DNA of 64,000 nt from Halococcus salsus (GTDB lineage Archaea; Halobacteriota; Halobacteria; Halobacteriales; Halococcaceae), in the NCBI RefSeq assembly GCF_009900715.1, contig NZ_JAAAJC010000003.1:1-64000 (forward strand), given 5' to 3'. A program made the position numbers and the translations under genes. Positions 1 through 64,000 of the stretch are shown here, piece by piece. The notes beneath the pieces were generated by a model, which searched no databases, had not been told where the DNA came from, and saw nothing but the letters and a program-made list of their open reading frames with translations. Each line of letters begins with the position of its first letter. Positions within the stretch are counted from its first letter, which is position 1.

Positions 1-988
1 TGTGCCCCATCTCGATGCGCACCCCGCGGTAGTTGAGCGCCTCGTACGGGTTCGGCGCTTCACTGGCATCGGCGTCCACCTCCAGACTGGCCCCGTCGAT
101 GTAGCTGTTCTCGCTCCCCAACCGTATCTGATTGTTGTCGTTGTTCCGATAGACCCCGCCTTCGTACTGGACCACGCCGTAGGTTCGGCTGGTGTAACAG
201 CCGTTCGAGCCGAACTCCTCGATGTGACAGTCACGAAAGGTGATCGTGCCGTAGGTTCCGATACCGACCCAGATACCGCTCCGGCCGTTACCGGCGTTGT
301 AGGTACCCATCAACCCGTGGTTGTTCGCCCGGAGGTTCGTCACCAGTCCCGTCCCGCTCTCCGAGCGAACGATCGGGTAGAAGAAGTCGTGGACCCGCGG
401 GTTGCCTTTGTCCGGCCCAACGCCCGGTGAGTAGCCCGGTTCCCCTTTCGGGATCGAATCCCTGTGTATCCCCGCTCCGATCAGTTCGACGTCGTGAACC
501 CGGATGTCGTCGTCACCCGCGATGTGGAGCGCGGGCGTCGCCCCGTCGGCCCGTTGGTCGATGTCGATACCCTCGAACAGCACCCCTTCGCCCCGGTCCA
601 CCACCAGGACCTTCTCGTTGAAGTCCTCCGGAACCGTAAAGCGTGCGTCGCCGACCCCCAGAAATCCCACGTTAGTGAGACCGAGGACCGCGTTCTTCTC
701 GGTGATCTTGTACTCGCCGGCCGGGAACTTGAGCAGGGTGTAATCGTCGGCCGCCGCGGTGATCTGGTCGTCGCAGGGTTCGTTCCCCGTCGGGTCACAC
801 CCTGCATCTTCGACCATGTTCACCGTCCGATTGAACTGGATCCCGCGACGCGTGAACGCCGCGCTCGCCGGCCCCGACAGCAGTCCCGCCGACCCCGCCG
901 CTACCCCCGCGAGTTTCAAGTACGAACGCCGGTTCACCGATAGCTGCGCTCCCCCTCCCCGTGATTCCCCATCACTCCGTGGCATCAT
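1..988 (-). CDS. Secreted Tat-dependent right-handed beta-helix protein (3' end cut by window edge)
   Basis: The start is ATG at 988; a second in-frame ATG lies at 985. The N-terminus holds a twin-arginine motif (NRRSYLKLAGVA) followed by a hydrophobic stretch ending in an AxA-like site, so the folded protein is probably exported by Tat. The rest reads as short glycine- and asparagine-rich turns (for example FRDCHIEEFGSNG and NNDNNQIRLGSENS), typical of right-handed parallel beta-helix proteins such as pectate-lyase-like or glycan-binding surface proteins. An early DAG-CDPTG segment resembles the start of pectate lyase superfamily folds. The reading frame is still open at base 1, so the C-terminus is missing. 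Substrate unknown. The AT-rich stretch 990-1040 is the probable promoter region. Confidence 0.8.
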   Translation of the reverse strand, partial: MMPRSDGESRGGGAQLSVNRRSYLKLAGVAAGSAGLLSGPASAAFTRRGIQFNRTVNMVEDAGCDPTGNEPCDDQITAAADDYTLLKFPAGEYKITEKNAVLGLTNVGFLGVGDARFTVPEDFNEKVLVVDRGEGVLFEGIDIDQRADGATPALHIAGDDDIRVHDVELIGAGIHRDSIPKGEPGYSPGVGPDKGNPRVHDFFYPIVRSESGTGLVTNLRANNHGLMGTYNAGNGRSGIWVGIGTYGTITFRDCHIEEFGSNGCYTSRTYGVVQYEGGVYRNNDNNQIRLGSENSYIDGASLEVDADASEAPNPYEALNYRGVRIEMGH

Positions 989-1250
989 CAGATAAAGAAA
1001 CTCGCACCGTAAAAAATGTTTTTCAAGATCAGTACCATAATGGAACCATTCGTCGATCGTCGTTGTGTCGAGTCACCTCGTTCTGAAACCATCGGCGCTC
1101 GGGTCGCGAAAGCGGGTGATAGCGGCCGATAGCGGTCGATAGTGCGTGGAACGGTCGGTGAACCGAACCGCTCATGAGGATCCGTTGGCGAACCCGAACG
1201 ATGGACGGAGCACCCGGGGCGGTGGTTCGCCGTCCGGATGGTGGGGAGCG

Positions 1251-2870
1251 ATGAACACCTGGCAGCGTCGGGCGCTCTACTCGGCGGTCTCGCTCGGCCT
1301 CCTGATCCTCGGCTACGCGGTGGTCTACGACTACGGGATGACGACGTTCGAGGGCGAACCGACGACGTTCCTCCACGCCCTGCAGGTCGTCGTGGAGACG
1401 TTCACCACGACGGGCTTCGGCTCCGATGCGGGCTGGACCAGCCCCGCGATGAACGTCATCGTGATCGTGATGGACCTCACGGGGGTCGCACTGATCTTCC
1501 TCGCGCTCCCGGCGATCGTCTTCCCGCTGCTCGAAGAGACCTTCTCGACGAGCGCACCGACCCGTGCCGACCTCGACGACCACGTCGTCGTCTGTGAGTA
1601 CACCCCGCGCGGCGAGACCCTCATCGAGGAACTCGAACGGCGGGAGATCCCGTACGTGGTGGTCGAATCCGACCGCGACCGCGCCGACGACCTCCACGAG
1701 GACGGGGTGAGCGTGGTCTACGGCGACCCCGAATCCGAGACGACCCTGGAGCGGGTGAACCTGGATGCTGCACGGGCACTGGTGGCCGATTCGATCGACG
1801 AGGCAAACGCTTCGATCGCGCTCGCGGCGGGCGAGAGCGGGACCCGTATCATCGCGTTCGTCGAGGACACCGATGCCGCCGACTATCTCACCTACGCGGG
1901 CGCGGACGACGTGTTCTCGCCGCGGCGGCTCGTCGGCGAGAGCCTCGCGGACAAGGTCACGACGGCGGTCTCGCCGGAGCTTCGCGACGCGGTCGAGATC
2001 AGCGACGAGTTCGAGGTGGCCGAACTCACGATCCGACCGGGGAGCGACCTCGCGGGCGTCACGATCGCCGAGAGCCGGATCACCGAACGCACCGGGGCGC
2101 ACGTCATCGGAGCCTGGCTCCGCGGGGCGTTCGTCAGCCCGCCGGGGCCCGACACCCGCCTCGACGAGCACTCCTTGCTGCTCGTGGCCGGTCAGGAGGA
2201 ACAGCTCGAAGCCCTCAAGCGGATGACGACGGCCGAAACCAGACCCTACCGGCGCGGAAACGTCGTCATCGCGGGGCGCGGCGAAGTCGGGTCGACGGTC
2301 GACGCGGCGATCGCGGCCGACGGGCTGGAGTCGGTCGTGGTCGACCTCGCCGACAAACCCGGCGTGGACATCGTGGGCGACGCCACCGAGGAGGCCGTGC
2401 TGAAGACCGCGGGCCTCGACGACGCGCTCGCGGTGGTGCTCGCGCTCCCGGACGACACGCAGACCGTCTTCGCGGCGCTCGTCATCCGGGAGCTCTACCC
2501 CGACATCGAGATCCTGGCGCGGGCGAAGGAGACCGAGAGCGTCCGGAAACTCTACCGCGCCGGCGCGGACTACGTGCTCGCGCTCGCCACCGTGAGCGGC
2601 CGGATGCTGGCCTCGACGATCCTCGACGAGGACGTCATGGACTTCGACAGCCAGATCGAGGTGCTCCAAACTCGGTGTCCGAACCTCGCCGGCCGGACCC
2701 TCGCGGAGGCCGACGTCCGTGCCCGAACCGGCTGTACCGTCGTCGCGGTCGAGCGCGACGGCGACGTGTTCACGGATATTGGTGCCGACTTCGAACTCCG
2801 TCAGGACGACGAGGTGATCGTGGTCGGGACCGACGAGGACGTCAACCGCTTCACCGCGTTGGCCGAGTGA
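1251..2870 (+). CDS. Potassium channel family protein with two TrkA (RCK) modules
   Basis: Membrane ion channel with cytosolic ligand-gating domains, 539 aa from ATG 1251. Residues 8-25 form TM1, residues 52-57 (TTTGFG) match a K+ selectivity-filter pore loop, and a second TM follows near residues 68-93. After these come two TrkA-N/TrkA-C pairs. The first starts at DDHVVVCEYTPRGE, and the second carries a clear Rossmann loop (NVVIAGRGEVGS) followed by a C-terminal TrkA-C domain ending EVIVVGTDEDV. An in-frame GTG at 1146 would add 35 hydrophilic residues. I prefer 1251 because the hydrophobic segment begins right after it and GGTGGGGAG lies just upstream. Two-TM channels with tandem RCK domains gate K+ flux in response to nucleotides or ions, fitting a salt-in halophile. 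Confidence 0.85.
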   Translation: MNTWQRRALYSAVSLGLLILGYAVVYDYGMTTFEGEPTTFLHALQVVVETFTTTGFGSDAGWTSPAMNVIVIVMDLTGVALIFLALPAIVFPLLEETFSTSAPTRADLDDHVVVCEYTPRGETLIEELERREIPYVVVESDRDRADDLHEDGVSVVYGDPESETTLERVNLDAARALVADSIDEANASIALAAGESGTRIIAFVEDTDAADYLTYAGADDVFSPRRLVGESLADKVTTAVSPELRDAVEISDEFEVAELTIRPGSDLAGVTIAESRITERTGAHVIGAWLRGAFVSPPGPDTRLDEHSLLLVAGQEEQLEALKRMTTAETRPYRRGNVVIAGRGEVGSTVDAAIAADGLESVVVDLADKPGVDIVGDATEEAVLKTAGLDDALAVVLALPDDTQTVFAALVIRELYPDIEILARAKETESVRKLYRAGADYVLALATVSGRMLASTILDEDVMDFDSQIEVLQTRCPNLAGRTLAEADVRARTGCTVVAVERDGDVFTDIGADFELRQDDEVIVVGTDEDVNRFTALAE

Positions 2871-2917
2871 GAAGTATCGGCCACAAAACATATGCCGGCG
2901 GTCGGGCGAGGCATGCT

Positions 2918-3799
2918 ATGCCCTCCCGCACTCGCACGGTAGCGACGGTCGTGATGCTCTGTATGGTCGTTCTCGCGGGCTGTAGCGGGTCGGGAGGTGC
3001 TGGCGGAGACCAGGCGAGCGGTGCGAGCGGTGGGGGCGGGAACGCGAACGCCGGGATGGGTGGCGGGGGTGCCAGCGCCGGCGGCGGTGGAGCGGGCGAG
3101 GCCCAGCGCGCGCGCCAAGCCCCACAGGCGGTCATCAAGACCGGCCGCGTCCAGCTCGGGGTCGAGAACTTCAGCGCGGCCCAGCGGAACCTGACGCGGG
3201 CGACTCGGGCGGCGGGTGGCTACGTCAGCGCGTCGAGCGAGAGCACCTACACCGAATCCGGCGAGAACGTCACCCGCGGCGAGCTCGTGCTCCGCGTTCC
3301 CAGTCGAACCTTCTCGACGTTGTTCTCGCAGGTCAAGGCGGTCGGCACGGTGGAGAACGCGAACAGCAACAGTACCGACGTCTCCGGAAAGCTGATCGAC
3401 CTCCGAGCCCGGCTCAACAATTCGCGCGCCCAGCGCGACCGGCTCCGCGCGCTCTACGACAACGCCAGCGACACCGAGGCGACCCTCGCGGTCCAGAAGC
3501 GCCTCTCGGCTGTGCAGTCGCGGATCGAGCGTCTCGAAGGCCGACTGGCCTCGCTGAACGACCGGGTCGCCTACTCGACGATCACGGTGACGTACGCCGA
3601 ATCCAGCCCGAGCGCACCCCCAGAGCAGTGGTACGACGTCGGCGTGGGCAGCGCGCTTGTCTCGTCGATGGAGGGCGTGGTCACCGCGATCCGGGCGATC
3701 GTCGTCGGGCTCGCGTACGCCGCGCCGTACCTCGTGGTCTTCGGGGTCCCCCTCGCGCTGGTCGGCTACCTCGTCCACCGCCGTCGAAGCGCACCCTGA
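2918..3799 (+). CDS. DUF4349 domain lipoprotein
   Basis: 293-aa predicted lipoprotein. ATG 2918 is followed by a signal sequence with lipobox LAGC, then a Gly/Ser/Ala-rich linker and a folded domain that reads as DUF4349: a VIKTGRVQL-like opening, a long central coiled coil (about residues 165-215, rich in R, L and E), and YSTITVTY near the end. A single C-terminal TM (AAPYLVVFGVPLALVGYLV) is followed by basic residues (HRRR). Anchored at both ends, it probably acts at the outer face of the membrane. DUF4349 has no established biochemical role. It lies 47 bp downstream of the ion channel on the same strand and may be cotranscribed. Confidence 0.85.
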   Translation: MPSRTRTVATVVMLCMVVLAGCSGSGGAGGDQASGASGGGGNANAGMGGGGASAGGGGAGEAQRARQAPQAVIKTGRVQLGVENFSAAQRNLTRATRAAGGYVSASSESTYTESGENVTRGELVLRVPSRTFSTLFSQVKAVGTVENANSNSTDVSGKLIDLRARLNNSRAQRDRLRALYDNASDTEATLAVQKRLSAVQSRIERLEGRLASLNDRVAYSTITVTYAESSPSAPPEQWYDVGVGSALVSSMEGVVTAIRAIVVGLAYAAPYLVVFGVPLALVGYLVHRRRSAP

Positions 3800-3838
3800 C
3801 CGGCACGGGTTTTTGGCCCGGGACGGTCAACGGCGAGT

Positions 3839-4333
3839 ATGAACTTCGACGTCGTCCAGGGTGACATCGCGGCCCAGCAGGCCGACGCGCTCGTCAACGC
3901 CGCCAACACGGGGCTGGCGATGGGGTCGGGCGTCGCGGGCGCGCTCCGGCGCGGGGCCGGTCCGGGCATCGACGACGAGGCGGTCTCGAAGGGACCAGTT
4001 GATCTCGGCGAGGTGGCGGTCACCGACGCCTACGACCTCGACGCCGAGTGGGTGATCCACGCCGCCGCGATGCCGCAAGGCGGGCGCGCGACCGCCGAGA
4101 GCATCCGTGAGGCGACCCGGACCAGCCTCGAACGCGCCGACGAACTCGGATGTACGTCGCTCGTGCTCCCGGCGCTCGGCTGTGGGATCGCGGGGTTCGA
4201 CCTCCGCGAGGGAGCACGGATCATCGGCGAGGTGATCGCCGAGTACGAATCCACGTCGCTCGCCGACGTCCGGCTGATCGGCTACGACGAGGACGAGGTC
4301 GCGACTATCCGCGAGGCCACGCGCGAGAACTGA
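3839..4333 (+). CDS. Macro domain (ADP-ribose-binding) protein
   Basis: Single-domain 164-aa cytosolic protein matching the macro (Appr-1''-P-processing) fold. It opens MNFDVVQGDIAAQQADALVNAAN, carries the loop MGSGVAGALRRGAG and the second substrate loop PALGCGIAGFDL. These conserved NAAN and GxGVA(G/A)xx elements bind ADP-ribose. Family members remove ADP-ribose or O-acetyl groups or sense these metabolites; the sequence alone does not decide which. ATG 3839 lies 40 bp after the DUF4349 gene. No partner such as an ADP-ribosyltransferase is visible nearby. Confidence 0.9.
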   Translation: MNFDVVQGDIAAQQADALVNAANTGLAMGSGVAGALRRGAGPGIDDEAVSKGPVDLGEVAVTDAYDLDAEWVIHAAAMPQGGRATAESIREATRTSLERADELGCTSLVLPALGCGIAGFDLREGARIIGEVIAEYESTSLADVRLIGYDEDEVATIREATREN

Positions 4334-4370
4334 CGAACCGGATCGGTGGGCCGAGCGGAGCCGTGACCGG

Positions 4371-5123
4371 TCACTCGACCTCGACTGCGAGACCGTCGCG
4401 GGCGAACCTGACGTCGCCCTCGTAGTGCGCCCCGATGGACTCCAACATTTCCTCGTGGCGGCCCTCGGTGTGGGGGTAGAGATGGGTGAGGTAGACCCGC
4501 CCGACCTCGACCCCCGATCCGGCGAGCGTCTCGCCCAGCTGGTTCGGCGTGGGGTGATTCGAGACGTCGACGTCGTCGGGGAACGAGCAGTCGTGGGCCA
4601 GCACGGCCGAGCCGTCGGCGAAATTCATGAGGTTCGTGAAAGCCTCGCTGTCGGCGCTGAAGGTGAACGCCGGCCCGTCGTCGTGGGTGAAGCGGTAGGC
4701 GAGACAGTACATCGAGTGACGAGTCTCGCGGGCGTCGACGTCGAACCCCGCGAGCGAGAACGACTCCGCGACGACCTCGCGAACCCGGAGGTCGATCCGG
4801 CCGTCGAGGTACTCGTGGACGTCGAGGAGGCCGTCGATCAGCTCTTTCGTGCCCTGCGGCCCGACGATTTCGAGATGCTCCGCGCCCGCGAGCCACCGGG
4901 CCTTCACCAGCGGGAGGAGGTCCGCGACGTGGTCGAGGTGGTGGTGGGTCAGGAGGACCGTCGAGACGCCCTCGTACCCCGTCTCGGTTCGCGCGAGCGC
5001 GTTGAGCACGCCGCTGCCGCAGTCGACGAGGAGCGAATCGTCGTCGGCATCGAGGAGGAGTCCGGTCTGGGATCGCCGGCCGCTCGGCATCGCGGCTCCC
5101 GTCCCGAGGAAGGTTACGCGCAT
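4371..5123 (-). CDS. MBL-fold metallo-hydrolase (RNase Z-like group)
   Basis: 250-aa metallo-beta-lactamase-fold protein. It opens MRVTFLGTGAAMPSGRRSQ, as in RNase Z and related hydrolases, and contains the zinc signature HHHLDH in TVLLTHHHLDHVADLLPL, a later Asp ligand in FTFSADSEAF, and HLYPH near the end. The start was set at ATG 5123 because it directly precedes the family's conserved beta-strand; the open frame extends upstream without conserved sequence. Shorter than tRNase Z proteins with an exosite arm and with no obvious tRNA-binding arm, so a general phosphodiesterase or hydrolase is as likely as tRNA 3' processing. It converges with the macrodomain gene. Confidence 0.8.
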   Translation of the reverse strand: MRVTFLGTGAAMPSGRRSQTGLLLDADDDSLLVDCGSGVLNALARTETGYEGVSTVLLTHHHLDHVADLLPLVKARWLAGAEHLEIVGPQGTKELIDGLLDVHEYLDGRIDLRVREVVAESFSLAGFDVDARETRHSMYCLAYRFTHDDGPAFTFSADSEAFTNLMNFADGSAVLAHDCSFPDDVDVSNHPTPNQLGETLAGSGVEVGRVYLTHLYPHTEGRHEEMLESIGAHYEGDVRFARDGLAVEVE

Positions 5124-5215
5124 GACGAATCGGGGGACGGGGCGGGCAAAAGCGTTGCTCGCCGGCGTCGTGCTCAAGCCGAAGGCTCATGGGCCTCAGT
5201 CGTGCACAACGGGCA

Positions 5216-6607
5216 ATGACAGCCGCCGAGGGCGAACGCCGGGGTTTCTTCGCGTACTACCGCGAGTACGCCAAATCGGGTGTTCACGCGGCGAGCGCGG
5301 CAGCGCTGACGGCACTGATCGGGATCGCGAGTTTCACGGGCATTCGGTGGTTCGTTCTGGTCGCGATCGCGGTCTACGTTCTCCCGCCGGTGTTCCTCTA
5401 TTCCACCGGCGAGGGCGAGCGGGTGCCGTCGGTCGTCGGCGAAGGCGGTGAGTCCAGCGATGGACGGGGTTCGGGACGTGGTACGGGAGATGGAAGCGGC
5501 GACCCGCGTGCCGACACTGTCGAGTCCAGTGTTTCACAGCGAGAACAGAGGCTGGACGGCGACGACCACGACCGGGAAACGGAAGCGGACGTCGGCTCCA
5601 GCGACGTGGGACCGGCGGCGACGGCCGGACCGACGAACGAACGCGGATCCGAGACCACGGGAACCGACGACGAGCCGGAATCGGAGTCGGAGGACAAGGA
5701 CGAACCGACCGACGAAGACGAAACGGCTCCCGACGTCGAGCCCGGCTGGAAGACGGCGAACGCACCGACCGAGGAGTCGTTGCTCGACGTGGTCGCGACC
5801 GCCGACGGCGCGTACGCGGTCGGGGAGAACGGGGTCGTCCTCACTCGGGAGGACGACGGCTGGGCGGTCGCGGTCGAGGGGGGTCCGACGGCGAACGGAA
5901 ACCCGCTCCGGGGCGTCGATGCGACCGCCGACGGCGGGGCGGTCTGGTTCGCGGGCGACAGTGGCGTGCTCGGGCGCTACAGGGATGGCGAACTCACCGA
6001 CCACTCCGCACCGAAGGACCGGACGAGCACCTGGACCGACGTCGCGGTCACAGGGACGGCGGGCGACGAACGGATCCACCTCGTGAACGGCTCCGGCGAA
6101 CTCCTCCGGGGGCGATACGACGACGGCCGCGTCTCGTGGGGCGAGGTCGAAAAACCCGGCAGCGGGTCGAGCATCTCGGCCGTCTCGTTCGTGGACGACG
6201 ACCGCGGCTACCTCTGCGATACCAGCCAGGGCGTCTACGGGACCACCGACGGCGGCGAAAGCTACGAGCGGATCGGCATCGACGACGCGAACGCCGCCTT
6301 CACCGGGGTCGACGCGGCCGGGTCGATGGTCGTCGTGTCGTGCGACGACGGTGCGGTGTTCCGGTACGACGGTTCGGTCTGGACGCGGCTGCGGGCTGCC
6401 GAGACGGAGCTCTCGGCGATCGACCTCGCTGGCGAATCGGGGCTCGCGGCGGGCGACGCCGGGACGGTCGTCGAACTCGTGGACGGAGGTTGGGAGACGG
6501 TCGAGGCTCCGGTCGATGCCGACCTGTCTGGGGTCACCATCGGGCAGAGCGGGTCGGACGGGTCGGATATCGCCGTCGGGACGGACGGGACGATCATCGA
6601 ACGGTAA
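5216..6607 (+). CDS. Membrane-anchored beta-propeller-like protein with acidic linker
   Basis: 463-aa protein in three parts. The N-terminus has two closely spaced hydrophobic helices (around ASAAALTALIGIASF and WFVLVAIAVYVLPPVFLY). A roughly 110-residue Asp/Glu/Ser/Gly-rich linker follows. The C-terminal 270 residues contain repeated blades of the type DVVATADGAYAVGENGVVL, VWFAGDSGVLGRY and SGLAAGDAGTVVELV. Such [AG]-x-G-D-x-G-x-[VL] repeats are typical of BNR/YCF48-like beta-propellers, so the domain probably binds a partner or ligand. ATG 5216 was chosen because it directly precedes the basic, hydrophilic start of the membrane anchor; ATG 5189 is in frame and possible. No enzyme motif was seen. 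It diverges from the MBL gene, with about 90 bp between them. Confidence 0.75.
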   Translation: MTAAEGERRGFFAYYREYAKSGVHAASAAALTALIGIASFTGIRWFVLVAIAVYVLPPVFLYSTGEGERVPSVVGEGGESSDGRGSGRGTGDGSGDPRADTVESSVSQREQRLDGDDHDRETEADVGSSDVGPAATAGPTNERGSETTGTDDEPESESEDKDEPTDEDETAPDVEPGWKTANAPTEESLLDVVATADGAYAVGENGVVLTREDDGWAVAVEGGPTANGNPLRGVDATADGGAVWFAGDSGVLGRYRDGELTDHSAPKDRTSTWTDVAVTGTAGDERIHLVNGSGELLRGRYDDGRVSWGEVEKPGSGSSISAVSFVDDDRGYLCDTSQGVYGTTDGGESYERIGIDDANAAFTGVDAAGSMVVVSCDDGAVFRYDGSVWTRLRAAETELSAIDLAGESGLAAGDAGTVVELVDGGWETVEAPVDADLSGVTIGQSGSDGSDIAVGTDGTIIER

Positions 6608-6736
6608 CGAGACGGTTCGGGGTCGGACGAGGAACTGTTCGGTCGTCACGCCGGAACGCGTACACCCTCGTGGGGAACCACCGACGCGAAAACGGCGAGG
6701 TCGCACCCTCTCCTTCGTTTCGGACGGTGCGCCGGG

Positions 6737-7006
6737 TCAGTTCTCGTCGGCGTCGCCCGACGTGGCGGAGCTGACGAACGGCCGAAGGAGCGCGTAGACC
6801 GAGTGGAGAGCGACGAGCACGGCGACGAGCGAGACCCCCGAAGCGACGACCACGACGACGGCTTCCTGCTCTTCGGCCGTCGCGATCCCCTGTGCGGCGA
6901 GCGCGATACCACCGGATCCGAGGAGGACGAGGAGCCGTTTGGCCGCCGAGAGCGCGCTGATCCACTGGCGGAGGTCACGGACCGTCCCGAAGCGCTCGCT
7001 ACGCAT
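6737..7006 (-). CDS. Small two-TM membrane protein
   Basis: 89-aa hypothetical protein. The first part is basic and amphipathic (MRSERFGTVRDLRQW, then SAAKRLLVLLGSGGIAL). Two hydrophobic segments follow, the clearer being AVVVVVASGVSLVAVLVALHS, and the tail is acidic (SATSGDADEN). Hydropathy and third-position GC fit a real halobacterial membrane protein. No family recognised. It stands alone between the propeller protein and the helicase gene. A 61-codon frame ending at 6999 overlaps its start by 8 bp and was not accepted as a gene. Confidence 0.6.
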   Translation of the reverse strand: MRSERFGTVRDLRQWISALSAAKRLLVLLGSGGIALAAQGIATAEEQEAVVVVVASGVSLVAVLVALHSVYALLRPFVSSATSGDADEN

Positions 7007-7301
7007 CCGTCTGGTCAGCTCCCCGGTACTGATCGACGAACCCGTCGGACCTCGTGGTCGCCACCATCGCCGATAAGTCAGTCACTCGTAACTCCACGCC
7101 AGCAGTGTGCTCCCCGCATTCGTCACGCGTTCCTCCGTCCCGAGGTGGTGGGAGCGAGTTGTCCACCCGTTCGAGCGAGAACACGGTCGTGTCGTCGCAT
7201 GTCGAGCGTTCGTTTTCCGGCGGTCCGTTTAAAGGTGATCCCGTCGGGGAGGGTCGTACGATAGTTACGCCGAGTTGGTTGGTCGTATACCCTTGTGCGG
7301 G

Positions 7302-10034
7302 TCAGTCGGCCCACTCGACCATCCGGGCGTAGCGCTCGTCGGACGTGAGCGCCGCGCGGTCGCCGACGAGCACGAGCGCCTTCTTCGCGCGCGTGAGCGC
7401 GACGTTCACTCGGCGTGGGTCCTCGAAGACCGGCGAGTCCAGCGTGCCGGTCGCGACGAACGAGACGACGATGACCTCCTTCGCCGAGCCCTGAAACCGG
7501 TCGACGGTGTCCACGGTCACGTCGGGCACCTGCCGGCGGATCGCCGCGGCCTGGGCGCGGAACGGCGCGATGACGCCGATGTCGTCGGGCGCGAGCCCCG
7601 CCGCGACGAACGCGTCAACCGTCTCGCCCACCGCCTCGACTTCCGTGGGATTGGTGTTGCCCCGCGCCGTCCCGCCGGGGTCGACGAACGCCACGCGGTC
7701 GCGGAGGTGGTCGGGGAGCGCGTCGCCGTCCACACCCGGCAGGTCCGTGAGGTGCTGGGCGGCCACGTCTGGCGAGGCGGGTCTGAGCGCGCCGTCGTAG
7801 AACTCGCTCGACGGGAAGGCCTGGATCCGCTGGGCCATCCGATACTGGGTGTCGAGCAGCACCGACGCGTCGGGGTGGGCGTCGACCAGCCGCTCGAACA
7901 GCGACCGCGAGAGGTCGGCTGCGTCCGTCGTACCGCCGTCCGACCGCGCGGCGGCCGGGTCGGTCGTCGACTCGACCTCGATGCCGGTTTCGTCGGCCGC
8001 GTCCGCCGCTTGGACCACGGGGGGAAGCTGCTGGTGGTCGCCGACGAGCACGAACCGGTCGGCGAGCGTGGTCGCCGCGAGCGTCGCGGGTTCGGTGAGC
8101 TGACCCGCCTCGTCGACCAGCGCGACGTCGAACGACTCCTCGCGCATGACCCGCGAGCCACAGCTCGCGGTCGTCGCCGCCACCACGGGTGCGTCCTCCA
8201 GCTCCCGCGCTCGCGCCTCGGGGTCGCCGCGGGTTTCGAGTCTGAACCCCTGCATGTCCGCACGGACCCCGTGTTCGGTTCCCACGCGAACGAACTCCTC
8301 GAACCCCTGGTCGCGGAGCGCCTCCAGCGCGTTGTCGACCGCACGGTTCGTGAACCCCGAGAGGAGCACTCGGTCCCCGCGCTCGACCAGCGCCTGGATG
8401 GTGCGCGCGATGGTGTAGGTCTTGCCCGTGCCCGGCGGGCCGTGGACCAGCGCACAGTCCTCCGCGCCGACCGCGAGCCGGACGGCCCGGTCCTGGCTCT
8501 CGTTGTTCGGGATGAACGTCTCGTCCACTTCCCGAAACTCGGGCTCGCGCCGCCCGAAGAGCACGTCCTTTCGGTCCGGGTCGCCGGCCAGCACCGCGTT
8601 GTGGAGCGCCGTCAGCATCCCGTCGACACCCATCTCCGAGGGGTAGACGTCGAGCCGCCGGAGGTCGACCGGCTCCTCGGTGCTCACCACGACCTCGTCG
8701 TCGAGTTCGAGCACCCGACCCATCTCGGCGGTGCCGTAGACCGGGTCGCCGTCGCTCGCGAGCACCACGTCGCCCTCGCGGATCTTCGAGACCGGGTCGT
8801 CACACCGCGCTCGGAGCTCCCAGCCGTCGTCGACCTCGGTTCTTCCGAGCGGTTCGAGGTCGATGAGCGCGCGGTCGGCGTCGGCGCGCTCCTCGGGGGT
8901 TTGGGTCCAGAGCTTCGCGTACTCCCGGTGGACCGCGCGGCGCTCGGCCTCGATGGCGCGGTAAAATCGTGCGAAGTACGCGCGCTCCTCGGCGGGGAGC
9001 GCGCTCCCGATCTGCCCTGCCTTCGACTCCTGGTCGAGCCGGCCCGAGACCACCATGCAGGTGTCCTGCTCGAAGCAGTACTCACACCGCGCGTTGGCCT
9101 CGTAGCCCGTCGGCACAGTTTTTTCGAGCGCCATCGACACGAGCTGGTTGCGCTGACGGACGACGTACCCGAGTAAACCGTCGTTGAGCGAGAAGTCCTT
9201 CGCCGGCGAGAGGTCGCCGTCCTCCTCGTTCCGGTCGAGTGCGGCGTTCTTCGTGTAGATGAGGGTGCCAGTATCGGGTGACGGACCGCGTTCACCCAAC
9301 AGGAGCGCATAGCAAGCGACCTGGATCTTGTCCTGAAATCGGGGCTCGCTCTTGGTGTTCTTCCCTGTCTTGAGTTCCACAGGGGAACCCCGGCGGACCG
9401 CGTCGGCCCGACCCTTCAGGCCGTACCGTTCACTGATGAGTGTCTGCTCGGAGCGCCACTCGTCCTCGTCGTCGAGCGTACCCTGGCGGAGCCAGCCGTC
9501 GATCGCACGGGCGTGGTCGGCGACGTCCGCCCGCACCTCCTCGGGATCCCGCCCGAGGAGGCCGAGGTCGAGGCCCGCCTCCTCGATCCGGTCGTCGATC
9601 GAGGCCTCGACCTCGCTTCCCCGAAGCAGGTCGGAGAAGACCTCGTGCACGATGGTCCCCTTCACTACCGGGTAATTCAGGGGGATCCCCGACATCGAGT
9701 TGAGGTACTCCAACCTGGGGCACTGGACCCACGAGCGAACGTCGGTGACGTTCACGAGGTAGTCGGGCTGGAGCACCACCCGCGAGTCGCCGGTCGTCGC
9801 GTACCCACCGTCACCGTCGTAGTCGTTCTCCTCGACGTCAACGGCCAAAACGTCCATTCCGGGTCGGGCGTAGTCGGTGGTTTCGGCCCACTTCCCCCAG
9901 CAGGTCAGCGTCACGGGGTCGGCGCGACCCCCGTCCGGTCGGAGGGTGAGTTCGGCGAGGTCGCGCTCGCCGTACCGGGTTTCGACGGTGGTCCCGTCGC
10001 CGACCTCGACCAGTACGCCCCGGAGTTCGGTCAC
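7302..10034 (-). CDS. OB-fold / Cas4-type nuclease / Dna2-family superfamily 1 helicase
   Basis: 910-aa multidomain DNA-processing enzyme. Residues 1-90 look like an OB fold. Residues about 95-330 form a RecB/Cas4-type nuclease: Cys105, then Cys317, Cys320 and Cys326 fit the four iron-sulfur cysteines of Cas4, AddB and Dna2, and D211 with E220-x-K222 (VELKTGK) fit the PD-(D/E)xK site. Residues 510-910 are an SF1B helicase: Walker A GPPGTGKT at 532-539, Walker B VALVDEAGQ, the motif VGDHQQLPPVV, and VALTRAKKALVLVGD near the end. The order matches eukaryotic and archaeal Dna2, which trims flaps and resects DNA ends. Probably involved in replication or recombination repair. Confidence 0.9.
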   Translation of the reverse strand: MTELRGVLVEVGDGTTVETRYGERDLAELTLRPDGGRADPVTLTCWGKWAETTDYARPGMDVLAVDVEENDYDGDGGYATTGDSRVVLQPDYLVNVTDVRSWVQCPRLEYLNSMSGIPLNYPVVKGTIVHEVFSDLLRGSEVEASIDDRIEEAGLDLGLLGRDPEEVRADVADHARAIDGWLRQGTLDDEDEWRSEQTLISERYGLKGRADAVRRGSPVELKTGKNTKSEPRFQDKIQVACYALLLGERGPSPDTGTLIYTKNAALDRNEEDGDLSPAKDFSLNDGLLGYVVRQRNQLVSMALEKTVPTGYEANARCEYCFEQDTCMVVSGRLDQESKAGQIGSALPAEERAYFARFYRAIEAERRAVHREYAKLWTQTPEERADADRALIDLEPLGRTEVDDGWELRARCDDPVSKIREGDVVLASDGDPVYGTAEMGRVLELDDEVVVSTEEPVDLRRLDVYPSEMGVDGMLTALHNAVLAGDPDRKDVLFGRREPEFREVDETFIPNNESQDRAVRLAVGAEDCALVHGPPGTGKTYTIARTIQALVERGDRVLLSGFTNRAVDNALEALRDQGFEEFVRVGTEHGVRADMQGFRLETRGDPEARARELEDAPVVAATTASCGSRVMREESFDVALVDEAGQLTEPATLAATTLADRFVLVGDHQQLPPVVQAADAADETGIEVESTTDPAAARSDGGTTDAADLSRSLFERLVDAHPDASVLLDTQYRMAQRIQAFPSSEFYDGALRPASPDVAAQHLTDLPGVDGDALPDHLRDRVAFVDPGGTARGNTNPTEVEAVGETVDAFVAAGLAPDDIGVIAPFRAQAAAIRRQVPDVTVDTVDRFQGSAKEVIVVSFVATGTLDSPVFEDPRRVNVALTRAKKALVLVGDRAALTSDERYARMVEWAD

Positions 10035-10143
10035 ATCGGAGACGGGGTAGGGAGGCGAAAAACGCTATCGATATCAAACATAGCGAATTTGTCAAGATGG
10101 GTTGAGATTAATGCTAATGTGTTCTCAAGAGTAGATTGGCTGC

Positions 10144-10848
10144 ATGGATTTGACTGAACTCCTATCAAGCCCAGTGGTTGGAAATATAATCGTTCTACTG
10201 GCTGCGATCATTGGCGTAGGTGGTAGCTACCTGATCTATCGGCTGAGGATCAAGCGTCGGAAAAGCTCAGCAAGGAGAGCCATAAGGGCAGAGTTAGAAT
10301 CAATGACATTCTTCCCGCAGTGGGTCGACGATGATTCTCGTCAGCCTCCAACCAATAGTATTGGTTCAACAACAGCATACGAATCTCACGCAGAGAATAT
10401 TGGACTCCTACAAGATGTAGAAGTGGATTCTCTGACAAAATTTTATTCTAGTCTAGAGGGGACAGACAAAATGTTGGCTACTAATACGAATCTCATAACA
10501 CAGACAGGGATGTCAAAAAGTGCCACGGATAGTGGTAGACAGGACCGAGAAAACGTTCTCAAACGCCGGATAGATCAGCTTGCTGTCTGGAGATGGCAAG
10601 CTCTACAGATACTACGGAAAAGGCTTGGTGAAGAATACAAACCGCCAGAATATTTAGATATCCCCGAATCGTCAGAAGACAAAATCCATGCTAAACATCC
10701 TGTCGTTCGGATGGACAAGAAGAAAGATTCTTCGAACAGATATTTCGAGCCAATCGATGACGATTCAAGCTTCTATCGACTAACAGAACACGGAGAACAA
10801 AATGTAGAGAAGATCTCCGATCAAAATGTTGGTTTTGATAACATGTGA
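10144..10848 (+). CDS. AT-rich orphan membrane protein
   Basis: 234-aa protein of unknown function. One N-terminal TM (about residues 14-31, NIIVLLAAIIGVGGSYLIY) is followed by a basic stop-transfer RLRIKRRK and a cytosolic helical domain rich in K, E, Q and S. Base composition is far lower in GC than the flanking genes, codons end freely in A or T, and lysine is common, all unlike native halobacterial genes. This suggests recent acquisition. It is flanked by the Dna2-like gene and the phosphate permease with no tRNA or repeat seen at the borders. No homologous family recognised. Confidence 0.65.
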   Translation: MDLTELLSSPVVGNIIVLLAAIIGVGGSYLIYRLRIKRRKSSARRAIRAELESMTFFPQWVDDDSRQPPTNSIGSTTAYESHAENIGLLQDVEVDSLTKFYSSLEGTDKMLATNTNLITQTGMSKSATDSGRQDRENVLKRRIDQLAVWRWQALQILRKRLGEEYKPPEYLDIPESSEDKIHAKHPVVRMDKKKDSSNRYFEPIDDDSSFYRLTEHGEQNVEKISDQNVGFDNM

Positions 10849-10871
10849 CGTATTCTTGATTTTTGCGTACC

Positions 10872-12101
10872 TTAGCCACCGTAGATCGGGAAGAGACTGA
10901 AGAGAACGTACGAGGCGGCCGCCGACAGGGAGGGGGTGAGGATCCAGAGCATCACGACCCGGCCCGTCGCCGACGGGTCGAAGAGCTCCTGGGAGGTGAA
11001 GTCCGTGGGGTCCTCGTCGCCGATCCGCGGGACGTCGGGCTCCGGGACGTCACCGCCGTCGGGGGTACCGTCGGCGTCGATCGCTTCGGGCGAGTCGGCG
11101 GCGAGCGCGCCGGTGGTGAGGGTCGCGCTCTCCTCACCGCGGTAGGCCGCCGACGCCGCGTCCGCGATGGTGGTCGTTCGGGTGGCCCGACCCCAGCCGA
11201 GGCCGACGATACACATCGTGGCGCTCACGGCCAGGCTCGCCGGGATCCCGAGCCGCGAGAGCACGGTGATGATGGTGGCGCTCACGCTCGCGACGATCAG
11301 CGAGGCCAGGAGGGGGAGGTCGGTGAGGTCGTTGCCAATGGTGTCGAGGGTCCGTCGGGCGATCGTGAACGCGCCGAGACCGATCGCGGCGGCCGCGAGC
11401 AGCACCCCTTGGTCGGCCGTGACCGAGCCACCACCGACGAGGGGGGCGACCGCGTTGGCGACGTTCGACGCGCCCGCGGAGAACGCCATGTAACAGCTGA
11501 TCGCGAGCACGACGGCGCTCCAGAAGACTTCCTTCGGGGTCGTTCCCGGGGCGGGTCGCGGGACGGGAACCGGGCCGGTCCGGTCGATCGTCAGGAGGTC
11601 GCTGTCGGACTGGTCGAGCGCGAACCACGCGTCGAGGTAGGGGTAGAGGTAGCGGCCGATCACCGCACACACCCAGAAGGCGACCACGGGGGCGACGAGC
11701 CACCACGAGACTATCCCGCCCATCACGCCCCAATCGAGGGTGTGACTCGCGAGGCCGAGCCCCGCGATCGCGCCGACCGCCGTCATCGAGGTCGAGGCGG
11801 GCACGCCGAAGAGGTTCGAGATGAGGAGCGCGAGGCCGACGAAGAACAGCACCGCGACGCTCGCCCCGAGGGTGAACTGGCTCGACGGGACGATATCGCC
11901 ACCCATCGTCTTCACGACCTCCCGACCGTAGGTCCAGCCACCGATCAGCGCGAAGAGAGTGAACAGCGCCGCCGCACCGTTCTTCGAGACCAGCCGGCTC
12001 CCCACCGCCGGCCCGAACGCGACGCCGGTCGAGGAGCCACCGATGTTGAAACCGACGAAGACCGCGACGCCGACCCCAACGAGAAGGAGTATCGAAAGCA
12101 C
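10872..12101 (-). CDS. PiT-family inorganic phosphate transporter
   Basis: 409-aa integral membrane permease. The two PiT signature repeats are visible: near the N-terminus FVGFNIGGSSTGVAFGPAVG and in the middle MAFSAGASNVANAVAPLVGG, each of the GxNDxxNxxAP type in modified form. Between and after them lie about ten TM segments. A central cytosolic loop and a late acidic loop (around residues 330-380) separate the halves. Start is GTG at 12101, directly before the first TM; the longer open frame upstream is not conserved-looking. A TATA-like TTCGTATAAG lies just before the GTG, implying a very short leader. Function: proton- or sodium-coupled phosphate uptake. Confidence 0.85.
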   Translation of the reverse strand: MLSILLLVGVGVAVFVGFNIGGSSTGVAFGPAVGSRLVSKNGAAALFTLFALIGGWTYGREVVKTMGGDIVPSSQFTLGASVAVLFFVGLALLISNLFGVPASTSMTAVGAIAGLGLASHTLDWGVMGGIVSWWLVAPVVAFWVCAVIGRYLYPYLDAWFALDQSDSDLLTIDRTGPVPVPRPAPGTTPKEVFWSAVVLAISCYMAFSAGASNVANAVAPLVGGGSVTADQGVLLAAAAIGLGAFTIARRTLDTIGNDLTDLPLLASLIVASVSATIITVLSRLGIPASLAVSATMCIVGLGWGRATRTTTIADAASAAYRGEESATLTTGALAADSPEAIDADGTPDGGDVPEPDVPRIGDEDPTDFTSQELFDPSATGRVVMLWILTPSLSAAASYVLFSLFPIYGG

Positions 12102-12227
12102 ACGTAACTTATACGAACGAGGTAGGTAAAAGCTATCGTTCCGCCCGACGTCGGCCGCTCGGTCGAGGTATCGGGCCGACTCGGCCCCACCGAGGGTTTT
12201 TATTCGATGAGGAGGCCAGGCTCGCCA

Positions 12228-14363
12228 ATGTCGGAGTCCGATGGTTCGTCCGCTCGCGATCCGCCCACGAGCGCTGGCGTCGCGGCCCGTATCGCCGCCG
12301 CGGCCGGGATGGCCGATGGGCTCGCCCGCGCCGTCGATGCCCGAACGGTGACGGTGGACGACGCGCTCGACGAGGACGACTTCTTCACGACGGCCGACGG
12401 GCGGACCACGGTCGCGAACCGCTACGACCTCGAGAAGGCGGTGCCACTCGACCGGAAACCCCACTTCCGGGAGGTCACGCGCTACTGGGTCAACGAACCC
12501 TACTCGTTCGTGGTCATCTTCCACTCGACGCGCGAAAACGAGGCGAAGTACTACCTCGTCGAGCCCCACCCCACCCGGATCGAAACCGACCTGAAGGCGT
12601 TCCTGACCCGGAAGCTCAAGACCGGGATCACCTACTCGGACGACGAGGCCGTGGCCGATGGCGACGAATCCCAGCGCGCGGCCGTCATCGAGACCGAGAC
12701 GAGCCGACTGCTCGAACGTTACGACCTCTACGAAGGTCCCACCGCGGACACGGGGCGTTCAGGCGTTCTCGGCAGGCTGAAAGGGATCGTTCGACGAAGA
12801 TCGAGCGGGACGGCTGGAACGGGCGACGGACGGGGCGACTACGAGGGAGTCTCGGCCCGGCCCGAACCCGCGGTACTCGACGAGGACGCGGCGACGCTCT
12901 CGGCCTACCAGGTCGAGAAGCTCGGCTACTATCTCCGGCGGGACTTCATCGGCTACGAACGTATCGACGGCATCAAACACGACGTCAACGTCGAGGACGT
13001 CTCGTGTGACGGCTACGACTCCCCGGTGTTCGTCTATCACACCGACCGCGAACAGCTGATCACCAACGTCCGCCACGGCGAGAGCGACCTCGACGACTTC
13101 GTCGTGAAGCTCGCCCAGCGCTCGGGGAAGGGGATCTCGAAACGCCAGCCTCAGGTCGACGCTACCCTTCCCGACGGCTCGCGCGCCCAGCTCACCCTCG
13201 GTCGCGAGGTTTCCGACCACGGCACCAACTACACCATCCGGCAGTTCAAGGACGTCCCCTACACCCCGGTCGACCTCATCAACTGGCACACGTTCAGCAT
13301 CGAGGAGATGGCCTTCGTCTGGCTCTGCATCGAGAACGGCCGGTCGATGCTGTTCGCCGGCGGGACGGCCTCGGGCAAGACGACGAGCCTCAACGCGGTC
13401 TCGTTGTTCATCCCGAGCAACGCCAAGATCGTCTCGATCGAGGACACCAGGGAGCTCGAGATCCCGCAACGAAACTGGGTCGCCTCGGTGACGCGACCCT
13501 CCTTCAGCGCCGACGACGTCGGCGACGTCGACGAGTTCGCGCTCCTCGAAGCCGCGCTCCGCCAGCGCCCCGACTACATCGTGATGGGTGAGGTTCGGGG
13601 GGAGGAGGGTCGAACGCTCTTTCAGGTGATGAGCACGGGTCACACCTCGCTCACGACCTTCCACGCCGACAACGTTGGCGAGGTGATCAAGCGGTTTACG
13701 ACCGACCCGATCAACGTCTCGAAGACGCTGTTCACGGCGCTCGACCTCGTGAGCGTCCAGACCGCGACGCGGGTTCGCGGGAGGAAGGTCCGCCGAAATC
13801 GGGCGCTCACCGAGATCAACTACTACGACGCCGAGCACGACGAGATCAACGTCAAGGACGTCTACCAGTGGCAGGCCGAGACCGACGACTACCTCCGTCT
13901 CGGGAGCTCGAACACCCTCGAATCGATCCGTTTCGACCGGGGCTGGTCCGAAGACCGCCTCTCTACGGAGCTCTTCAAGCGAAAGGTCGTGTTGGCCTAC
14001 CTCGTCGACCGGGGGCTCAACACCTACACCCAGGCCGCCGCCACGCTCCAGGCGTTCATCAACGACCCCGAGACGATCCTCTCGCTGATCGCGTCCGACC
14101 GGCTCGAAGCCAGCCTCGACGACTTGCGTGGGATGGAAAGCGTGCAGATCGACACCGACCCCGCGACGGAAGCGATGGTCCCCCGCCCCGACCCCTCCGA
14201 CGAGCTGCGACGGCTCACCGGGTCGATACTCGAAACGGCCGAAGCCGAGCTCTTCGAGGCGTACGACGACCGGTCCGCGCCGAGCGTCGCCGCCGCGATC
14301 ACCGACGGTGGCCGCGCGGACGACGGGTCGGGAGCACCGATGGGGGCGGAGGACGAGCCGTGA
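12228..14363 (+). CDS. Type II/IV secretion (pilus/TadA-like) ATPase
   Basis: 711-aa secretion ATPase of the GspE/VirB11/TadA group that powers assembly of archaeal type IV pili. Walker A is FAGGTASGKTTSLN (about residue 385). It is followed by VSIEDTRELEIPQRNW, the Walker B/His-box region DYIVMGEVRGEEGRTLFQ and STGHTSLTTFHAD. An N-terminal 300-residue region unique to haloarchaeal members precedes the ATPase core, and an acidic C-terminal tail follows. ATG 12228 was preferred over ATG 12207. Its stop overlaps the GTG start of the next gene, so ATPase and platform protein are translationally coupled, as expected for pilus operons. Confidence 0.9.
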   Translation: MSESDGSSARDPPTSAGVAARIAAAAGMADGLARAVDARTVTVDDALDEDDFFTTADGRTTVANRYDLEKAVPLDRKPHFREVTRYWVNEPYSFVVIFHSTRENEAKYYLVEPHPTRIETDLKAFLTRKLKTGITYSDDEAVADGDESQRAAVIETETSRLLERYDLYEGPTADTGRSGVLGRLKGIVRRRSSGTAGTGDGRGDYEGVSARPEPAVLDEDAATLSAYQVEKLGYYLRRDFIGYERIDGIKHDVNVEDVSCDGYDSPVFVYHTDREQLITNVRHGESDLDDFVVKLAQRSGKGISKRQPQVDATLPDGSRAQLTLGREVSDHGTNYTIRQFKDVPYTPVDLINWHTFSIEEMAFVWLCIENGRSMLFAGGTASGKTTSLNAVSLFIPSNAKIVSIEDTRELEIPQRNWVASVTRPSFSADDVGDVDEFALLEAALRQRPDYIVMGEVRGEEGRTLFQVMSTGHTSLTTFHADNVGEVIKRFTTDPINVSKTLFTALDLVSVQTATRVRGRKVRRNRALTEINYYDAEHDEINVKDVYQWQAETDDYLRLGSSNTLESIRFDRGWSEDRLSTELFKRKVVLAYLVDRGLNTYTQAAATLQAFINDPETILSLIASDRLEASLDDLRGMESVQIDTDPATEAMVPRPDPSDELRRLTGSILETAEAELFEAYDDRSAPSVAAAITDGGRADDGSGAPMGAEDEP

Positions 14364-16375
14364 GTCACGGGATCGGCGGGGGCTACGTGGGTGGGAGGCG
14401 GACGTTCGGCGACCGGTTCTACGGCCTCTACCGACGGCTGTTCGACGACGACGGCGACTTCGTCGACGACATGGAACGGAAGCTGGCGGCGGCGCGGATG
14501 CCTGACACCGTCGAGATCTACCTCTCGCGTGCGATCGGCGTCGGGGTCACGGTCGGCGCGTTGCTGTGGGTGCTCGCCACGGTCGTCGGCTTCCTCCTCG
14601 TCGAGCGCTTCGTGGACGGCGTCCCGAAGCTCACCGACCTCCGGGTGCTCCACGGCGTGGTACTGGAGCTCTTCGAGGCCGCGAAGCTCCCGCTGTTGGT
14701 CGGAGCGTCGGGGCTCGTCTGTGGGTTCGTGGGGTTCACGGTCGGGTTCGGCACGCTCGTCACGATCCCCTACGTCCGGGCGAACGCCAGGAAACGCGAG
14801 ATCAACGTGCTGCTCGCGGACTCGGTCTCATTCATGTACGCCCTCTCGATCGGCGGGCTGAACCAGCTCGAGATCGTCGAGGCGATGGCGGGGGCCGACG
14901 ACACCTACGGCGCGGTCGCGAGGGAGTTCGAGTCAATCCACCTCGAAACCGAGTTCTTCGACACCGACTACCGGACCGCGATCCGGCGGCAGTCGATCCG
15001 AACCCCGAGCGAGGAGCTGAGCCAGTTCCTGACCGACATGCTCTCGGTCGTCGACTCCGGCGGGAGCATGACGGCGTTCCTCCGGGACAAGAAGGACAAG
15101 CACCTTCGCACCTCGAAACAGGAGCAGTCGCTGGTGCTCGAAACGCTCGAACTGTTCGGCGAGCTGTACATCACGCTCTCGGTGTTTCCCCTCCTCCTGG
15201 TCGTGGTCCTCGTCGTGATGAGCATGGTCGGCGGCCCGCAAACGTTGCTGCTCTATCTGACGGTCTACGGGCTGGTCCCCCTGATCGGTATCGGCTTCGC
15301 GGTGCTGGTCTCGACGGTGAAACAGGACGAGGTCGGCGACGGCTACCTCCGACCCGAGGGAGTTGAGGGCGCACCGACCTCGACGACGGGTCGGTCCCAG
15401 CTCGCCGACCTCGGGGTGGTCGAGGAGTACACCGGTCGACACGCGGTGTTCGAGCGTATCCGCGACCGCGAGGGGACCCATCGGACGGCGGAACTCCTCG
15501 CGAACCCACACCGCTTCTTCCGGGACCGACCGCTCGCCGTGCTCGCGCTCACGGTACCCGCCTCGGTGGTGCTGTTGGCCCTCGCGGTGCGCTCGGGACG
15601 CGCCCCCACGTCGCTCGACGGGTTCGTCGATCGCTCGGTGGTCGGCACCTTCCTCTGGGTCTACGTGCCGTTGTACGTCAACGGGCTGCCGCTCGCGGTG
15701 TTCTACGGGTGGAACGTCCGGTCGCGCCGTCGGATAACGGGCAAGCTCTCGGAGACGCTCCGGAAGCTATCGAGCGCCAACAGTACGGGGCTGACCCTCC
15801 TCGAATCGCTCCGGGTCGTCGCCGAGACCTCCTCGGGACGGCTCGCGAGCGAGCTTCGGACGGTCGCCGCGAAGGTCGACTACGGGACGAACCTGACGAG
15901 GGCGCTCGTCGAGTTCAACAACGAGTACCACGTCCCGCGACTCGCACGGACGGTGAACGTCATCAGCGAGGCACAGGAGGCCTCCTCGGAGATAACGGAG
16001 GTGCTGTCGACGGCGGCGCGCGCGAGCGAGAACCAGGACGCGGTCGAGCGTGAACAGCGCTCCCAGGCCAGAATGCAGGTCGTGATCGTCGTGATGACCT
16101 TCCTCACCCTGCTCGCGGTGATGGCGGTCCTGAAGGTGAACTTCCTCGATACGGTGGCCGGGCTCGACACCGGAACGAGCGGGGCGGCCGCGGCGGGGCT
16201 CGGCGCGAGCATCGACGTCGACCTGATGGGGATGCTGTTCTTCCACGCCGTGACGATCCAGGCGGTCACGTCGGGGTTCATCGCGGGCTACATCCGGAGC
16301 GGCACCCTCCTCACCGGGACGAAGTTCGCAGTGGTCCTCCCGACCGTCGCGCTCGCGGTCTTCGCGGTGATCTAA
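14360..16375 (+). CDS. Type II secretion F-domain (TadC-like) pilus platform protein, double-length
   Basis: 671-aa polytopic membrane protein that would form the inner-membrane platform of the pilus. Two T2SSF domains are visible. One is around residues 130-280 (containing LLADSVSFMYALSIGGLNQLE and a hydrophobic end LLLVVVLVVMSMVGGP). The other is near residues 440-600 (LSETLRKLSSANSTGLTLLE ... ARASENQDAVEREQRSQ). TMs flank each domain. Start GTG 14360 overlaps the ATPase stop codon (GTGA). Length is typical of halobacterial fused TadB/TadC proteins. It directly precedes a pilin-like gene (3 bp gap after the stop), completing a three-gene module without a visible prepilin peptidase. Confidence 0.88.
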   Translation: MSHGIGGGYVGGRRTFGDRFYGLYRRLFDDDGDFVDDMERKLAAARMPDTVEIYLSRAIGVGVTVGALLWVLATVVGFLLVERFVDGVPKLTDLRVLHGVVLELFEAAKLPLLVGASGLVCGFVGFTVGFGTLVTIPYVRANARKREINVLLADSVSFMYALSIGGLNQLEIVEAMAGADDTYGAVAREFESIHLETEFFDTDYRTAIRRQSIRTPSEELSQFLTDMLSVVDSGGSMTAFLRDKKDKHLRTSKQEQSLVLETLELFGELYITLSVFPLLLVVVLVVMSMVGGPQTLLLYLTVYGLVPLIGIGFAVLVSTVKQDEVGDGYLRPEGVEGAPTSTTGRSQLADLGVVEEYTGRHAVFERIRDREGTHRTAELLANPHRFFRDRPLAVLALTVPASVVLLALAVRSGRAPTSLDGFVDRSVVGTFLWVYVPLYVNGLPLAVFYGWNVRSRRRITGKLSETLRKLSSANSTGLTLLESLRVVAETSSGRLASELRTVAAKVDYGTNLTRALVEFNNEYHVPRLARTVNVISEAQEASSEITEVLSTAARASENQDAVEREQRSQARMQVVIVVMTFLTLLAVMAVLKVNFLDTVAGLDTGTSGAAAAGLGASIDVDLMGMLFFHAVTIQAVTSGFIAGYIRSGTLLTGTKFAVVLPTVALAVFAVI

Positions 16376-16378
16376 GCC

Positions 16379-18181
16379 ATGAGGCGACGCACACGACGGT
16401 CCGACGACGACCGCGCAGTCTCGCCCGTGGTGGGGTTCGTCCTGATCTTCGCGTTGGTGATGATCGTCTTCACGATCTACCAATCGAGCGTCGTCCCCGC
16501 CCAGAACAGGGCGGTGGAGTTCGAACACAGCCGGACGGTCGAGAGCCAACTGGAGCAATTGAGTGCGGCGGTGATGAACACCGCGACCGCCCCGGCGGGA
16601 GCCAGCACGACTCGACGGACGACCGTGGAGTTGGGGGTTCGGTATCCAACTCGCCCGTTCGCGGTCGACCCCGGTACCCCGGTCGGGTCGCTCGAATCGA
16701 CGGCACCACGGCCGGTCGTCATCTCGGGTCTCGACACCGAGCGGGGTGACGGGACGCAGCGATTCAACACCACGTTCGTCACCTACCGTCCGACCTACAA
16801 CCAGCTCGGCGAGCGACGGGAGATCTCGCTCGAATACAGCATGTTGCTCGAACGGTACTCGGGGACCGACACCGTGCTGGCCGACACTACGGACGGCACG
16901 TTCGGCGACGACGCGGTTCGGCTGGTCCTCCTGAGCGGCGACCTCGACGAGCGGGCGGTCTCGACCACGGTCACGACCGAACGGACGGGGCACTGGAACA
17001 CGACCGTGCCGTCCGGCGGCGCGACCGTCAGCCTCCCGACCAGGCTCCCACGCTCACAGTGGCAGGATCTCCTCGACGAGCGCGGCTACGCCCGGCTTCT
17101 CGACTACGACGACTCGCCGGGGACGAGCAGGGTCAGGGTCCACATCGACGGCGGGACTCGGCTTGCGGCGGCGAAGGTGTCCATCGGCGAGGGGACCGAC
17201 GACGGGTTCGACCTCGAACCGTACCTCACGAACGTCACCTCGCACGCCCCGGCGGTGGACCCCGATGGCGAGCGGACCGTCGTCGTTCGGGCGGTCGACG
17301 AGTTCGGCGGGCCGCTCCGGGATGTCGATCTCGAAGCGACCACCAACGGCTCCGGAACGCTGGAACCGGCCAGCACCGAATCCGGTGACGACGGGAAGGC
17401 GTCGTTCGTCTACACGCCGGGAGGCGACGACGGCGGACGGACGGTCGGCGTGACGGTCGCGCTCGCGGACGAGCGAAACCGATCGGAGGCGTTCGGCCTG
17501 AACTACCCCGCGGACGGTGGTAATTCGACCAACGAGACGTCCGCGAACCGTGCGCCGCTCGATGCGAACCTGACGAGCACGGGCACGGTGAACCGGCTCG
17601 CGTTCGAGGTACGACCCCCCTCACTCGCCGTCGCCGGGTTCTCGGTCGTCACGAAGGACGACGCCGCCGCGCTGAACGGAACGAGCGGGCCGAATCGGTT
17701 TCGGATCGCCGACTCGACGGCCATCGAGGACGTCTCCGGCGACGGTCCGCTCCGGTACGCATCGCGGGAACCGATCCGGTTCGACGGGCAGGCGTACGTC
17801 TTCGAGAACGGCCCCCGACGGGTCGACTCCTCGACCGTCTCCCTCTCGGCGTGGTCGACCGCGAACGGCATCGAGGTGTCCGGAGTCGTCGATTCCTACG
17901 ACGAGGCCGATATCGTCGTCTACCTCGTGCTCGCGGACGGCAGTAGACGGCCGGTGTACATCGATGCGACGGCACCCGAGAGGGCGACGGTCACGACCGA
18001 ACCCCTCACTCCGGCACGTACCGCCAGACGGCCGTCCCGGGTCCGGGTGCCGAGACGCCCGGCAGCTCGCGAAGCAGTGGCGAGACCAGCGCCTCGTACC
18101 ACTCGGTCGGCCCGAGTCCGGCGTCGCGTCGCGGGTGGACGTTCGCCACGAGGCCGAGCCGCGAGGCGGTCCGATGGGTGA
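16379..18181 (+). CDS. Type IV pilin-like / DUF7289-type secreted protein with Ig-like domain
   Basis: 600-aa pilin-related protein. The N-terminus RAVSPVVGFVLIFALVMIVF is a classic archaeal class III signal/H-domain (basic residues, short cleavage region, hydrophobic helix). The extracellular part has beta-rich sequence, a bacterial Ig-like (Big_1-type) domain (VRAVDEFGGPLRDVDLEAT, then DGKASFVYTPGG), and several N-x-S/T sequons. It lies 3 bp after the platform protein, so it is the likely cargo of this assembly system. The last about 60 residues are arginine/proline-rich and read antisense through the neighbouring convergent gene, so they look like read-through past a lost stop near 18000 rather than native sequence. 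Confidence 0.8.
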   Translation: MRRRTRRSDDDRAVSPVVGFVLIFALVMIVFTIYQSSVVPAQNRAVEFEHSRTVESQLEQLSAAVMNTATAPAGASTTRRTTVELGVRYPTRPFAVDPGTPVGSLESTAPRPVVISGLDTERGDGTQRFNTTFVTYRPTYNQLGERREISLEYSMLLERYSGTDTVLADTTDGTFGDDAVRLVLLSGDLDERAVSTTVTTERTGHWNTTVPSGGATVSLPTRLPRSQWQDLLDERGYARLLDYDDSPGTSRVRVHIDGGTRLAAAKVSIGEGTDDGFDLEPYLTNVTSHAPAVDPDGERTVVVRAVDEFGGPLRDVDLEATTNGSGTLEPASTESGDDGKASFVYTPGGDDGGRTVGVTVALADERNRSEAFGLNYPADGGNSTNETSANRAPLDANLTSTGTVNRLAFEVRPPSLAVAGFSVVTKDDAAALNGTSGPNRFRIADSTAIEDVSGDGPLRYASREPIRFDGQAYVFENGPRRVDSSTVSLSAWSTANGIEVSGVVDSYDEADIVVYLVLADGSRRPVYIDATAPERATVTTEPLTPARTARRPSRVRVPRRPAAREAVARPAPRTTRSARVRRRVAGGRSPRGRAARRSDG

Positions 18182-18308
18182 TGAGGTGTTTGTAGGCCGC
18201 GAGGAGGGCGTCGTCGCGGGTGGGTGTGCGGTCGAGCGGGCTCGACTCGTAGGAGAGGGCTTCGACGACCGCCCGGGTGTTCGGCGTCCCGGCGGCGGAG
18301 GTGGACAT
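18006..18308 (-). CDS. Conserved-looking small halobacterial protein
   Basis: 100-aa soluble protein starting at ATG 18308. Composition is normal for a haloarchaeon and the sequence looks folded: a helical N-terminal half (TRDDALLAAYKHLITHRTAS) and a C-terminal half ending WYEALVSPLLRELPGV ... VWRYVPE. No family could be named. Its 3' portion overlaps the annotated 3' end of the pilin-like gene by about 176 bp on the opposite strand. Since this gene's sequence looks natural and the pilin tail does not, I treat this as the genuine gene of the pair. Confidence 0.65.
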   Translation of the reverse strand: MSTSAAGTPNTRAVVEALSYESSPLDRTPTRDDALLAAYKHLITHRTASRLGLVANVHPRRDAGLGPTEWYEALVSPLLRELPGVSAPGPGTAVWRYVPE

Positions 18309-18366
18309 AGTATCACGTATCGAGAGCCACAAGAAAAGGGTTCGTCAGACGGTCGTCCGACGGGTC

Positions 18367-18795
18367 TCAGCAGCGTTGCTCACAGATCCGGTCGATGATC
18401 CGACCGGTCGAGAGGAGTTCGTCGTCGTAGGAGGGGGTTCGACCCGCCGCACGTGCGACCGAACAGTCGATGCCACGCTCGTCCAGCGCCCCCTCGATCG
18501 CGTGCTCGTCGTGGTGTTGGTCGTGGCCGAGCACGATCACGTCGGGGTCGATCCGCTCGATGGGTACGAAGATGTCCTCGCGGTCGCCGAGCACCGCGCT
18601 GTCGACGGGGTCGAGCGCGTCGACCATGTCGCGGCGTTGGCGGTCGGCGAGCACGGGCGTTCGTTTGTGGGAGACGTTCTCGCGACGCGCGATGATGACG
18701 TGGAGTTCGTCACCCATCGCCGCCGCCTCTTCCAGATACTGGAGGTGGCCCGGGTGGAGGATGTCGAAGGTCCCCTGGGCGACGACCGTCGTCAT
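18367..18795 (-). CDS. ribL: FAD synthase (archaeal RibL, nucleotidyltransferase)
   Basis: 142-aa cytidylyltransferase-fold enzyme. It has the class I motif [18 protein letters not shown], with the HxGH variant HPGH, and an RxxMVxAL-like stretch ([12 protein letters not shown]). The end has ISTxK-like S-T-G-R-I ([11 protein letters not shown]). This compact form is archaeal RibL, which transfers AMP from ATP to FMN to make FAD; cysteines near the end fit the reported redox-sensitive enzyme. Its ATG (18795) overlaps the stop of the upstream JAMM gene by four bases (ATGA), so both are probably cotranslated. Confidence 0.88.
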
Positions 18796-19274
18796 CGAAG
18801 CTCCTCGTCGATGTCGGCCTGGGTGAAGTCGAAGAACGCCTCGTCGTCGGGCAGCGAGACGTCGAGCACTTCTAGACTACGTGGTTCACCCTCGTTGTCG
18901 AACGCGCGCCAGTCGTCGGGTCCGTAGGGCGCGCCCAGGATGACGTGAGCCTGTCCGCGACCGAAGGTGGCGCGGTCGGCGGCGCTCGGGCGGAGCACGC
19001 CGTTCGGGTGGGAGTGTATCGAGCCCGCGGCGCGCATGTCGTTGGGGACGAGGCTGGTTTTCACGGTGGCGCTCACGGGGTTCGATTTCGTGCCGGGGAT
19101 GACGAGTACGTCGGTGATCACGATGCCGGACTCGTCGAGACCGAGCTCGCTCGCGTCCTGACTTCTGAGGAGGCCCATGTACTCGTCAGGGTGGGTCTCG
19201 GCGGCCGCCGACCGCGCGAAATCCAGCGTCTCGGCGGCGATCCCGAGGAGAGTCGGTGAACCGAACAGCCCCAT
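18792..19274 (-). CDS. JAMM/MPN-family metalloprotease (desampylase-like)
   Basis: 160-aa single-domain protein with the JAMM zinc signature [14 protein letters not shown] (H-x-H-x7-S-x2-D) and a likely catalytic Glu in DEYMGLLR. In haloarchaea this group includes HvJAMM1, which cleaves SAMP ubiquitin-like proteins from targets and releases MoaD-like SAMPs. The start was set at ATG 19274; ATG 19298 adds eight residues. The gene is coupled to ribL by an ATGA overlap. The E1-like partner UbaA is also in this window, at 61.1 kb, though not adjacent. Function as desampylase is inferred from family membership. Confidence 0.8.
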
Positions 19275-19376
19275 GCGTGGGATCCGGCTGGCGTCCATCT
19301 AAGGGTTCCGAACGCCGGAGCACCGAAAACCCGTTTGCCAAGCGTTAAAGTCGGCCGCGGCAAACGCCGCACAAGA

Positions 19377-21266
19377 ATGTCTTCACCATCCGAATCTGCG
19401 GCCCCCGGTGATGCGGTCTACGACCTCGCGCCCGAGTGTACGACCGAGGACGTCGAGGTTGGCAAGCGCTACGTCGCCACCGTCAACGGTGTCGTGGAGT
19501 ACGGCGTGTTCGTCGACCTCTCGGCCACCGTCTCCGGGCTGGTTCACGAATCGAACCTCGACGACGACTACGAAGTGGACGACGAGATCACCGTGCGTCT
19601 CATCGAGGTCCGCGAAAACGGCGACCTCGGATTCGAGGCAGCCGACGGGAGCGGTGAAACGCTCCGGGTCGAGTACGAACCCGACATCACGGCGGCCGAC
19701 GACCTCCGGAACCACGTTGGCGAGGAGGTCACGGTCGACGGCGAGGTCGTCCAGATCAACCAGACCGGCGGCCCGACCGTGTTCACCCTCCGTGCCCCGA
19801 CCGGGCTCGTGGCGTGTGCGGCCTTCGAGGCCGCGGGGGTCCGAGCCTACCCCGCGGTCGAGGTCGGCGATGCGGTGCGAGTCGCTGGCGTCGTCGAGGA
19901 ACGCGACGGTTCGCTCCAAGTCGAAGTCGAGTCGCTCGACGCCCACGACGACCCTGAAGAACTCCACGAGGCGGTCGAGAACGGATTGGCGGAGCAGGCG
20001 ACCGCCAACGAGATCGACCCGATGGTCGAGTGGCCGGCGCTCGCCGACCTCGTGCCCGACCTCGAAGGTGTCGCCACCCGCCTCCGGCGTGCGGTGCTCG
20101 AAAACCGCCCGATCCGCATCCGCCACCACGCCGACGGCGACGGGATGTGTGCGTCGATCCCCGTCGCGCTCGCGCTCGAACGGTTCGCCCAGGAAGTCCA
20201 CGACGACCCCGACGCGGGTCGCCACCTCGTGAAACGCCTCCCGAGCAAGGCACCCTACTACGAGATGGAGGACGTGACCCGTGATCTGAACTTCGCGCTC
20301 GGCGACCGCGAGCGCCACGGCCAGAAGCTCCCGCTCGTGGTGATGCTCGACAACGGCAGTACGGAGGAGGACGTGCCGGCCTACGAGGCGCTCGCCGAGT
20401 ACGACATCCCCGTTCTCGTCGTCGACCACCACCACCCGGACCCCGAGGCGGTCGGGGACCTCCTCGCCGCCCACGTCAACCCCTACCTCCACGGCGAGGA
20501 CTACCGGATCACGACCGGGATGCTCTGTGTCGAGCTCGCCCGGATGATCGACCCGTCGCTCACCGACGAGCTCGCCCACGTCCCCGCGGTCGCGGGTCTC
20601 ACCGACCGCTCGGAGGCCGACGCGATGAACGACTACCTCGCGCTCGCCCGGGAGAAGGGCTACGACGAGGCGGACCTCCAGGCGGTCGGCGACGCGCTGG
20701 ATTACGCCGCCCACTGGCTCCGCTACAGCGCGGGCGAGTCGCTGCTCGCGGACGTCCTCGACGTCGGCACGGGCGACGACTCACCGCACGCGGAGCTGGT
20801 CGAGTTCCTCGCCGACCGCGCCGAGCACGAGACCGAAAAGCAGCTCGACGCCGCCATGCCCCACGTCGAGGAGCGCGAGCTCGACAACGGAGCCCACCTC
20901 TACCGACTCGACGTCGAGCGTCACGCCCACCGCTTCACCTACCCCGCACCGGGCAAGACGACGGGCGCGATCCACGACGCGAAGGTCGAAGAAACCGGCG
21001 ACCCCGTCATCACTGTGGGCTACGGCCCGGACTTCGCCGTCCTCCGAAGCGACGGCGTCCGGCTCGACATCCCGCGGATGGTCGAGGAACTCGAAACGGA
21101 GGTCGACGGCGGCGGTGTGAGCGGCGGCGGCCACCTCGTCGTCGGCTCGATCAAGTTCGTGAAGGGGATGCGCGAGGCGGTCCTCGACGCGCTCGAGACC
21201 AAGATGGGCGAGGCCGAGATCGACGAGGAGCTCGGCAGCGCCAGCGTCGCTGGCTTCGAGGACTGA
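19377..21266 (+). CDS. S1-domain DHH/RecJ-like phosphoesterase
   Basis: 629-aa protein. Residues about 22-85 form an S1 RNA-binding OB fold (VGKRYVATVNGVVEYGVFVDL), followed by a second OB-like region (EEVTVDGEVVQINQTGGPTV). The DHH phosphoesterase domain follows: motif I RHHADGDGMCASIP, DNGSTEED, and motif III VLVVDHHHPD. A DHHA1 domain closes with GGHLVVGSIKFV. This architecture matches the halobacterial RecJ-like/DHH proteins related to archaeal GAN nuclease; substrate may be ssDNA, RNA or nucleotides. ATG 19377 was chosen over 19335 because the conserved region begins after it. Divergent from the JAMM gene with about 100 bp between. Confidence 0.85.
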   Translation: MSSPSESAAPGDAVYDLAPECTTEDVEVGKRYVATVNGVVEYGVFVDLSATVSGLVHESNLDDDYEVDDEITVRLIEVRENGDLGFEAADGSGETLRVEYEPDITAADDLRNHVGEEVTVDGEVVQINQTGGPTVFTLRAPTGLVACAAFEAAGVRAYPAVEVGDAVRVAGVVEERDGSLQVEVESLDAHDDPEELHEAVENGLAEQATANEIDPMVEWPALADLVPDLEGVATRLRRAVLENRPIRIRHHADGDGMCASIPVALALERFAQEVHDDPDAGRHLVKRLPSKAPYYEMEDVTRDLNFALGDRERHGQKLPLVVMLDNGSTEEDVPAYEALAEYDIPVLVVDHHHPDPEAVGDLLAAHVNPYLHGEDYRITTGMLCVELARMIDPSLTDELAHVPAVAGLTDRSEADAMNDYLALAREKGYDEADLQAVGDALDYAAHWLRYSAGESLLADVLDVGTGDDSPHAELVEFLADRAEHETEKQLDAAMPHVEERELDNGAHLYRLDVERHAHRFTYPAPGKTTGAIHDAKVEETGDPVITVGYGPDFAVLRSDGVRLDIPRMVEELETEVDGGGVSGGGHLVVGSIKFVKGMREAVLDALETKMGEAEIDEELGSASVAGFED

Positions 21267-21283
21267 GAGCGGGCGTTCGGGGT

Positions 21284-22936
21284 TTACTCGAACTCGATAC
21301 GGCGCGCGACGACGATCCCGAGAATGAGTACTCCGACGACGGCGACGAGAACCCCGATCGGTAGCGGCGAATCGAACCCGAGGTCGATCCCCGACCCGCC
21401 GTCTTCCGTCCAGTCGGCCTCGAACACCCGACCGTAGTACGCACCCGCCGCCTCGCCGTCCAGCACCACCGTAACCTCCCGGTTCTCGTTGGCGGAGTTG
21501 TTATTCCAGTTCATGCTCCCAACGACCGCGGTGTCGTCGTCGATCACGACGCCCTTGGCGTGGATGTCCTCGAACGTCGACTCCGGGTCGACCACTTTGG
21601 CTTCGAGCGGCAGGTCCTCCGTCTCCCCCCGCGCGTTTATCCACTCGGCCATCGCCTCGTTCTCGTCCTCGGAGTACCACGCGTTGCTGAGGAGGACCCG
21701 GACCCGCACGCCGCGCCTCGCCGCGCGTATCGCCGCTTCGAGAAACGACTGGTGTCGGCTCCCGATGGCGGGCTGGATCACGTCGACGGATCGGGTGGCG
21801 TTGTCCATCCGGGCGATCAGCGCGCGCTCGGCGTTGTCGGGGGCGACGAGCACCTGCACCCCGTCGACGTCGACCGTCTTCGGATCGAAGTTCGAGGGAT
21901 AGGTCTCGTTCGCCACGTCGTCGGGTTCGAACGTGTGGTTCGCCCGGTAGGAGCGCCACGGGACGGTATCGCGCCAGCCGTCGTCGGCGCGGAAGACCGC
22001 GGCGAGCGCCTCGGCGGCCTCGCTCCCGACCACCGCACCCCAGCCCCGATTCGAGTGGCCACCGACCCCGGACGGCTTCCAGTTCTCGGTCATGACGAGG
22101 GCGCGGTGGTCGACGACGGCGTACTTCGCGTGGTGGTAGTCGTACCGTGCCCAGTCCCCGCCGATGACGTCGACCGGGATCCCGGCCACGACGAGTTCGT
22201 TCAGCGCCGCAGCCTGACGTTCGCTCATCCCGCCGACCGGCGCGTCGTCGACGAGCACGCGAACTCGAACCCCTCGCTGCTTCGCCCGCTTCAGCGCCCG
22301 TGCGACCCGTTCCGAGCTGAAGGTGTAGCCCGCGAGCAGGACCCGCTGGTCGGCGGCCTCGATGGTCTCGACCGCCACCTCCGGGTCGTCGGGGAGCACG
22401 AACACCCGCGCGCTCGTGGCGTCGGTCCGTACCACCGCGAAGTCCGTCGCGCCGAGGTGTTCCCACCCCCAGCCGTCGGCGCTCCGGTTCCACACCTCGG
22501 CGTCGGGGGCGTCCTCGTAGGTCGTGATGTCGACCTCGTGGCCGTCGTGAACCAGCGCCACCGCGTCGCCGGAGTTGGCGAGGCTCACCGAATCATCGAG
22601 CGCGAGCAACGGGGCGTCGGTCGCGTTGCGCGCCGCCTCCGGCTCCGCGGTGACCGCGACCCGCCCCGAGACGGTGTCGTTCGAGAGCGAGACGTCACTC
22701 TCGCCGTCGGTCAGCGTCCAGGTCGAGAGGTTCGTCGGGCGGGGAAAGTCGAGGACCACGTACTCGCCGGCGTCCTCGTCGGCGAGCGGGTTGGGGTACA
22801 CCGACTCGATGTGGGGACCGGCACTTGCCGACCCGTTCGTCGTCGACGTATCGCTCCCCGGTCCGGCCGCCGCCACCGGTCCCGCGACCAGTGCGACCGC
22901 GAGAACGGCGACGACCCAGACGAGACGAACGGACAC
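21284..22936 (-). CDS. Secreted phospholipase D-like protein with lamin-tail-type domain
   Basis: 550-aa exported, membrane-anchored protein. A Sec signal peptide (residues 1-23) is followed by a lamin-tail-like beta domain (HIESVYPNPLADEDAGEYVV, LSTWTLTDG). Then come two PLD domains, each with an HKD motif: HHAKYAVVDHRALVMTENW and DIHAKGVVIDDDTAVVGSMN. The C-terminus has one TM (LVAVVGVLILGIVVA) and a basic end. Paired HKD motifs form a single phosphodiesterase or transphosphatidylase active site, acting outside the cell on lipids or on DNA. Lamin-tail fused to PLD is known in haloarchaeal proteins; the substrate is unknown. It converges with the DHH gene, 17 bp apart. Confidence 0.85.
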   Translation of the reverse strand: MSVRLVWVVAVLAVALVAGPVAAAGPGSDTSTTNGSASAGPHIESVYPNPLADEDAGEYVVLDFPRPTNLSTWTLTDGESDVSLSNDTVSGRVAVTAEPEAARNATDAPLLALDDSVSLANSGDAVALVHDGHEVDITTYEDAPDAEVWNRSADGWGWEHLGATDFAVVRTDATSARVFVLPDDPEVAVETIEAADQRVLLAGYTFSSERVARALKRAKQRGVRVRVLVDDAPVGGMSERQAAALNELVVAGIPVDVIGGDWARYDYHHAKYAVVDHRALVMTENWKPSGVGGHSNRGWGAVVGSEAAEALAAVFRADDGWRDTVPWRSYRANHTFEPDDVANETYPSNFDPKTVDVDGVQVLVAPDNAERALIARMDNATRSVDVIQPAIGSRHQSFLEAAIRAARRGVRVRVLLSNAWYSEDENEAMAEWINARGETEDLPLEAKVVDPESTFEDIHAKGVVIDDDTAVVGSMNWNNNSANENREVTVVLDGEAAGAYYGRVFEADWTEDGGSGIDLGFDSPLPIGVLVAVVGVLILGIVVARRIEFE

Positions 22937-22978
22937 GCCCGTCGGTGGTTTCCCGTCGGTATGTAAACCCTCGCCCGC

Positions 22979-24739
22979 TCAGGCCGGCGTTTCGGCTCTG
23001 TCCTCGTCGGTCATCGCGCCCTCGGCCTTCTCGGCCTCGGTCTGGACGAGGAACGAGCGGTCGTCGGCGTGCTCGCGGGCGGCATCGAGCGCCTCCGCCG
23101 TCCCGATCTGGTTCAGCGCCCACGCCGCACTCGCCCGCACGGGGTTGGAGTCGTCGTCGGCGAGCACGTCGGCGAGGGGGTCGATGGCGCGGGTGTCGCC
23201 GATCAGCCCGAGCGCACGCGCGGCGTTCGAGCGCACGGTGTCGTTCTCGGCGACCAACCTGTCCGCGACCGCCTGGGTCGAGTCGGTCGAACCGATCTCG
23301 CCGATCGCCTTGATCGTGACCGTCTGGAGTGCGGGGTCGCTGTCGCCCTCGATGTAGTCGTGGAGGGTGTCGAGCGCGCGCTCGTCGCCGATCTTCCCGA
23401 GCACCTCGATGGGTGGCTTGTTGCGCTTCTGGGCGCGCTGCTCCATCGCGTCGTAGGCCTCGGGCGAGCCCATTCGTTTCAACGATTCGATACAGTGGCC
23501 CTGCATGTACTCGGAGCCGAACATCTCCAGACCGTGGAGGATCGACTCGGGGTCGTTCTGTTTCTCGTAGACCTTGATCGCGTTCCACTCCGGCGGGAAG
23601 TCCTTCCGGTTCTCGGGGGTGAGCACGTCGTAGAACCCCTCGGCATCGAGTTTCTCACGAACCGAGAGGTCGTCCCACTCCTCGGCGTCGGCGAGGTCGG
23701 CTTCGAGCTCGTCGGCCACCTCGCACAGGTCGGCGACCGTCTCGGCGTCGTCGTCGGGGTCGAGGTCGCGCGCCTCGACCGTCTCGATCACGTCGTCGAG
23801 CGCCGCCGTGAGGTCCGCCATCGTCTCGCCGTCCGTCGAAAAGGACTCGTCGAGCACCTCGCCGACCGAGTCGAGGAACGACTCGACCGCCGCGACGACC
23901 TCGGGCTCGCCGTCCTCGGTCCAGCGGGTGTCCTCGATGGTCGCCTTCGCGCTCTCGATCGTCTCGACCGCGTCCTCGGCGTACGGCCCGCGCTCGGTCT
24001 CGATGGCGTCGCGGAGCCCCGTCACGGTGGTTTCGAGTTCGTCGCGCGGGTCCGCCACGTCCTCCTCGTCCTCTTCGTCCTCGTCGGGTTCGGGGAGGTC
24101 CGCGGCCTCGATGTCCGCCTCGACCTCGTCGAGTTTCGCCTCCGCCTCGTCGAGGTCGGCCTCGGTCTCGGCCTCGTCGACCATCCCCTCGACCTCGTCG
24201 AGCCGCGAGTCCAGCGATTCGGGTGTCGTGTCCGGGAGGGACTCCGACTCGTCGTCCGTGTCGCCGTCCTCGTCCGTCTCACCGTCCTCGTCGGCGGTGT
24301 CGGCCTCCGACTCTTGGTCCGCATCCGCTTCCGCTTCTTCCTCCGCGTCCCCTTCGTCGTCCGAATCCGCCTCGTCTCCGGCCGCTTCCGCGTCAGCCGC
24401 ATCCGCTTCCGGGTCTCCCTCGTCTTCCGTCCCCTCGCCGTCGTCTTCGGCTGCTTCGCCCTCCGAGTCGCCCTCTGCATCCGCTTCGTCCGCCCCGTCT
24501 TCCGTATCGTCACCGCCACCCGCTTCGTCTTCGTCAGTCTCGTCGCTGTCGTCGGGTTCCTCGCTCTCCACTGCGTCCTCCGGCTCCGGCTCCGTCTCCG
24601 TCGTTTCGTCCACGTCGCTCTCCTCGGTCGCTTCGTCCGCCGTTTCGGCCGACGTCTCCTCGTCGACCGGCTCGCCGTCGGTGCCCTCGGCGGGCGCGTC
24701 GGCGTCGTCGTCGGCCGGAGGCTCGTCACCGTCGCTCAT
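22979..24739 (-). CDS. HEAT-repeat protein with extreme acidic N-terminal region
   Basis: 586-aa protein. The first about 200 residues are almost wholly D, E, A, S, T and G: a low-complexity acidic tract. Residues 200-390 are helical and probably coiled coil. The C-terminal 200 residues hold HEAT/PBS-lyase repeats (for example DPALQTVTIKAIGEIGSTDS, NDTVRSNAARALGLIGDTRA and SNPVRASAAWALNQIGTAEA). HEAT arrays are protein-protein interaction scaffolds. ATG 24739 was chosen because the open frame upstream is not conserved-looking. No enzyme motif. The gene runs codirectionally with pssA, 23 bp away. Confidence 0.8.
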   Translation of the reverse strand: MSDGDEPPADDDADAPAEGTDGEPVDEETSAETADEATEESDVDETTETEPEPEDAVESEEPDDSDETDEDEAGGGDDTEDGADEADAEGDSEGEAAEDDGEGTEDEGDPEADAADAEAAGDEADSDDEGDAEEEAEADADQESEADTADEDGETDEDGDTDDESESLPDTTPESLDSRLDEVEGMVDEAETEADLDEAEAKLDEVEADIEAADLPEPDEDEEDEEDVADPRDELETTVTGLRDAIETERGPYAEDAVETIESAKATIEDTRWTEDGEPEVVAAVESFLDSVGEVLDESFSTDGETMADLTAALDDVIETVEARDLDPDDDAETVADLCEVADELEADLADAEEWDDLSVREKLDAEGFYDVLTPENRKDFPPEWNAIKVYEKQNDPESILHGLEMFGSEYMQGHCIESLKRMGSPEAYDAMEQRAQKRNKPPIEVLGKIGDERALDTLHDYIEGDSDPALQTVTIKAIGEIGSTDSTQAVADRLVAENDTVRSNAARALGLIGDTRAIDPLADVLADDDSNPVRASAAWALNQIGTAEALDAAREHADDRSFLVQTEAEKAEGAMTDEDRAETPA

Positions 24740-24762
24740 GAATCCGATTTCGGGTGAATCGC

Positions 24763-25473
24763 CTAAGTGCGTTTCCCTTCCACGAGCAAGGGATAGTATC
24801 GCGGCCCGAGCACGAGGTACGCGAGCGCGAACCCACAGAGCAGGCGCGGGAAGACCCGGAAGAACGATCCAGGCAGGAGGATCGCGCCAGCCTGGACCGC
24901 TCCCATGACGAGTGCGTCGCGCACCCGGAGGTCCGGATAGCCAACCGGCGCGACCATCAGCGCGACGAACGCCGCCAGGCCGAGGAGCACGACGACGGGG
25001 TCGCGAACCCCGGCGAGGAACGCCGCCGCGAGCACCGTCGCCGCGAGGGTGGTCGGGACCCCCTCGGTGGTTCCGCGGTCGATGTCGTAGGCGGTGTAGA
25101 GCCCGAGTCGAACCACCCCGACGACGACGAACGCGGCGGGAACGACGAGCGCGAGCGCGAGCGCCGGTGTCGGGACGGCGAAGGAGAGCTCCCACTCAGC
25201 ACGCACGATACCGAAGACGAGCAGCGCGGGCGCGACGGTGAAGGAGGCGACGTCGGCGAGCGAGTCGAGGACCTCCCCGAGCGGGGTGCCGCCGGTGTGT
25301 GCCGCGAGCACGCCGTCGAGGCCGTCGGCGACCGCCGCCAGAAGGATCAATCGCGCGGCGAGCGCGGGGGCGAACGGGGCGGCGGCCGCCGCGAGGAACC
25401 CGAGCCCGGCGTTCGTCGCCGTCACCGCGTCGGCGAGCCCGAGCCGAGCGACGAACCGAGGACGGGGCGGCAT
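24763..25473 (-). CDS. pssA: CDP-alcohol phosphatidyltransferase, likely archaetidylserine synthase
   Basis: 236-aa membrane enzyme with six to seven TMs. The CDP-alcohol phosphotransferase signature is visible in DGLDGVLAAHTGG ... LGEVLDSLADVASF, i.e. DGx2(A/D)...Gx3Dx3D with its four metal-binding Asp residues. It would join serine to CDP-archaeol. In haloarchaea the PssA subclass with archaetidylserine decarboxylase supplies the lipid needed for archaeosortase-dependent anchoring of PGF-CTERM proteins; a PGF-CTERM protein is encoded at 60.1 kb. Start ATG 25473. The substrate assignment (serine versus inositol or glycerol) is inferred from resemblance, not proven. Confidence 0.75.
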   Translation of the reverse strand: MPPRPRFVARLGLADAVTATNAGLGFLAAAAAPFAPALAARLILLAAVADGLDGVLAAHTGGTPLGEVLDSLADVASFTVAPALLVFGIVRAEWELSFAVPTPALALALVVPAAFVVVGVVRLGLYTAYDIDRGTTEGVPTTLAATVLAAAFLAGVRDPVVVLLGLAAFVALMVAPVGYPDLRVRDALVMGAVQAGAILLPGSFFRVFPRLLCGFALAYLVLGPRYYPLLVEGKRT

Positions 25474-25579
25474 ATGCCGGGGTTGCCGGCGGGCGATTTA
25501 GGTGTTCATACTCGTCGGCGGGGCCAGAAGTTCGGCGCGTACCGCGGCGGCTATACCGCTCCGGACGGTACGTCGAACT

Positions 25580-25996
25580 ATGGACCGTCGTGCGTTTCTG
25601 GCTGCGAGCACGGGCGTCGCCGTCGGCCTCGCGGGCTGCCTCGGGGCCGCGGAGGGGGGATCCGACTACGACATCGGGATGGCCGCGAGCGCGTTCCTCC
25701 CGGAGGACGACTTCGAGCCGCGCGTCGGCGAGCCCGTGGTCTGGCGTAACACCGGCGCACGCGCGCACACCGTGACCGCCTACGGGTCGGGGATCCCCGA
25801 CGGGGCGGATTTCTTCGCCTCCGGCGGGTTCGAGACCACGGCTGCGGCCCGCGAGGCGTGGAACCAGAACGGCGGTGGGGCTATCCACGGCGGCGAGGTG
25901 TACGAACACACCTTCGAGGTTCCAGGTACCTACAACTACTTCTGCATTCCACACGAGCCAGGGGGAATGGTCGGCTCGTTCGACGTCGTCGAGTAA
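25580..25996 (+). CDS. Halocyanin-like blue copper lipoprotein
   Basis: 138-aa type I copper protein. A twin-arginine motif (DRRAFLAAS) and lipobox (LAGC) predict Tat export and lipid anchoring outside the membrane. The cupredoxin domain shows the four copper ligands: His in ARAHTVT, Cys in YNYFC, His in IPHEPG and Met in GGMVGSF. Halocyanins are small mobile electron carriers of haloarchaeal respiratory chains. ATG 25580 gives a normal signal sequence; a longer in-frame ATG at 25502 does not. An insertion between the first His and the Cys (GGFETTAAAREAWNQNGG) is longer than in minimal halocyanins. Confidence 0.85.
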   Translation: MDRRAFLAASTGVAVGLAGCLGAAEGGSDYDIGMAASAFLPEDDFEPRVGEPVVWRNTGARAHTVTAYGSGIPDGADFFASGGFETTAAAREAWNQNGGGAIHGGEVYEHTFEVPGTYNYFCIPHEPGGMVGSFDVVE

Positions 25997-26018
25997 AAGT
26001 AGTCTCTCGTGGGTGAGA

Positions 26019-26654
26019 TTAAACCTCGACGTCGGATTCGTCGACGTCGACCGCGGTCTCTTCCTCTTCGGCGATCTCCTCGGGGTGGGCATCGAGGGCG
26101 AGCTTCGCGATCTCGACCCGGCGGAGCGGGTAGATGGTGCGTGCCTCGCCGTAGATCGCGCTCGACAGCCGGCCCTGGGTCACGCTGTCGACGAGCTCCT
26201 GGAAGCTCCGGTCGCGCGCGGCCTCACGGACGAGTTCGACCATTCGGGCGCGGATGGCCTTCTCCTGGCTGTCGTTGGCCTTCTGGGTGGTGAACGCCAC
26301 CGGCTGGATGCGAACCCGGTAGTTGTCGTTGGTTCGCACCGTGAGGTAGGCGTCGACCTTCGAGGCCCCGCGCCGCACGAGGCTGTTGAGGTAGTCCCGC
26401 GTGAGTTCGTGTTTCTCGAACTGGGTGTAGGCCGTGTCGCTCCCGACGTCGTTGATCCGGAAGGTGAGTTTGACGTTGTTGGCCCCGGCGTCGTCCGTGA
26501 GGTCGCCGAGGGTCGCTTCGATGGTGCGTTCGAGCACCGCGTTCGGTTCGTTCGCGGGGGTCGTACCGAGTTCGGCCCGGTCGAATGACTCGGGCGCGAC
26601 CACGGTGTACCACCGCTTCTGTCGCTGCTGTCGTGAAACTGATCGTTCGCTCAT
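26019..26654 (-). CDS. rps3ae: 30S ribosomal protein S3Ae (eS1)
   Basis: 211-aa small-subunit ribosomal protein of the archaeal/eukaryal S3Ae (eS1) family. Recognisable features are the basic start SRQQRQKRWYTVVAPESF, NNVKLTFRINDVGSDTAYTQ and the C-terminal YPLRRVEIAKLALDAHP followed by an acidic tail. Its ATG (26654) overlaps the stop of pcc1 (ATGA), so it is the last gene of the conserved rps15-recJ-like-pcc1-rps3ae operon found in haloarchaea. The acidic C-terminus is usual for this class. Confidence 0.93.
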   Translation of the reverse strand: MSERSVSRQQRQKRWYTVVAPESFDRAELGTTPANEPNAVLERTIEATLGDLTDDAGANNVKLTFRINDVGSDTAYTQFEKHELTRDYLNSLVRRGASKVDAYLTVRTNDNYRVRIQPVAFTTQKANDSQEKAIRARMVELVREAARDRSFQELVDSVTQGRLSSAIYGEARTIYPLRRVEIAKLALDAHPEEIAEEEETAVDVDESDVEV

Positions 26655-26899
26655 GAGTGTGTCTGGTTCGTGTCGTTCGTTCCGTCCTGTGCTGCCTGCA
26701 CGACCCGTTCGGCGACCGAGAGGTTCACCGCGTAGTCGTCGAGCGTCGCGCGAAGCCCGCCGACCGTCTCGCGTTCGAGGGTCGTCACCACGTCGTCGCC
26801 ATCGACCCCGGTGTGCATCTCCGGGGTGTTGTCCGGGACGAGCGCCGCCGCGACGGTCTCGGGCGCGACCGACCGCGTCCGGACGCGGGCGCGCTTCAC
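26651..26899 (-). CDS. pcc1: KEOPS complex subunit Pcc1
   Basis: 82-aa Pcc1 homologue, the dimerisation subunit of the KEOPS complex that makes the universal t6A37 modification on ANN-decoding tRNAs. Typical features are the small alpha/beta fold with SVAPETVAAALVPDN and a central GLRATLDDYAVNLSVAERVV, matching the family's conserved LRA-x2-NS-like region. The start codon (26899) overlaps the end of the recJ-like gene and the stop overlaps rps3ae, giving tight translational coupling. No other KEOPS gene is in the window. Confidence 0.85.
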   Translation of the reverse strand: MKRARVRTRSVAPETVAAALVPDNTPEMHTGVDGDDVVTTLERETVGGLRATLDDYAVNLSVAERVVQAAQDGTNDTNQTHS

Positions 26900-28029
26900 G
26901 CGACCGCCTCCCGGAACGCGGTGACGAAGCCGTCCGCGTCCGAAAACCGCGCCCAGCCGCGACGGTCGTCGCCCGCACCGTCGCCGCCCGCCGCGGTGGC
27001 CGCCTCGGCCATCCGATCGCCGAGGTCCGCGTCGTCGTGGGCCACCCCCGCCGCGCGTCCGTCGTCGACGACCACCGCGATCGACTCCGGCGACCGGAAG
27101 TCACACAGGAGTCGGGCGGCGGTCGGGAGCGACGCGCCGGCGTCGGTTCGGGCGACGAAGACGTTGCGGTGGCGTTCGGTCGTCGCCTCCCGCAGCGCGC
27201 GGTGGGCGCGGTCGGCGTGGCTCCGCCACGCGTCGAGCGCCGTCTCGCGGACGTCGTGGCCGAGCGCGAGCGCGAGCGCGATACCGGGGCGCTCGTGGGC
27301 GACCGCACAGAGGACGTCCGCGAGGCCCCCGACCGTCTCGAACCGTCCGCTCACCGTGGTCGCCTCCCGTCCGCGCTCGGTGACCACGTAGGGGTTGAGC
27401 GCACAGCCGAGGGCCGACGCACCGCGCGGCGTCGCGTCGGCACACGTCGACAGCGCGACCATCGAAGCCGTCCGTCGACCATCGTCGTCGCAGCCGGCGA
27501 GCGCCGTCGCCGTCGCGTCGGGGTCGCCCGAGAAGTCGGTGTGGACGAGCGTGCTGTGTGCGAGCCCGTCGTCGAGGTCGGCCACCGGAACCGCGACGCC
27601 GGGTCGTCGTTCGACCAGGTCGCGCTCGGTGGCCGTCTCGAAGGCATCGCTCCCGTCGAGGTCGCCCGTCTCGTCGCCGACCACGAACCGCCCCGCGAGC
27701 GCGAGCAGCGGGTCGGGGTCGGCCTCGAGCGCGCGTGCCGCCGCGAAGGCGGTCTCGCTCGCCGGTCGCTCGCTCGCGTCGAGCGAGCAGTCGGCGGATC
27801 CCTCGATACCGATCCGGATCGTCGTCGTGTCGTCGGCCGTCTCCACCCCGGGGCGCTCGGCGTGGACGCTCGCCTGGAACGGCACGCCACGCTGGGCGAG
27901 CGCGTTCGCGAGCAGTCCGGCGGCCGCGAGCGCGTCCGCGTCGGCGGCCACGAGGAGTCGGGCGAACCCGGCCTCGCGGAGCGTCGACGCGACGCCCTCG
28001 GCCCCGGTGGAACGACCGGCGACGGCCAT
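26896..28029 (-). CDS. RecJ/DHH-like protein of the rps15 operon, active site degenerate
   Basis: 377-aa cytosolic protein resembling the halobacterial RecJ-like exonuclease group. The opening LLVAADADALAAAGLLA aligns with DHH motif I (usually DxDG), but the key glycine is replaced. The DHH triad itself is not evident, only DDDGRRTASMVALS. A DHHA1-like C-terminus is possible (SPESIAVVVDDGRAAGV). It may therefore be a structural or nucleotide-binding paralogue rather than an active nuclease. Its position between rps15 and pcc1 is conserved in haloarchaea. It begins 1 bp after rps15 and overlaps pcc1 by four bases. Confidence 0.75.
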   Translation of the reverse strand: MAVAGRSTGAEGVASTLREAGFARLLVAADADALAAAGLLANALAQRGVPFQASVHAERPGVETADDTTTIRIGIEGSADCSLDASERPASETAFAAARALEADPDPLLALAGRFVVGDETGDLDGSDAFETATERDLVERRPGVAVPVADLDDGLAHSTLVHTDFSGDPDATATALAGCDDDGRRTASMVALSTCADATPRGASALGCALNPYVVTERGREATTVSGRFETVGGLADVLCAVAHERPGIALALALGHDVRETALDAWRSHADRAHRALREATTERHRNVFVARTDAGASLPTAARLLCDFRSPESIAVVVDDGRAAGVAHDDADLGDRMAEAATAAGGDGAGDDRRGWARFSDADGFVTAFREAVA

Positions 28030-28030
28030 C

Positions 28031-28492
28031 TCAGACGAGGTCCCGTGCGTTCTGGTAGGTGTACTTGAAGTTCTCGTCGAGCGCGTCGCCGCGGTAGTAG
28101 TCGACGAGCCGGCGCACCTTCGCCTCGGTGTTCTGGAGGGCGCGTTTGTTCTGGGCGTCGTTCGGGTTCGCGGCCATGTGCTCGCGAAGCCGGACGGCCC
28201 GCTCCATCAGGTTCCGGAGGTCCTCCGGCAGCGTCGGTTCGGCGTCGTTGTCGGCGAGGATCTCGGTGATCTTCTTGTCGGTCGCGAGTTGGACGTTCGG
28301 GATCGCGGTGCCCTGGACGCCCTCGTCGCGGAGCTTGAGCCCGATCTCGCTCGGGCTGTGGCCCTGTTCTGCCAGTTCGACGACGCGGCTCTCGACCGCG
28401 TCCGCGTCGACGTCGCTCCACTCCGGTGGTTCGTCTGCCACGGGCTTGTCGGAATCCGACGAGCCGCGGCGTCGTGTATGCATCCGTGCCAT
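28031..28492 (-). CDS. rps15: 30S ribosomal protein S15
   Basis: 153-aa archaeal-type S15 (uS15). The N-terminal extension MARMHTRRRGSSDSDKP is the archaeal/eukaryal S13-like form. It is followed by VVELAEQGHSPSEIGLKLRD, TLPEDLRNLMERAVRLREH and the C-terminal NTEAKVRRLVDYYRGDALD. It binds 16S rRNA early in small-subunit assembly. First gene of the rps15 operon; the region 28493-28676 upstream holds its promoter and lies back-to-back with tRNA-Ala. Confidence 0.95.
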   Translation of the reverse strand: MARMHTRRRGSSDSDKPVADEPPEWSDVDADAVESRVVELAEQGHSPSEIGLKLRDEGVQGTAIPNVQLATDKKITEILADNDAEPTLPEDLRNLMERAVRLREHMAANPNDAQNKRALQNTEAKVRRLVDYYRGDALDENFKYTYQNARDLV

Positions 28493-28676
28493 TGTTGAGG
28501 ATAGGAATCACACGAATCGCTACCGAACACTACCACGATCTCGGAGTCCACCGCCGGACGAGTCGGATTCGTGGCCGTGCTGTTCCCATCGATGGGAGCC
28601 GTGCGCGGGGTTAAACCGTTTCGACTTCGGGAGGGTTCGATGGGTTTAACCGGGGGAGCGAACAAGTCGGGAGTGC

Positions 28677-28748
28677 GGGCTCATAGATCAGTGGTAGATC
28701 GTTCCCTTGGCAGGGGAAAGGCCCCGGGTTCAAATCCCGGTGAGTCCA
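28677..28748 (+). tRNA. tRNA-Ala (GGC)
   Basis: 72-nt cloverleaf. The acceptor GGGCTCA pairs with TGAGTCC (one G-U), D arm GATC...GATC, anticodon arm TTCCC-TTGGCAG-GGGAA with anticodon GGC, and T arm CCGGG-TTCAAAT-CCCGG. Discriminator A at 28748; CCA is not encoded. Immediately downstream lies an AT-rich region and a foreign-looking nuclease gene. Confidence 0.93.
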
Positions 28749-28964
28749 CTCCTGTTGCGCTCGGAGAATAATCGGGAGAAAGCGGGGGCTCTTCGCAACG
28801 CCGTTCGCCGAGAAACGAGCGAGTTGACTCTATTTTGCGACATCGCTTTTCGCCGCTGATTTGTGGTGATGGCGAAATCACAGTTTCATTGCTCTGTAAT
28901 ATGCCGGTATACGGATCCATATGACTAAGATTGATGTAGTATCGGTAAGTCGAAACAGGGTAGA

Positions 28965-30125
28965 ATGAATCGAGAGGCGGTTCGTGACTATATCCAGCAG
29001 TCCGAGTCTATCTTTGAGGCCTCTCCGCAAATGGATGAGGCAAACACGAAAGCAGCGGTGCTCCGTGATTTTCTCGATTTGCTTGACTGGCAGATACCAA
29101 CGAATACACAACTAGAGTATCCAGTTGAGGCGTTCGGACAAACCTACAAAGTGGACTATGCACTTCTTCTGGAGGGAACGCCATTCGCATTCGTCGAGGC
29201 CAAAGGCGCAGATACCGCTCTCACTACGAAACATGCAGAACAGCTCAAGTCATACATGACAAATAAAAATGTTAACTATGGCATTCTCACGAACGGGAAA
29301 CAGTACCGTCTCTTTCAACGGCGTTTAGATTCGGACAATGTGAGCGTGGAGATGATCGGCGATGTAGCGCTGCAGGATCTCGAAAAGAGGTTTGCGTCTT
29401 TGAACGCGTACACGGAAAGTGCGATAGAATCCGGACAATCAAAGAAGATCCTCAACCGAATAAACGAGCTACGTGAAGCCAAAACGATTCTTCAGAGAGA
29501 GAAGGACGAGATCTCGACCGAGTTAACGAATCTCCTAACGGAACGAACTGCGGATACGATCTCTTCACTCGCGGAACCACAGTTCAAGCAGACGATCGAT
29601 AAGCTAGTTGATGAGATAGAAAGCGAAATCAATTCGGATAGCACGAAGACGGAATCTCGGCTTCAAGATGACGAAGAGACAACTATTGAGCCACAGAAGA
29701 ACCACGTCGCAGGGGCCATTGCACGAGCGGAAATTGACGGGAACGGCGATGCGAGGGTCGCCGTGTTCCCAACTCAGAAGTCCGGTCTGGTGTTTCTAGT
29801 AGAAAACAACGCTTGGGGATTCGTCAAAATCGGGAGTGAATTCGACTATGTGGCAATGTATGTTACCAGTGGCGAGAGCGAAGTGCGATATTTCGCCAGA
29901 GTTAGGGATATAGTCGCACCGGACGAGGCCGATTTAGTACGTCCGGCAGAGGAGTATGTCGACAGAGCGAAGATAGGTGAAGGAAAGAAGGTGGTGAGAT
30001 TCGAGCCGGGTAGTCTCTACGAACTAGAGGACCCGGTTCCATACAAGACGAAATATCCGCAGTCACTGCAGTACACGACACTTAATGCTCTTCGGAATGC
30101 GGACACGACGGACGACATGCTGTAG
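28965..30125 (+). CDS. Solitary HsdR_N-type PD-(D/E)xK nuclease-like protein
   Basis: 386-aa protein. The first 110 residues match the type I restriction HsdR N-terminal fold: VDYALLLEGTPFAFVEAKGA supplies D64 and E78-x-K80 of a PD-(D/E)xK site, and QLKSYMTNKNVNYGILTNG follows as in HsdR_N proteins. A coiled coil spans about residues 160-195, and an uncharacterised C-terminal beta-rich domain (residues 250-386) follows. No helicase, HsdM or HsdS is nearby. DNA is markedly AT-rich and lysine-rich against its neighbours and lies between two tRNA genes, indicating transfer. Function may be defence or a nuclease of a decayed element; catalysis is inferred. Confidence 0.75.
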   Translation: MNREAVRDYIQQSESIFEASPQMDEANTKAAVLRDFLDLLDWQIPTNTQLEYPVEAFGQTYKVDYALLLEGTPFAFVEAKGADTALTTKHAEQLKSYMTNKNVNYGILTNGKQYRLFQRRLDSDNVSVEMIGDVALQDLEKRFASLNAYTESAIESGQSKKILNRINELREAKTILQREKDEISTELTNLLTERTADTISSLAEPQFKQTIDKLVDEIESEINSDSTKTESRLQDDEETTIEPQKNHVAGAIARAEIDGNGDARVAVFPTQKSGLVFLVENNAWGFVKIGSEFDYVAMYVTSGESEVRYFARVRDIVAPDEADLVRPAEEYVDRAKIGEGKKVVRFEPGSLYELEDPVPYKTKYPQSLQYTTLNALRNADTTDDML

Positions 30126-30201
30126 GTTCGCTCTAATGACCTACCGCTGTAACAACTAAAAGAGCAATTCTACGTCTAACTTGTTTCGGCCGCAGGGAAA
30201 A

Positions 30202-30275
30202 TGCCGCCTCCCGGATTTGAACCGGGGACAGCTCGATCTTCAGTCGAGTGCTCTCCCAGTCTGAGCTAAGGCGGC
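30202..30275 (-). tRNA. tRNA-Phe (GAA)
   Basis: 74-nt cloverleaf on the minus strand: acceptor GCCGCCT/AGGCGGC, D arm GCTC...GAGC, anticodon arm CTCGA-CTGAAGA-TCGAG with anticodon GAA, T arm CCCGG-TTCAAAT-CCGGG, discriminator A. CCA is not encoded. It faces the AT-rich nuclease gene tail to tail, 76 bp away. Confidence 0.94.
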
Positions 30276-30433
30276 CCGCTCGGACCGAGGCCGACCGACG
30301 GAAAAAGGATTTCGAAAGCCCGCGCCGCCGGGTCGGGTCGTCGTCGAGGCTCCAGCGGGACGACGGGGCCGGGAAATCCACGTTTCCGGCTGGGTAACGC
30401 GGGTTTTTCCGCTTCGGACCCCCAGAAGCCCAC

Positions 30434-30523
30434 ATGACGACCGAGCAGCTCATTGGGATCCTCGCACTGATCGCGCTCCTCGTCTTCACCCTGACGTTCG
30501 TCGTCATCGCCCTCGCGAGCTAA
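30434..30523 (+). CDS. 29-aa single-TM small protein
   Basis: ATG 30434 to TAA 30523 encodes 29 residues beginning MTTEQLIGILALIALLVF; almost the whole product is one hydrophobic helix with an acidic N-terminus. GC at third positions is native-like, and the frame stands alone between tRNA-Phe and the MaoC gene with no better coding alternative. Similar tiny membrane proteins are often missed. Function unknown; could be a chance hydrophobic frame. Confidence 0.45.
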   Translation: MTTEQLIGILALIALLVFTLTFVVIALAS

Positions 30524-30607
30524 CGCGCTCGTCGGGTTCCGGTTCGCGGGCGGGACCACGACTGCCGTTCGACCCGTCGGCAGCGGGGACGGTATCGGCG
30601 GTCGGGG

Positions 30608-31231
30608 TTACTGACGAGCGGTGGTCGGGAGGTCGTCTATCAGGACCACGGCTTCGCCGGCGATGATCACCTCGTCGTCCTCGTTGTGGAGCGTCGTCTC
30701 GACCCGGTAGCGGTCGCCCCCGAGGGCCTCGATGACCTCGCAGTTCCCGGTGACGGTCTCGCCGATCCGAACCGGGTGGCGGAACTCGAGCTCTTGGGAG
30801 AGATAGATCGTCAACCCGGGCAGGCGCGCGAGCGCGGCGCTGATGAGGCCCGAGAGAAGCGTTCCGTGGGCGATCCGGCCCTCGAAACGGGTGTCCTCGG
30901 CGAACCCCTCGTCGAGGTGGAGCCGGTTCGTATCGCCGCTGATCCGGGCGAACGCCCGGACCTCCTCGTCCGCGATCCGCTTCGTGAACCGAACCCAGTC
31001 GCCGACCGCGAGGTCGGCGGCCGAGTCGACCGACCGCTCGACCTCCCAGTCGGGTTCCCGATAGGCCACTTCGGGGACCGCCGGGTCGAGCCGTGGCGCG
31101 GTCGCCGTGCTCCGCTCGAACGCGCCGATGGCCGCACGGTTGGCTTCGAGCGTGGAGGTGAACAGGTCGGACCAGAGGCGAAACCACGCGTCGCTGACGG
31201 CGGGGAAGTTGGTACCCGATGCGGAGCCCAT
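30608..31231 (-). CDS. MaoC-family (R)-specific enoyl-CoA hydratase-like protein
   Basis: 207-aa hot-dog-fold protein. The hydratase-2 motif is present: ARISGDTNRLHLDEGFAED ... GRIAHGTLLSG, containing the catalytic Asp and His of the (R)-specific enoyl-CoA hydratase group. An N-terminal about 75-residue helical extension (SDAWFRLWSDLFTSTLEANR) resembles the leader on halobacterial PhaJ-like proteins associated with polyhydroxyalkanoate granules. It would hydrate trans-2-enoyl-CoA to (R)-3-hydroxyacyl-CoA. PHA synthase genes are not in view, so PHA involvement is only suggested. Confidence 0.8.
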   Translation of the reverse strand: MGSASGTNFPAVSDAWFRLWSDLFTSTLEANRAAIGAFERSTATAPRLDPAVPEVAYREPDWEVERSVDSAADLAVGDWVRFTKRIADEEVRAFARISGDTNRLHLDEGFAEDTRFEGRIAHGTLLSGLISAALARLPGLTIYLSQELEFRHPVRIGETVTGNCEVIEALGGDRYRVETTLHNEDDEVIIAGEAVVLIDDLPTTARQ

Positions 31232-31301
31232 GATACACGAGGTAGGGTCGGTGAGGAGATAGCCCTTGCCACGAATCCGGGTGCAGCGGCGTCGTGACGA
31301 C

Positions 31302-31826
31302 TCAGACCGGGTCTTCGTCGGTGTCCCAGTCGTGGACCGTCGGTCCGTCCTCGTCGGCGAGTTCGTCGAGGCAGTCGTGGATCGTGTGCGTCAGTACGTC
31401 GTTCGACCACGGGGCGACACACCGGAGCTCGCCGTCCTCGCGGGTTGCGAGACACATGAGCGGGAATCCGATCACCCGCTGGCAGTCGTCGTCGGCGATC
31501 GATCTGCACTCGCGCTCTTCGAACGCCGACGGAAACCGGAGGTCGTTCGCCGACGCCCAGCGCGTGAACTCCTCGACCGTTTCGAGGATGGTTCGGCCGG
31601 GTTCGGTGCCGGCGAACGCCGACCCTGGGGCGATACCCCCGCCCCAGACGGTGACGGTCGAGGCGGCGATGCGTCCCGCTCGCTGGAGTCCCTCGATCCG
31701 GTCGACCACTCCCTCTTGCTCCGGTCGAGCGCCCGCCGGTGCCAACGAACGGACGAACAGCTCGACGGTGTAGTCCCGCCGGTGTTCGTCGGTCGGTGCC
31801 TCGGCCGGTGTTCGTGTCACTGCCAT
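31302..31826 (-). CDS. Conserved-type halobacterial protein, unknown function
   Basis: 174-aa soluble acidic protein. The first third is the most family-like (DYTVELFVRSLAPAGARPEQ, then VVDRIEGLQRAGRIA and VTVWGGG), a pattern I associate with uncharacterised haloarchaeal proteins. The centre carries cysteines in ECRSIADDDCQRVIGFPLMC that might bind metal or form a disulfide. The C-terminus is acidic. No catalytic motif. Monocistronic between the MaoC gene and the divergent aldolase. Confidence 0.65.
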   Translation of the reverse strand: MAVTRTPAEAPTDEHRRDYTVELFVRSLAPAGARPEQEGVVDRIEGLQRAGRIAASTVTVWGGGIAPGSAFAGTEPGRTILETVEEFTRWASANDLRFPSAFEERECRSIADDDCQRVIGFPLMCLATREDGELRCVAPWSNDVLTHTIHDCLDELADEDGPTVHDWDTDEDPV

Positions 31827-32014
31827 CGTGTGTCACCTCGTGTCCTCGCTCGACACGTCCCTCCGTAGGCGGCTGACGGGATTGTAGTTATCGGCCGTTC
31901 GGCCGTGTCGGTGAACGGACAGCGAGGAGCCGGAACGACGACCGGGGTCAGCGGACGGCGGAGGCATCGTCACGGGCGGTATCGTTATGCGGGTCGCCCC
32001 GCGCGTTTCGAACG

Positions 32015-32929
32015 ATGACCACGACCGCTCCCGACCGGTTCGGCGGCGCGCTGTGTCCGACTATCACCCCGTTCGCCGAGGGCGAGGTGAGCACCGCCGG
32101 CCTCGAAACCCTCATCGAGCACGTGATTGAGGGCGGCATCGACGGGCTGGTTCCGTGCGGGACGACCGGCGAGTTCGCCAGCCTCTCCGCGGCGGAGTAC
32201 CGGACCGTGATCGAGACGACGGTCGACGTCGCCGACGGACGGGTTCCCGTGATGGCGGGGACGGCGGGGACGAGCGTCGCCGGGACGGTCGAGAACGTCG
32301 CGTTCGCCGCGGAGGCGGGGGCGGACGCGGCGCTGATCACGCTGCCGTACTTCCACACCGCGAACGACGAGGCGGGCAACGAGGCCTTCCTCACCGCCGT
32401 CGCCGACGAAGCCGCTCTCCCCTGTTACCTCTACAACATCCCGTCGTGTACGGGCGCGCCGATCGCCCCCGAGACCGTCTCAACGGTCGCGGACCACGAT
32501 TCGATAGTGGGACTGAAGGATTCGGGCGGCGACTTCACCTACTTCCAGGACGTCGTCGAGCGGACGCCGGGGGATTTCCAGGTCTATCCGGGCTCCGACA
32601 GCCTCCTCGCGTGGGGGCTGCTCGCGGGCGCTGCCGGCGGGGTCTGTGCGCTCTCGAACGTCGTCCCCGAGGCGTTCGCGGCGCTCGTCGCCGCCGTCGA
32701 GCGCGGCGACGTCGAGACGGCGACCGACCTCCAGACGGGGATCACCTCGTTGTTTCAGGCCTGTGTCGCCCACGGGTTCGCCCCAACGGCGAAGGCCGGT
32801 CTCGTCGTTCGAGGGGTGCTCCCCGAGGCGACCCTCCGACCGCCGCTCGTCGAACTCGACGCGGACGCACGCGAGGCCGTCGAGACCGCGGTCGACGACG
32901 TTCTCGCGACCGTCGAAGCGAGCACCTGA
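32015..32929 (+). CDS. DHDPS/NAL-family class I aldolase (possible KDG aldolase)
   Basis: 304-aa TIM-barrel lyase of the dihydrodipicolinate synthase/N-acetylneuraminate lyase superfamily. Marks are the GTTGE carboxylate-binding loop (residues 49-53), Tyr140 in YLYNIPS and the Schiff-base Lys168 in VGLKDSGGD. Haloarchaeal members include 2-keto-3-deoxygluconate aldolases of the semiphosphorylative Entner-Doudoroff pathway as well as DapA, and the sequence does not separate these. No lysine pathway genes adjoin it, which mildly favours a sugar-acid aldolase. A TATA-like GTTATG stretch lies about 27 bp before the ATG. Confidence 0.82.
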   Translation: MTTTAPDRFGGALCPTITPFAEGEVSTAGLETLIEHVIEGGIDGLVPCGTTGEFASLSAAEYRTVIETTVDVADGRVPVMAGTAGTSVAGTVENVAFAAEAGADAALITLPYFHTANDEAGNEAFLTAVADEAALPCYLYNIPSCTGAPIAPETVSTVADHDSIVGLKDSGGDFTYFQDVVERTPGDFQVYPGSDSLLAWGLLAGAAGGVCALSNVVPEAFAALVAAVERGDVETATDLQTGITSLFQACVAHGFAPTAKAGLVVRGVLPEATLRPPLVELDADAREAVETAVDDVLATVEAST

Positions 32930-33152
32930 GCGAGTTTCCGAGCGTTCCCGCAGTCACGATCGTACTTCGAATTCCGTGTCGGACGGTCCTGTGTGACCGA
33001 ATCCCAACGCTTCGGGGACGCGTATCGACCCACAGTCACGTCTCGAACCGTTCGGCGCGGGTAGTCCGTCGAACGGACGGGCCAACCGACCCGAACGGCC
33101 CGTAGCTGCAAGCAGTCCCCTTTCCCCCATCGGGGGCGGAGGGAGTGAGACG

Positions 33153-33245
33153 ATGACCGGTGTCACACCCGAGACGAAGGCGCTCGCGGTCGACGAAGCC
33201 GTGGGACTGAAGCCGGTCGGTCGGGGAGCGATGTCGTCGCCATGA
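33153..33245 (+). CDS. Putative 30-aa leader ORF coupled to the next gene
   Basis: ATG 33153 opens a 30-codon frame (MTGVTPETKALAVDEAVGLK and so on) whose stop TGA (33243-33245) overlaps the ATG of the following membrane protein as ATGA. A purine-rich GGAGGGAG lies about 10 bp upstream. The exact ATGA junction is what one expects of a translated, coupled gene, but the product resembles nothing known and could be chance. Confidence 0.35.
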   Translation: MTGVTPETKALAVDEAVGLKPVGRGAMSSP

Positions 33246-34279
33246 GTGATACCGGCCCCGCGACCACCATGCGCGAGCGAACCGGCGACAGTCGCGTTCG
33301 CCTCTGGGTGTTGCTCACCGCGAACCGAGCCCTCGTCGCGGGGTTGTTGACGGTCGGGCTCTTCGTCGTGCTGGTCGCCGTCGGCGTCGTCAACGTCTAT
33401 CCGATACGAACCACGGTCCGCAACGGGACCCACATCGAGCGCCTCTTTCAGGCGTTCATCATGTCGATCATCACCGGGATCACGCTCGTGGTCACGCTCA
33501 ATCAGCTCGTGCTCTCGCGCGAGCTGGGGCCGCTCGGCGAGAAACGCGACGAGATGGCCGACGCGACGGAGTTCCGCCAACACATCGAGGAGATCACCGG
33601 GTCGGTCGCCCCGCCCGAACCCGCTTCGTTCATGCGGACGTTCATGCAGCTGAGCACGGACCGGGCGGACGACCTCAAGGAGGCGGTGGCGGACGATGGC
33701 GACGCGGAGCTCCGCGATAGCGTGAACGCGCTCGGCGAACGGATCCGAACGCAGGCGGACGACATCGGGGGGCAGCTCTCCGAGGCGGAGTTCGGCGAGT
33801 TCGAGGTCATTCCGGCGGTCCTGAACTACGACTACTCCTGGAAGATATACACCGCCCGGCGGCTCCGATCCGAACACAGCGAGTCGCTCTCCGAGGACGA
33901 ACGAACCGCGTTCGACGAGCTGATCCAGGCACTGAGCCTCTTCGCGCCCGCTCGCGAGCACTTCAAGACGCTCTACTTCCGGCGGGAGCTGGTCGATTTC
34001 TCCCGGAAGATGCTCTACGCCGGCGTCCCGGCGCTCGCGATATCGATCCTCGGGCTGGTCTATCTCGACCCCAACTCGTTCGTGGGGTCGACCCTGGGGA
34101 TGGCGAACCTCGTCTTCGCCATCAGCGCGGCGGTAGCCATCGCGTCGATGCCGTTCTTCGTGCTCGTGTCGTACATCCTCCGTCTCGGAACGATCGCCCA
34201 GCGAACGCTCGCGGTCGGCCCGTTCATCCTCCGGGACTCACAGCGCTCCGACGACATCGGGACGGGGGAGGACCAGTGA
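33242..34279 (+). CDS. Four-TM membrane protein of unknown function
   Basis: 345-aa protein with two N-terminal TMs (ALVAGLLTVGLFVVLVAVGV; FIMSIITGITLVVTLNQLVL), a soluble helical central domain of about 170 residues (coiled-coil-like, rich in E, D and R) and two C-terminal TMs (LYAGVPALAISILGLVYL; ANLVFAISAAVAIASMPFF). The layout suggests a sensor or scaffold on the cytosolic side. No family name could be given. Its stop overlaps the GTG start of the following lipoprotein, and its start overlaps a putative 30-aa ORF, making a tight operon. Confidence 0.7.
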   Translation: MSDTGPATTMRERTGDSRVRLWVLLTANRALVAGLLTVGLFVVLVAVGVVNVYPIRTTVRNGTHIERLFQAFIMSIITGITLVVTLNQLVLSRELGPLGEKRDEMADATEFRQHIEEITGSVAPPEPASFMRTFMQLSTDRADDLKEAVADDGDAELRDSVNALGERIRTQADDIGGQLSEAEFGEFEVIPAVLNYDYSWKIYTARRLRSEHSESLSEDERTAFDELIQALSLFAPAREHFKTLYFRRELVDFSRKMLYAGVPALAISILGLVYLDPNSFVGSTLGMANLVFAISAAVAIASMPFFVLVSYILRLGTIAQRTLAVGPFILRDSQRSDDIGTGEDQ

Positions 34280-34794
34280 CCCACCCACCCGAGACCGAGT
34301 CGCGCCGATTCAGTCGACGGCAGGTCCTCGCCCTCCTCGGTGCGAGCGGGTCGGTCGGGCTCGCCGGCTGTGGAACCGGGAGCGGGGACGTCCGATACGG
34401 CGACGAGCGGGACGTCGACCTCCCGACGACCGCCGACACGAACGCATCGAACGCGAGCGCGGCGAGCGCCGCGGCGGCGCGCGCCCAACTGGAGGGCGAC
34501 ACCTACGCCGTGCAGCTCGACGCGCTGGCCCTCCGGGATCACGGAATGGTCGTCCGGGACGACTACCGGGGCGCGGTAGTCCGGGGGAGCATCGAGAACA
34601 CCGGTCGCCAACGGATCGAGTTGGTCGAAGTCCGGGCACGGGTCTACAACAGCGATGGCGAGCAACTGGGCCGGTACCTCGACAGCACCTACGACCTCGC
34701 CGCGGGGTCGACGTGGAGCTTCGAGGCCATCGTTCTCGAAGACCCGGCGGACATCGCCTCGTACGACGTGGCGGTGCTCGGCTCGTTGGGATGA
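34276..34794 (+). CDS. Tat lipoprotein with FxLYD-like domain
   Basis: 172-aa exported lipoprotein. GTG 34276 overlaps the preceding stop. Signal: SRRFSRRQVLALLGASG plus lipobox LAGC. After an Asn/Ala/Ser linker, the C-terminal 90 residues read as an FxLYD domain: AVVRGSIENTGRQRIELVEV, then VRARVYNSDGEQLG and AGSTWSFEAIV. Such beta-sandwich domains are common in haloarchaeal surface lipoproteins. It is the last chromosomal gene before the tRNA-Met-linked integrated element. Confidence 0.8.
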   Translation: MTHPPETESRRFSRRQVLALLGASGSVGLAGCGTGSGDVRYGDERDVDLPTTADTNASNASAASAAAARAQLEGDTYAVQLDALALRDHGMVVRDDYRGAVVRGSIENTGRQRIELVEVRARVYNSDGEQLGRYLDSTYDLAAGSTWSFEAIVLEDPADIASYDVAVLGSLG

Positions 34795-34855
34795 CTTTCG
34801 AGGATGCTGTCGAACGCGGGAACGACGAAGGTGAAGTCGAAAGCGGGCGAGCCCG

Positions 34856-34907
34856 CTGTCGGCTGGAAATCGACTAAAGAGGTGGATGGGCCCTGTCGGA
34901 TTCGAAC
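34856..34907. repeat. Left attachment repeat (att), with displaced tRNA-Met 3' end
   Basis: 52 bp matching 41354-41405 at 51 positions. It begins CTGTCGG and ends GATTCGAAC in the tRNA T loop; the tRNA-derived part is 34887-34907. About 30 bp beyond the tRNA end are also duplicated. The heptamer CTGTCGG occurs twice within each copy. Confidence 0.9.
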
Positions 34908-34908
34908 G

Positions 34909-34945
34909 AAAGCGGCGGAATAACTTGAAAAAGTAAAGCCGCTTT
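34909..34945. promoter_or_regulatory. Inverted repeat with GAAA loop immediately inside the left att site
   Basis: AAAGCGGC (34909-34916) pairs with GCCGCTTT (34938-34945), and within it ACTT-GAAA-AAGT forms a second stem. It starts one base after the att repeat and lies about 55 bp before the integrase start. It could be an integrase arm-type site, an autoregulatory operator, or an RNA hairpin in the integrase leader. Confidence 0.6.
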
Positions 34946-35000
34946 CACAGGACCCGTATCTCGCCCCGATGCCCTCCCTGTCTTCTACGGAGACTCGATA

Positions 35001-36014
35001 ATGGTAGAACTCGAACCAATAACTCCGTCAGAAGCAAAGGACCTGTACCTCGCACAGAGGGAAGGAGAAGTATCGGAAGAAACGTTACAATCCCATCATT
35101 ACAGGCTGAAGTCGTTCGTGTCATGGCTTGATGACATGGACGTTCGGAACATGAACAGTCTCACCTCTCGTCACATCCACAAGTTCCGGCTCTTTCGGAA
35201 GGAGGAGAAGGATATCAACAAAGTGACGGTGAGAACCCAACTCTCGACAATTCGAGTGTTCGTCAAATTCCTCGAATCGATCGATGCCGTGGAGCAGGGA
35301 TTATCCGAGAAGATCCTCGTTCCGAAAATGGAGGGAAACGAGAATGTCCGTGATAGGCTCCTCTCCTCCGAGCAGGCCGACAACCTCCTCGAATATCTCC
35401 GCCGGTACGAATATGCGAGCAGGACTCATGCTATGCTCGAAGTATTGTGGTCCACTGGTTGCAGGATGGGCGGGCTACACTCCTTAGACCTCGGTGACTT
35501 TAACCGAGAGGAACGCTCGCTCGCCTTCCGTCATAGACCCAGCAAGGGCACTCGCTTGAAGAATAAGCATGCTGGCGAGAGGCTGGTCGCTCTCCCGAAC
35601 GATGTGGCGGATGTGCTGTCAGACTACATCGAAGTCAATCGGAACGAGGTCGAAGACGATCATGGGCGGAGTCCTTTGTTCACGACCTCTGGAAACAGAA
35701 TGGGTAAGTCTCAGATTAGGTCGCTGATCTACTCTGCTACAAGGCCCTGTCAGTACGGCGAGGAATGTCCTCATAGCAGGGACCCTGATGAGTGCGAGGC
35801 GAACTCGTACAAGGATGCCAGCAAATGTCCGTCGAGTGTATCGCCACACGATATTAGGCGAGGTGGACTGACCCACCTCTTGAAAGAGGGAATGCCCAAA
35901 GAGGTCGTTTCAGACAGGGCGAACGTCGAGGAAGGAGTACTCGACAAACACTACAATAAGATGACAGAACAAGAGAAGATGGAACAGAGGAGAGATCATC
36001 TAGACAACCTGTAA
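35001..36014 (+). CDS. int: Tyrosine recombinase/integrase (SNJ2-like family)
   Basis: 337-aa site-specific recombinase. Residues 1-110 form a SAM-like core-binding domain (SEETLQSHHYRLKSFVSWL). The catalytic domain carries Arg155 (STGCRMGGLHSL), His283-x-x-Arg286 (SPHDIRRGG) and the nucleophile Tyr318 (LDKHYNKM). Four cysteines (250, 256, 265, 276) between the first Arg and the HxxR box could bind zinc; such a cluster with KCPSSVSPH is typical of haloarchaeal integrases related to that of temperate virus SNJ2, which also uses tRNA-Met. It would catalyse recombination between the 52-bp repeats. ATG 35001; codon usage more AT-rich than chromosomal genes. Confidence 0.92.
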   Translation: MVELEPITPSEAKDLYLAQREGEVSEETLQSHHYRLKSFVSWLDDMDVRNMNSLTSRHIHKFRLFRKEEKDINKVTVRTQLSTIRVFVKFLESIDAVEQGLSEKILVPKMEGNENVRDRLLSSEQADNLLEYLRRYEYASRTHAMLEVLWSTGCRMGGLHSLDLGDFNREERSLAFRHRPSKGTRLKNKHAGERLVALPNDVADVLSDYIEVNRNEVEDDHGRSPLFTTSGNRMGKSQIRSLIYSATRPCQYGEECPHSRDPDECEANSYKDASKCPSSVSPHDIRRGGLTHLLKEGMPKEVVSDRANVEEGVLDKHYNKMTEQEKMEQRRDHLDNL

Positions 36015-36103
36015 TTTGTCCGAGAACGTCTCATTTTTGCCGAGGCGCGCTGCTAGCATCTTACAAGTAATTGCCATCGTATTGAATCAGAACAGATCCT
36101 GAG

Positions 36104-36478
36104 CTAATCTGAGCGATTCTGAGACGATTGCTCAATCCAGACAGGGCTAGTTCCGTGAGTCGTCTTGAGGTACACACTACTTAAATAGTCTGTCGTGGCC
36201 TCATCCGAGGTATCACTATTCAGGGGAGGGGCCACGCTTCTAGCATAGGCAAGCGCCCGCTCACTTTTCCAATTCAGTGGCCCGATCTCCATCGAGGGGC
36301 CGAACGTCACCGGATGGATGCAGGTAGCGGGATACTCTTGTTCGATCTCGGAATAGCGAGCGGCCAGATATTGAATCACTGCATCCTCCCCTACATCGAG
36401 GCCGAACACACCTTCGCCAATGAGGTAGGCTCGCGCTAATTCGAGCCCCGTCTCTCCGTCGATTTGTAGCTCACTCAT
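36104..36478 (-). CDS. Element operon protein 5, paralogue of the two upstream proteins
   Basis: 124-aa protein. Its first 45 residues (LQIDGETGLELARAYLIGEG ... GEDAVIQYLAARYSE) align with the N-terminal domain of the two preceding gene products, sharing ET, the hydrophobic spacing, ED.VI and A..Y. The C-terminal 75 residues are unrelated and contain two tryptophans and TTDYLSSVYLK. Last gene of a coupled operon: its ATG (36478) overlaps the upstream stop as ATGA. No known family recognised. Confidence 0.75.
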   Translation of the reverse strand: MSELQIDGETGLELARAYLIGEGVFGLDVGEDAVIQYLAARYSEIEQEYPATCIHPVTFGPSMEIGPLNWKSERALAYARSVAPPLNSDTSDEATTDYLSSVYLKTTHGTSPVWIEQSSQNRSD

Positions 36479-36717
36479 CTTCCCGGTCGGCGCGACCTTT
36501 CTTCTTTGAAGCGTCGGCGAAGGCGTCTCTGTTCCGAGTTGACGGCTCCACTAAGCTCCTCCGAGGAGTTGGAATCCCCACCCTCATCCAAGAGGTAGGC
36601 CGACGCTATATGCCGAATCACCTCATCCTCGCTAGAGCGGTGGGAGAGGGTGTTATCTCCTTGAATACACTCTCGGACAAGCTCATCCGTCTCGGATGAA
36701 AGCTCGAATTGACTCAA
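36475..36717 (-). CDS. Element operon protein 4, short paralogue
   Basis: 80-aa protein. QFELSSETDELVRECIQGDN followed by HRSSEDEVIRHIASAYL matches the N-terminal domain of the next upstream protein (17 of 44 residues identical without gaps). The rest holds SSEELS and a very basic helix SEQRRLRRRFKEERSRR that matches the end of the same upstream protein. It looks like that protein with its middle removed. The basic tail could bind nucleic acid. ATGA overlaps on both sides. Confidence 0.78.
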   Translation of the reverse strand: MSQFELSSETDELVRECIQGDNTLSHRSSEDEVIRHIASAYLLDEGGDSNSSEELSGAVNSEQRRLRRRFKEERSRRPGR

Positions 36718-37118
36718 TCTAGGATCTCCTTTTTCAATCGCCGTTGCTCCTTCTCCACAGGCGATAGATTCTCGTCCGATAATTCGGCCTCGTCCGAGGG
36801 TCCATCGAGGTCTAGCTGTTCACGTAATTCCGCCCGCTTCGCCTGAGCCTCGGACATTCCCTCGGTATCAGGGCTGGATTCCTCCTTGGCCGAGGGCAGT
36901 CCCATCGACTCGCGCAAGTCGTGCTGGTAGCTCTCTACTTCCGAGAGTTCTTCGCTGCCGCCCTCTTTGGATTCTTGGGCCTCAAGATACTCTGCGGCGA
37001 GGAAACGGACGATTCTCTCCTCCGATGATCGACTCGACAGATGGTTCTTGTATCGGGGCACCTCATTCAGCGCCTCGACAACAGGCGGGGAAAGCTCGAA
37101 GAATTTACTCATCTTCAA
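36714..37118 (-). CDS. Element operon protein 3, FELS-domain protein with triple C-terminal repeat
   Basis: 134-aa very acidic protein. Residues 5-48 (FFELSPPVVEALNEV ... SRSSEERIVRFLAAEYL) define the domain shared by three consecutive genes here. The C-terminal half has three copies of a short helical motif: LSEVESYQHDLRESMGL, MSEAQAKRAELREQLDL and LSPVEKEQRRLKKEILD. ATG 37118 (or 37112) overlaps the upstream gene. A role in DNA binding or in assembling a complex with its paralogues is possible but not shown. Confidence 0.78.
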   Translation of the reverse strand: MKMSKFFELSPPVVEALNEVPRYKNHLSSRSSEERIVRFLAAEYLEAQESKEGGSEELSEVESYQHDLRESMGLPSAKEESSPDTEGMSEAQAKRAELREQLDLDGPSDEAELSDENLSPVEKEQRRLKKEILD

Positions 37119-37566
37119 ACGCCTCCTCTAGCAGAGGGCGAATTATCCCATGACGCATAGCCTTGCTCGTATGGCTCGTATTGTAATCAGTCTCCATCGA
37201 TGCTAGCTCTGACTCGGAGATTGATGCATCGACAATACTCCGCTCCTTGGGCGGAACCGTGACTCTCATACGATGAATACGGCGAGCGCCATCCGGTGTC
37301 CTGAGGCTCACAGCAGGCTCTGTCGGCTCAATCGTGGAAGCGTCAAGGTTCCCCTGAATCGCTAATCGGAGCAGCTGGTGTAGGCCGTCGTTATGCCCCA
37401 ATGCTTTGTCCGTCAGGCGAGGTTTCTGGTGAGTATCTACTCCGAACCCCTCCACGACTTGTAGGAGTTGCTCGTACTCCTCTGTCGGAAGCTCGAAGCC
37501 GATTCCCTCAGTGGTGCGATGGTCAATTACCCCTACATTCAGGGCTTCCGTGATCGCCTCATTCAT
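37105..37566 (-). CDS. Element operon protein 2, unknown function
   Basis: 153-aa acidic protein. GIGFELPTEEYEQLLQVVE followed by LHQLLRLAIQGNL resembles, more distantly, the FELS-type domain of the following three proteins. The C-terminal half contains ARRIHRMRVTVPPKERSIVD and ends in an acidic helix. No recognised family. The start overlaps the stop of the first operon gene (ATGA), and its own end overlaps the next gene by 14 bp. Confidence 0.75.
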   Translation of the reverse strand: MNEAITEALNVGVIDHRTTEGIGFELPTEEYEQLLQVVEGFGVDTHQKPRLTDKALGHNDGLHQLLRLAIQGNLDASTIEPTEPAVSLRTPDGARRIHRMRVTVPPKERSIVDASISESELASMETDYNTSHTSKAMRHGIIRPLLEEAFEDE

Positions 37567-37703
37567 CGGCGAGACTCCTCGGCCAATAGCCGCGCCATGG
37601 CCCCAATCGTAATTCTCCGCCCCTCACCGAAGCGTCGTTCTCGCGCTTCTTCGAGCGCCTGATGCTCGTCTTCAGTCAGCTTCACTTGCTTCATAGTTGA
37701 CAT
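37563..37703 (-). CDS. Element operon protein 1, 46-aa putative ribbon-helix-helix-like regulator
   Basis: ATG 37703 is preceded 7 bp upstream by GGAGG, which decides the start; the frame could extend to 37775 but would then translate a tRNA-like sequence. The product opens MSTMKQVKLTEDEHQALEEA and continues with a short helix-turn-helix-sized segment. A beta-strand-like KQVKL followed by two helices resembles a truncated CopG/RHH DNA-binding protein. It may regulate the operon it heads. Its stop overlaps the next ATG. Confidence 0.6.
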   Translation of the reverse strand: MSTMKQVKLTEDEHQALEEARERRFGEGRRITIGAMARLLAEESRR

Positions 37704-37722
37704 TCCTAGTCCTCCGTGAACA

Positions 37723-37747
37723 GGAGGGGGCTGGATTCGAACCAGCC
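37723..37747 (-). other. tRNA 3'-end-like sequence inside the operon leader
   Basis: Read on the minus strand, GCTGG-TTCGAAT-CCAGC is a perfect T arm, followed by CCCCTCC like an acceptor 3' strand. The upstream bases do not complete a cloverleaf: no GGAGGGG is found within 100 bp. It is distinct from the tRNA-Met att sequence. It could be a relic of another tRNA integration or a folded leader element. Confidence 0.55.
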
Positions 37748-37836
37748 TCCCTTGCCGGATTTGCACCGACTTCATGAACGAATGTTACATCGAATCGACG
37801 GAACACGCTCGAAGAAGCTGTGACACTTCCATCATT

Positions 37837-37860
37837 GGAGATAGTAGAGTGACTATCTCC
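37837..37860 (-). promoter_or_regulatory. 9-bp hairpin at predicted 5' end of element operon transcript
   Basis: GGAGATAGT pairs perfectly with ACTATCTCC around a 6-nt loop. It begins about 25-30 bp downstream of the promoter-like box at 37877-37889, so the transcript would start with or near this hairpin. This implies a structured leader of about 155 nt before the first gene. Confidence 0.55.
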
Positions 37861-37876
37861 GGTGTACCTAGGAGCC

Positions 37877-37889
37877 GCAGCTACTTAAA
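37877..37889 (-). promoter_or_regulatory. Promoter-like box TTTAAGTAGCTGC for the leftward operon
   Basis: Minus-strand TTTAAGTA resembles the haloarchaeal TATA element. The identical 13-mer recurs on the plus strand at 39004-39016, where no gene follows. Spacing to the leader hairpin is about 17-25 bp, as expected for a transcription start. Confidence 0.55.
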
Positions 37890-39003
37890 ACTTTTGGTTG
37901 TTAGTTATGAAATAATATACGAAAAAGAGGTGCGTTCATTTCATTCGAGTCGGTTTGCCGGAGGGAGAGGCCTGCTATCGTCCGAATCTACACCCCCCAA
38001 GCCCCCCTGTTCCGATAGACGGGCTAAGACTCGATTCTATGGGTGGCTCATGGAGGTGCAAGGGATGATGTATATTTGAAGCAAATGAGCCTAATTCGAA
38101 GGCGAACGGCCAGTATATCGCCTCTCTCGGAGGATTAGCTTTTCGAGCCTCACCCAATACCTACAACAATTGCCGGTAGTTTGGGAATCCGACTTCCTCA
38201 AGTGGTGTTTTCGATGCTCTCACGCGGTTCTAATTGTCAAATTCGCAGGAATTGGGGTAGGCTGTTACAAGTGTTACAGATGTAACCAATTAGTCCTGTG
38301 ACTCAGGCGATATATTTTCGCTCGCGGGTTGGCCTGTATATATAGCGAGGCTGACACTCATTTATATAAAAAAGTTTGACAATTTCCCCACTTGCGCGAT
38401 TTGTTATTTCTTTGGGAAGATTCGCGCCGTTCTCGCCCGAAAACATCGAATAAAATTCATAATGATTTTGCCTGAGACGGGAGCAAGACATACCACAAAT
38501 CAGATACATCTATTAAAGGAATTTGATACATATGTATTATGATAGGATGAAACGGCGAAATTCGAGCGATTGAGCGGGCCAATTCTGAACCTGCAAGGAT
38601 GGAACCCCCACTAAGCAAAGATAAGGATGCTTATTCTCACAGAACCCCCAATTTCACCTGCAAGAATTCTGCCGAACGCTGCTTTCAGGCTCGCTCGACA
38701 CTACTAAGCGGAAAGTAGCTATTACGGTATATTTGCCCTATTCGTCCAAATAGAGGCTCGACCTGCTTCTCGGCGCTTTAGTGTAGGGTTGCGACCCTCG
38801 AACCATGCTCCACGGCCTTACTCGAAGGCCGAAACCGCTCTCGGCAGTGTTTGCGCCTCTCTCGAAGACTGAGCCTACGATATTCGCTAAGGCAACGAGA
38901 TTCGCACAATATGGCGGCCCTCGCGCCAATATCGGGGTTCTCGAAAAAGGCTCTCAATGACTCAAATCAGGATAGCTCAGAGGAGTAAACAACTCCCGAA
39001 AGG
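37890..39003. other. AT-rich segment without convincing genes
   Basis: About 1.1 kb. Open frames are short and lack halobacterial codon bias. It contains a strong palindromic TATA (TTTATATAAA, 38361-38370), short direct repeats (ACCTGCAAG near 38590 and 38656; GAACCCCCA near 38602 and 38642), and several GCTCG/CTCGAA motifs between 38690 and 38950. Iteron-like clusters in AT-rich DNA can mark a replication origin, but no Rep gene is seen. Confidence 0.5.
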
Positions 39004-39016
39004 TTTAAGTAGCTGC
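39004..39016 (+). promoter_or_regulatory. Promoter-like box TTTAAGTAGCTGC, plus-strand copy
   Basis: Identical over 13 bases to the box at 37877-37889 on the other strand. Followed about 20-30 bp later by a segment able to fold into hairpins rather than by a reading frame. Confidence 0.5.
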
Positions 39017-39032
39017 AACCCTTACGTTAGGT

Positions 39033-39130
39033 TATGCTGAGGTCTGGCTTGCCCTCGGCAAAGTTCGTACCAACTTCGTTCAAGCTTACGGAAGGGTGCT
39101 AGGCACGCCCTGAACACATCGTTTTCATAC
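39033..39130 (+). ncRNA. Candidate structured RNA 1 of the integrated element
   Basis: Starts about 25 bp after the TTTAAGTA box. Predicted stems: CTGAGG with CCTCGG enclosing GCTTGCC; AAGTT-CGTACC-AACTT (39061-39076); GGGTGC-TAG-GCAC-CCC (about 39094-39112), followed by a T-run that could terminate transcription. It shares the loop octamer GCTTGCCC with the next structured segment. No coding frame. Identity unknown. Confidence 0.4.
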
Positions 39131-39168
39131 CCACAGATTAACCGGCAATCTTTACGATCATCGAAACC

Positions 39169-39179
39169 TTTAAGTATCT
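39169..39179 (+). promoter_or_regulatory. Second TTTAAGTA promoter-like box
   Basis: TTTAAGTATCT lies 165 bp after the first plus-strand box. AAGTATCT (39172-39179) is also inverted at 39199-39206, so the site may be a small operator as well as a TATA element. Followed by candidate RNA 2. Confidence 0.45.
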
Positions 39180-39197
39180 ATAGCACCTACTAGTAAA

Positions 39198-39345
39198 CAG
39201 ATACTTCGGTTCGCTGGAGCTTGCCCCTCCCCGAAGTTGGTACGGACTAAGGAACCTCTCAGGGCGATAGTCTGGTATACGGCAAAGCAAGCCTCTCCGT
39301 TGGAAAAGGGTTGTATCCACTGGGTGCAATCACACTGAACCCCGC
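39198..39345 (+). ncRNA. Candidate structured RNA 2 of the integrated element
   Basis: A strong hairpin at 39203-39237 pairs ACTTCGG with CCGAAGT and, inside it, GGAG with CTCC around CTTGCCC. Downstream GGACTA and TAGTCT can pair, and GCAAGCCTCTCC offers an alternative partner for GGAGCTTGC. CGAAGTTGGTAC (39232-39243) is exactly complementary to 39067-39078 in candidate RNA 1. No coding frame is convincing. Could be a regulatory RNA pair. Confidence 0.4.
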
Positions 39346-39828
39346 ATAGGTCGTTGGATGCGTGTGGAGTAAGTTACTGTATCGGAGAAGTTCGAGGAAC
39401 TGACCTCACTAATGGACGTTTTTGCAGTTGCGGTAATAGTCCTTTAGTGAGAGTTGTTTTCCTGTTGTAGTTCTCTACACATGTGCCGAATGGCTAAAGA
39501 TTCGGTACGGAACGTTAACATCAGGAACGCTAGTCTGAGTTTTTACAGACTCAGGATAGTTGTTCTCCTCGAAGGATTGACCGTCGCGGTCTATCTATCG
39601 AGAGATAGGCTGGCGGCCCCTCCTCCGAGAAGATAGACAGGCTGTTCATCGTTCGAGGGCTGATCCACTCCCTTAGACGAGTCAACCCCTCAGACTAGCG
39701 TCCCATGATGTGAACGTCCCGTACCTGAGGCTATGGCCCTCGGCAGGAGGAGCAGCCCGACGTTCTCGAATGGATCTGTATACAGAGGGTATACTTCCCC
39801 ATCGATGCAAGATCGAGAGGTCCGCCGT
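39346..39828. other. Non-coding segment with two further hairpins
   Basis: No credible gene. Two perfect 6-bp hairpins: AGTCTG/CAGACT (39532-39551) and CTATCT-ATCGAG-AGATAG (39591-39608). They lie downstream of the orphan gene at 39829-40212, whose transcript runs into this region, so they might also act as terminators. Confidence 0.45.
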
Positions 39829-40212
39829 CTATCGGGAGAGTCTGTAGAACGACCACTCTTGATCCACATCTCCGTCAAGAGCATCAGCGAATTGGTCATA
39901 TTCTTCCTCATTAACGGAGATCTGTTCGGCAAAGTCAACATCAAACTCTCGCTTATCGACTTGACCCTCATCGACAAGCATCTCTGTAAGGATCTCGATT
40001 TTAGCAGTCGTTAGGATGACTCCTTCCTTCTCCTCTTGCGCCCCTGCTGCATTCAGATCCGAAGGCATGGACACATCAGGGAATAGCGTTGATCGGAGGT
40101 CGGATATAGCTACGATTCTATCAGGGTTGGCTCTGAAAATTCCAAGAATGTCTTGTTTCAATGATTGTTGCGGCTCCCCTTCTTCCCAGTCTAGCCCTTG
40201 TGACCAAGACAT
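39829..40212 (-). CDS. Element-encoded acidic orphan protein
   Basis: 127-aa protein, acidic, no TM. The N-terminal half (SLKQDILGIFRANPDRIVAI, then SDLRSTLFPDV) has the pattern of a winged-helix domain, with a helix, a short strand-like IVAISDL and a further helix. The C-terminal part ends WSFYRLSR. Only 170 bp separate it from the other orphan gene on the same strand. Function unknown; a transcription regulator is possible. Confidence 0.65.
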   Translation of the reverse strand: MSWSQGLDWEEGEPQQSLKQDILGIFRANPDRIVAISDLRSTLFPDVSMPSDLNAAGAQEEKEGVILTTAKIEILTEMLVDEGQVDKREFDVDFAEQISVNEEEYDQFADALDGDVDQEWSFYRLSR

Positions 40213-40382
40213 GATAGATTATTCTATACGAACGCATTTCAACTTGATGGACTATATCGCGGTCAGACTCTATCGATACCTCTCCGCTCGTGAGAGGGCG
40301 AGAGACTTTCCTGAAAGCAGGAAATAGGGATCGTTCGATTATGATAACACAACCCAAGTCCTGCCCTTACTTGGCTTGATGG

Positions 40383-41057
40383 CTACCAGTGTGGCTGAAG
40401 TTCATCGGAAACAAAGGCTGCCAAGTCATCGGATCCAGCTGCAGGTTCCATAATTCGAACGAATCCACTCGCCGAGACCTCCATTTTCGTCTGGCGGCCA
40501 TTGTGCTGAAACTCCAGACCAAGCTGGTTCTTGTTGGATTGCTGGAGAACGGTCCCCATATTGGGGTCATTTGGAAGATCAGTCCCATAGACAACCCCCT
40601 TGTCAGCATTCCCACCGAGGTTGCTGAAACCATACTTCCATGGTAGCGCATTCGGTCGAGTTTGCGCATATGCATCGAGGTCTATAGTTGGTCGAGTTAC
40701 GCTGATGCTATTCGTACTACCAAGTATGTCAAAGAAGAACTTACCTGAAGTGTCACCGATTATGATGAACTCATTCGGACACAGTATGAAATCAGTTACA
40801 CTCGCTATTTTTTCCCATGTGTTTGTCGATTGGATGCTACCGTTCTGAACCGTAGGTTTCGAGACATTATTAGCAACTTCTGCGAGTGCTCTACCAGTTT
40901 GGACCGTGATTTGGTTTCCATTCGGTGTGGTTACGGATGATGCGGGCCCAACCTCAACGCACTCATTGAGAGTCATTCCATGATTTTGGTGGCTAGATGT
41001 GTATGACTGCATACTAGGAAAGTTGCCATTACCAGTCCCAATGATACCTCGCTTCAT
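40383..41057 (-). CDS. Element-encoded orphan protein, beta-rich
   Basis: 224-aa protein from ATG 41057. The sequence is rich in N, S, T, G and Q, with few charges in the middle, unlike typical acidic halobacterial enzymes. It has runs suggesting beta structure (NQITVQTGRALAEV; DFILCPNEFIIIGDTSGKFFF; SISVTRPTIDLDAYAQ) and a C-terminal VRIMEPAAGSDDLAAFVSDE. Such composition is common among virion and surface proteins, but no family was recognised. It is the gene nearest the right att site, with about 300 bp of non-coding DNA (41058-41353) before the att repeat. Confidence 0.65.
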   Translation of the reverse strand: MKRGIIGTGNGNFPSMQSYTSSHQNHGMTLNECVEVGPASSVTTPNGNQITVQTGRALAEVANNVSKPTVQNGSIQSTNTWEKIASVTDFILCPNEFIIIGDTSGKFFFDILGSTNSISVTRPTIDLDAYAQTRPNALPWKYGFSNLGGNADKGVVYGTDLPNDPNMGTVLQQSNKNQLGLEFQHNGRQTKMEVSASGFVRIMEPAAGSDDLAAFVSDELQPHW

Positions 41058-41353
41058 TAGTAACCAATACGACCTGTATGAGTATAAAGGTAACGTTAAA
41101 ACACAATTGTAAGTATAGATATCATTCCTTGATGCAGTGTTTCCGGATAGATGCTCTATCAATCATCACGAACAGTTTCGTAAGTAGTCAGTCAAACATA
41201 CGTTGACAGCCATTCTCCAGTCTTGTTTGACCGAAAGAACTAGGTTCCCCCGCAGCATCTCGACTATCGTAGAAGGCACGAGGGCGCGGGGTGCGTCAAG
41301 GTGCTTAGTCGAACTCGGCACGATGTAGGCGAAATCGCAAGAAGTGAAGGCTA

Positions 41354-41405
41354 CTGTCGGCTGGGAATCGACTAAAGAGGTGGATGGGCCCTGTCGGATT
41401 CGAAC
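41354..41405. repeat. Right attachment repeat (att), overlapping the intact tRNA-Met 3' end
   Basis: Partner of 34856-34907, differing at one base (GGCTGGGAATCG against GGCTGGAAATCG). Bases 41385-41405 are the 3' end of the functional tRNA-Met gene, so the element carried a copy that keeps the tRNA complete after integration. Confidence 0.9.
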
Positions 41406-41457
41406 CAACGACCACTCGGTTATGAGCCGAGCGCTCTCACCACTGAGCTAAGGGCCC
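41385..41457 (-). tRNA. tRNA-Met (CAT)
   Basis: 73-nt cloverleaf: acceptor GGGCCCT/AGGGCCC, D arm GCTC...GAGC, anticodon arm CTCGG-CTCATAA-CCGAG, T arm GTTGG-TTCGAAT-CCGAC, discriminator A. Probably elongator Met; a CAT anticodon could also be an Ile tRNA with modified C34. It is the integration target of the 6.5-kb element. Confidence 0.9.
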
Positions 41458-41545
41458 GTTCACGAACCACTCGTCAGTGAATCCATAAAATCGCTTCTGT
41501 TGTGGCGCGCCGCGCTCCGCTCGCCGTCGTGTTCGCTGGAGAAAG

Positions 41546-41618
41546 CGCCGCCGCCAGGGCTCGAACCTGGGACAACCTGGGTAACAACCAGGTGCTCTAC
41601 CAGCTGAGCTACGGCGGC
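41546..41618 (-). tRNA. tRNA-Asn (GTT)
   Basis: 73-nt cloverleaf: acceptor GCCGCCG/CGGCGGC, D arm GCTC...GAGC, anticodon arm CCTGG-TTGTTAC-CCAGG, T arm CCAGG-TTCGAGC-CCTGG, discriminator G. It lies 88 bp from tRNA-Met on the same strand and is divergent from the CCA-adding enzyme gene. Confidence 0.94.
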
Positions 41619-41702
41619 CCTGTTTGTGGGAAGCGGGAGTTCGTTCATAGCCGTTTCGCTTTCGACCGACACGTTTTCGCCCGCGGGTGGGGTAGCCGGG
41701 CC

Positions 41703-43079
41703 ATGAGCGACGCCCTCGACGCCGTGCTCGCGCGGGTTCGCGACCGCGTCACGCCCGACGACGACGAGCGCGCGCGTCTCGACGGGGCCGTCGCCCGGCT
41801 CACCGAACGCACCGCTGCGGCGCTCGACGGCCTCCCCGTCGCGGCCGACCCCCTCCACGTGGGTTCCACGGCCCGGGGGACCTGGCTCCCCGGCGACCGC
41901 GACATCGACCTGTTCGTTCGGTTCTCGCCCGACCTCCCGCGGACGGACCTCGAACGCTACGGGCTCGCGGTGGGTCACGACGTCCTCCCCGACGCCCACG
42001 AGGAGTACGCCGAGCATCCCTACGTCGTCGGCGAGTTCGACGGGTTCGCGGTCGACCTCGTGCCCTGCTACCGCGTCGAACGCGCGAGCGAGATCCGATC
42101 CGCGGTCGACCGCACGCCGTTTCACACCCGCTACCTCGACGCCCGGCTCGACGAGGGCTTGGCCACCGAAGTCAGGCTCGCGAAGCGCTTCCTCGACGCC
42201 ATCGGCGTCTACGGCAGCGACCTCCGCACGCGGGGGTTCTCGGGCTACCTCACGGAGCTCCTCGTCGTCGAGCACGGCGACTTCCGCTCGCTGGTGACCG
42301 CCGCGGCCGACTGGCACCCGCCCCTCGAGTTCGACCCCGAATCCCACGGGAGCCGTTCGTTCGCCGACCCGTTGACGATGGTCGACCCCACCGACCCCGG
42401 GCGCAACGTCGCGGCGGTGCTCTCGGCCACGAACCTCGCACGTTTCCAACACTACGCCCGCGACCTCCTGGCCGACCCGCGCGAGGCGCTCTTCACGGCC
42501 GAATCACCAGTTCCGCTCTCGGCCGACGGCGTGCAGCGGGCGGTCGAGCGCCGCGGCACCACCCCGCTCGCGCTCCGGTTCGACGCCCCCGACATCGTCG
42601 ACGACCAGCTCTACCCCCAGCTCGAAAAGTCGGTGTCGGGCATCGTGACCGCGCTGGAAGGACGGGGGTTCGACGTGCTCCGGAGGGCCGCGTTCGCCGA
42701 CGACACGGCGGTGCTGTTCCTCGAACTCGCCGTCGCTCGCCGACCCGCGATCGAACGCCACGAGGGCCCGCCGGTGGCCGCACGCGAGCACGCCACGCGG
42801 TTCTACGAGACCTACGCCGACCGGGACTGCGACGGCCCGTTCGTCGACGGCGAGCGGTACGTCGTCGAGCGCGAGCGCGAGTACCGCACCGCCCGCGCGT
42901 TCCTCGACGCCGGGGTGTTCGAGGACGTCGCGCTCGGGGCGGACATCGAGACCGCGCTCGGGGCGGACATCGAGACCGCGCTCGGCGACGAGTACGAAGT
43001 TCTGGAGGGTGACGAGGTCGGCGCGCTCGCCGAGGAGTTCGGGACGGAGCTCGCGGCCTACTTCTCGCCGAGCCCGTGA
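41703..43079 (+). CDS. cca: Archaeal (class I) CCA-adding tRNA nucleotidyltransferase
   Basis: 458-aa enzyme that adds CCA to tRNA 3' ends. The class I nucleotidyltransferase signature is clear: HVGSTARGTWLPGDRDIDLFV with paired catalytic Asp residues, and a third Asp in FAVDLVPCYRV. A later RGFSGYLTELLVV and the tail domain match archaeal CCA enzymes. All six tRNA genes in this window lack encoded CCA, so the enzyme is essential. Near the C-terminus an exact 24-bp tandem duplication (42930-42977) repeats the eight residues ALGADIET, an expansion within an acidic loop. The 3' end overlaps the HDAC-family gene by 22 bp. Confidence 0.92.
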   Translation: MSDALDAVLARVRDRVTPDDDERARLDGAVARLTERTAAALDGLPVAADPLHVGSTARGTWLPGDRDIDLFVRFSPDLPRTDLERYGLAVGHDVLPDAHEEYAEHPYVVGEFDGFAVDLVPCYRVERASEIRSAVDRTPFHTRYLDARLDEGLATEVRLAKRFLDAIGVYGSDLRTRGFSGYLTELLVVEHGDFRSLVTAAADWHPPLEFDPESHGSRSFADPLTMVDPTDPGRNVAAVLSATNLARFQHYARDLLADPREALFTAESPVPLSADGVQRAVERRGTTPLALRFDAPDIVDDQLYPQLEKSVSGIVTALEGRGFDVLRRAAFADDTAVLFLELAVARRPAIERHEGPPVAAREHATRFYETYADRDCDGPFVDGERYVVEREREYRTARAFLDAGVFEDVALGADIETALGADIETALGDEYEVLEGDEVGALAEEFGTELAAYFSPSP

Positions 43080-44068
43080 GCCGCGCGGGCGTCGTCGATC
43101 ACGCTCTGGGCCTCCTCGTCGACCTCGTCGTCGGGCTCGACCGGTTCGTAGCCGTCGAAGACCTCGTTGGTCATCTCGACACCGTCGGCGATCGTTTCGA
43201 GGCCGTAGCCGCCTTCGAGCACGAACCCGAGCGCCGCGTCGAGCCGGTCGGCGAGCGAGCGGGCGCGCGCCGCCAGCACGCCGTAGCCCTCCGTCGAAAC
43301 CGACATCCGCGAGATCGGGTCGTTCACGTGGGCGTCGAAGCCCGCGCTGATGAGGAGCAGGTCGGGGTCGAAGCCAGCGAGCACCGGCGCGAACGCGGTT
43401 TCGATCGCTTCAACGTAGGCCGCGTCGCCGCTACCCGCCCGGAAGGGGATGTTGACCGTCGTGCCCGTTCCCTCGCCGGTCCCGGTCTCGTCGACGGTGC
43501 CGGTGCCGGGGTAGAGGCCGTGTTCGTGGATCGAACAGTAGCAGACGTCGTCGCGGTCGTAAAAGATGTCCTGGGTGCCGTTGCCGTGGTGGACGTCCCA
43601 GTCGATCACCGCGACCCGGTCGAGGCCGTCGTCGAGGGTGGCCTGGGCGGCGACCGCGGCGTTGTTGAAGAAGCAAAACCCCATCGCGTCGTCGGCGACG
43701 GCGTGGTGGCCCGGCGGGCGACCGAGCGAGAACGGCGTGTCACGTCCCGTCGCGCCCGCTACGGCTTCCTCGGCGGCCCACACCGCGAGGCCAGCGCTCT
43801 TGCACGCCGCCTCCCAGGTCGCCTCGACCGCGACGGTGTCGGGGTCCCACTGGCCACCGCCCGAGTCGCAGAACTCCCTGAACTCCTGGACGTAGTCGTC
43901 GTCGTGGACTCGACGGGCGGTCTCGGAGGTGATCGGGTCGGCGTCGATATACTCGACGCCGTGGCGGTGCGCGAGGCCGCGCCGGATCGCCCGGAGCCGG
44001 TCTGGGCTCTCGGGGTGGCGCGGACCCGGGTCGTGTCGGAGGCAGTCGGTGGAGTAGCCGAATCTCAT
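43058..44068 (-). CDS. Histone deacetylase-superfamily (acetoin utilisation/HDAC) protein
   Basis: 336-aa class II-like deacetylase. Metal and catalytic residues stand in GRPPGHHAVADDAMGFCFFN, VIDWDVHHGNGTQDIFY and LISAGFDAHVNDP, with a Tyr in LEGGYGLETIA. The family removes acyl groups from lysines, polyamines or small metabolites. The upstream gene encodes an archaeal histone and overlaps this one by four bases (ATGA), so the two are cotranslated, which hints at protein (histone or other) substrates. Histone acetylation is not demonstrated by sequence. Confidence 0.88.
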   Translation of the reverse strand: MRFGYSTDCLRHDPGPRHPESPDRLRAIRRGLAHRHGVEYIDADPITSETARRVHDDDYVQEFREFCDSGGGQWDPDTVAVEATWEAACKSAGLAVWAAEEAVAGATGRDTPFSLGRPPGHHAVADDAMGFCFFNNAAVAAQATLDDGLDRVAVIDWDVHHGNGTQDIFYDRDDVCYCSIHEHGLYPGTGTVDETGTGEGTGTTVNIPFRAGSGDAAYVEAIETAFAPVLAGFDPDLLLISAGFDAHVNDPISRMSVSTEGYGVLAARARSLADRLDAALGFVLEGGYGLETIADGVEMTNEVFDGYEPVEPDDEVDEEAQSVIDDARAAHGLGEK

Positions 44069-44514
44069 CCGGTGTGGTGGGGGGTGTAGTACGGTTCGAG
44101 TTCGAAGTAGGTCTCGACGTCGGCGAGCGTGATGGTGCGGCGACCGGCGTGGCGCGCGAGCACCGCCGCCGCGGCCGCGACCCGCTCGGCGTACCGTTCG
44201 AGGAGCGCCGCGAGGACGACCCGGGCGTCCATCGAGACGCGATAGCGGTCGTCGATGTCGAGACGGGCGATGCGGTCGACCGGTGCGACCGGGAGTTCGG
44301 GGTCGTCCTCGGGCGGTTCGGCGTCGAAGTCGTCGGTTCGTAGCGTCTTGCGCCCGTCCGCGGTCGCCCGGTCGGCGGCCTCGCGGGCGAGCCCCGCACC
44401 GTGGCGCTGGATCCGGCGGGCGAGGGCTTCGGTGGCCTCGCTGCTGACCCGAAGCGAGCCCGCCCGTCGCCGGATCACGGCATCGACGGGCGCGAACGGG
44501 AGCTCGACGCTCAT
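44065..44514 (-). CDS. Halobacterial doublet histone (two fused histone folds)
   Basis: 149-aa DNA-binding protein with two tandem histone folds. The first half has LPFAPVDAVIRRRAGSLRVS ... KTLRTDDFDAE and the second LPVAPVDRIARLDIDDRYRV ... RTITLADVETYF, each with the HMf-type pattern of a short helix, a long helix and a T-L-x-x-D ending. ATG 44514 fits the usual MSVELPFAP start; ATG 44541 is in frame. Fused histones are standard in haloarchaea. Coupled to the deacetylase-family gene by ATGA. Confidence 0.9.
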   Translation of the reverse strand: MSVELPFAPVDAVIRRRAGSLRVSSEATEALARRIQRHGAGLAREAADRATADGRKTLRTDDFDAEPPEDDPELPVAPVDRIARLDIDDRYRVSMDARVVLAALLERYAERVAAAAAVLARHAGRRTITLADVETYFELEPYYTPHHTG

Positions 44515-44556
44515 AGCAGTACGGGCGACTGTTTCACTCATAAGCGTTCCGTGACG

Positions 44557-46014
44557 CTACACGATGTCGTCGGCATCGAGCCGACCGTCCGACGCCGGCC
44601 CGCGGGCGGTGACCTCCTCGCCGAGGTGGACGTCGACGCTGGTCTCGACCCGCATCGTCTCCGTGCCGTTGTCGAGTACCACGGGGTCGCCGGCCTGGAC
44701 GACGGTCCCCGTGAACTCGATCGGTTCGCCCGGTGCGGCGTCGTCGGCGGACTGGTCGTCGGTGGCCGCCGGTGCGGCGTCGTCGGCGGACTGGTCGTCG
44801 GTGGCCGCCGGTTCGTCGCCTTCGGACGAGGGGTCCCCGTCCCCCGAGAACGCGTCGAGACCTGTGCTCCCCGACTCCTCTGCCCCGTCGGTCTCGGCCG
44901 TACGGGTCGTCGACTCGGAGCCGAGCGCGATGATGCTCGCCTGCCAGCCCGCGGAGGCTTCGAGGTCGTCCTGCCAGCCGTCCTGGATCTCGACGTCGGT
45001 GAACTGGACCTCGTCGCCGGGGCCGAGGTCCCGGTCGGCCTTCTCGCCCCAGAGCGCGACCCGGATGTCGCCGGAGTCGTCCTGTATCCGGAGGTTTCTG
45101 ACCTGCCCCTCGGAGCCGTCGTCCCGGTCGAAGGTCCGCTTCGGGTCCGCCGAGCGAACCACGCCGCCGATGTCGGCGGTGGTGTCGATCTCCAGCGCCC
45201 CGATCGGGGTCGTCTCGGCGACGTACTCGACGTCGGCCTCGACCTCGTCGAGCGAACTCCGGTCGTTCAGGTGGAGTTCGAGGTCGCCGTTTCGTTCCCT
45301 GACGTAGGCATCGACGAGCTCCACGGTGGTACCGGGCGAGAGCTCCTCGACCAGTTCCGTCTGGTCGTCCCAGAGCGTGACCCGGACGCGCCCGGTCTCG
45401 TCGCCGAGGGTGAGGTTCGAGACCCGGCCCTCCGAGCCGTCGTCCCGGTCGAACGTGCGGACGGAGTCGGTGTCGAGCACGATGCCGGTGAGCGAGACGT
45501 CCGATTGGCCGAGCGAGAGCCCGCCGATGGAGTCGGCCTCGTCGAGGTCGACGTCGATATCGATGTCGGCGGGTTGGGCGTCCGACGCGCTGACCTCGAG
45601 CCCGTTGTAGCCCTCGCGGGGCTGGCCCGCGATCTTGAGGACGTCGCCGGCTTCGAGCTCCTCGACGGCGGCCTCGGCGTGGTCGTCCCAGAACGCCACC
45701 CGGATGTGGCCCGTCTCGTCGGCGACGTCGAGATTGACCACCCGACCCTCCCGGTCCTCGTCGTCGCGCTCGAACGTACGGAGTTCGCCGATCCGGAGGA
45801 CCTTCGCCGCGAAGGCCGCCTCCTCCATGCCGGGTTCGATGTCGGCGACGCCCTCGATCTCGTCGTCCGAGAGCTCGTGAGCGATCAACATCGCGGCGGT
45901 CTCCTCGTCGGCGAGGCCCCCCATCTCCTCGACCTTCCGCTCGACGGCCTCCCGGAACTCGGGTTCGGGCACGTCGGCATCGAGATCCGCGTAGATATCC
46001 TCTATCGCACCCAT
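44557..46014 (-). CDS. OB-fold single-stranded DNA-binding protein (archaeal RPA-like)
   Basis: 485-aa protein with an N-terminal helical region and at least three OB folds, each marked by a TFxRDDGSEG-type and VRVxLWxD-type pair (REGRVVNLDVADETGHIRVA; GRVSNLTLGDETGRVRVTLW; GQVRNLRIQDDSGDIRVALW). These are the RPA-like ssDNA-binding proteins of Euryarchaeota, protecting ssDNA in replication and repair. A fourth possible OB fold lies at the C-terminus after an acidic Ser-rich linker. The linker contains an exact 39-bp tandem duplication (44732-44809). Start ATG 46014. Confidence 0.88.
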   Translation of the reverse strand: MGAIEDIYADLDADVPEPEFREAVERKVEEMGGLADEETAAMLIAHELSDDEIEGVADIEPGMEEAAFAAKVLRIGELRTFERDDEDREGRVVNLDVADETGHIRVAFWDDHAEAAVEELEAGDVLKIAGQPREGYNGLEVSASDAQPADIDIDVDLDEADSIGGLSLGQSDVSLTGIVLDTDSVRTFDRDDGSEGRVSNLTLGDETGRVRVTLWDDQTELVEELSPGTTVELVDAYVRERNGDLELHLNDRSSLDEVEADVEYVAETTPIGALEIDTTADIGGVVRSADPKRTFDRDDGSEGQVRNLRIQDDSGDIRVALWGEKADRDLGPGDEVQFTDVEIQDGWQDDLEASAGWQASIIALGSESTTRTAETDGAEESGSTGLDAFSGDGDPSSEGDEPAATDDQSADDAAPAATDDQSADDAAPGEPIEFTGTVVQAGDPVVLDNGTETMRVETSVDVHLGEEVTARGPASDGRLDADDIV

Positions 46015-46136
46015 TGGCGAATCCAGAGCCGGTGTGCGCTTAAGCGTTGTCGTCACCGCCGAGACCGCCTCCCTCCGGCGGTTTCGTGGTGTCGACGGAT
46101 CCCCGTCCAGGGCGGGTTTCGGGGCCCGAACAGATA

Positions 46137-46784
46137 TCAGTTCGTGCGGTCGGTCGTCGCGACGGTCCGGGGGTCGCCAGCGCCGTCGTGGACCACCCGC
46201 ACCGAGTCGGGCGGGTCGTCGGGAGTGACGACGAAGCGGTACTCGACGGGCGTGAGCGCCTGGGTGCACATCACGTCCGTGCCGGCATCGCGCTCGGTGC
46301 CCACCGAGACCACGAGGGTCCCGCCGTCCGACTGGGCCGAGTCGAGCACCGCCCGCCGGCAGCCGTCCTGAGCCACGATCGTCCCGGTGACGACGACCCG
46401 CGAGCCACCGTTCTCGAAGGTGACGGTCGCCCCCTTTCCCGACTGGGTCGATTGTGGGTCGGGAGGCGGTGTCGCCGTCCCATCGCTTCCGGTCGTCACG
46501 GTCGCCGACGCGTCGGTGATCGCGGATGTAGTCGTCGCGGGTTCGGTCGTTGGCTCGCCGTCGGTTGTGACTCGGCCGGCCCCCGTCGATTCGCGGGCCG
46601 AGGTTTCACCCCCGCTCGTCGTCCCGGTCGTGGGTCGGGCGCTCGTGCCGTCCGGTCGGCCGGTTTCGGTCGAGCCAGCCGTCGCTTCGGAGCCGTTCGC
46701 ATCCGCCCCGTCGTCGCCGCTACAGCCGCCGAGGATCCCGAGGAAGACGACGCCCGCGCTCGCGAGCACGCGTCGACGGTTCAT
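46137..46784 (-). CDS. Tat lipoprotein, Thr/Ser-rich, unknown function
   Basis: 215-aa exported protein: NRRRVLASAGVVFLGILGGC contains a twin-arginine motif and lipobox. About 90 residues of a Thr/Ser/Gly/Pro stalk follow, probably O-glycosylated. A C-terminal beta-sandwich-like domain (GATVTFENGGSRVVVTGTIV, DGGTLVVSVGTERD) carries two cysteines that may form a disulfide. No family identified. Monocistronic between the RPA-like gene and tRNA-Arg. Confidence 0.75.
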   Translation of the reverse strand: MNRRRVLASAGVVFLGILGGCSGDDGADANGSEATAGSTETGRPDGTSARPTTGTTSGGETSARESTGAGRVTTDGEPTTEPATTTSAITDASATVTTGSDGTATPPPDPQSTQSGKGATVTFENGGSRVVVTGTIVAQDGCRRAVLDSAQSDGGTLVVSVGTERDAGTDVMCTQALTPVEYRFVVTPDDPPDSVRVVHDGAGDPRTVATTDRTN

Positions 46785-46868
46785 GCCCTCGGGTTGGGTG
46801 GTGGGGGCATGGCTCTTGTGGCGGGTGGATCGTAACGCGTTTAACCGGAACTCCTGTAGTGAGGGTGA

Positions 46869-46941
46869 GTCCTGGTTGGGTAGTGGACTATCCTACTGGC
46901 CTGCGGAGCCGGTGACCGGAGTTCAAATCTCCGCCAGGACG
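46869..46941 (+). tRNA. tRNA-Arg (GCG)
   Basis: 73-nt cloverleaf: acceptor GTCCTGG/CCAGGAC, D arm GGGTAG...CTATCC, anticodon arm CTGGC-CTGCGGA-GCCGG, T arm CGGAG-TTCAAAT-CTCCG, discriminator G. Its 3' end is repeated 73 bp downstream, ahead of a foreign-looking nuclease gene. Confidence 0.9.
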
Positions 46942-47016
46942 TTCACTCACTTCGTTCGTTCACGACCTGGCGTGCCCTGCGCTCGCTTCGCTCGCGCAGG
47001 ACTCCGCCAGGACGTT
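46929..47016. repeat. Direct repeat of the tRNA-Arg 3' end (possible att pair)
   Basis: CTCCGCCAGGACGTT occurs at 46929-46943 (the tRNA T stem, acceptor and beyond) and again at 47002-47016. Such duplications arise by integration or local duplication at tRNA genes. The second copy sits about 75 bp before the FokI-like nuclease gene. No third copy was seen on the far side of that gene. Confidence 0.6.
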
Positions 47017-47090
47017 TTCGCGACGCAAACTGATGAGCGAAGCCGCTGGATCTGGATTGCACTTTTGTTCATCGGCCGTGAGTATTCGAC

Positions 47091-48464
47091 ATGGTCCTCT
47101 CTGACGAGCGTCAAATAACGCGTGTTTGGGACGCATTTGCTGACACTGGTTTCGTATACGTGAGTGAAAGTGGAGATCGGCATAACCTTAGCGAGGGTCG
47201 TAAAGAGCGTGAAGAACGCCTCCCAATACGGCAAAAGTTACTTCAAGCATTTCTCGATGGCGAGACAGACATCATGGAATTCAAAAGGAAGATGGCAAGT
47301 GAAGTTGGGAGGCACAAATTGTGGGGGTTCAGCGGATTCAGCGGTCAAATGTTCTTCAATACGCTTGTTTCGTCCGCAGATCTCGACGACGCAGACCTCG
47401 ATGAATTGCTTAGAGAGGTATTCACTGCGCCCAACGACAAGGCATCAGCAGCCAGTAAAATCCGCAAACTGGAACGCTATGTGAAGAGACTCAGATCACA
47501 GATAGATGATCTGAACTCTGCACCAAGTGCTGGATTCATCCCGTACTTTGTCTCGTACTTTTGGCAATTACAGGACCCAAACAAATACCAGATATATTAT
47601 AAATCAATTCGCCGTGCTTTCTCTGACCTTGCCATTTGGGACCCTAGTGATAACCTCGCCGAGGATTATGTGGAATTTTGGGATCTGAACGAGGAAATCC
47701 GAGAGTTAATCGAGTCGTACAGCAATGAGGAAGTTCATCTTTGGACTATCGAACGGATGTGTCTTTTTTGGCTCAATAGAGATGAAGTCAGCGATGGCGC
47801 AACTGATGAAGATGGTGGGAACTCCTCGTCAGGTGCCACAGAGATAGTAGAAGCGAATTCATTTCCAGACAGCTATATCCCTCCAATCGTATCAATTCTC
47901 CCGGATCTCGCACAGAATACTGAGGAAATGAAGAATATTGGCAGCGAGACCGGACGAGCTGTTGAAACGCTATTTGAAGACCGACTCGCGAAGTGTCTTC
48001 GAATGCTTGGATACACGGTGGAGGAACGTGGACAGGGAAGTGGGCGCAATCCGGACGGTATTGCGAGAGCTCGTCGGCACAACTATGCGATCATTTACGA
48101 TGCAAAGGTACGTCAAGACGGATATCGATTCGCAACTAATGATGAGCGGCAGTTTCGAGATTATATCGATGCGGAAGTTGGGCGTCTCCAGAGCCAAGGC
48201 TTTCGGAATGTCTATTTTACCGTCTTTTCTAGCTTCTACGATGCAGATCGTCCAGATGCAGTCCGGAGGCTGAAAATTGAAACAGAGATTCAGGAAGTGC
48301 GTTTGATAGAAACCAATGCGCTTCTGGACATCTTAGAGACACGACTAAGGGAGCCGATGTTCACACTTGGACCAACTAATGCTGATGGGCCTGGAATACA
48401 GGATCTTTTCGCGGAAAGTGGCGTTCTAACAGCAGTAGAAGTCCAAGAGCAATACGGCCGGTAA
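47091..48464 (+). CDS. FokI-like PD-(D/E)xK nuclease with MrcB_N-like N-terminal domain
   Basis: 457-aa AT-rich, foreign-looking gene. Residues 45-230 resemble the N-terminal region of McrB-type restriction proteins: KLWGFSGFSGQMFFN, FVSYFWQLQDPNKYQIYY and a helical remainder. After an acidic linker, residues 285-415 resemble the FokI cleavage domain: RNPDGIARARRHNYAIIYDA then KVRQDGYRFATND. This supplies D322, D337 and K339, with a Q-x-R-D-Y-I segment as in FokI. A modification-sensing region joined to a nuclease suggests defence against foreign DNA. No methyltransferase or ATPase gene adjoins. Lies after tRNA-Arg and its duplicated 3' end. Confidence 0.75.
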   Translation: MVLSDERQITRVWDAFADTGFVYVSESGDRHNLSEGRKEREERLPIRQKLLQAFLDGETDIMEFKRKMASEVGRHKLWGFSGFSGQMFFNTLVSSADLDDADLDELLREVFTAPNDKASAASKIRKLERYVKRLRSQIDDLNSAPSAGFIPYFVSYFWQLQDPNKYQIYYKSIRRAFSDLAIWDPSDNLAEDYVEFWDLNEEIRELIESYSNEEVHLWTIERMCLFWLNRDEVSDGATDEDGGNSSSGATEIVEANSFPDSYIPPIVSILPDLAQNTEEMKNIGSETGRAVETLFEDRLAKCLRMLGYTVEERGQGSGRNPDGIARARRHNYAIIYDAKVRQDGYRFATNDERQFRDYIDAEVGRLQSQGFRNVYFTVFSSFYDADRPDAVRRLKIETEIQEVRLIETNALLDILETRLREPMFTLGPTNADGPGIQDLFAESGVLTAVEVQEQYGR

Positions 48465-48510
48465 ACCTGAAAAGCGATGTTTTGGTCTTTAGCTGACGGC
48501 CAGCAAATAC

Positions 48511-49125
48511 TCAGTCCTTGACTTCCGCACCGAGCGCGTTGGTCTTGAGTGCCGTGAGGAGCTCCTCGGCGGTCTCGCGCGAGTCGTAGCCCGAGGGGCT
48601 GACGGCGAGGGTGCGGCCGTCGTCGTGCATCAGCCGCCAGCGCCAGTTACCGCCGCCGTCCTCGTAGAGTTCGAACGTCGCCGCGGTCTCGGTCAGCGAG
48701 ACGTCGATCGACCGCCCGCCGGGGCCGGGCACCTCGATGGTCTCGGGTGGCTCGACCGAGTCGGTGGGGACCTCGACGTCCGCCGACCCGCGGAGGGTCT
48801 CGACGCGGTTGCGGAGTCGCTGGCCGTAGCCCTTCGCGGCGTCGACACCCCGGCGGACCCGGTCGTCGTCGAAGCCACGGTCGAACGCGCGCTCGATGGC
48901 GCGCGAGGCCTCGCCGTTGTCGCCGAGCAGGGTGTGGCCGTCGCGAGCCAGCGCGATCTCGTAGCCGTGCCAGTCGACCCCGCTGGCCGCGTCGTCGTGG
49001 TCCAGACCGTCGCGGCCGTACTCGAAGGCGAGCACCAGTCGTTCGAGCCCCTCGCGGTCGGCGTTGTACGCAACTCGGAGGTGGGCGTTCGGCCGCACGG
49101 TGAGGGTGTACTCGTGGTCGCTCAT
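48511..49125 (-). CDS. DUF1508-containing halobacterial protein
   Basis: 204-aa soluble acidic protein. The C-terminal 55 residues match a DUF1508 (UPF0339) unit: ATFELYEDGGGNWRWRLMHD followed by LAVSPSGYDSRETAEELL. The N-terminal 130 residues are particular to haloarchaea (TLTVRPNAHLRVAYNADREG and helical stretches). DUF1508 units are small beta-rich modules without known chemistry. Separated from the AT-rich nuclease gene by 46 bp. Confidence 0.75.
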   Translation of the reverse strand: MSDHEYTLTVRPNAHLRVAYNADREGLERLVLAFEYGRDGLDHDDAASGVDWHGYEIALARDGHTLLGDNGEASRAIERAFDRGFDDDRVRRGVDAAKGYGQRLRNRVETLRGSADVEVPTDSVEPPETIEVPGPGGRSIDVSLTETAATFELYEDGGGNWRWRLMHDDGRTLAVSPSGYDSRETAEELLTALKTNALGAEVKD

Positions 49126-49217
49126 ATCACCTATTCGCTCGCCGTATGCTTATGAATGTTCATCACGCGCTCGCAACCACCCGGCGGTCGATGCCCCCGT
49201 GCGGGCATGGGCCGGAT

Positions 49218-49490
49218 ATGCAGCGCAGAACCGCGGCCGGTCTCGCCGTCGTGGCGCTCGGCCTCGCAGTCGTGGTCGGCGTGGCCGTGCTCGGACCGAC
49301 GGCGACGTGTCACTCGACGAGCGGCGAGATCGCTGGTGTCAGCCCCATCGAGTACCGAGGGGTCGCCGACGGCGAACTCCAGTACAGCCGCGACGGTGGC
49401 GCGAGCGTCCGTTCGATCCCGCTCACGGTGCTCGGGGTTCCGGCAGGGCTTCTCACCACCGAGCTCGGGCTGTTCGTCCTCGGGTCGTAG
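49218..49490 (+). CDS. Small two-TM membrane protein
   Basis: 90-aa protein from ATG 49218; ATGs at 49146 and 49152 would add a poorly hydrophobic extension. TM1 AAGLAVVALGLAVVVGVAVL, an outside loop of about 35 residues (VSPIEYRGVADGELQYSRDG), and TM2 LTVLGVPAGLLTTELGLFVL. A single Cys (TATCHST) follows TM1. No family recognised. Its stop lies 1 bp before the end of the convergent MaoC gene. Confidence 0.6.
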   Translation: MQRRTAAGLAVVALGLAVVVGVAVLGPTATCHSTSGEIAGVSPIEYRGVADGELQYSRDGGASVRSIPLTVLGVPAGLLTTELGLFVLGS

Positions 49491-49491
49491 C

Positions 49492-49935
49492 TCAGGCCGC
49501 GTCGCGCCGTTCGTAGAGCGAGAGGCCGACCATCGATAGCACCACCTCGTCGTCCTGATTCAGCGTCGTGGTTCGACTCCGGACGAGCCCGAGGCTGTCG
49601 TTCCAGTCTTCGGTCGCCTCGACCTCGGTGTGGACCGAGAGGGTGTCGCCGGGTCTGACGGGGTTCGGCCACCGGAGTTCGTCGATACCGACCGCGCCGG
49701 TCGCCGCCGAGTCCTCGAAGACGTTCTCGACCAACATTCGCATCGTCATCGAGGCGGTGTGCCAACCGCTCGCGATCAGCCCGCCGAACAGCGACTCGCT
49801 CGCCGCCGCCTCGTCGGTGTGGAACGACTGCGGGTCGTAACGCTCGGCGAACTCGAGTATCTCCTCGCGGGTCACGTCGCGGCTCCCGAACGACTGCTCG
49901 TCGCCCACCTCGATGTCCTCGAAGCACTCTCGCAT
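49492..49935 (-). CDS. MaoC-family dehydratase
   Basis: 147-aa hot-dog protein: ECFEDIEVGDEQSFGSRDVT, then EILEFAERYDPQSFHTDEAA and GLIASGWHTASMTMRMLV. The hydratase-2 D-x-(N/Q)-x-x-H pattern appears as DPQSFH. Homologues hydrate enoyl-CoA thioesters in fatty acid or amino acid degradation. ATG 49935 directly precedes the conserved start. It is divergent from the DUF4112 gene and is a second MaoC protein besides the one at 30.6 kb. Confidence 0.82.
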   Translation of the reverse strand: MRECFEDIEVGDEQSFGSRDVTREEILEFAERYDPQSFHTDEAAASESLFGGLIASGWHTASMTMRMLVENVFEDSAATGAVGIDELRWPNPVRPGDTLSVHTEVEATEDWNDSLGLVRSRTTTLNQDDEVVLSMVGLSLYERRDAA

Positions 49936-50055
49936 GTCCCCCCGTGGTTCCCGGCCGGGTATAGCCCTTCGCGTGCCCCGACCGACCGGTCGACAACGCG
50001 TTCGGTCGGCAGGTGCTGGCGGTGCATCTATCCGTTTGGGAGGACAGGGAAGCGT

Positions 50056-50427
50056 ATGGCTGACGACCTCGACCTCGACGACCTCGACCGTGCCGAGCGC
50101 GCCGCGCTCAAACGCACGCGTGCCGCCGCGACCTTCCTCGACGAGGCGTTTCGCGTCCCCGGAACCAACTACCGGGTCGGTGCCGACCCGATCCTCAGTA
50201 TCGTGCCGGTCTCGGGCGACGTCGCGGGGGCGATACTCTCGATGTACATCGTCGGCGAGGCCGCCCGGATCGGGGTTCCGGGGAAGACGCTGGCCCAGAT
50301 GGTCGTGAACATCTCGATCGACACGGCGAGCGGCTCGATACCCGTCCTCGGGACCGTCGCCGACGCCGCGTTCAAGGCCAACCGGCGAAACGTCGAGCTG
50401 ATCGAAGAACACCTCGCCAGCGGGTGA
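50056..50427 (+). CDS. DUF4112 membrane-associated protein
   Basis: 123-aa protein with the DUF4112 pattern: LDEAFRVPGTNYRVGADPIL, then SIVPVSGDVAGAILSMYIVG and SGSIPVLGTVADAAFKANRR. Two hydrophobic segments may be membrane-inserted; D and G residues in the GxDP and PVxGD boxes are the family's hallmarks. Role unknown. Followed 4 bp later by the DUF309 gene, probably one operon. Confidence 0.85.
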   Translation: MADDLDLDDLDRAERAALKRTRAAATFLDEAFRVPGTNYRVGADPILSIVPVSGDVAGAILSMYIVGEAARIGVPGKTLAQMVVNISIDTASGSIPVLGTVADAAFKANRRNVELIEEHLASG

Positions 50428-50431
50428 GCCC

Positions 50432-51085
50432 GTGACCCGCCCCGCGAGCACCGACGACCCCGCTGCCGACCCGGTCGTCCCCGCGCTCCGGGCCGGGATC
50501 GCCGTCTACAACTCGGGCCGATACCACGCCGCCCACGACGCATGGGAGGAGTGCTGGCTCGACCGAACGGGCGACGACGAGCGGCTGCTCCACGGCCTCA
50601 TCCAACTCACCGCGGCGGTCCACCACGCGACCCAGGGGAACCGGGCGGGCGCGACGGGGCTCGCAGAGAGCGCTCACGAGTACCTCGAAGCACTCCCCGA
50701 GGCCTACCGCGACGTCAACGTCGACGATGTTCGGGGGTTCCTCGTGCGGTTCGCTGCCGACCCGGACCTCGACCACACCCCGCCGGTCGAGCTGACCCAT
50801 CGGGGGACCACACTCCACGTCACGGCTCTCGACTTCGAGGCGAGCGCAGTCGTCGCCAGGGCGCTCGCCGAGGCCGACGGGTTCGACGTCGAGCAACTCG
50901 ACCGCGCCATCGACTACGCCGAAACGGACCTGGACGACGGTCGGGAGACCAGCCCCTTCGTGACCCTCGTCTACGACCTCGCGCGCGAGGAGAACCGGGG
51001 GATAATCTACCAGCGCCTCGCGGAACACACCCGTCGACGACGTGCGCGCGACGAGAGCGTCGACGGCCTGTTCGAGCTGCGGTAG
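50432..51085 (+). CDS. DUF309 family protein
   Basis: 217-aa protein starting at GTG 50432. The DUF309 core is clear: GIAVYNSGRYHAAHDAWEEC followed by LLHGLIQLTAAVHHATQGN, a helical bundle with conserved H, E and W residues. The C-terminal half adds a helical extension. Function unknown; the family is widespread and some members sit with RNA or stress genes. Same operon as DUF4112. Confidence 0.82.
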   Translation: MTRPASTDDPAADPVVPALRAGIAVYNSGRYHAAHDAWEECWLDRTGDDERLLHGLIQLTAAVHHATQGNRAGATGLAESAHEYLEALPEAYRDVNVDDVRGFLVRFAADPDLDHTPPVELTHRGTTLHVTALDFEASAVVARALAEADGFDVEQLDRAIDYAETDLDDGRETSPFVTLVYDLAREENRGIIYQRLAEHTRRRRARDESVDGLFELR

Positions 51086-51302
51086 TCCTCGCTATCATAT
51101 GGACCGTCGGCATGAGAAGCGACGGTAGCGAATCACCGACTGGCGACTTTCGAACCGAACGCTACGGACGGCAGCATTCGTCCGGCCGGCGGATCGAAGC
51201 GGTCACTCGTCATAAGATACATTACGTCTTGCTATTCAATCTTACAAGAATAATCCATGAATAATATATTAATTATTTGTGCTTTCATTTCGGTTTAACA
51301 TT

Positions 51303-51908
51303 ATGGATCGGACACCGCTCGTGGTCCTGCTCGTTGCAGCCCTCCTCCTCGGTGGCTGTGGTGCCAGCACCGGATCGAACAACACCAGTGAAGCGAACGG
51401 ATCGGGGACGAGTGAACTCACGGAAGAATCCACGGAGACCGCCATCGAGACGGAAACAAGCGAAACGACTCAACTATCCACCGCCACGCGGACGGCGGCC
51501 GCGACGGCCACGATAACCCCGACGACGACGGCCACATCGACACGAGCCGCCACAGCGACACCTACACCAACCCCGACCCCGACAGCAACTCCGACTCCAA
51601 CCCCAACGGCGACACCTACTCCAACGCCTACCGCAACTCCGACGCCAACAGAAACACCAACGGACACACCAACACCGACACCGACAGAGACGCCAACGCC
51701 GACCTCAACGGAGACACCGACTCCATCGTCGGCGGGTGAGAGTTCGGACTACCCGACACCGAGCAACGACGGGAACCTCCCCGACCCGTACGACTGCGAC
51801 GACTTCGAGAGTTCCGAGCAGGCCCAAGCGTACTTCGAGAGCCACGACCCCGATGACGACCCATCGGGTCTCGATGCCGACAACGATGGCGAGGCCTGCG
51901 AGGACTGA
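51303..51908 (+). CDS. Lipoprotein with Pro-Thr repeat stalk and Excalibur domain
   Basis: 201-aa secreted protein. Signal peptide and lipobox (LLGGC) are followed by a Thr/Ser region and a long P-T tandem stalk (codons around 51555-51720, ATPTPTPT type). The C-terminal 40 residues are an Excalibur calcium-binding domain: DCDDFESSEQAQAYFES followed by DPSGLDADNDGEACED, with a cysteine pair. The stalk lifts the domain from the membrane and is probably glycosylated. An AT-rich promoter (ATAATATATTAATTATTT, 51261-51278) precedes ATG 51303. Confidence 0.85.
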   Translation: MDRTPLVVLLVAALLLGGCGASTGSNNTSEANGSGTSELTEESTETAIETETSETTQLSTATRTAAATATITPTTTATSTRAATATPTPTPTPTATPTPTPTATPTPTPTATPTPTETPTDTPTPTPTETPTPTSTETPTPSSAGESSDYPTPSNDGNLPDPYDCDDFESSEQAQAYFESHDPDDDPSGLDADNDGEACED

Positions 51909-51985
51909 CGCCGTTCGTTTGGAGTGAGCAACTGAGACGCGCTATCGAGAGCGAAGTGTAGGGGTATGTTCGCCGTGTTCGGCGG

Positions 51986-52750
51986 TCAGTCGTCGATGTG
52001 CTCGGCGGAGTTGTCCTGCGGGTCGTAGCCCAGCACCTCGCGGGCGCGGTCGATCGAGTAGTACTTCCGGTCGTTGTCGGAGATCCCGTAGACGATCTCG
52101 AAGCCGTACTCGGCGTCGAGACATCGCTCGAAGAGGTGGGCGCAGTCGCGGTAGGAGAGCCACATCGCCTGGCCGCGTTCGTAGTCCTCCGGCGGGTGGG
52201 ATTCGGTGAGGTTGCCGATCCGAACGCAGACGACCCCCATCTCGGATTCGTCGTGGTAGTACCGACAGAGGGTCTCGCCAGCGACCTTGCTCACGCCGTA
52301 GAGGTTGCCGGGTCGCGGGAGTTCGGTGCCGTCGAGCCGGAACTCGTCGGGTGGACGGTAGAGTTCGGGCACTCGGTCCTCGGTTTCGTAGCCCCCGACG
52401 GCGTGGTTGGAGGAGGCGAAGACGAACCGCTCGACCCCGGCCTCGACGGCGGCTTCGAGGACGGTCCTGGTCCCGTCGATGTTGTTGGCGAGCACGCTGT
52501 CCCACGGCGCTTCGGGGCGCGGGTCGCCCGCGAGGTGGACCACCGCGTCGATGCCGACCATCGCCTCGGCCATCGCCTCCTCGTCGGTGATATCCGCCAC
52601 CACGAACTCGTGGTCGAACTCGCGGGTCGGCCGGTCCCGGTCGAGACATCGCCAGTCGTAGGCGTCGCCGAGCTGGCCGAGGATCGCGCGGCCGACCCGT
52701 CCGGACGCGCCGGTAAGCAGTACGCTCGACTCCCGTACCCTCTCCCCCAT
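51986..52750 (-). CDS. NAD-dependent epimerase/dehydratase family oxidoreductase
   Basis: 254-aa extended short-chain dehydrogenase. Rossmann loop VLLTGASGRVGRAIL, Asp at the end of beta-2 (CLDRDRP, NAD-preferring), AVVHLAGDPRP, catalytic Ser in FASSNHAVGG and YGVSK (Tyr/Lys). The size and these motifs fit the haloarchaeal uronate dehydrogenase/Azf-type glucose-6-phosphate dehydrogenase group, but the substrate cannot be settled. Monocistronic; preceded by aIF2-beta on the same strand, 53 bp away. Confidence 0.8.
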   Translation of the reverse strand: MGERVRESSVLLTGASGRVGRAILGQLGDAYDWRCLDRDRPTREFDHEFVVADITDEEAMAEAMVGIDAVVHLAGDPRPEAPWDSVLANNIDGTRTVLEAAVEAGVERFVFASSNHAVGGYETEDRVPELYRPPDEFRLDGTELPRPGNLYGVSKVAGETLCRYYHDESEMGVVCVRIGNLTESHPPEDYERGQAMWLSYRDCAHLFERCLDAEYGFEIVYGISDNDRKYYSIDRAREVLGYDPQDNSAEHIDD

Positions 52751-52803
52751 TCGAGTGGGCTTCGGATAGGGGACGATAAGAAACGTGCGGTTCGGGTTCC
52801 GTC

Positions 52804-53412
52804 TCAGGCGAGCCGCGCGAACGCCAGCGTCCCGCTGATGTTCTCGATGTAGATCTCGACCACGTCGCCCTCCTGTGCACCGGGGACGAAGATGGTGTAC
52901 TCGCCGCGTTCGGCCACGCCGTCGCCCTTCCGGCCCGTGCCGGTGATCTCGACCTCGTAGGTTCGACCCTCCTCGACGTCGGGGCGCTGGCGGGTCTGCT
53001 GGGAGCCGGTGTTCTTCTCGACGGGGCGGAAGGCCCCACAGGCCTCACACCGGAGCATCTGGGTTCGGCCCTCGGTTTCGAGGTGGGTGTCGGGCAGCCC
53101 GCACTCCGAGCAGATCACGAACTCCTCGGTGTAGCTCCGGATGGCCTCGTCGAAGTCGTCGCTCGAAAAGGTGCCGTTGAACCGCGAGCGACCGGCGTCG
53201 AACTGGCCGTTGGTCCCGAGTTCGCGCTGGATCACGCTGTGGATGTGTTCGGGGTCGCGCGAGAGCGCGTCGGCGATACGGCCGAGGTTGGTGAGGCGGG
53301 TGAAGGCACCGTCCTTCTGGGCCTCGGCGCTTGGGACATCGAGGCGCGAGTCGCCGGTGTCGAGGTCGGGGACCGAATCCATCGCGCGGTCGAGACTTGC
53401 TTCGTAATCCAT
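52804..53412 (-). CDS. eif2b: Translation initiation factor aIF2 subunit beta, with TRAM domain
   Basis: 202-aa beta subunit of the tRNAi-carrying factor aIF2. The N-terminal helix and core (NGQFDAGRSRFNGTFSSDDF, YTEEFVICSECGLPDT) end in a zinc ribbon with four Cys (CSEC ... CEAC). A C-terminal TRAM-like OB domain (GDGVAERGEYTIFVPGAQEG, NISGTLAFARL) is fused, a feature known in haloarchaea. It links GTP-bound gamma to initiator tRNA on the 30S subunit. Confidence 0.92.
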   Translation of the reverse strand: MDYEASLDRAMDSVPDLDTGDSRLDVPSAEAQKDGAFTRLTNLGRIADALSRDPEHIHSVIQRELGTNGQFDAGRSRFNGTFSSDDFDEAIRSYTEEFVICSECGLPDTHLETEGRTQMLRCEACGAFRPVEKNTGSQQTRQRPDVEEGRTYEVEITGTGRKGDGVAERGEYTIFVPGAQEGDVVEIYIENISGTLAFARLA

Positions 53413-53856
53413 GCCCGAACTGACGGCTCACGACCTAAAGGAATTCCGTGAGAGACCGGAACAGGGTTCCTCGCCCCGTCTCACCGGATATTCCGTGAGA
53501 GACGACGGACCGAGATCGTAGCTCGTGTGTCGAACGTCGAGCCGTGACCGGTCGCGGTGGCGCGCGCTCGCGGTCGTGCGTGAGCGAAGCGAACGTCGAC
53601 CGCGGACCGGCGTGCGAGGGATGAGCACGGAGTGAGCGGGAGGTGGTGTGAACGAAGTGAACACCACAGAACCCGCGAACGAGGAGCGCAGTCGGCTGGG
53701 GAGGTACGTGGCCGTCGCGGGGCGGTTTGCGGTTCTCACTTGGATCGGGATTTGAGATCGTCGAACCGGCAACTGATGCAAAGTGGGTCGCGAAACGAAG
53801 CTCCAAACGAAACCCATTGAACAGTCTATTTGCCCGCCCGACACGAAACCGAACCC
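53413..53856. other. Intergenic region with decayed repeats, no gene
   Basis: 444 bp. A 14-bp direct repeat ATTCCGTGAGAGAC occurs at 53443-53456 and 53490-53503. Hairpin GTGGTGT/ACACCAC lies at about 53643-53667. GAGCGAAGCGAAC-like motifs recur, as in many haloarchaeal spacers. Open frames here give improbable proteins. Confidence 0.6.
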
Positions 53857-54252
53857 ATGAGCGACGACACGGCCACCGAATCCGACACCACCGACTCCAC
53901 GAATACCGCGGTCCCCTCGGCCGCCGAACGCGCCTGCTTCGAGACCGGCATCAAGTTCGGCTCGCTCTACCACCAGTTCGCCGGCACGCCGGTGAGCCCC
54001 GAGAGCGCCACGAGCCTCGCGCGCGCCATCGAGGAGTCCATCGAGAACCAGCCCCACTGCGAGTCCGTCGCGGTCGCGATCCTCGACGACGAACTCGCCG
54101 CCGCCACCGACCACGGCTACACCGAGTTGAGTGGGAAGTTCATGGAGGTCGAGGTCGTCGTCGAGTGCGACGGTCAGCGCGTCACGGCGGGGATGGCGAT
54201 GGAGGACGGTTACCCGCTGATGGCGGTCGAGTCGGTCGAAGAAATCGAGTGA
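53857..54252 (+). CDS. mptD: Archaeal dihydroneopterin aldolase-type protein (MptD-like)
   Basis: 131-aa small protein matching the archaeal DHNA family: ACFETGIKFGSLYHQFAGTP followed by IEESIENQPHCESVAVAILD and GKFMEVEVVVECDGQRVTAG. MptD cleaves 7,8-dihydroneopterin to 6-hydroxymethyl-dihydropterin for folate or methanopterin-type cofactors. ATG 53857 is favoured over 53830 because of the hydrophilic start. It converges with the MazG-like gene, 1 bp apart. Confidence 0.82.
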   Translation: MSDDTATESDTTDSTNTAVPSAAERACFETGIKFGSLYHQFAGTPVSPESATSLARAIEESIENQPHCESVAVAILDDELAAATDHGYTELSGKFMEVEVVVECDGQRVTAGMAMEDGYPLMAVESVEEIE

Positions 54253-54253
54253 G

Positions 54254-54559
54254 TCACTTCCCGGACGACGCGTTCCCCGTCTCGTCGAGTCGGGCTTCGT
54301 ACTTCGCGAGCGCCTCGTCGAGGGCGTCGCCGGCGTCGACGTCGAGCGAATCCGCGAGCGCGAGCACCGAGAACAGCACGTCGCCGATCTCGCCCGATTT
54401 CACCGAGAAGTTCTCCGGGTCGGCTCCGTAGGCCGACGATGCCGTCGCGTCGGCTGCGATCTCGCCGACCTCGGCGGCGAGGTCGAGGATCCGGTACTCG
54501 GGCGGGGCGTCGAGGTCGTGGTCGGCGACGAACGCCGCGACTCGTCGTTGTGGCTCCAT
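54254..54559 (-). CDS. MazG-like nucleotide pyrophosphohydrolase
   Basis: 101-aa all-alpha NTP pyrophosphatase. The metal-binding pair ExxE (LAAEVGEIAADA) and ExxD (SGEIGDVLFSVLALAD) matches the EXXE12-28EXXD signature of MazG/dUTPase-like enzymes, which remove unwanted nucleotides. Start ATG 54559. Length is that of the single-domain form. Confidence 0.82.
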   Translation of the reverse strand: MEPQRRVAAFVADHDLDAPPEYRILDLAAEVGEIAADATASSAYGADPENFSVKSGEIGDVLFSVLALADSLDVDAGDALDEALAKYEARLDETGNASSGK

Positions 54560-54639
54560 GACGAGGTGGGAAAAGCGAGGCGGGGTTTCACTTTCGCTTT
54601 CGGGCGCGCTTTTAAACCCTGCGCCAGCGAAGCCCACGC

Positions 54640-55122
54640 ATGAGCCAGTCGACGTTCGAGGACGACGACCTCTTCGACGAGGCGGCCGACGACATCCGAA
54701 GCGACGTCGAGGAGCGCCTCGACGCGGTGGCGAACGCGCTCCCGGACGGCGACGCGATCTGGTCCGTCGAGGCCGACAACACCCTCGGGGTACTCAACTC
54801 GTTGCGCTCGGCGCTCGACGTCGACGACGCCGCCGAGGACCTCCGGGAGGCGAAGAAGTGGTACGCGATGGGCAAACGCGCCGAGGTCTTCGAGGACAGC
54901 GACGACCTCGAAGCCCGGATCGAGACCCTCGACGGCGTCCTCACGGACGTCGAGGAGGCCCACGAACAGGCGTCGGGCCTCGCGAGCACGGTACCCGAAC
55001 TCCGCGGCGCGCTCGACGAGGCGAGCGACGCCAGTGAGACGGGCGACTCGGGGGAAAGCGAGTCGGACGAGGAGTCAGACGAAGCCGACGCGGACGAGGG
55101 CGAGGCCGAAGCCGTCGAGTAA
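54640..55122 (+). CDS. DUF5790 family acidic halobacterial protein
   Basis: 160-aa strongly acidic helical protein. The central part (DADNTLGVLNSLRSALD-type and EAKKWYAMGKRAEVFEDS) corresponds to the halobacterial family DUF5790 as I recall it; the C-terminal third is D/E/S low complexity. No TM, no catalytic motif. Function unknown. Confidence 0.75.
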   Translation: MSQSTFEDDDLFDEAADDIRSDVEERLDAVANALPDGDAIWSVEADNTLGVLNSLRSALDVDDAAEDLREAKKWYAMGKRAEVFEDSDDLEARIETLDGVLTDVEEAHEQASGLASTVPELRGALDEASDASETGDSGESESDEESDEADADEGEAEAVE

Positions 55123-55137
55123 CCCTAATCTCGCTCC

Positions 55138-55881
55138 TCACCCGTCCGTCGAGCCGTCCACGTCGCGTTCGGCGATGGCGTCGAGCAGGTCCACGAGCGA
55201 CGCGGTCGCGCGTTCGAGGAGGTCCTCGCCACGGTCGATGGTTCCCTCCGACGGATCGCCGACGACGCCGTTCTCGGTGAACTCGGCCGAATCGACTGCA
55301 AGATTGGTTCCCGAAACCCACTCGCCCCAGCGCTCGCTCGCGTCCTCGCGGGCCGTCTCGATCCGGTCGTCGCGAACGAGGTCCGGGTGGGTGGCCCGCA
55401 GGAGGGCGGTCTCGGCCGGGCCACCGTGGCCCATCCCCTCCGCGCCGATCGCGTCGAACCAGGTGAACGGCACGGCGTACGCCGCGTCGTGGCGGGTGAT
55501 GGCCGCCGAAACCTCTCGGAGCGCGTCGACGTTGCCGCCGTGACCGTTCACGAGCACCACCCGATCGAACCCATGAAAAGCGAGGCTCGCGACGACCTCG
55601 CGGACGTAGCGCCGGAAGGTGTCGGGCGTGACCCAGAGCGTGCCCGGAAAGCCACGGTGCTCCTCGGCGATCCCGACGGGAACCGTCGGCGCGAGGGCGA
55701 CCGCTTGGTCGTTCGTCTCCTCGTAAACCGTCACCGCGCCTTCGGCGACCGCGCGCGCGGTGAGGCGGTCGGTTCCGAGGGGTGCGTGCGGGCCGTGTTG
55801 TTCGGTGCTTCCGACGGGCACGACCGCGAGGTCGGTCTCGACGTCCGCGACGTCGGTCCAGGTCGCCGTGGTGAGGTCCAT
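55138..55881 (-). CDS. Creatininase-superfamily amidohydrolase (ArfB/MftE-like)
   Basis: 247-aa metal-dependent amidohydrolase. Conserved metal ligands appear in VPVGSTEQHGPHAPLGTD (E and H), VNGHGGNVDAL and GHGGPAETAL. In archaea this superfamily includes ArfB, the formamide hydrolase of riboflavin/F420 synthesis, and mycofactocin MftE; haloarchaeal members are usually just creatininase family. Start ATG 55881. No neighbouring riboflavin gene settles the substrate. Confidence 0.82.
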   Translation of the reverse strand: MDLTTATWTDVADVETDLAVVPVGSTEQHGPHAPLGTDRLTARAVAEGAVTVYEETNDQAVALAPTVPVGIAEEHRGFPGTLWVTPDTFRRYVREVVASLAFHGFDRVVLVNGHGGNVDALREVSAAITRHDAAYAVPFTWFDAIGAEGMGHGGPAETALLRATHPDLVRDDRIETAREDASERWGEWVSGTNLAVDSAEFTENGVVGDPSEGTIDRGEDLLERATASLVDLLDAIAERDVDGSTDG

Positions 55882-55953
55882 ACGGGGGGCGAACGGGGCC
55901 AGCGGCTTAAGCAGGCACAACCCATTTGAGTACGCCCGTCGTCGGGCGACTCG

Positions 55954-56298
55954 ATGAGTGATACCGACGAAACCCGACAGCAGGGCATCGAGTTCGGTGA
56001 GTTCGAGGAGACGATGGAGTCGCTCGACTACCCGGTCGAGCACTCGGATCTCGTCGCCGACCACGGCGACGCCGAACTCGAACTCCCGAACGGCGACGCG
56101 ACGCTCGAAGAGGTGCTCGAACCCCTCCAGGACGAAGAACAGACCTACCAGGACAAAGAAGAACTCGAAACCATGATCATGAACATGGTCGGCGACGACG
56201 CGATCGGTCGGGAGAACTACTCCGACCGTGACTCGGCGGGTATCGGCGAGGAACCCGACGAGGGTGAGGACGGGGACGACGAAGAACAGTCGCTCTGA
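55954..56298 (+). CDS. DUF5789 (DUF2795-like) halobacterial protein
   Basis: 114-aa acidic protein. The core LDYPVEHSDLVADHGDAELE, then LPNGDATLEEVLEPL resembles the small DUF5789/DUF2795 fold of haloarchaea, followed by a D/E-rich tail. Unknown function. It ends adjacent to the ABC transporter stop on the other strand. Confidence 0.75.
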   Translation: MSDTDETRQQGIEFGEFEETMESLDYPVEHSDLVADHGDAELELPNGDATLEEVLEPLQDEEQTYQDKEELETMIMNMVGDDAIGRENYSDRDSAGIGEEPDEGEDGDDEEQSL

Positions 56299-58242
56299 TC
56301 AGTCGTCGCCGCTTTCGGCGGTCTGGGCCTGGCGCTGGGTCGCGCGCTCGATGAACTCCTCGGGGAGCTCGTCGATCTCGCCGGCCTGGACCGCCCAGAG
56401 GTTGGCGTACAACCCGTTTTCGTCGATGAGTTCCTCGTGGGTCCCGTGTTCGCGGACCCGACCGTTCTCCAGCACCACGATCTGGTCGGCGTCCTTGATC
56501 GTCGAGAGCCGGTGGGCGATCGAGAAGGTGGTTCGCTCCTCGGTGAGGCGGTCGAGCGAGCGCTGGATCAGCATCTCGGTCTCGGTATCCACATCGGAAG
56601 TCGCCTCGTCGAGGATCATGATCTCGGGGTCGCTCAGGATGGCCCGCGCGATCGTGATGCGCTGGCGCTGGCCGCCCGAGAGTTTGACTCCGCGCTCGCC
56701 CGCCATCGTCTCGTAGCCCTCCGGGAGGTTGGTGATGAACTCGTGGGCCTCGGCGGCTTTGGCGGCCTCGACTATCTCCTCGTCGCTCGCCTCGAAGGTC
56801 CCGTAGGCGATGTTCTCCTTGATCGTCCCGTAGAAGAGGTACGACTCCTGGGAGACGTAGCCGATCGCGCGCCGGAGGCTCGACAGCGTGACCTCGTCGA
56901 TGTCGGTGCCGTCGACCCGTATCTCGCCCTCGTCGACGTCGTACATCCTGAGCAGGAGCTTCAATACTGTTGATTTCCCCGCGCCGGTGGGACCGACGAG
57001 CGCGATCGTCTCGCCGCCCCGGACGTCGAAGGAGACGTCCTCGACGGTGGGGCCGCCGTCGCCGCGCTCCGCCTCGTAGCCGAAGGTCACGTCGTCGTAC
57101 TCGACGCGGCCCTCCGTCACCGTGAGGTCCGTCGCGTCGGGGTCCTGGGCGAGTCGGCTCGGCTCGTTCATCAGCCCGAAGATCCGCTCGGCGGAGGCGC
57201 GGGCGCGCTGGTACATGTTGATGATCTCGCCGAACTGCGCCATCGGCCAGATGAACCGCTGGGTGTAGAGGATGAACGTCGTGAACGTCCCGACGGTGAG
57301 AGTTCCGGTGAACGGACCGGGTGCGACGCCGGTGAGTACCCAGTAGCCGCCGACGAGGAAGGTGAGCACGAAGCCGATCCCGGAGATGACCTGGAGCATC
57401 GGGAAGAACTTGATCCGGATTCGGATGGCACCCCAGTTGGCGTCGTAGTAGGCCTGCGAGACATCGTCGACCCGGTCGGACTCGTAATCCTCGGTGCTCG
57501 TGGACTTGATGACTTGGATCCCACCGAGATTGTTTTCGAGCCGGGAGTTGACCTGGCCAACCGAGGAGCGAACCTCCGCGTACTTGGGCTGGATACGCTG
57601 GATGAAGTAGTACGTAAAGGCCGCTACCAGCGGGACCGGAATCAGCGACACCAGCGCGAGCTGCCAGTTGAGTTTGAGCATGATCGCAGCGATCCCCACG
57701 ACCATCGCCGAGAGTCTGAACAGCGAGTTCAGCCCGCCGTTGAGGAACTGTTCGAGCCGGTTGACGTCGTTCGAGAGGATCGACATCATTTCCCCGGTTT
57801 GCTTGTCGGCGAAGAAGTCCATGTTGAGTCGCTGCATCTTGTCGTAGGTGTCGGTCCGTACCGAGTGCTGGATGTTCTGCGAGAAGGCGTTCCAGCCCCA
57901 GTTCCGACCGTAGTGGAAGATCGCGCCACCGAAGAAGGAGACACAGATCAGCCCGACGAGCAGCCAGAACTGGCCCGTTCGCGTCGTCGGAAGCGACGAC
58001 TGGGCGATCGGTATCGGGTCGAGGGTGAACGCCCGGTTACCGCGAAAGACCGCGTCGATGCCGATACCGAGGAGCAGCGGCGGCAGGAGGTCGAGCATCC
58101 GGGCGACGAGACTCGTAAGCGTCCCTACGGCAAAGGAAAACCAGTTCTCGCGACCGTAGACCGCGAAGAGCTGGCGCATCGCGTTCTCCGTTCCCTCCCG
58201 TTGTTCTTCAAAAGGGTCGTCCTCATCGAAAGAAAAACTCAT
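56299..58242 (-). CDS. ABC exporter, fused permease and ATPase
   Basis: 647-aa half-transporter. The N-terminal 340 residues are an ABC_membrane type 1 domain with six TMs and the coupling-helix region (DFFADKQTGEMMSILSNDVN). The ATPase has Walker A GPTGAGKSTV, Q-loop VSQESYLFYG, signature LSGGQRQRITIARAIL, Walker B IMILDEATSDVD and H-loop SIAHRLST. It forms a dimer that exports lipids, peptides or drugs; cargo cannot be inferred. Start ATG 58242. Confidence 0.92.
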   Translation of the reverse strand: MSFSFDEDDPFEEQREGTENAMRQLFAVYGRENWFSFAVGTLTSLVARMLDLLPPLLLGIGIDAVFRGNRAFTLDPIPIAQSSLPTTRTGQFWLLVGLICVSFFGGAIFHYGRNWGWNAFSQNIQHSVRTDTYDKMQRLNMDFFADKQTGEMMSILSNDVNRLEQFLNGGLNSLFRLSAMVVGIAAIMLKLNWQLALVSLIPVPLVAAFTYYFIQRIQPKYAEVRSSVGQVNSRLENNLGGIQVIKSTSTEDYESDRVDDVSQAYYDANWGAIRIRIKFFPMLQVISGIGFVLTFLVGGYWVLTGVAPGPFTGTLTVGTFTTFILYTQRFIWPMAQFGEIINMYQRARASAERIFGLMNEPSRLAQDPDATDLTVTEGRVEYDDVTFGYEAERGDGGPTVEDVSFDVRGGETIALVGPTGAGKSTVLKLLLRMYDVDEGEIRVDGTDIDEVTLSSLRRAIGYVSQESYLFYGTIKENIAYGTFEASDEEIVEAAKAAEAHEFITNLPEGYETMAGERGVKLSGGQRQRITIARAILSDPEIMILDEATSDVDTETEMLIQRSLDRLTEERTTFSIAHRLSTIKDADQIVVLENGRVREHGTHEELIDENGLYANLWAVQAGEIDELPEEFIERATQRQAQTAESGDD

Positions 58243-58342
58243 TGGACGATCGAAACGGGTACTCGCTTAAAACACTTCTCAACGGACAGAACCGCTCTCC
58301 GGCGAAAATCCCCGGGTTTCGGTGTCCACGGGGACGAACTCC

Positions 58343-58858
58343 TCACCCGGAGTTCTCGATCGTGACTCGGTGGCCGGCGTGGATCCCGTGGCTCCGCATC
58401 CACCCGCGCGGGACTTCGAGGATGTACTTCCCCTCCCCAGTCCGTTCGATCGACTCGCCGTTCTCGTTCGGTCCGGGTGCCGGCGCTTCCCGGATCGCGT
58501 TGATCCGGCCGTCGGCCCCGATGAAGACTATGTCGAGCGGGTAGTCCATCTCACGCATCACGTAGGTGTGCTCGGAGCTCTGCTCGTAGGTGAACAGCAT
58601 CCCGGAACCGTTCGCGAGCGAGGGGGTGTCGGAGAGCCCGGTGTACTTCTTCTGGTAGGTGTCGGCGATCCGGACGTCGACCGTCCCGAGGGTCCGAGAG
58701 CAGTTGTTCGTGATCGTCACCTCGGCACGGTCGTACTCCTGGGGGGTGCCCATCAGCGACATCGGCGAGGGAACCACGCCGGCGACCACCGCCGAGGTCA
58801 CCACCAGCGCGACCACCGAAAGCCCGAAGACGATGTTCACGATGCGCTGGAGCGACAT
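58343..58858 (-). CDS. DUF192 family exported protein
   Basis: 171-aa protein with an N-terminal TM (IVFGLSVVALVVTSAVVAGV) followed by a DUF192 domain: KKYTGLSDTPSLANGSGMLF, YVMREMDYPLDIVFIGADG and a final EVPRGWMRSHGIHAGHRV. The fold is small and beta-rich, facing outside. Role unknown in haloarchaea. Divergent from tRNA-Val. Confidence 0.85.
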   Translation of the reverse strand: MSLQRIVNIVFGLSVVALVVTSAVVAGVVPSPMSLMGTPQEYDRAEVTITNNCSRTLGTVDVRIADTYQKKYTGLSDTPSLANGSGMLFTYEQSSEHTYVMREMDYPLDIVFIGADGRINAIREAPAPGPNENGESIERTGEGKYILEVPRGWMRSHGIHAGHRVTIENSG

Positions 58859-58941
58859 ATCCGAGGCTGGTCGCGTGGAGCCTAAACCGTTCCGACGACC
58901 GACGGAAAGGGTTATTTTCCGTGCCCCGGTTCGCCCATACG

Positions 58942-59015
58942 GGGCTCGTGGTCTAGTTGGTTATGACGCGGCCTTTACAAGGCCGAGATCGGTGGTTCGA
59001 ATCCGCCTGAGCCCA
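58942..59015 (+). tRNA. tRNA-Val (TAC)
   Basis: 74-nt cloverleaf: acceptor GGGCTCG/TGAGCCC (one mismatch-like end pair), D arm GTC...GAC with TAGTTGGTT, anticodon arm CGGCC-TTTACAA-GGCCG, T arm GGTGG-TTCGAAT-CCGCC, discriminator A. Its 3' end is repeated twice more downstream. Confidence 0.92.
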
Positions 59016-59178
59016 CTGATTTTGCCGCGAACGAACGTGAGTGGCAAGCAGTGACGCGAGGGCGATTCGAATGGGAGAACGGGCGAGCCGTGAGCAGCGA
59101 GCGACGTTCGCGTAGTTCGAATCCGCCCGAGCCCATGAATTCCTGCGAACGATCGTGGTTCGATTCCGTCCGAGTCCA
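58995..59178 (+). repeat. Three successive copies of the tRNA-Val 3' end
   Basis: The 21-mer beginning GTTCGAATCCGCC occurs in the tRNA (58995-59015), at 59115-59135 (one change) and at 59158-59178 (three changes). Short flanks such as GAACGA are also repeated. Successive decay suggests several past insertions or duplications at this site. Confidence 0.75.
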
Positions 59179-59321
59179 CTCGATCGAATCGGTGATTCCC
59201 ACAACCGTCGGTCGACGATTCGGTGCGTACGATGGATGAACGGCCCGTGAAGGATGGCACGGACCGTTCCGAAAGCAAGTCTTGCAGGCGATGGCAGCCC
59301 TTGGTAGCTGACTGCGGTCGT

Positions 59322-59347
59322 GTCGAGACGAGGATGGGGATTGAAAC
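59322..59347 (+). repeat. Lone CRISPR-repeat-like sequence
   Basis: GTCGAGACG, a short AT-poor centre, then GGGGATTGAAAC. Many archaeal CRISPR repeats end ATTGAAAC or ATTGAAGC, and some halobacterial repeats begin GTCGAGACG. Only a single copy is present, with no spacers and no cas genes in the window, so this is at best a relic and may be chance. Confidence 0.2.
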
Positions 59348-59566
59348 TACGGTCCGTACTCTCGGGAGGGGAAGGTTTCACACAGCAACGAGCTGCCGCC
59401 GTCTGTCGGTCCGAAAGGCATAACGAGGCACTGCGCGACGCTATCGACGGACGCTCACCGCGGATCATGGCACCGACCGACGCGTCGTTTCGTGGTAAGT
59501 GAGGGCATAGGCCGGCTTGCGACCGATGTGAATGATTTCATATAGCGGCCGGTCATGAGGGGCCGC

Positions 59567-60106
59567 ATGGCGACCGAGGGTAAAGCCCGACCCGGTCCCC
59601 GGGACGACTACCCCTTCGCGCCGGACGAGGTTCCAGTGGTGGAGTGGAGCGGCGAGGTCGAGCACGACGACGGGTCGGAGGAGGCGTTGTTCGCGGCGAC
59701 CGAGCGGCGGCTAGTCTGCGTGACGCGAACGGGCGAGGAGATCGTGGACTACACCCGGATCGCCGGGGTCGAAACGCGGTCCGAGAGCGGCGAGTCGGCT
59801 GGGGGGAGCTACCGCGACCTCACGGCCGGCGGGGTGGTGTTCACCGCCGCCGGGCTCGGAACGCTGGTGATCGCCGACCGGATCATCGGGATGTCGGTCG
59901 GTGTCGTGGTCGTCCTCATCGGTGTGCTGTTGCTCCTCGACGTGCTCCGGAACCTCCGGAGCGGGAGCGGGATGATGACGATCGAGGCGACGGTCGAACG
60001 TATTCGACTCGACCGGGTCGATGCCGCACCGCTCCAGATCACCGCCACGGAGCGGGTCGCGACGAGGCTCTGCGACCTCATCGCCGACGCACGCGACGAG
60101 CAATGA
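59567..60106 (+). CDS. Membrane protein with PH-like/YokE-type domain
   Basis: 179-aa protein. The N-terminal half is beta-rich (EEALFAATERRLVCVTRTGE, then EIVDYTRIAGVETRSE), resembling bacterial PH-like domains that end in VDYxxI. Two central TMs follow (LTAGGVVFTAAGLGTLVIAD; VGVVVVLIGVLLLLDVLR) and a beta-rich end (MMTIEATVERIRLDRV). A TATA-like TTTCATATAG at 59537-59546 lies about 25 bp before ATG 59567, fitting a leaderless transcript, so this start was preferred to 59555. Function unknown. Confidence 0.75.
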   Translation: MATEGKARPGPRDDYPFAPDEVPVVEWSGEVEHDDGSEEALFAATERRLVCVTRTGEEIVDYTRIAGVETRSESGESAGGSYRDLTAGGVVFTAAGLGTLVIADRIIGMSVGVVVVLIGVLLLLDVLRNLRSGSGMMTIEATVERIRLDRVDAAPLQITATERVATRLCDLIADARDEQ

Positions 60107-60144
60107 GTTACTGAACGGCTGAAAAACGTCTCGGTTCGACGGGT

Positions 60145-60930
60145 TCAGCGCCGACGCACGAGGAACGCGACCCCGAGCAACGCGATCACAGCTACGACGG
60201 GTCCGAAGCCGGGCCCGCTCCCGCCGCTGCCGCCGCTCTCGTTCCCGGCGCTCCCGTTCGCCTCGCCGCTCGTTCCGGCCCCGCCGTCGCTCGCGGCGGT
60301 CGTTTCGGCACCGCCCGAGTCGGCCTGGGTGGCGGCGCTCGTCGCGTCGCCCTCACCGCTGGTGGCGGTGCCGGAGCTGTCCTGGACCGTGACGTCCGCG
60401 ATGTCGACGACCCGGCGGTCGGAGTCGCCCTGATAGACCGGCTCGTCGGCGTCGGCGTCGAACGCACCGTTGCCGTTGGAGTCAGCGTAGAGCACCGCGG
60501 TCAGGGACTCCGAACCGTTCAGCGGGCGGTTGAGCTCGATACGGATGTTATCGGCGACCCCGCCGTTGAGGAGGTACGACGACCCGATGACCCGCTCCTC
60601 CCCGCCGCTGGTACCGTTGATGACGATGAAGCCGTTGGTGGGGAGCGTCGCCGAGTCGACGAGGATCGTCTCACCGCTCGACTCCTGGTCGTTGAACGTG
60701 ATGCTCGGCCCGTCCGACGCGCCGGCGGTGCCCGTGCTCCCGTCGGCGGTCGCCGCCTCGGTGGCCGAGTCACTCGCCGTGGTCGTGCTCTCCGCCGTCG
60801 TGGTGTTCCCGGTATCGGTCGTCGACTGCTGCGGATGGAGGGGGCCCGTGGCCGCGAGCGCGCCGCCAGCGCCGGCACCCACTATCAACAGGGCCGACAC
60901 GAGGGCGACAACGAGGGTATTCGTTCGCAT
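60145..60930 (-). CDS. PGF-CTERM surface protein with DUF7282-like domain
   Basis: 261-aa exported protein. Signal peptide (residues 1-26) is followed by a Thr/Ser linker and a beta-rich DUF7282-like domain (GPSITFNDQESSGETILVD, SSYLLNGGVADNIRIELNR, SLTAVLYADSNGNGAFD). A Gly/Ser stalk follows, then PGFGPVVAVIALLGVAFLV with RRR: the PGF-CTERM sorting signal. Archaeosortase A removes this signal and links the protein to a lipid; pssA at 24.8 kb belongs to that pathway. Probably an S-layer-associated protein. Confidence 0.88.
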   Translation of the reverse strand: MRTNTLVVALVSALLIVGAGAGGALAATGPLHPQQSTTDTGNTTTAESTTTASDSATEAATADGSTGTAGASDGPSITFNDQESSGETILVDSATLPTNGFIVINGTSGGEERVIGSSYLLNGGVADNIRIELNRPLNGSESLTAVLYADSNGNGAFDADADEPVYQGDSDRRVVDIADVTVQDSSGTATSGEGDATSAATQADSGGAETTAASDGGAGTSGEANGSAGNESGGSGGSGPGFGPVVAVIALLGVAFLVRRR

Positions 60931-61119
60931 GTTGGATACCGGTAGAAAGCCATGAACCATAAAAGTAGACATCCGCGCTCGCACCGGCGGCCCGAACACG
61001 GGGACGACGGCCGTATCGATCGCATGACTGTCCATGGTCGGCGCGGTCGAACCGAGCCCCAGTGACCACCGAAGCGGGAGTCACCCGCGGGCTTATTCCG
61101 CCGGGCGCGTAGGTTCGGT

Positions 61120-61932
61120 ATGAGCGGTCTCAGTCTCGACGGCACCCAGCTCGACCGGTACTCGCGTCACATCATCATGGACGGCGTGGGACCCGCGGGC
61201 CAGTCGGCGCTGCTCGATTCGCGCGTGCTCGTCGTCGGTGCCGGCGGGCTCGGTTCGCCCGTCATCGAGTATCTCGCGGCCGCGGGCGTCGGAACCCTCG
61301 GGATCGCCGACGACGACGTCGTCGAACGGAGCAACCTCCAGCGCCAGGTGATCCACGGCGACGGTGACGTGGGTCGAAAGAAGGTCGAGAGCGCGGCCGC
61401 GTTCGTCGCGGACCTGAACCCCGACGTCGCGGTCGAACCCCACGACGTCCGCGTCGGACCCGACACCGTCGCCGACCTCGTCGCCGACTACGACTTCGTG
61501 GTCGACGGGGCCGACAATTTCCGGACGCGGTACCTCGTCAACGACGCGTGTACGCTCGCGGGGATCCCCTTCTCCCACGGCGCGATCTACCGCTTCGAGG
61601 GCCAGATCACGACCTTCACCCAGGGTTCGCCGTGCTATCGGTGTCTGTTCGCCGAAGCCCCGCCCGCCGGCACGGTCCCCGACTGCGCGACCACGGGCGT
61701 GCTCGGCGTGCTACCGGGGGTCGTGGGCTCGATACAGGCCACCGAGACCGTCAAACACCTCGTCGGGATCGGCGAGAGCCTCGACGGCCGACTGCTCCAC
61801 TACGACGCGCTCGGGATGAACTTCGAGGAACTCCCGATCAAATCGGATCCGGACTGTCCGGTCTGTGGCGAGAACGGTATCGAGTCGGTCGACGAGGTCG
61901 AGTACGTCGGGTCGTGTGCGGTCGCGGAGTAA
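61120..61932 (+). CDS. ubaA: E1-like SAMP-activating enzyme UbaA (ThiF/MoeB family)
   Basis: 270-aa adenylyltransferase. The ATP loop VLVVGAGGLGSPVIEYLAAA, the motif NLQRQ, catalytic Cys in DCATTGVLG, and zinc ligands CYRC and CPVC match UbaA/MoeB. UbaA activates the ubiquitin-like SAMPs for protein sampylation, tRNA thiolation and molybdopterin synthesis in haloarchaea. A JAMM-type desampylase candidate lies at 18.8 kb. Start ATG 61120. Confidence 0.92.
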   Translation: MSGLSLDGTQLDRYSRHIIMDGVGPAGQSALLDSRVLVVGAGGLGSPVIEYLAAAGVGTLGIADDDVVERSNLQRQVIHGDGDVGRKKVESAAAFVADLNPDVAVEPHDVRVGPDTVADLVADYDFVVDGADNFRTRYLVNDACTLAGIPFSHGAIYRFEGQITTFTQGSPCYRCLFAEAPPAGTVPDCATTGVLGVLPGVVGSIQATETVKHLVGIGESLDGRLLHYDALGMNFEELPIKSDPDCPVCGENGIESVDEVEYVGSCAVAE

Positions 61933-61946
61933 GTGAACAGACCTGG

Positions 61947-62357
61947 TCAGTCGGCAGGACCATCGGTTGAGTCCGTGAGTACGGTCACGGCCGTGCCGAG
62001 GTCATTCACCACGAATAGATCGGCCGACTCGTCGACGAGGTCGATCCGGAGTCGGTTCCTGAGGCCGCCACCGAACAACGTATCGAGGAAGCCACCGGTC
62101 AAACGTGGTTCCGTATCGACAGTTTCGATGTCTTCGAGCGAGACGCTCCATCGTCTTCCGGCGAGAGCGTGATCGAGGTGGTGTGGATTGAACAGGAGCC
62201 GTGCGTTCGTCAAGAATAGCTTTCCGCCTACTTGGCGGCGACCTTGAAGGTGGTTGGCAGCACGACTCCATTCGATCCGCTCGTCGGCATCCGCGTCGTG
62301 GCTCGTGACCCACCAGTCTCCGATCCGATTTCGAGTGGGTGGTCGGGATCCAGTCAT
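61947..62357 (-). CDS. GRAM-domain protein
   Basis: 136-aa protein: GKLFLTNARLLFNPHHLDHA followed by WSVSLEDIETVDTEPRLTGG and RLRIDLVDESADLFVVND match a GRAM/PH-like membrane-lipid or peptide-binding fold (LTNxRLxF pattern). ATG 62357 overlaps the upstream gene's stop by four bases (ATGA), indicating cotranslation with the cobalamin-binding-like protein. No TM. Confidence 0.8.
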   Translation of the reverse strand: MTGSRPPTRNRIGDWWVTSHDADADERIEWSRAANHLQGRRQVGGKLFLTNARLLFNPHHLDHALAGRRWSVSLEDIETVDTEPRLTGGFLDTLFGGGLRNRLRIDLVDESADLFVVNDLGTAVTVLTDSTDGPAD

Positions 62358-63271
62358 GGTTCGATCGGTGTCGCCTGCAAAGACCGGGCGACGTCCGACG
62401 GCGGCGCGTCGAACAGTTCGGGCTGGACCAGCCCCGCGAGGTGTTCGAGCGAATCGACGAGCCGCGGCCCGGGGCGGTTCATGAACCGGTGGCCATCGAG
62501 CGCGTAGGCGCGGCCCTCCCGGACGGCGGTGAGGTCGTGCCAGCCCTCGCGCTCGGTGAGGTCCGCGAGGTTCTCGGCGGTCTGGTCGAGGTCGAAGCCG
62601 CAGGGGGCGACCACGAGCACCTCGGGGTCGTACTCGCGGATCGCGTCCCACTCGCGCGGGCGCGAGGCACCGCCGGGTTCGGTGAAGCCCTCGGACCCAC
62701 CCGCGAGCTCGACCATCTCGGGGACCCAGTGACCGGCGGTCATCACGGGATCGGTCCAGTCGAGCACCGTCACGCGCGGGCGGCGCTCGACGGATCCCGT
62801 CGCCGCCTCGACCGCCGCGACGCGGGCTTCGAGGGCCGCAACGAGTTCCTCCGCACGCTCCTCTCGTCCCACGGCCCGTCCTACGCGTCGGATGTCGCCG
62901 AGCACGTCGTCGATGGAGTGCGGGTCGGTCGTGAGCACCTCACAGTCGAGGTCCAACCGGTCGATGGCCTCCCGCACGAGCACCGAATCCACGGCACAGA
63001 CGTCACAGATCCCCTGGGAGACCACGAGGTCGGGGTCGAGCCGGTCGAGGGTCGCGAGGTCGATGTCGTAGACCCCCTCGCCCTCCTCGGCTTCGAGGAC
63101 CTGGCTATCGATCTCGGCGCTCGACGCCTCGGCATCCACTCGCGAGCGGTTGACGGCGGGTTTCTCGGTCACCGCCGGTGGGTAGTCGCACTCGTGGGAG
63201 ACCCCGACGGGTTCGACCCCGAGCGCGGAGACGATCTCGGTCGCCGACGGGAGCAGCGAGACGACGCGCAT
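62354..63271 (-). CDS. BtuF-like periplasmic-binding-fold protein without signal peptide
   Basis: 305-aa class III substrate-binding fold: MRVVSLLPSATEIVSALGVE, GVSHECDYPP, VVSQGICDVCAV and a final RPGPRLVDSLEHLAGLV, as in haloarchaeal cobalamin-binding BtuF-like proteins. It starts without any signal peptide or lipobox, so it appears cytosolic, unlike a transporter subunit. It may act as a cobamide carrier or have another ligand. Coupled to the GRAM gene by ATGA. Confidence 0.82.
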   Translation of the reverse strand: MRVVSLLPSATEIVSALGVEPVGVSHECDYPPAVTEKPAVNRSRVDAEASSAEIDSQVLEAEEGEGVYDIDLATLDRLDPDLVVSQGICDVCAVDSVLVREAIDRLDLDCEVLTTDPHSIDDVLGDIRRVGRAVGREERAEELVAALEARVAAVEAATGSVERRPRVTVLDWTDPVMTAGHWVPEMVELAGGSEGFTEPGGASRPREWDAIREYDPEVLVVAPCGFDLDQTAENLADLTEREGWHDLTAVREGRAYALDGHRFMNRPGPRLVDSLEHLAGLVQPELFDAPPSDVARSLQATPIEP

Positions 63272-63345
63272 GGGTCGAGATGGGGCGGCGAAGCCAAAGC
63301 CTTCGTGGTCGAACGGGTTTTCACCGCGACGGCGCAAGACCGACC

Positions 63346-63954
63346 ATGCAGACGACCGCCGGGACCTATCGCGTCCTCCGGAGCCCACGCGACCCCGACG
63401 AACTCCTCCTGCTCGACGTCGAGAGCCAGGATCCGACGTACGTCCCCTCGACCGGCTACGAGGGCGACCTCGCGGAGCGGGTGGCGGAACTCGAAGCCGG
63501 CAACCGGATCGCGGCCGAGATCGTCTGGGCGGACGGCCCGCGGTTCGCGGCCGTCGAGACCGAGACCGAAACCACCGTCGAGTTCGTCGACGGCGCGACG
63601 GGGATCTTCGAGGCCGCACGCGAGACGTGGAACGAGGCCGAGCGCGAGGGACGGGCGATGAACTCCCGGGTGACCAGGGACACCGACGGCGAACCGAACG
63701 GGGTGGTCTACACCTTCGCGAAGCAGTCGGGCGAACGCGACCTCTTCACCGAGTTCCGGGACGGCGTCACCCCGCTCGAACCGCTGATCGACCGGCTCGC
63801 GGAGGGCGCGGAGCCGCCGTTCGCGGGCTTCGTCATCCGACCGGCGGACGAACCGTTCGTCCTCGTCGCGCTCGCGATCGACCGGACGGGACCGCTCGCC
63901 GAGACCATCCGCGAGACCTACGCTGGGGCCGCCCGAACGACGCACGGTTTATAG
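63346..63954 (+). CDS. DUF6663 family halobacterial protein
   Basis: 202-aa acidic soluble protein. The start TTAGTYRVLRSPRDPDELLL and the end PPFAGFVIRPADEPFVLVAL match a conserved halobacterial family (DUF6663). No motif indicates chemistry. ATG 63346; divergent from the BtuF-like gene. Confidence 0.75.
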   Translation: MQTTAGTYRVLRSPRDPDELLLLDVESQDPTYVPSTGYEGDLAERVAELEAGNRIAAEIVWADGPRFAAVETETETTVEFVDGATGIFEAARETWNEAEREGRAMNSRVTRDTDGEPNGVVYTFAKQSGERDLFTEFRDGVTPLEPLIDRLAEGAEPPFAGFVIRPADEPFVLVALAIDRTGPLAETIRETYAGAARTTHGL

Positions 63955-63977
63955 GACGGGCCGGTGAAAGGCGCGGT

Positions 63978-64000
63978 ATGCTCGACGAGGCAGACCGCAC
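63978..64000 (+). CDS. Start of a gene cut by the right window edge
   Basis: ATG 63978 opens MLDEADRT, in a typical acidic halobacterial style, and runs off the window end. It lies 23 bp after the DUF6663 stop. Product unknown. Confidence 0.35.

Follow-up and report, generated by a model that had tools for sequence, protein, structure and literature searches.

SNJ2-like integrases are carried by many integrated elements and, as a family, are defined by the presence of both a SAM-like and a catalytic domain, together with an identity of 30% or more across 60% of the protein length (PMC8371274). Among their carriers is the betapleolipovirus SNJ2, which targets tRNA-Met according to the literature and whose origin has been experimentally defined (PMC13107129). 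Haloarchaea also harbor rolling-circle plasmids with a DUF1424/HUH Rep (the pGRB1, pHGN1 and pZMX201 type), for which TCTCGGCnnnCnnnG is the quoted double-strand origin consensus (PMC9569500). These plasmids and their integrated relatives have small cryptic genomes, several of them with an integrase.

Two more distant systems are of interest as comparisons for replication control. Replicons of the ColE1 kind are RNA-primed and have no Rep. In pMV158, replication is controlled by CopG and an antisense RNA, the RNA being antisense to rep (PMC4485353).

Here we characterize an element within the window, the 64,000-nucleotide stretch of Halococcus salsus DNA that was analyzed, which shares some features with each of these systems. 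On balance, we think that this is a small integrative element of non-viral nature, akin to cryptic plasmids and with a putative structured non-coding RNA (ncRNA)/origin module, which would be maintained mainly by integration and would draw on a Rep supplied in trans, or on RNA, for any replication.

An insertion at tRNA-Met with an SNJ2-type integrase

The element lies between two copies of a direct repeat (34856-34907 and 41354-41405), which are identical at 51 of 52 positions, with the single mismatch at 34867, and are embedded in a longer 92-bp register that is 83% identical. The right copy overlaps the attachment gene, a tRNA-Met(CAT) gene predicted by ARAGORN on the minus strand (41385-41457), such that 21 nt of the repeat constitute the 3´ end of the tRNA. 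The left copy is the att copy distal to the tRNA gene, and comprises a tRNA-Met 3´-end fragment and the sequence downstream. The 6,498 bp between the repeats have a GC content of about 50% (0.47-0.54), compared to about 0.68 in the genome, and carry an intact integrase gene and approximately seven small ORFs. The closely related genome G002 (locus L145) has an empty site, with no element and one 107-bp copy of the repeat; window positions 30201-34910 align to L145 positions 6765-11470 at 91%, and positions 41300-43958 align to 11364-14001 at 94%. Since the two flanks are adjacent in this genome and share one repeat copy, the element is a 6,498-bp insertion. Thus, the 52-bp repeat at the tRNA-Met 3´ end described in the initial annotation is borne out by the repeat comparison, the tRNA prediction and the empty site.

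When both copies are set against the empty site, the one next to the tRNA is native-like as far down as approximately position 41305, and the distal one shows divergence reaching back to approximately position 34808. The crossover may therefore have occurred where the 107-bp homology ends on its far side, and not in the tRNA end, although the length of 6,498 bp is unchanged whichever crossover position holds.

The integrase (35001-36014, plus strand, 337 aa) matches PF00589 (3e-12) and PF02899 (4e-9), has both the SAM-like (Phage_int_SAM) and the catalytic (Phage_integrase) domain, and its R..HxxR..Y residues can be read in the translation. It is 45% identical to the SNJ2 integrase and 47% identical to the HRPV9 integrase, over 99% of the protein, which places it in the SNJ2-type family as defined above. 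Insertion at the 3´ end of a tRNA gene with direct repeats, a trait of this family, is also seen here, and the first proposal, of an approximately 6.5-kb integrative element at tRNA-Met that carries an SNJ2-type integrase, is correct.

The accompanying view, that elements sharing this integrase are typically pleolipoviruses, did not hold. Pleolipovirus genes were missing from 19 of the 20 closest integrase loci checked, the sole exception (L049) also holding a second integrase, and SNJ2-type integrases (matches at 1e-40 or better) were found in 355 of the 394 haloarchaeal genomes searched, in line with the wide distribution already reviewed (PMC8371274). In the element itself, no homologues of the spike, NTPase or Rep-Arvir were detected, with spike and NTPase being recognized in the pleolipovirus-like proviruses L111 and L115. 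Given that the integrase type is common and its loci are mostly non-viral, the lack of virion genes is unsurprising, and is ordinary for an element with an SNJ2-type integrase.

Small genes and no recognizable Rep

Genes A to E encode small proteins and form one minus-strand operon: E (37563-37703, 46 aa, in an ORF open to 37775), D (37105-37566, 153 aa), C (36714-37118, 134 aa, with a likely start at 37112), B (36475-36717, 80 aa) and A (36104-36478, 124 aa). All five are short and have the appearance of small DNA-binding proteins. Two of them, B and C, are paralogues (blastp 40%, 3e-10), and the N-terminus of A, for which there is no convincing family match, weakly resembles both. C has a relative in a contig of another haloarchaeal family (L096; 43% over 42 aa), where it adjoins a homologue of E, and D bears a weak similarity to the gene that follows E in L097 and L098. 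Two further minus-strand genes lie on the other side of a long ORF-free stretch. F (39829-40212, 127 aa) has no family match and is possibly a winged-helix protein, by inspection only, while G (40383-41057, 224 aa, in an ORF open to 41162) belongs to phrog_18169. Members of the G family were detected in 38 of 294 haloarchaeal genomes, and homologues are encoded by the tailed virus BJ1, the proviruses L111 and L115, and two IMG/VR contigs. Judged by these homologues, G is an accessory cargo gene that integrated elements have in common with haloarchaeal viruses. The AlphaFold predictions for D and G (pLDDT 36-37) were uninformative on fold. Scans of viral contigs with D, G, the integrase and an E profile found no relative, and models of defense systems gave no match to the element.

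The E gene provides the clearest connection to known plasmids. Using a profile (A1), we found relatives of E near an HUH-type Rep in six other genomes (L097, L098, L099, L173, L175 and L176). One of these Reps, in L098, has a match to DUF1424 (3e-11) and also to the Reps encoded by small circular plasmids, among them pZMX201 and pHGN1. An additional profile match in G296 (4.6e-5, L174) was discounted, as tblastn gave no confirmation and no Rep was found nearby. The size, sequence pattern and position of E suggest that it is likely a CopG-type copy-control regulator. The initial annotation had recognized no family for any of the genes other than the integrase; this stands for A and F, but not for G, nor for E, C and D, which have relatives in elements with an HUH Rep.

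Like its integrated relatives, the element combines a CopG-like E gene with an ORF-free control region bearing the shared promoter motif. In the relatives, an HUH-type Rep gene sits beside the control region, whereas the element has a promoter-bearing structured region there instead. Its control region is also longer, 2 kb compared to their approximately 0.7 kb, and, unlike theirs, contains a structured core and a long hairpin. No HUH Rep gene was found in the element by Pfam, six-frame or tblastn searches, the latter with the Reps of the relatives, and no frame has an HUH-like motif. The earlier reading that there is no recognizable replication or virion gene is thus upheld. We also considered a degraded rep within the ORF-free region, but six-frame Pfam searches, tblastn against the Reps of the relatives and the periodicity test were all empty. 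The best site for the TCTCGGCnnnCnnnG consensus (38839, one mismatch) and the two occurrences of TCTCGGC, the pZMX201-type origin motif, in the ORF-free region are compatible with chance, the latter being not significant.

BLASTN of the element or of its ORF-free region against phages, plasmids and the 394 haloarchaeal genomes returned only the self-match.

A structured ORF-free region shared with a second contig

The ORF-free control region (37776-39828, 2.05 kb) contains no gene, has no Pfam match in six frames, and lacks coding periodicity; the initial annotation does not remark on this gap between the genes. A BRE/TATA-like promoter motif that is common to five elements occurs three times within it. 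One copy (37871-37902, minus strand) is directed towards the E operon. The other two form a tandem on the plus strand (38991-39022 and 39156-39187, the second 165 nt after the first) directed into the ORF-free region. Downstream of the tandem sites lies a conserved putative ncRNA core (39255-39420, plus strand), with hairpins at 39309-39331 and 39335-39357 (CTGAACCCC), followed by a very long imperfect hairpin (39490-39740, plus strand; -114 kcal/mol as RNA). The segment from 39025 to 39730 folds far better than shuffled sequences (z -6.5). Among the hairpins of the candidate ncRNA is the TCCACTGGG hairpin. Scans of the element and of L096 with the Rfam 15 covariance models gave nothing above chance, and the best reading is that the putative ncRNA/origin module is undescribed.

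The long hairpin is near-continuous over 250 nt (z -7.3 as RNA, -6.6 as DNA), and could be a single-strand origin or the 3´ domain of the putative ncRNA. It is equally strong on the opposite strand, with few G-U pairs, which makes a role as DNA possible. Single-strand origins are long imperfect palindromes, and the hairpin may act as DNA in this way, for example as the single-strand origin of a rolling-circle replicon.

The same arrangement recurs in L096 (JARUKX010000084.1), a 5,089-bp contig from the Haloarculaceae archaeon H-GB1-1. In addition to homologues of E and C, L096 has, upstream of E, two tandem promoter sites, the core and a hairpin that is likewise long (z -4.7). The spacing matches closely: 165 nt in the element and 171 nt in L096 between the promoters, 147 and 142 nt from promoter to core, and 190 and 206 nt from core to hairpin. 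The cargo of L096 is unrelated, however, and its tyrosine recombinase is different. No Rep was seen in this contig of uncertain completeness. The core (TATCCACTGGGT ... CTGAACCCC) aligns between the element and L096 with a Smith-Waterman score of 35, equalled by two of 5000 shuffles, with strand and geometry being the same. A short ORF does not account for the conservation, as the L096 frame has no start codon and the conservation runs beyond the stop.

Comparison of these two sequences, the only two available, reveals three two-sided changes, one one-sided change and zero broken pairs in the 10-bp hairpin of the core, and sliding the partners abolishes the pairing. A shuffle control (a) for covariation was reached by 57 of 500, because there are only two sequences. 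RNAalifold of the whole region scores barely above the controls (-65, compared to -63 for the best control), and the two long hairpins correspond in position but are unrelated in sequence. Searching 63 loci (approximately 1 Mb) with a covariance model of the paired sequences retrieved only these founders. Five exact-pattern matches to the core in IMG/VR looked like chance and had no complementary stem, and a stricter pattern gave no match.

Proposed mode of maintenance and competing explanations

In our model, the integrase would excise the element as a 6.5-kb circle and reinsert it at tRNA-Met. The CopG-like E gene heads an operon facing the ORF-free control region, as in integrated haloarchaeal rolling-circle plasmids. 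The two tandem promoter-like sites would feed the ORF-free stretch, first the structured core and then the very long hairpin, and this stretch could constitute a regulatory and/or origin ncRNA combined with a hairpin resembling a single-strand origin. The element would be kept mainly by integration, with any replication proceeding via a Rep in trans or the RNA itself. Of the possibilities raised in the initial annotation, a minimal integrative plasmid is the one that fits best. The pairing of a small CopG-type regulator with a possible ncRNA in a control region brings to mind pMV158, by analogy only, but here there is no rep to control. With ColE1-kind replicons, the element shares the lack of a Rep protein and the presence, within the control region, of a structured transcript (putative in this case) several hundred nt long. 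It differs from ColE1 in that no antisense RNA I-like promoter was found and the host is an archaeon, and priming is hypothetical for the element.

A first alternative, which we consider unlikely, is that the locus is a decayed remnant of an integrated plasmid or provirus, which became fixed in the chromosome after losing rep, with the ORF-free 2 kb as a leftover. The missing Rep, the ORF-free 31% of the element and the lack of a related copy in the other genomes searched are all consistent with decay. However, the integrase and all of the small ORFs are open, the six frames hold no trace of a Rep, and L096 repeats the layout of promoters, core and long hairpin in the same geometry. In addition, the empty site in a relative with 91-94% identity suggests that the insertion is fairly recent.

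A bolder interpretation of the same region is that it represents a new class of archaeal ncRNA that replaces Rep, the transcript priming or controlling replication of the circle, and that the element and L096 belong to one Rep-less family. We regard this as improbable.

Still less probable is a satellite, an option raised initially, in this case one of a pleolipovirus, which would be replicated by the Rep of a helper and packaged in helper vesicles. The SNJ2-type integrase, the tRNA-Met site and the presence of G homologues inside the pleolipovirus-like proviruses L111 and L115 are compatible with this idea. However, the integrase type is not virus-specific, and the betapleolipovirus nick motif GTGTGGCTAAGGCCA, which forms part of a conserved nick hairpin and is found exactly in SNJ2, HRPV9, HHPV4 and L111, is absent from the element, where the best match has four mismatches. 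Nor did the host genome reveal a helper. It has no Rep-Arvir (PF25227) gene, in a search that gave a signal in the control genome of Haloferax volcanii, and no match to the SNJ2 NTPase, in a search without a positive control. Around the second SNJ2-type integrase of this genome, too, virus genes are lacking. Beyond the integrase family and the target, the element has little of SNJ2, being about one third the size, with no spike, NTPase, Rep-Arvir or nick motif and no homologue of Orf2 or Orf3 found by sequence.

Equally doubtful is a replication-competent plasmid whose Rep is an unrecognized A, D, F or G: archaeal Reps are diverse, Rep-Arvir having been recognized only recently (PMC13107129), and these four proteins come with no fold information, but A to E are short and resemble small DNA-binding proteins, two of them (B and C) being paralogues, G belongs to a virus accessory family that is separate from the replication genes in L111, and no frame of the element has an HUH-like motif.

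Small integrative elements of haloarchaea are easily mistaken for broken viruses. The cryptic-plasmid reading that we prefer offers a recurring alternative, a plasmid-type control module joined to a mobile integrase, in which a structured non-coding region, also present in another haloarchaeal family, has apparently taken the place of the replication gene. The ORF-free region, if transcribed, would be an unclassified archaeal RNA, and should it sustain replication in the absence of a Rep protein, this would, to our knowledge, be the first such case in archaea.

Divergence of the repeat copies

The two copies of the repeat that bound the element (window 34808-34910 and 41300-41408) differ unequally from the empty site of the close relative G002. 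This asymmetry suggests that the crossover point may be situated downstream of the tRNA, at a distance of about 70 nt; alternatively, it suggests capture of host DNA from a relative by the element.

Other low-GC stretches in the host genome

Another low-GC island (GC 0.49, window 28750-30200) is flanked by tRNA-Ala and tRNA-Phe and contains an ORF of 386 aa (28965-30125), whose product resembles restriction-type proteins; at this place G002, the closest relative, has approximately 390 bp instead. GC also falls to 0.47-0.48 in two separate 1-kb stretches (window 10001-11000 and 47001-48000), which are possible small insertions. Elsewhere in the host genome, a further SNJ2-type integrase (39%; L151, G000:C2:182447-183442) lies in a stretch with GC of 0.47-0.60, in which no pleolipovirus genes were found.

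Gene neighborhoods in related elements

In two integrated relatives that carry a Rep, a pair of promoter motifs converges in the rep leader, at 8033+ and 8180- in L097 and at 9056+ and 9188- in L099. Such an arrangement would be expected if rep were controlled by an antisense RNA.

Two or three unrecognized genes (~340, 210, and 219 aa), for which Pfam, PADLOC, and PHROG gave no convincing match, repeatedly adjoin homologs of the element's orf G (L102, L104, L105, L109, L111, and L113), including within the betapleolipovirus-like provirus L111. The G homologs and these neighbors are a conserved cargo module.

Follow-up and report, generated by a model that had tools for sequence, protein, structure and literature searches.

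Tandem orphan paralogues with an unnamed N-terminal domain in a small tRNA-Met-integrated element of Halococcus salsus

The window analyzed here, a 64,000-nucleotide stretch of Halococcus salsus DNA, is haloarchaeal chromosome with a G+C content of about 0.70 that drops to about 0.50 between roughly 34.9 and 41.4 kb. The low-GC stretch is flanked by two 52-bp direct repeats, 98% identical, which represent the att copies at its left end (34856..34907, plus strand) and right end (41354..41405, plus strand), the latter overlapping the 3' end of a tRNA-Met gene (41385..41457, minus strand; found by ARAGORN and by Rfam RF00005). Just inside the left repeat, 93 bp from the att copy, lies a gene encoding a tyrosine recombinase/integrase (35001..36014, plus strand; PF00589, E 3e-12; PF02899, E 4e-9). 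The stretch is a 6.5 kb element integrated in the tRNA-Met gene and is laid out as archaeal elements integrated at tRNA genes typically are; integrases of archaea are known to favor such genes (PMC8371274). The element also carries an orphan gene encoding 127 aa with no family match (39829..40212, minus strand) and a gene of the Halorubrum virus BJ1 ORF23 family (phrog_18169; 40383..41057, minus strand). The start of the latter was moved from 41162, the position of the mechanical ORF call, which is too early because the starts of its relatives (MKAGVIG.. or MKSGIIG..) correspond to an internal methionine (MKRGIIG) here. Elsewhere in the window, a second low-GC island (28700 to 30200) lies between tRNA-Ala (28677) and tRNA-Phe (30202) and holds a 386-aa gene with weak PADLOC matches to mad2 and type IIG restriction enzyme profiles. 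G+C falls again to about 0.45 to 0.50 at 47000 to 48000, which suggests another insertion on the right-hand side.

Inside the element, five overlapping minus-strand genes, here called gR, g0, g1, g2, and g3, form one operon. It is headed by gR (37563..37703), encoding a basic protein of 46 aa (pI 8.4 vs a host-gene mean of 4.8), followed by g0 (37105..37566), an orphan encoding 153 aa that is coupled upstream of g1. The last three genes of this coupled operon are g1 (36714..37112, 132 aa, ATG start), g2 (36475..36717, 80 aa, TTG start), and g3 (36104..36478, 124 aa), all three of which an earlier note on this DNA had placed correctly as ORFs. That note began g1 at TTG 37118, whereas the most likely start is the ATG at 37112, within the overlap with g0. 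Read from the sequence, the junctions are ATGA for gR/g0, ATGAGTAA for g0/g1, TTGA for g1/g2, and ATGA for g2/g3; the ATGA coupling described earlier for the three genes is thus genuine at g2/g3 and becomes TTGA at g1/g2, since g2 starts with TTG. A coding-type codon-position G+C pattern was found in all five genes. The g1 and g3 products are acidic overall and the N-terminal domains neutral to acidic, though acidity is common to most host proteins. The C-terminal tail of g2 is basic, with a charge of +7 over its last 20 residues; among 39 host genes just one attains +6. The fifth coupled gene (gR), the integrated element, and the tail repeat of g1 described below had all been overlooked.

The products of g1, g2, and g3 begin with a colinear domain of about 46 residues, hereafter the head. 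In Smith-Waterman comparisons restricted to the first 50 residues, with 3000 shuffles as background and p taken from the fitted tail, the pairs scored p ~2e-8 (g1-g2), ~2.5e-6 (g2-g3), and ~4e-4 (g1-g3). BLASTP aligned g1 with g2 (E 9e-10) and returned no alignment between g2 and g3, and g1 used alone as a query against the whole genome matched g2 at E 8e-5. Leave-one-out profiles searched against the 993 frames of the window retrieved g1 at 5e-5 and g2 at 1e-3, and the g1+g2 profile placed g3 at E 0.055, equal to one unrelated frame. Judged by sequence, the paralogy of g1 and g2 is certain, and g3 is a probable third member on account of its adjacency and of a colinear match at the same N-terminal position; its membership falls short of certainty because the g1+g2 profile yields only that marginal value.

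These results bear out part of the earlier description, which had proposed tandem paralogues with an unnamed domain and a fainter version of it in g0. The proposal stands for g1 and g2 and is probable for g3, and mutual retrieval by HMM was likewise observed for g1 and g2 and was marginal for g3. The 17 identities reported between g1 and g2 were recovered, spread over 39 ungapped positions rather than 44, and the motif said to be shared is less uniform than described, in that RSSE is missing from g3 and g1 has IVR, not VIR. The "FELP version" in g0 was not upheld: against g1, g2, and g3 its shuffle-test p values were 0.3, 0.008, and 0.77, and g0 is not supported as a fourth member of the domain family.

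Behind the head, g1 carries three tail repeats with a 30-residue period (residues 54 to 83, 84 to 113, and 114 to 130; 36723..36953, minus strand), beginning at residues 54 (EELSEVESYQHDLRESM...), 84 (EGMSEAQAKRAELREQL...), and 114 (ENLSPVEKEQRRLKKEI). When the tail was compared with itself, the mean BLOSUM62 score was 0.96 for a shift of 30 residues and 0.82 for one of 60, with only 0.06 at the next best offset; in 5000 shuffles, no offset between 10 and 45 produced a score as high as that at 30. In the g1 model each repeat contains one predicted helix (56 to 70, 86 to 101, and 118 to 131), at low to middling confidence. A single similar copy, with an EELS...QRRL helix motif, follows the head of g2 (EELSGAVNSEQRRLRRRF; in a comparison with the last repeat of g1, 5 of 2000 shuffles scored as well), while the C-terminal part of g3 is unrelated to the repeat of g1 and g2. 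The family is a head joined to three, one, and zero tail copies of an amphipathic-helix repeat in g1, g2, and g3, respectively.

An AlphaFold model of g1, built on an alignment to g2 and g3 only (three sequences in all), gave the head a pLDDT of 81 to 88, with a strand at residues 4 to 6, a helix at 9 to 16, a second strand at 28 to 30, and a helix at 31 to 49. The head is predicted to be a small beta-alpha-beta-alpha domain with a long final helix. Searches with this model by Foldseek (PDB and BFVD) and VIA-align returned no meaningful fold match; MDM2 was set aside as noise (Z 2.1), as were meaningless matches of the head profile to PCNA and SNF8 among solved structures. Modeled alone, g0 reached a pLDDT of 36 and was unusable. 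No family match for the domain was found in Pfam, NCBIfam, or PADLOC, and PHROGs yielded insignificant matches only. Hetero-oligomers or nucleic-acid binding, raised in the earlier note as common among coupled paralogues, may apply here; in the sequence libraries and fold searches, DNA or RNA binding drew no support from any profile or fold match.

The succession of a strand (FELS), a helix, a loop, and a helix with VIR..A..YL resembles the order of an RHH domain, and the operon could on this ground encode small DNA-binding repressors, acting as homo- and heterodimers, whose heads are extremely diverged RHH domains. This was examined with a local haloarchaeal RHH profile, HTH and MazE control profiles, a PF01402 genome search, and hhalign. 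An RHH profile does align colinearly over 40 columns and outscores two control families, and both halves of g0 came near the top of the shuffles on the haloarchaeal profile (3/500 and 5/500 scoring as well); with 18 comparisons in all, this is no more than a hint. Against this, g1, g2, and g3 lie at shuffle level on the same profile (124, 42, and 466 of 500 shuffles scoring as well, respectively), hhalign gave P = 0.08, and Pfam RHH_1 found 15 places in the genome at E up to 1, none of them at this locus. The second strand before the last helix in the g1 model, itself a prediction, is absent from RHH domains. With no hmmscan Pfam match and profile scores at shuffle level, an RHH identity of g1 to g3 is not supported at the level of profiles, and we regard the repressor reading as unlikely.

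To judge from the collections searched, the domain is unnamed and without relatives. Queries with g1 and g0 against 391 Halobacteria genomes returned no convincing relative, and a 46-position head profile run on the same genomes matched the genome of origin only. The weak foreign matches inspected, a set that includes matches just under E 0.01 but not the g0 matches below that value at L009 to L012 and L014, overlie unrelated genes or other frames and were rejected as chance overlaps. IMG/VR was empty for g1, g2, g3, g0, and the head profile; g1, g2, and g0 were not found in phages; and plasmids, queried with g0 only, gave one insignificant match. Exact peptide patterns, an insensitive approach, located no g1 on genome contigs and missed the integrase as well, despite its many relatives. 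These relatives are numerous in Halobacteria, at 47 to 60% identity (best 50 to 60%), and the nine loci with the closest integrases hold other genes beside the integrase and no operon of the g1 to g3 type. Relatives of the BJ1-ORF23-type gene occur in 43 of 361 haloarchaeal genomes, in several loci at 2 to 5 kb from the same type of integrase; the gene is a possible marker of small integrative elements. Twenty loci picked by this gene contained no match to g0 to g3 or gR. In two integrase-bearing loci that also carry the BJ1-ORF23-type gene, small winged-helix-type paralogues of another family stand in tandem, at 10964 to 11605 of L152 (E 2e-19) and, ATGA-coupled, at 2580 to 3214 of L153 (E 3e-11), which shows that small regulators do undergo tandem duplication in loci of this kind. 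The head family looks like an orphan enlarged by local duplication.

The genes could also be duplicates decaying neutrally in an orphan operon of recent origin, with no selected common function: the family was found in one genome only, divergence between its copies is strong, and no sister element that was read has kept the operon. The state of the genes argues otherwise, as the five frames are intact, tightly overlapping, and of coding-type base composition, the head is preserved although the copies have diverged far, and the 30-residue period of the tail has stayed exact. Neutral decay appears rather unlikely.

Upstream of gR lies the promoter-like sequence TTTAAGTAGCTGC (37877..37889, minus strand), which resembles an archaeal TATA region. 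A second exact copy at 39004..39016 (plus strand) faces an apparently non-coding, structured stretch; the chance expectation is 0.15 matches with up to 2 mismatches allowed, and the 42 nt around the two copies are 74% alike. From the usual TATA-to-start distance, the operon transcript would start at about 37860, where there is a perfect 9-bp palindrome (GGAGATAGT-N6-ACTATCTCC). The putative 5' leader of about 155 nt (37704..37860, minus strand) is structured by prediction (fold z -4.4; -5.7 in a 160-nt scan) and includes a tRNA T-arm-like hairpin (GGCTGGTTCGAATCCAGCC) and a predicted hairpin able to cover the GGAGG just before gR. Either side might base-pair with CCUCC, an arrangement like that of a translational switch. 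On the opposite strand, 39300..39730 is a strongly structured stretch without a convincing ORF and a candidate non-coding RNA (z -6.45 over 431 nt, 0/100 shuffles; z -6.1 for the sub-stretch 39515 to 39715). These single z-scores are strong and fall short of proof, because about 1% of host windows (4/518) in a control scan reached z <= -4.4. In Rfam, the gathering score was reached by the tRNA-Met gene only, leaving the leader and 39300 to 39730 without a family, and searches of phages, plasmids, and 0.88 Mb of haloarchaeal DNA with the structured stretches gave only short DNA matches at chance level.

Taken together, we tentatively favor the interpretation that g1, g2, and probably g3 are lineage-specific duplicates encoding oligomeric head-plus-tail adaptors or regulators of the element. 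They would have arisen by local duplication inside the small tRNA-Met-integrated element, for which the winged-helix-type pairs of L152 and L153 offer a precedent by analogy. Start/stop overlaps would couple translation, such that the three proteins would be made together, and heads of one common fold may then associate as homo- or hetero-oligomers. The tail repeats, present in different numbers, may bind one common partner with graded valency, and the set would act as a small element-encoded adaptor or regulator. Its target would probably be the element's own expression, given the duplicated promoter-like sequence and a basic character of gR and the g2 tail that is unusual in this host. Oligomerization, partner binding, and the regulatory role are what we infer from the architecture of the proteins and their setting. 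Weighing against this reading are the negative profile and fold searches for nucleic-acid binding, the neutral to acidic heads and overall acidity of g1 and g3 in a host whose proteins are mostly acidic, and the marginal profile match of g3.

The setting would also suit counter-defense cargo, in which the small proteins would be early products inhibiting host defense and gR or g0 an associated regulator. This reading fits small orphan genes that share a mobile-element operon headed by the possible regulators gR and g0, and an anti-defense function is often predicted for small early genes lying beside a regulator in archaeal viruses (PMC11065993). PADLOC, which lists defense systems, gave no match here, and no known family emerged from the other libraries. 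To our knowledge, an architecture of repeat tails is atypical of known inhibitors, and we consider a counter-defense role improbable. More doubtful still is an antitoxin-like nature, with a folded N-terminal domain, a flexible helical tail, and possibly a toxin-like C-terminal part in g3: the head-plus-flexible-tail design and the coupled operon accord with it, yet a head common to three successive genes is unlike a toxin-antitoxin pair, and no toxin or antitoxin family was matched. Least probable of all, and by our estimate very improbable, is a protein-RNA control module that joins g1 to g3 with a large structured non-coding RNA (about 39034 to 39730), made from the exact copy of the operon's promoter-like sequence, and with the structured operon leader, although such RNA-and-adaptor control would, if true, be of a new kind for an archaeal mobile element.

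The head-and-repeat design suggests graded valency, and, if the link of the family to the duplicated promoter-like sequence and the structured stretch is real, the locus would offer a testable control system in a type of element whose regulation is largely unexplored. With neither relatives nor a function, the family alone is of modest interest; it nonetheless shows clearly how an orphan protein family has grown through tandem duplication in a small archaeal element.

The element resembles the small tRNA-targeting tyrosine-integrase elements of haloarchaea, with which it has in common an integrase, small orphan genes, and a BJ1-ORF23-type gene. As in other small haloarchaeal integrative elements, its att repeat derives from the 3' part of the tRNA gene (PMC8371274). 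It differs from these sister elements in its operon, which is absent from the nine closest-integrase loci and the twenty BJ1-ORF23-type loci. The winged-helix-type paralogues of L152 and L153 are comparable as adjacent small paralogues in integrase-bearing loci; unlike g1 to g3, to which they are unrelated in sequence, they belong mostly to recognizable winged-helix families. The haloarchaeal RHH regulator CdrS (PMC8406309) is similar in its small size and superficial strand-helix-helix pattern, whereas g1 to g3 are distinguished from RHH proteins of this type by the lack of RHH profile support, an extra predicted strand, and the presence of repeat tails. Orphan genes are common in archaeal mobile elements (PMC4158269), and archaeal "dark matter islands" are clusters of short, fast-evolving genes with a narrow taxonomic range that frequently lie within integrated mobile elements (Makarova 2014, PMC4158269). 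The element described here also clusters such orphan genes, and, unlike in those islands, at least two and probably three of its orphans are paralogues with a common N-terminal domain.
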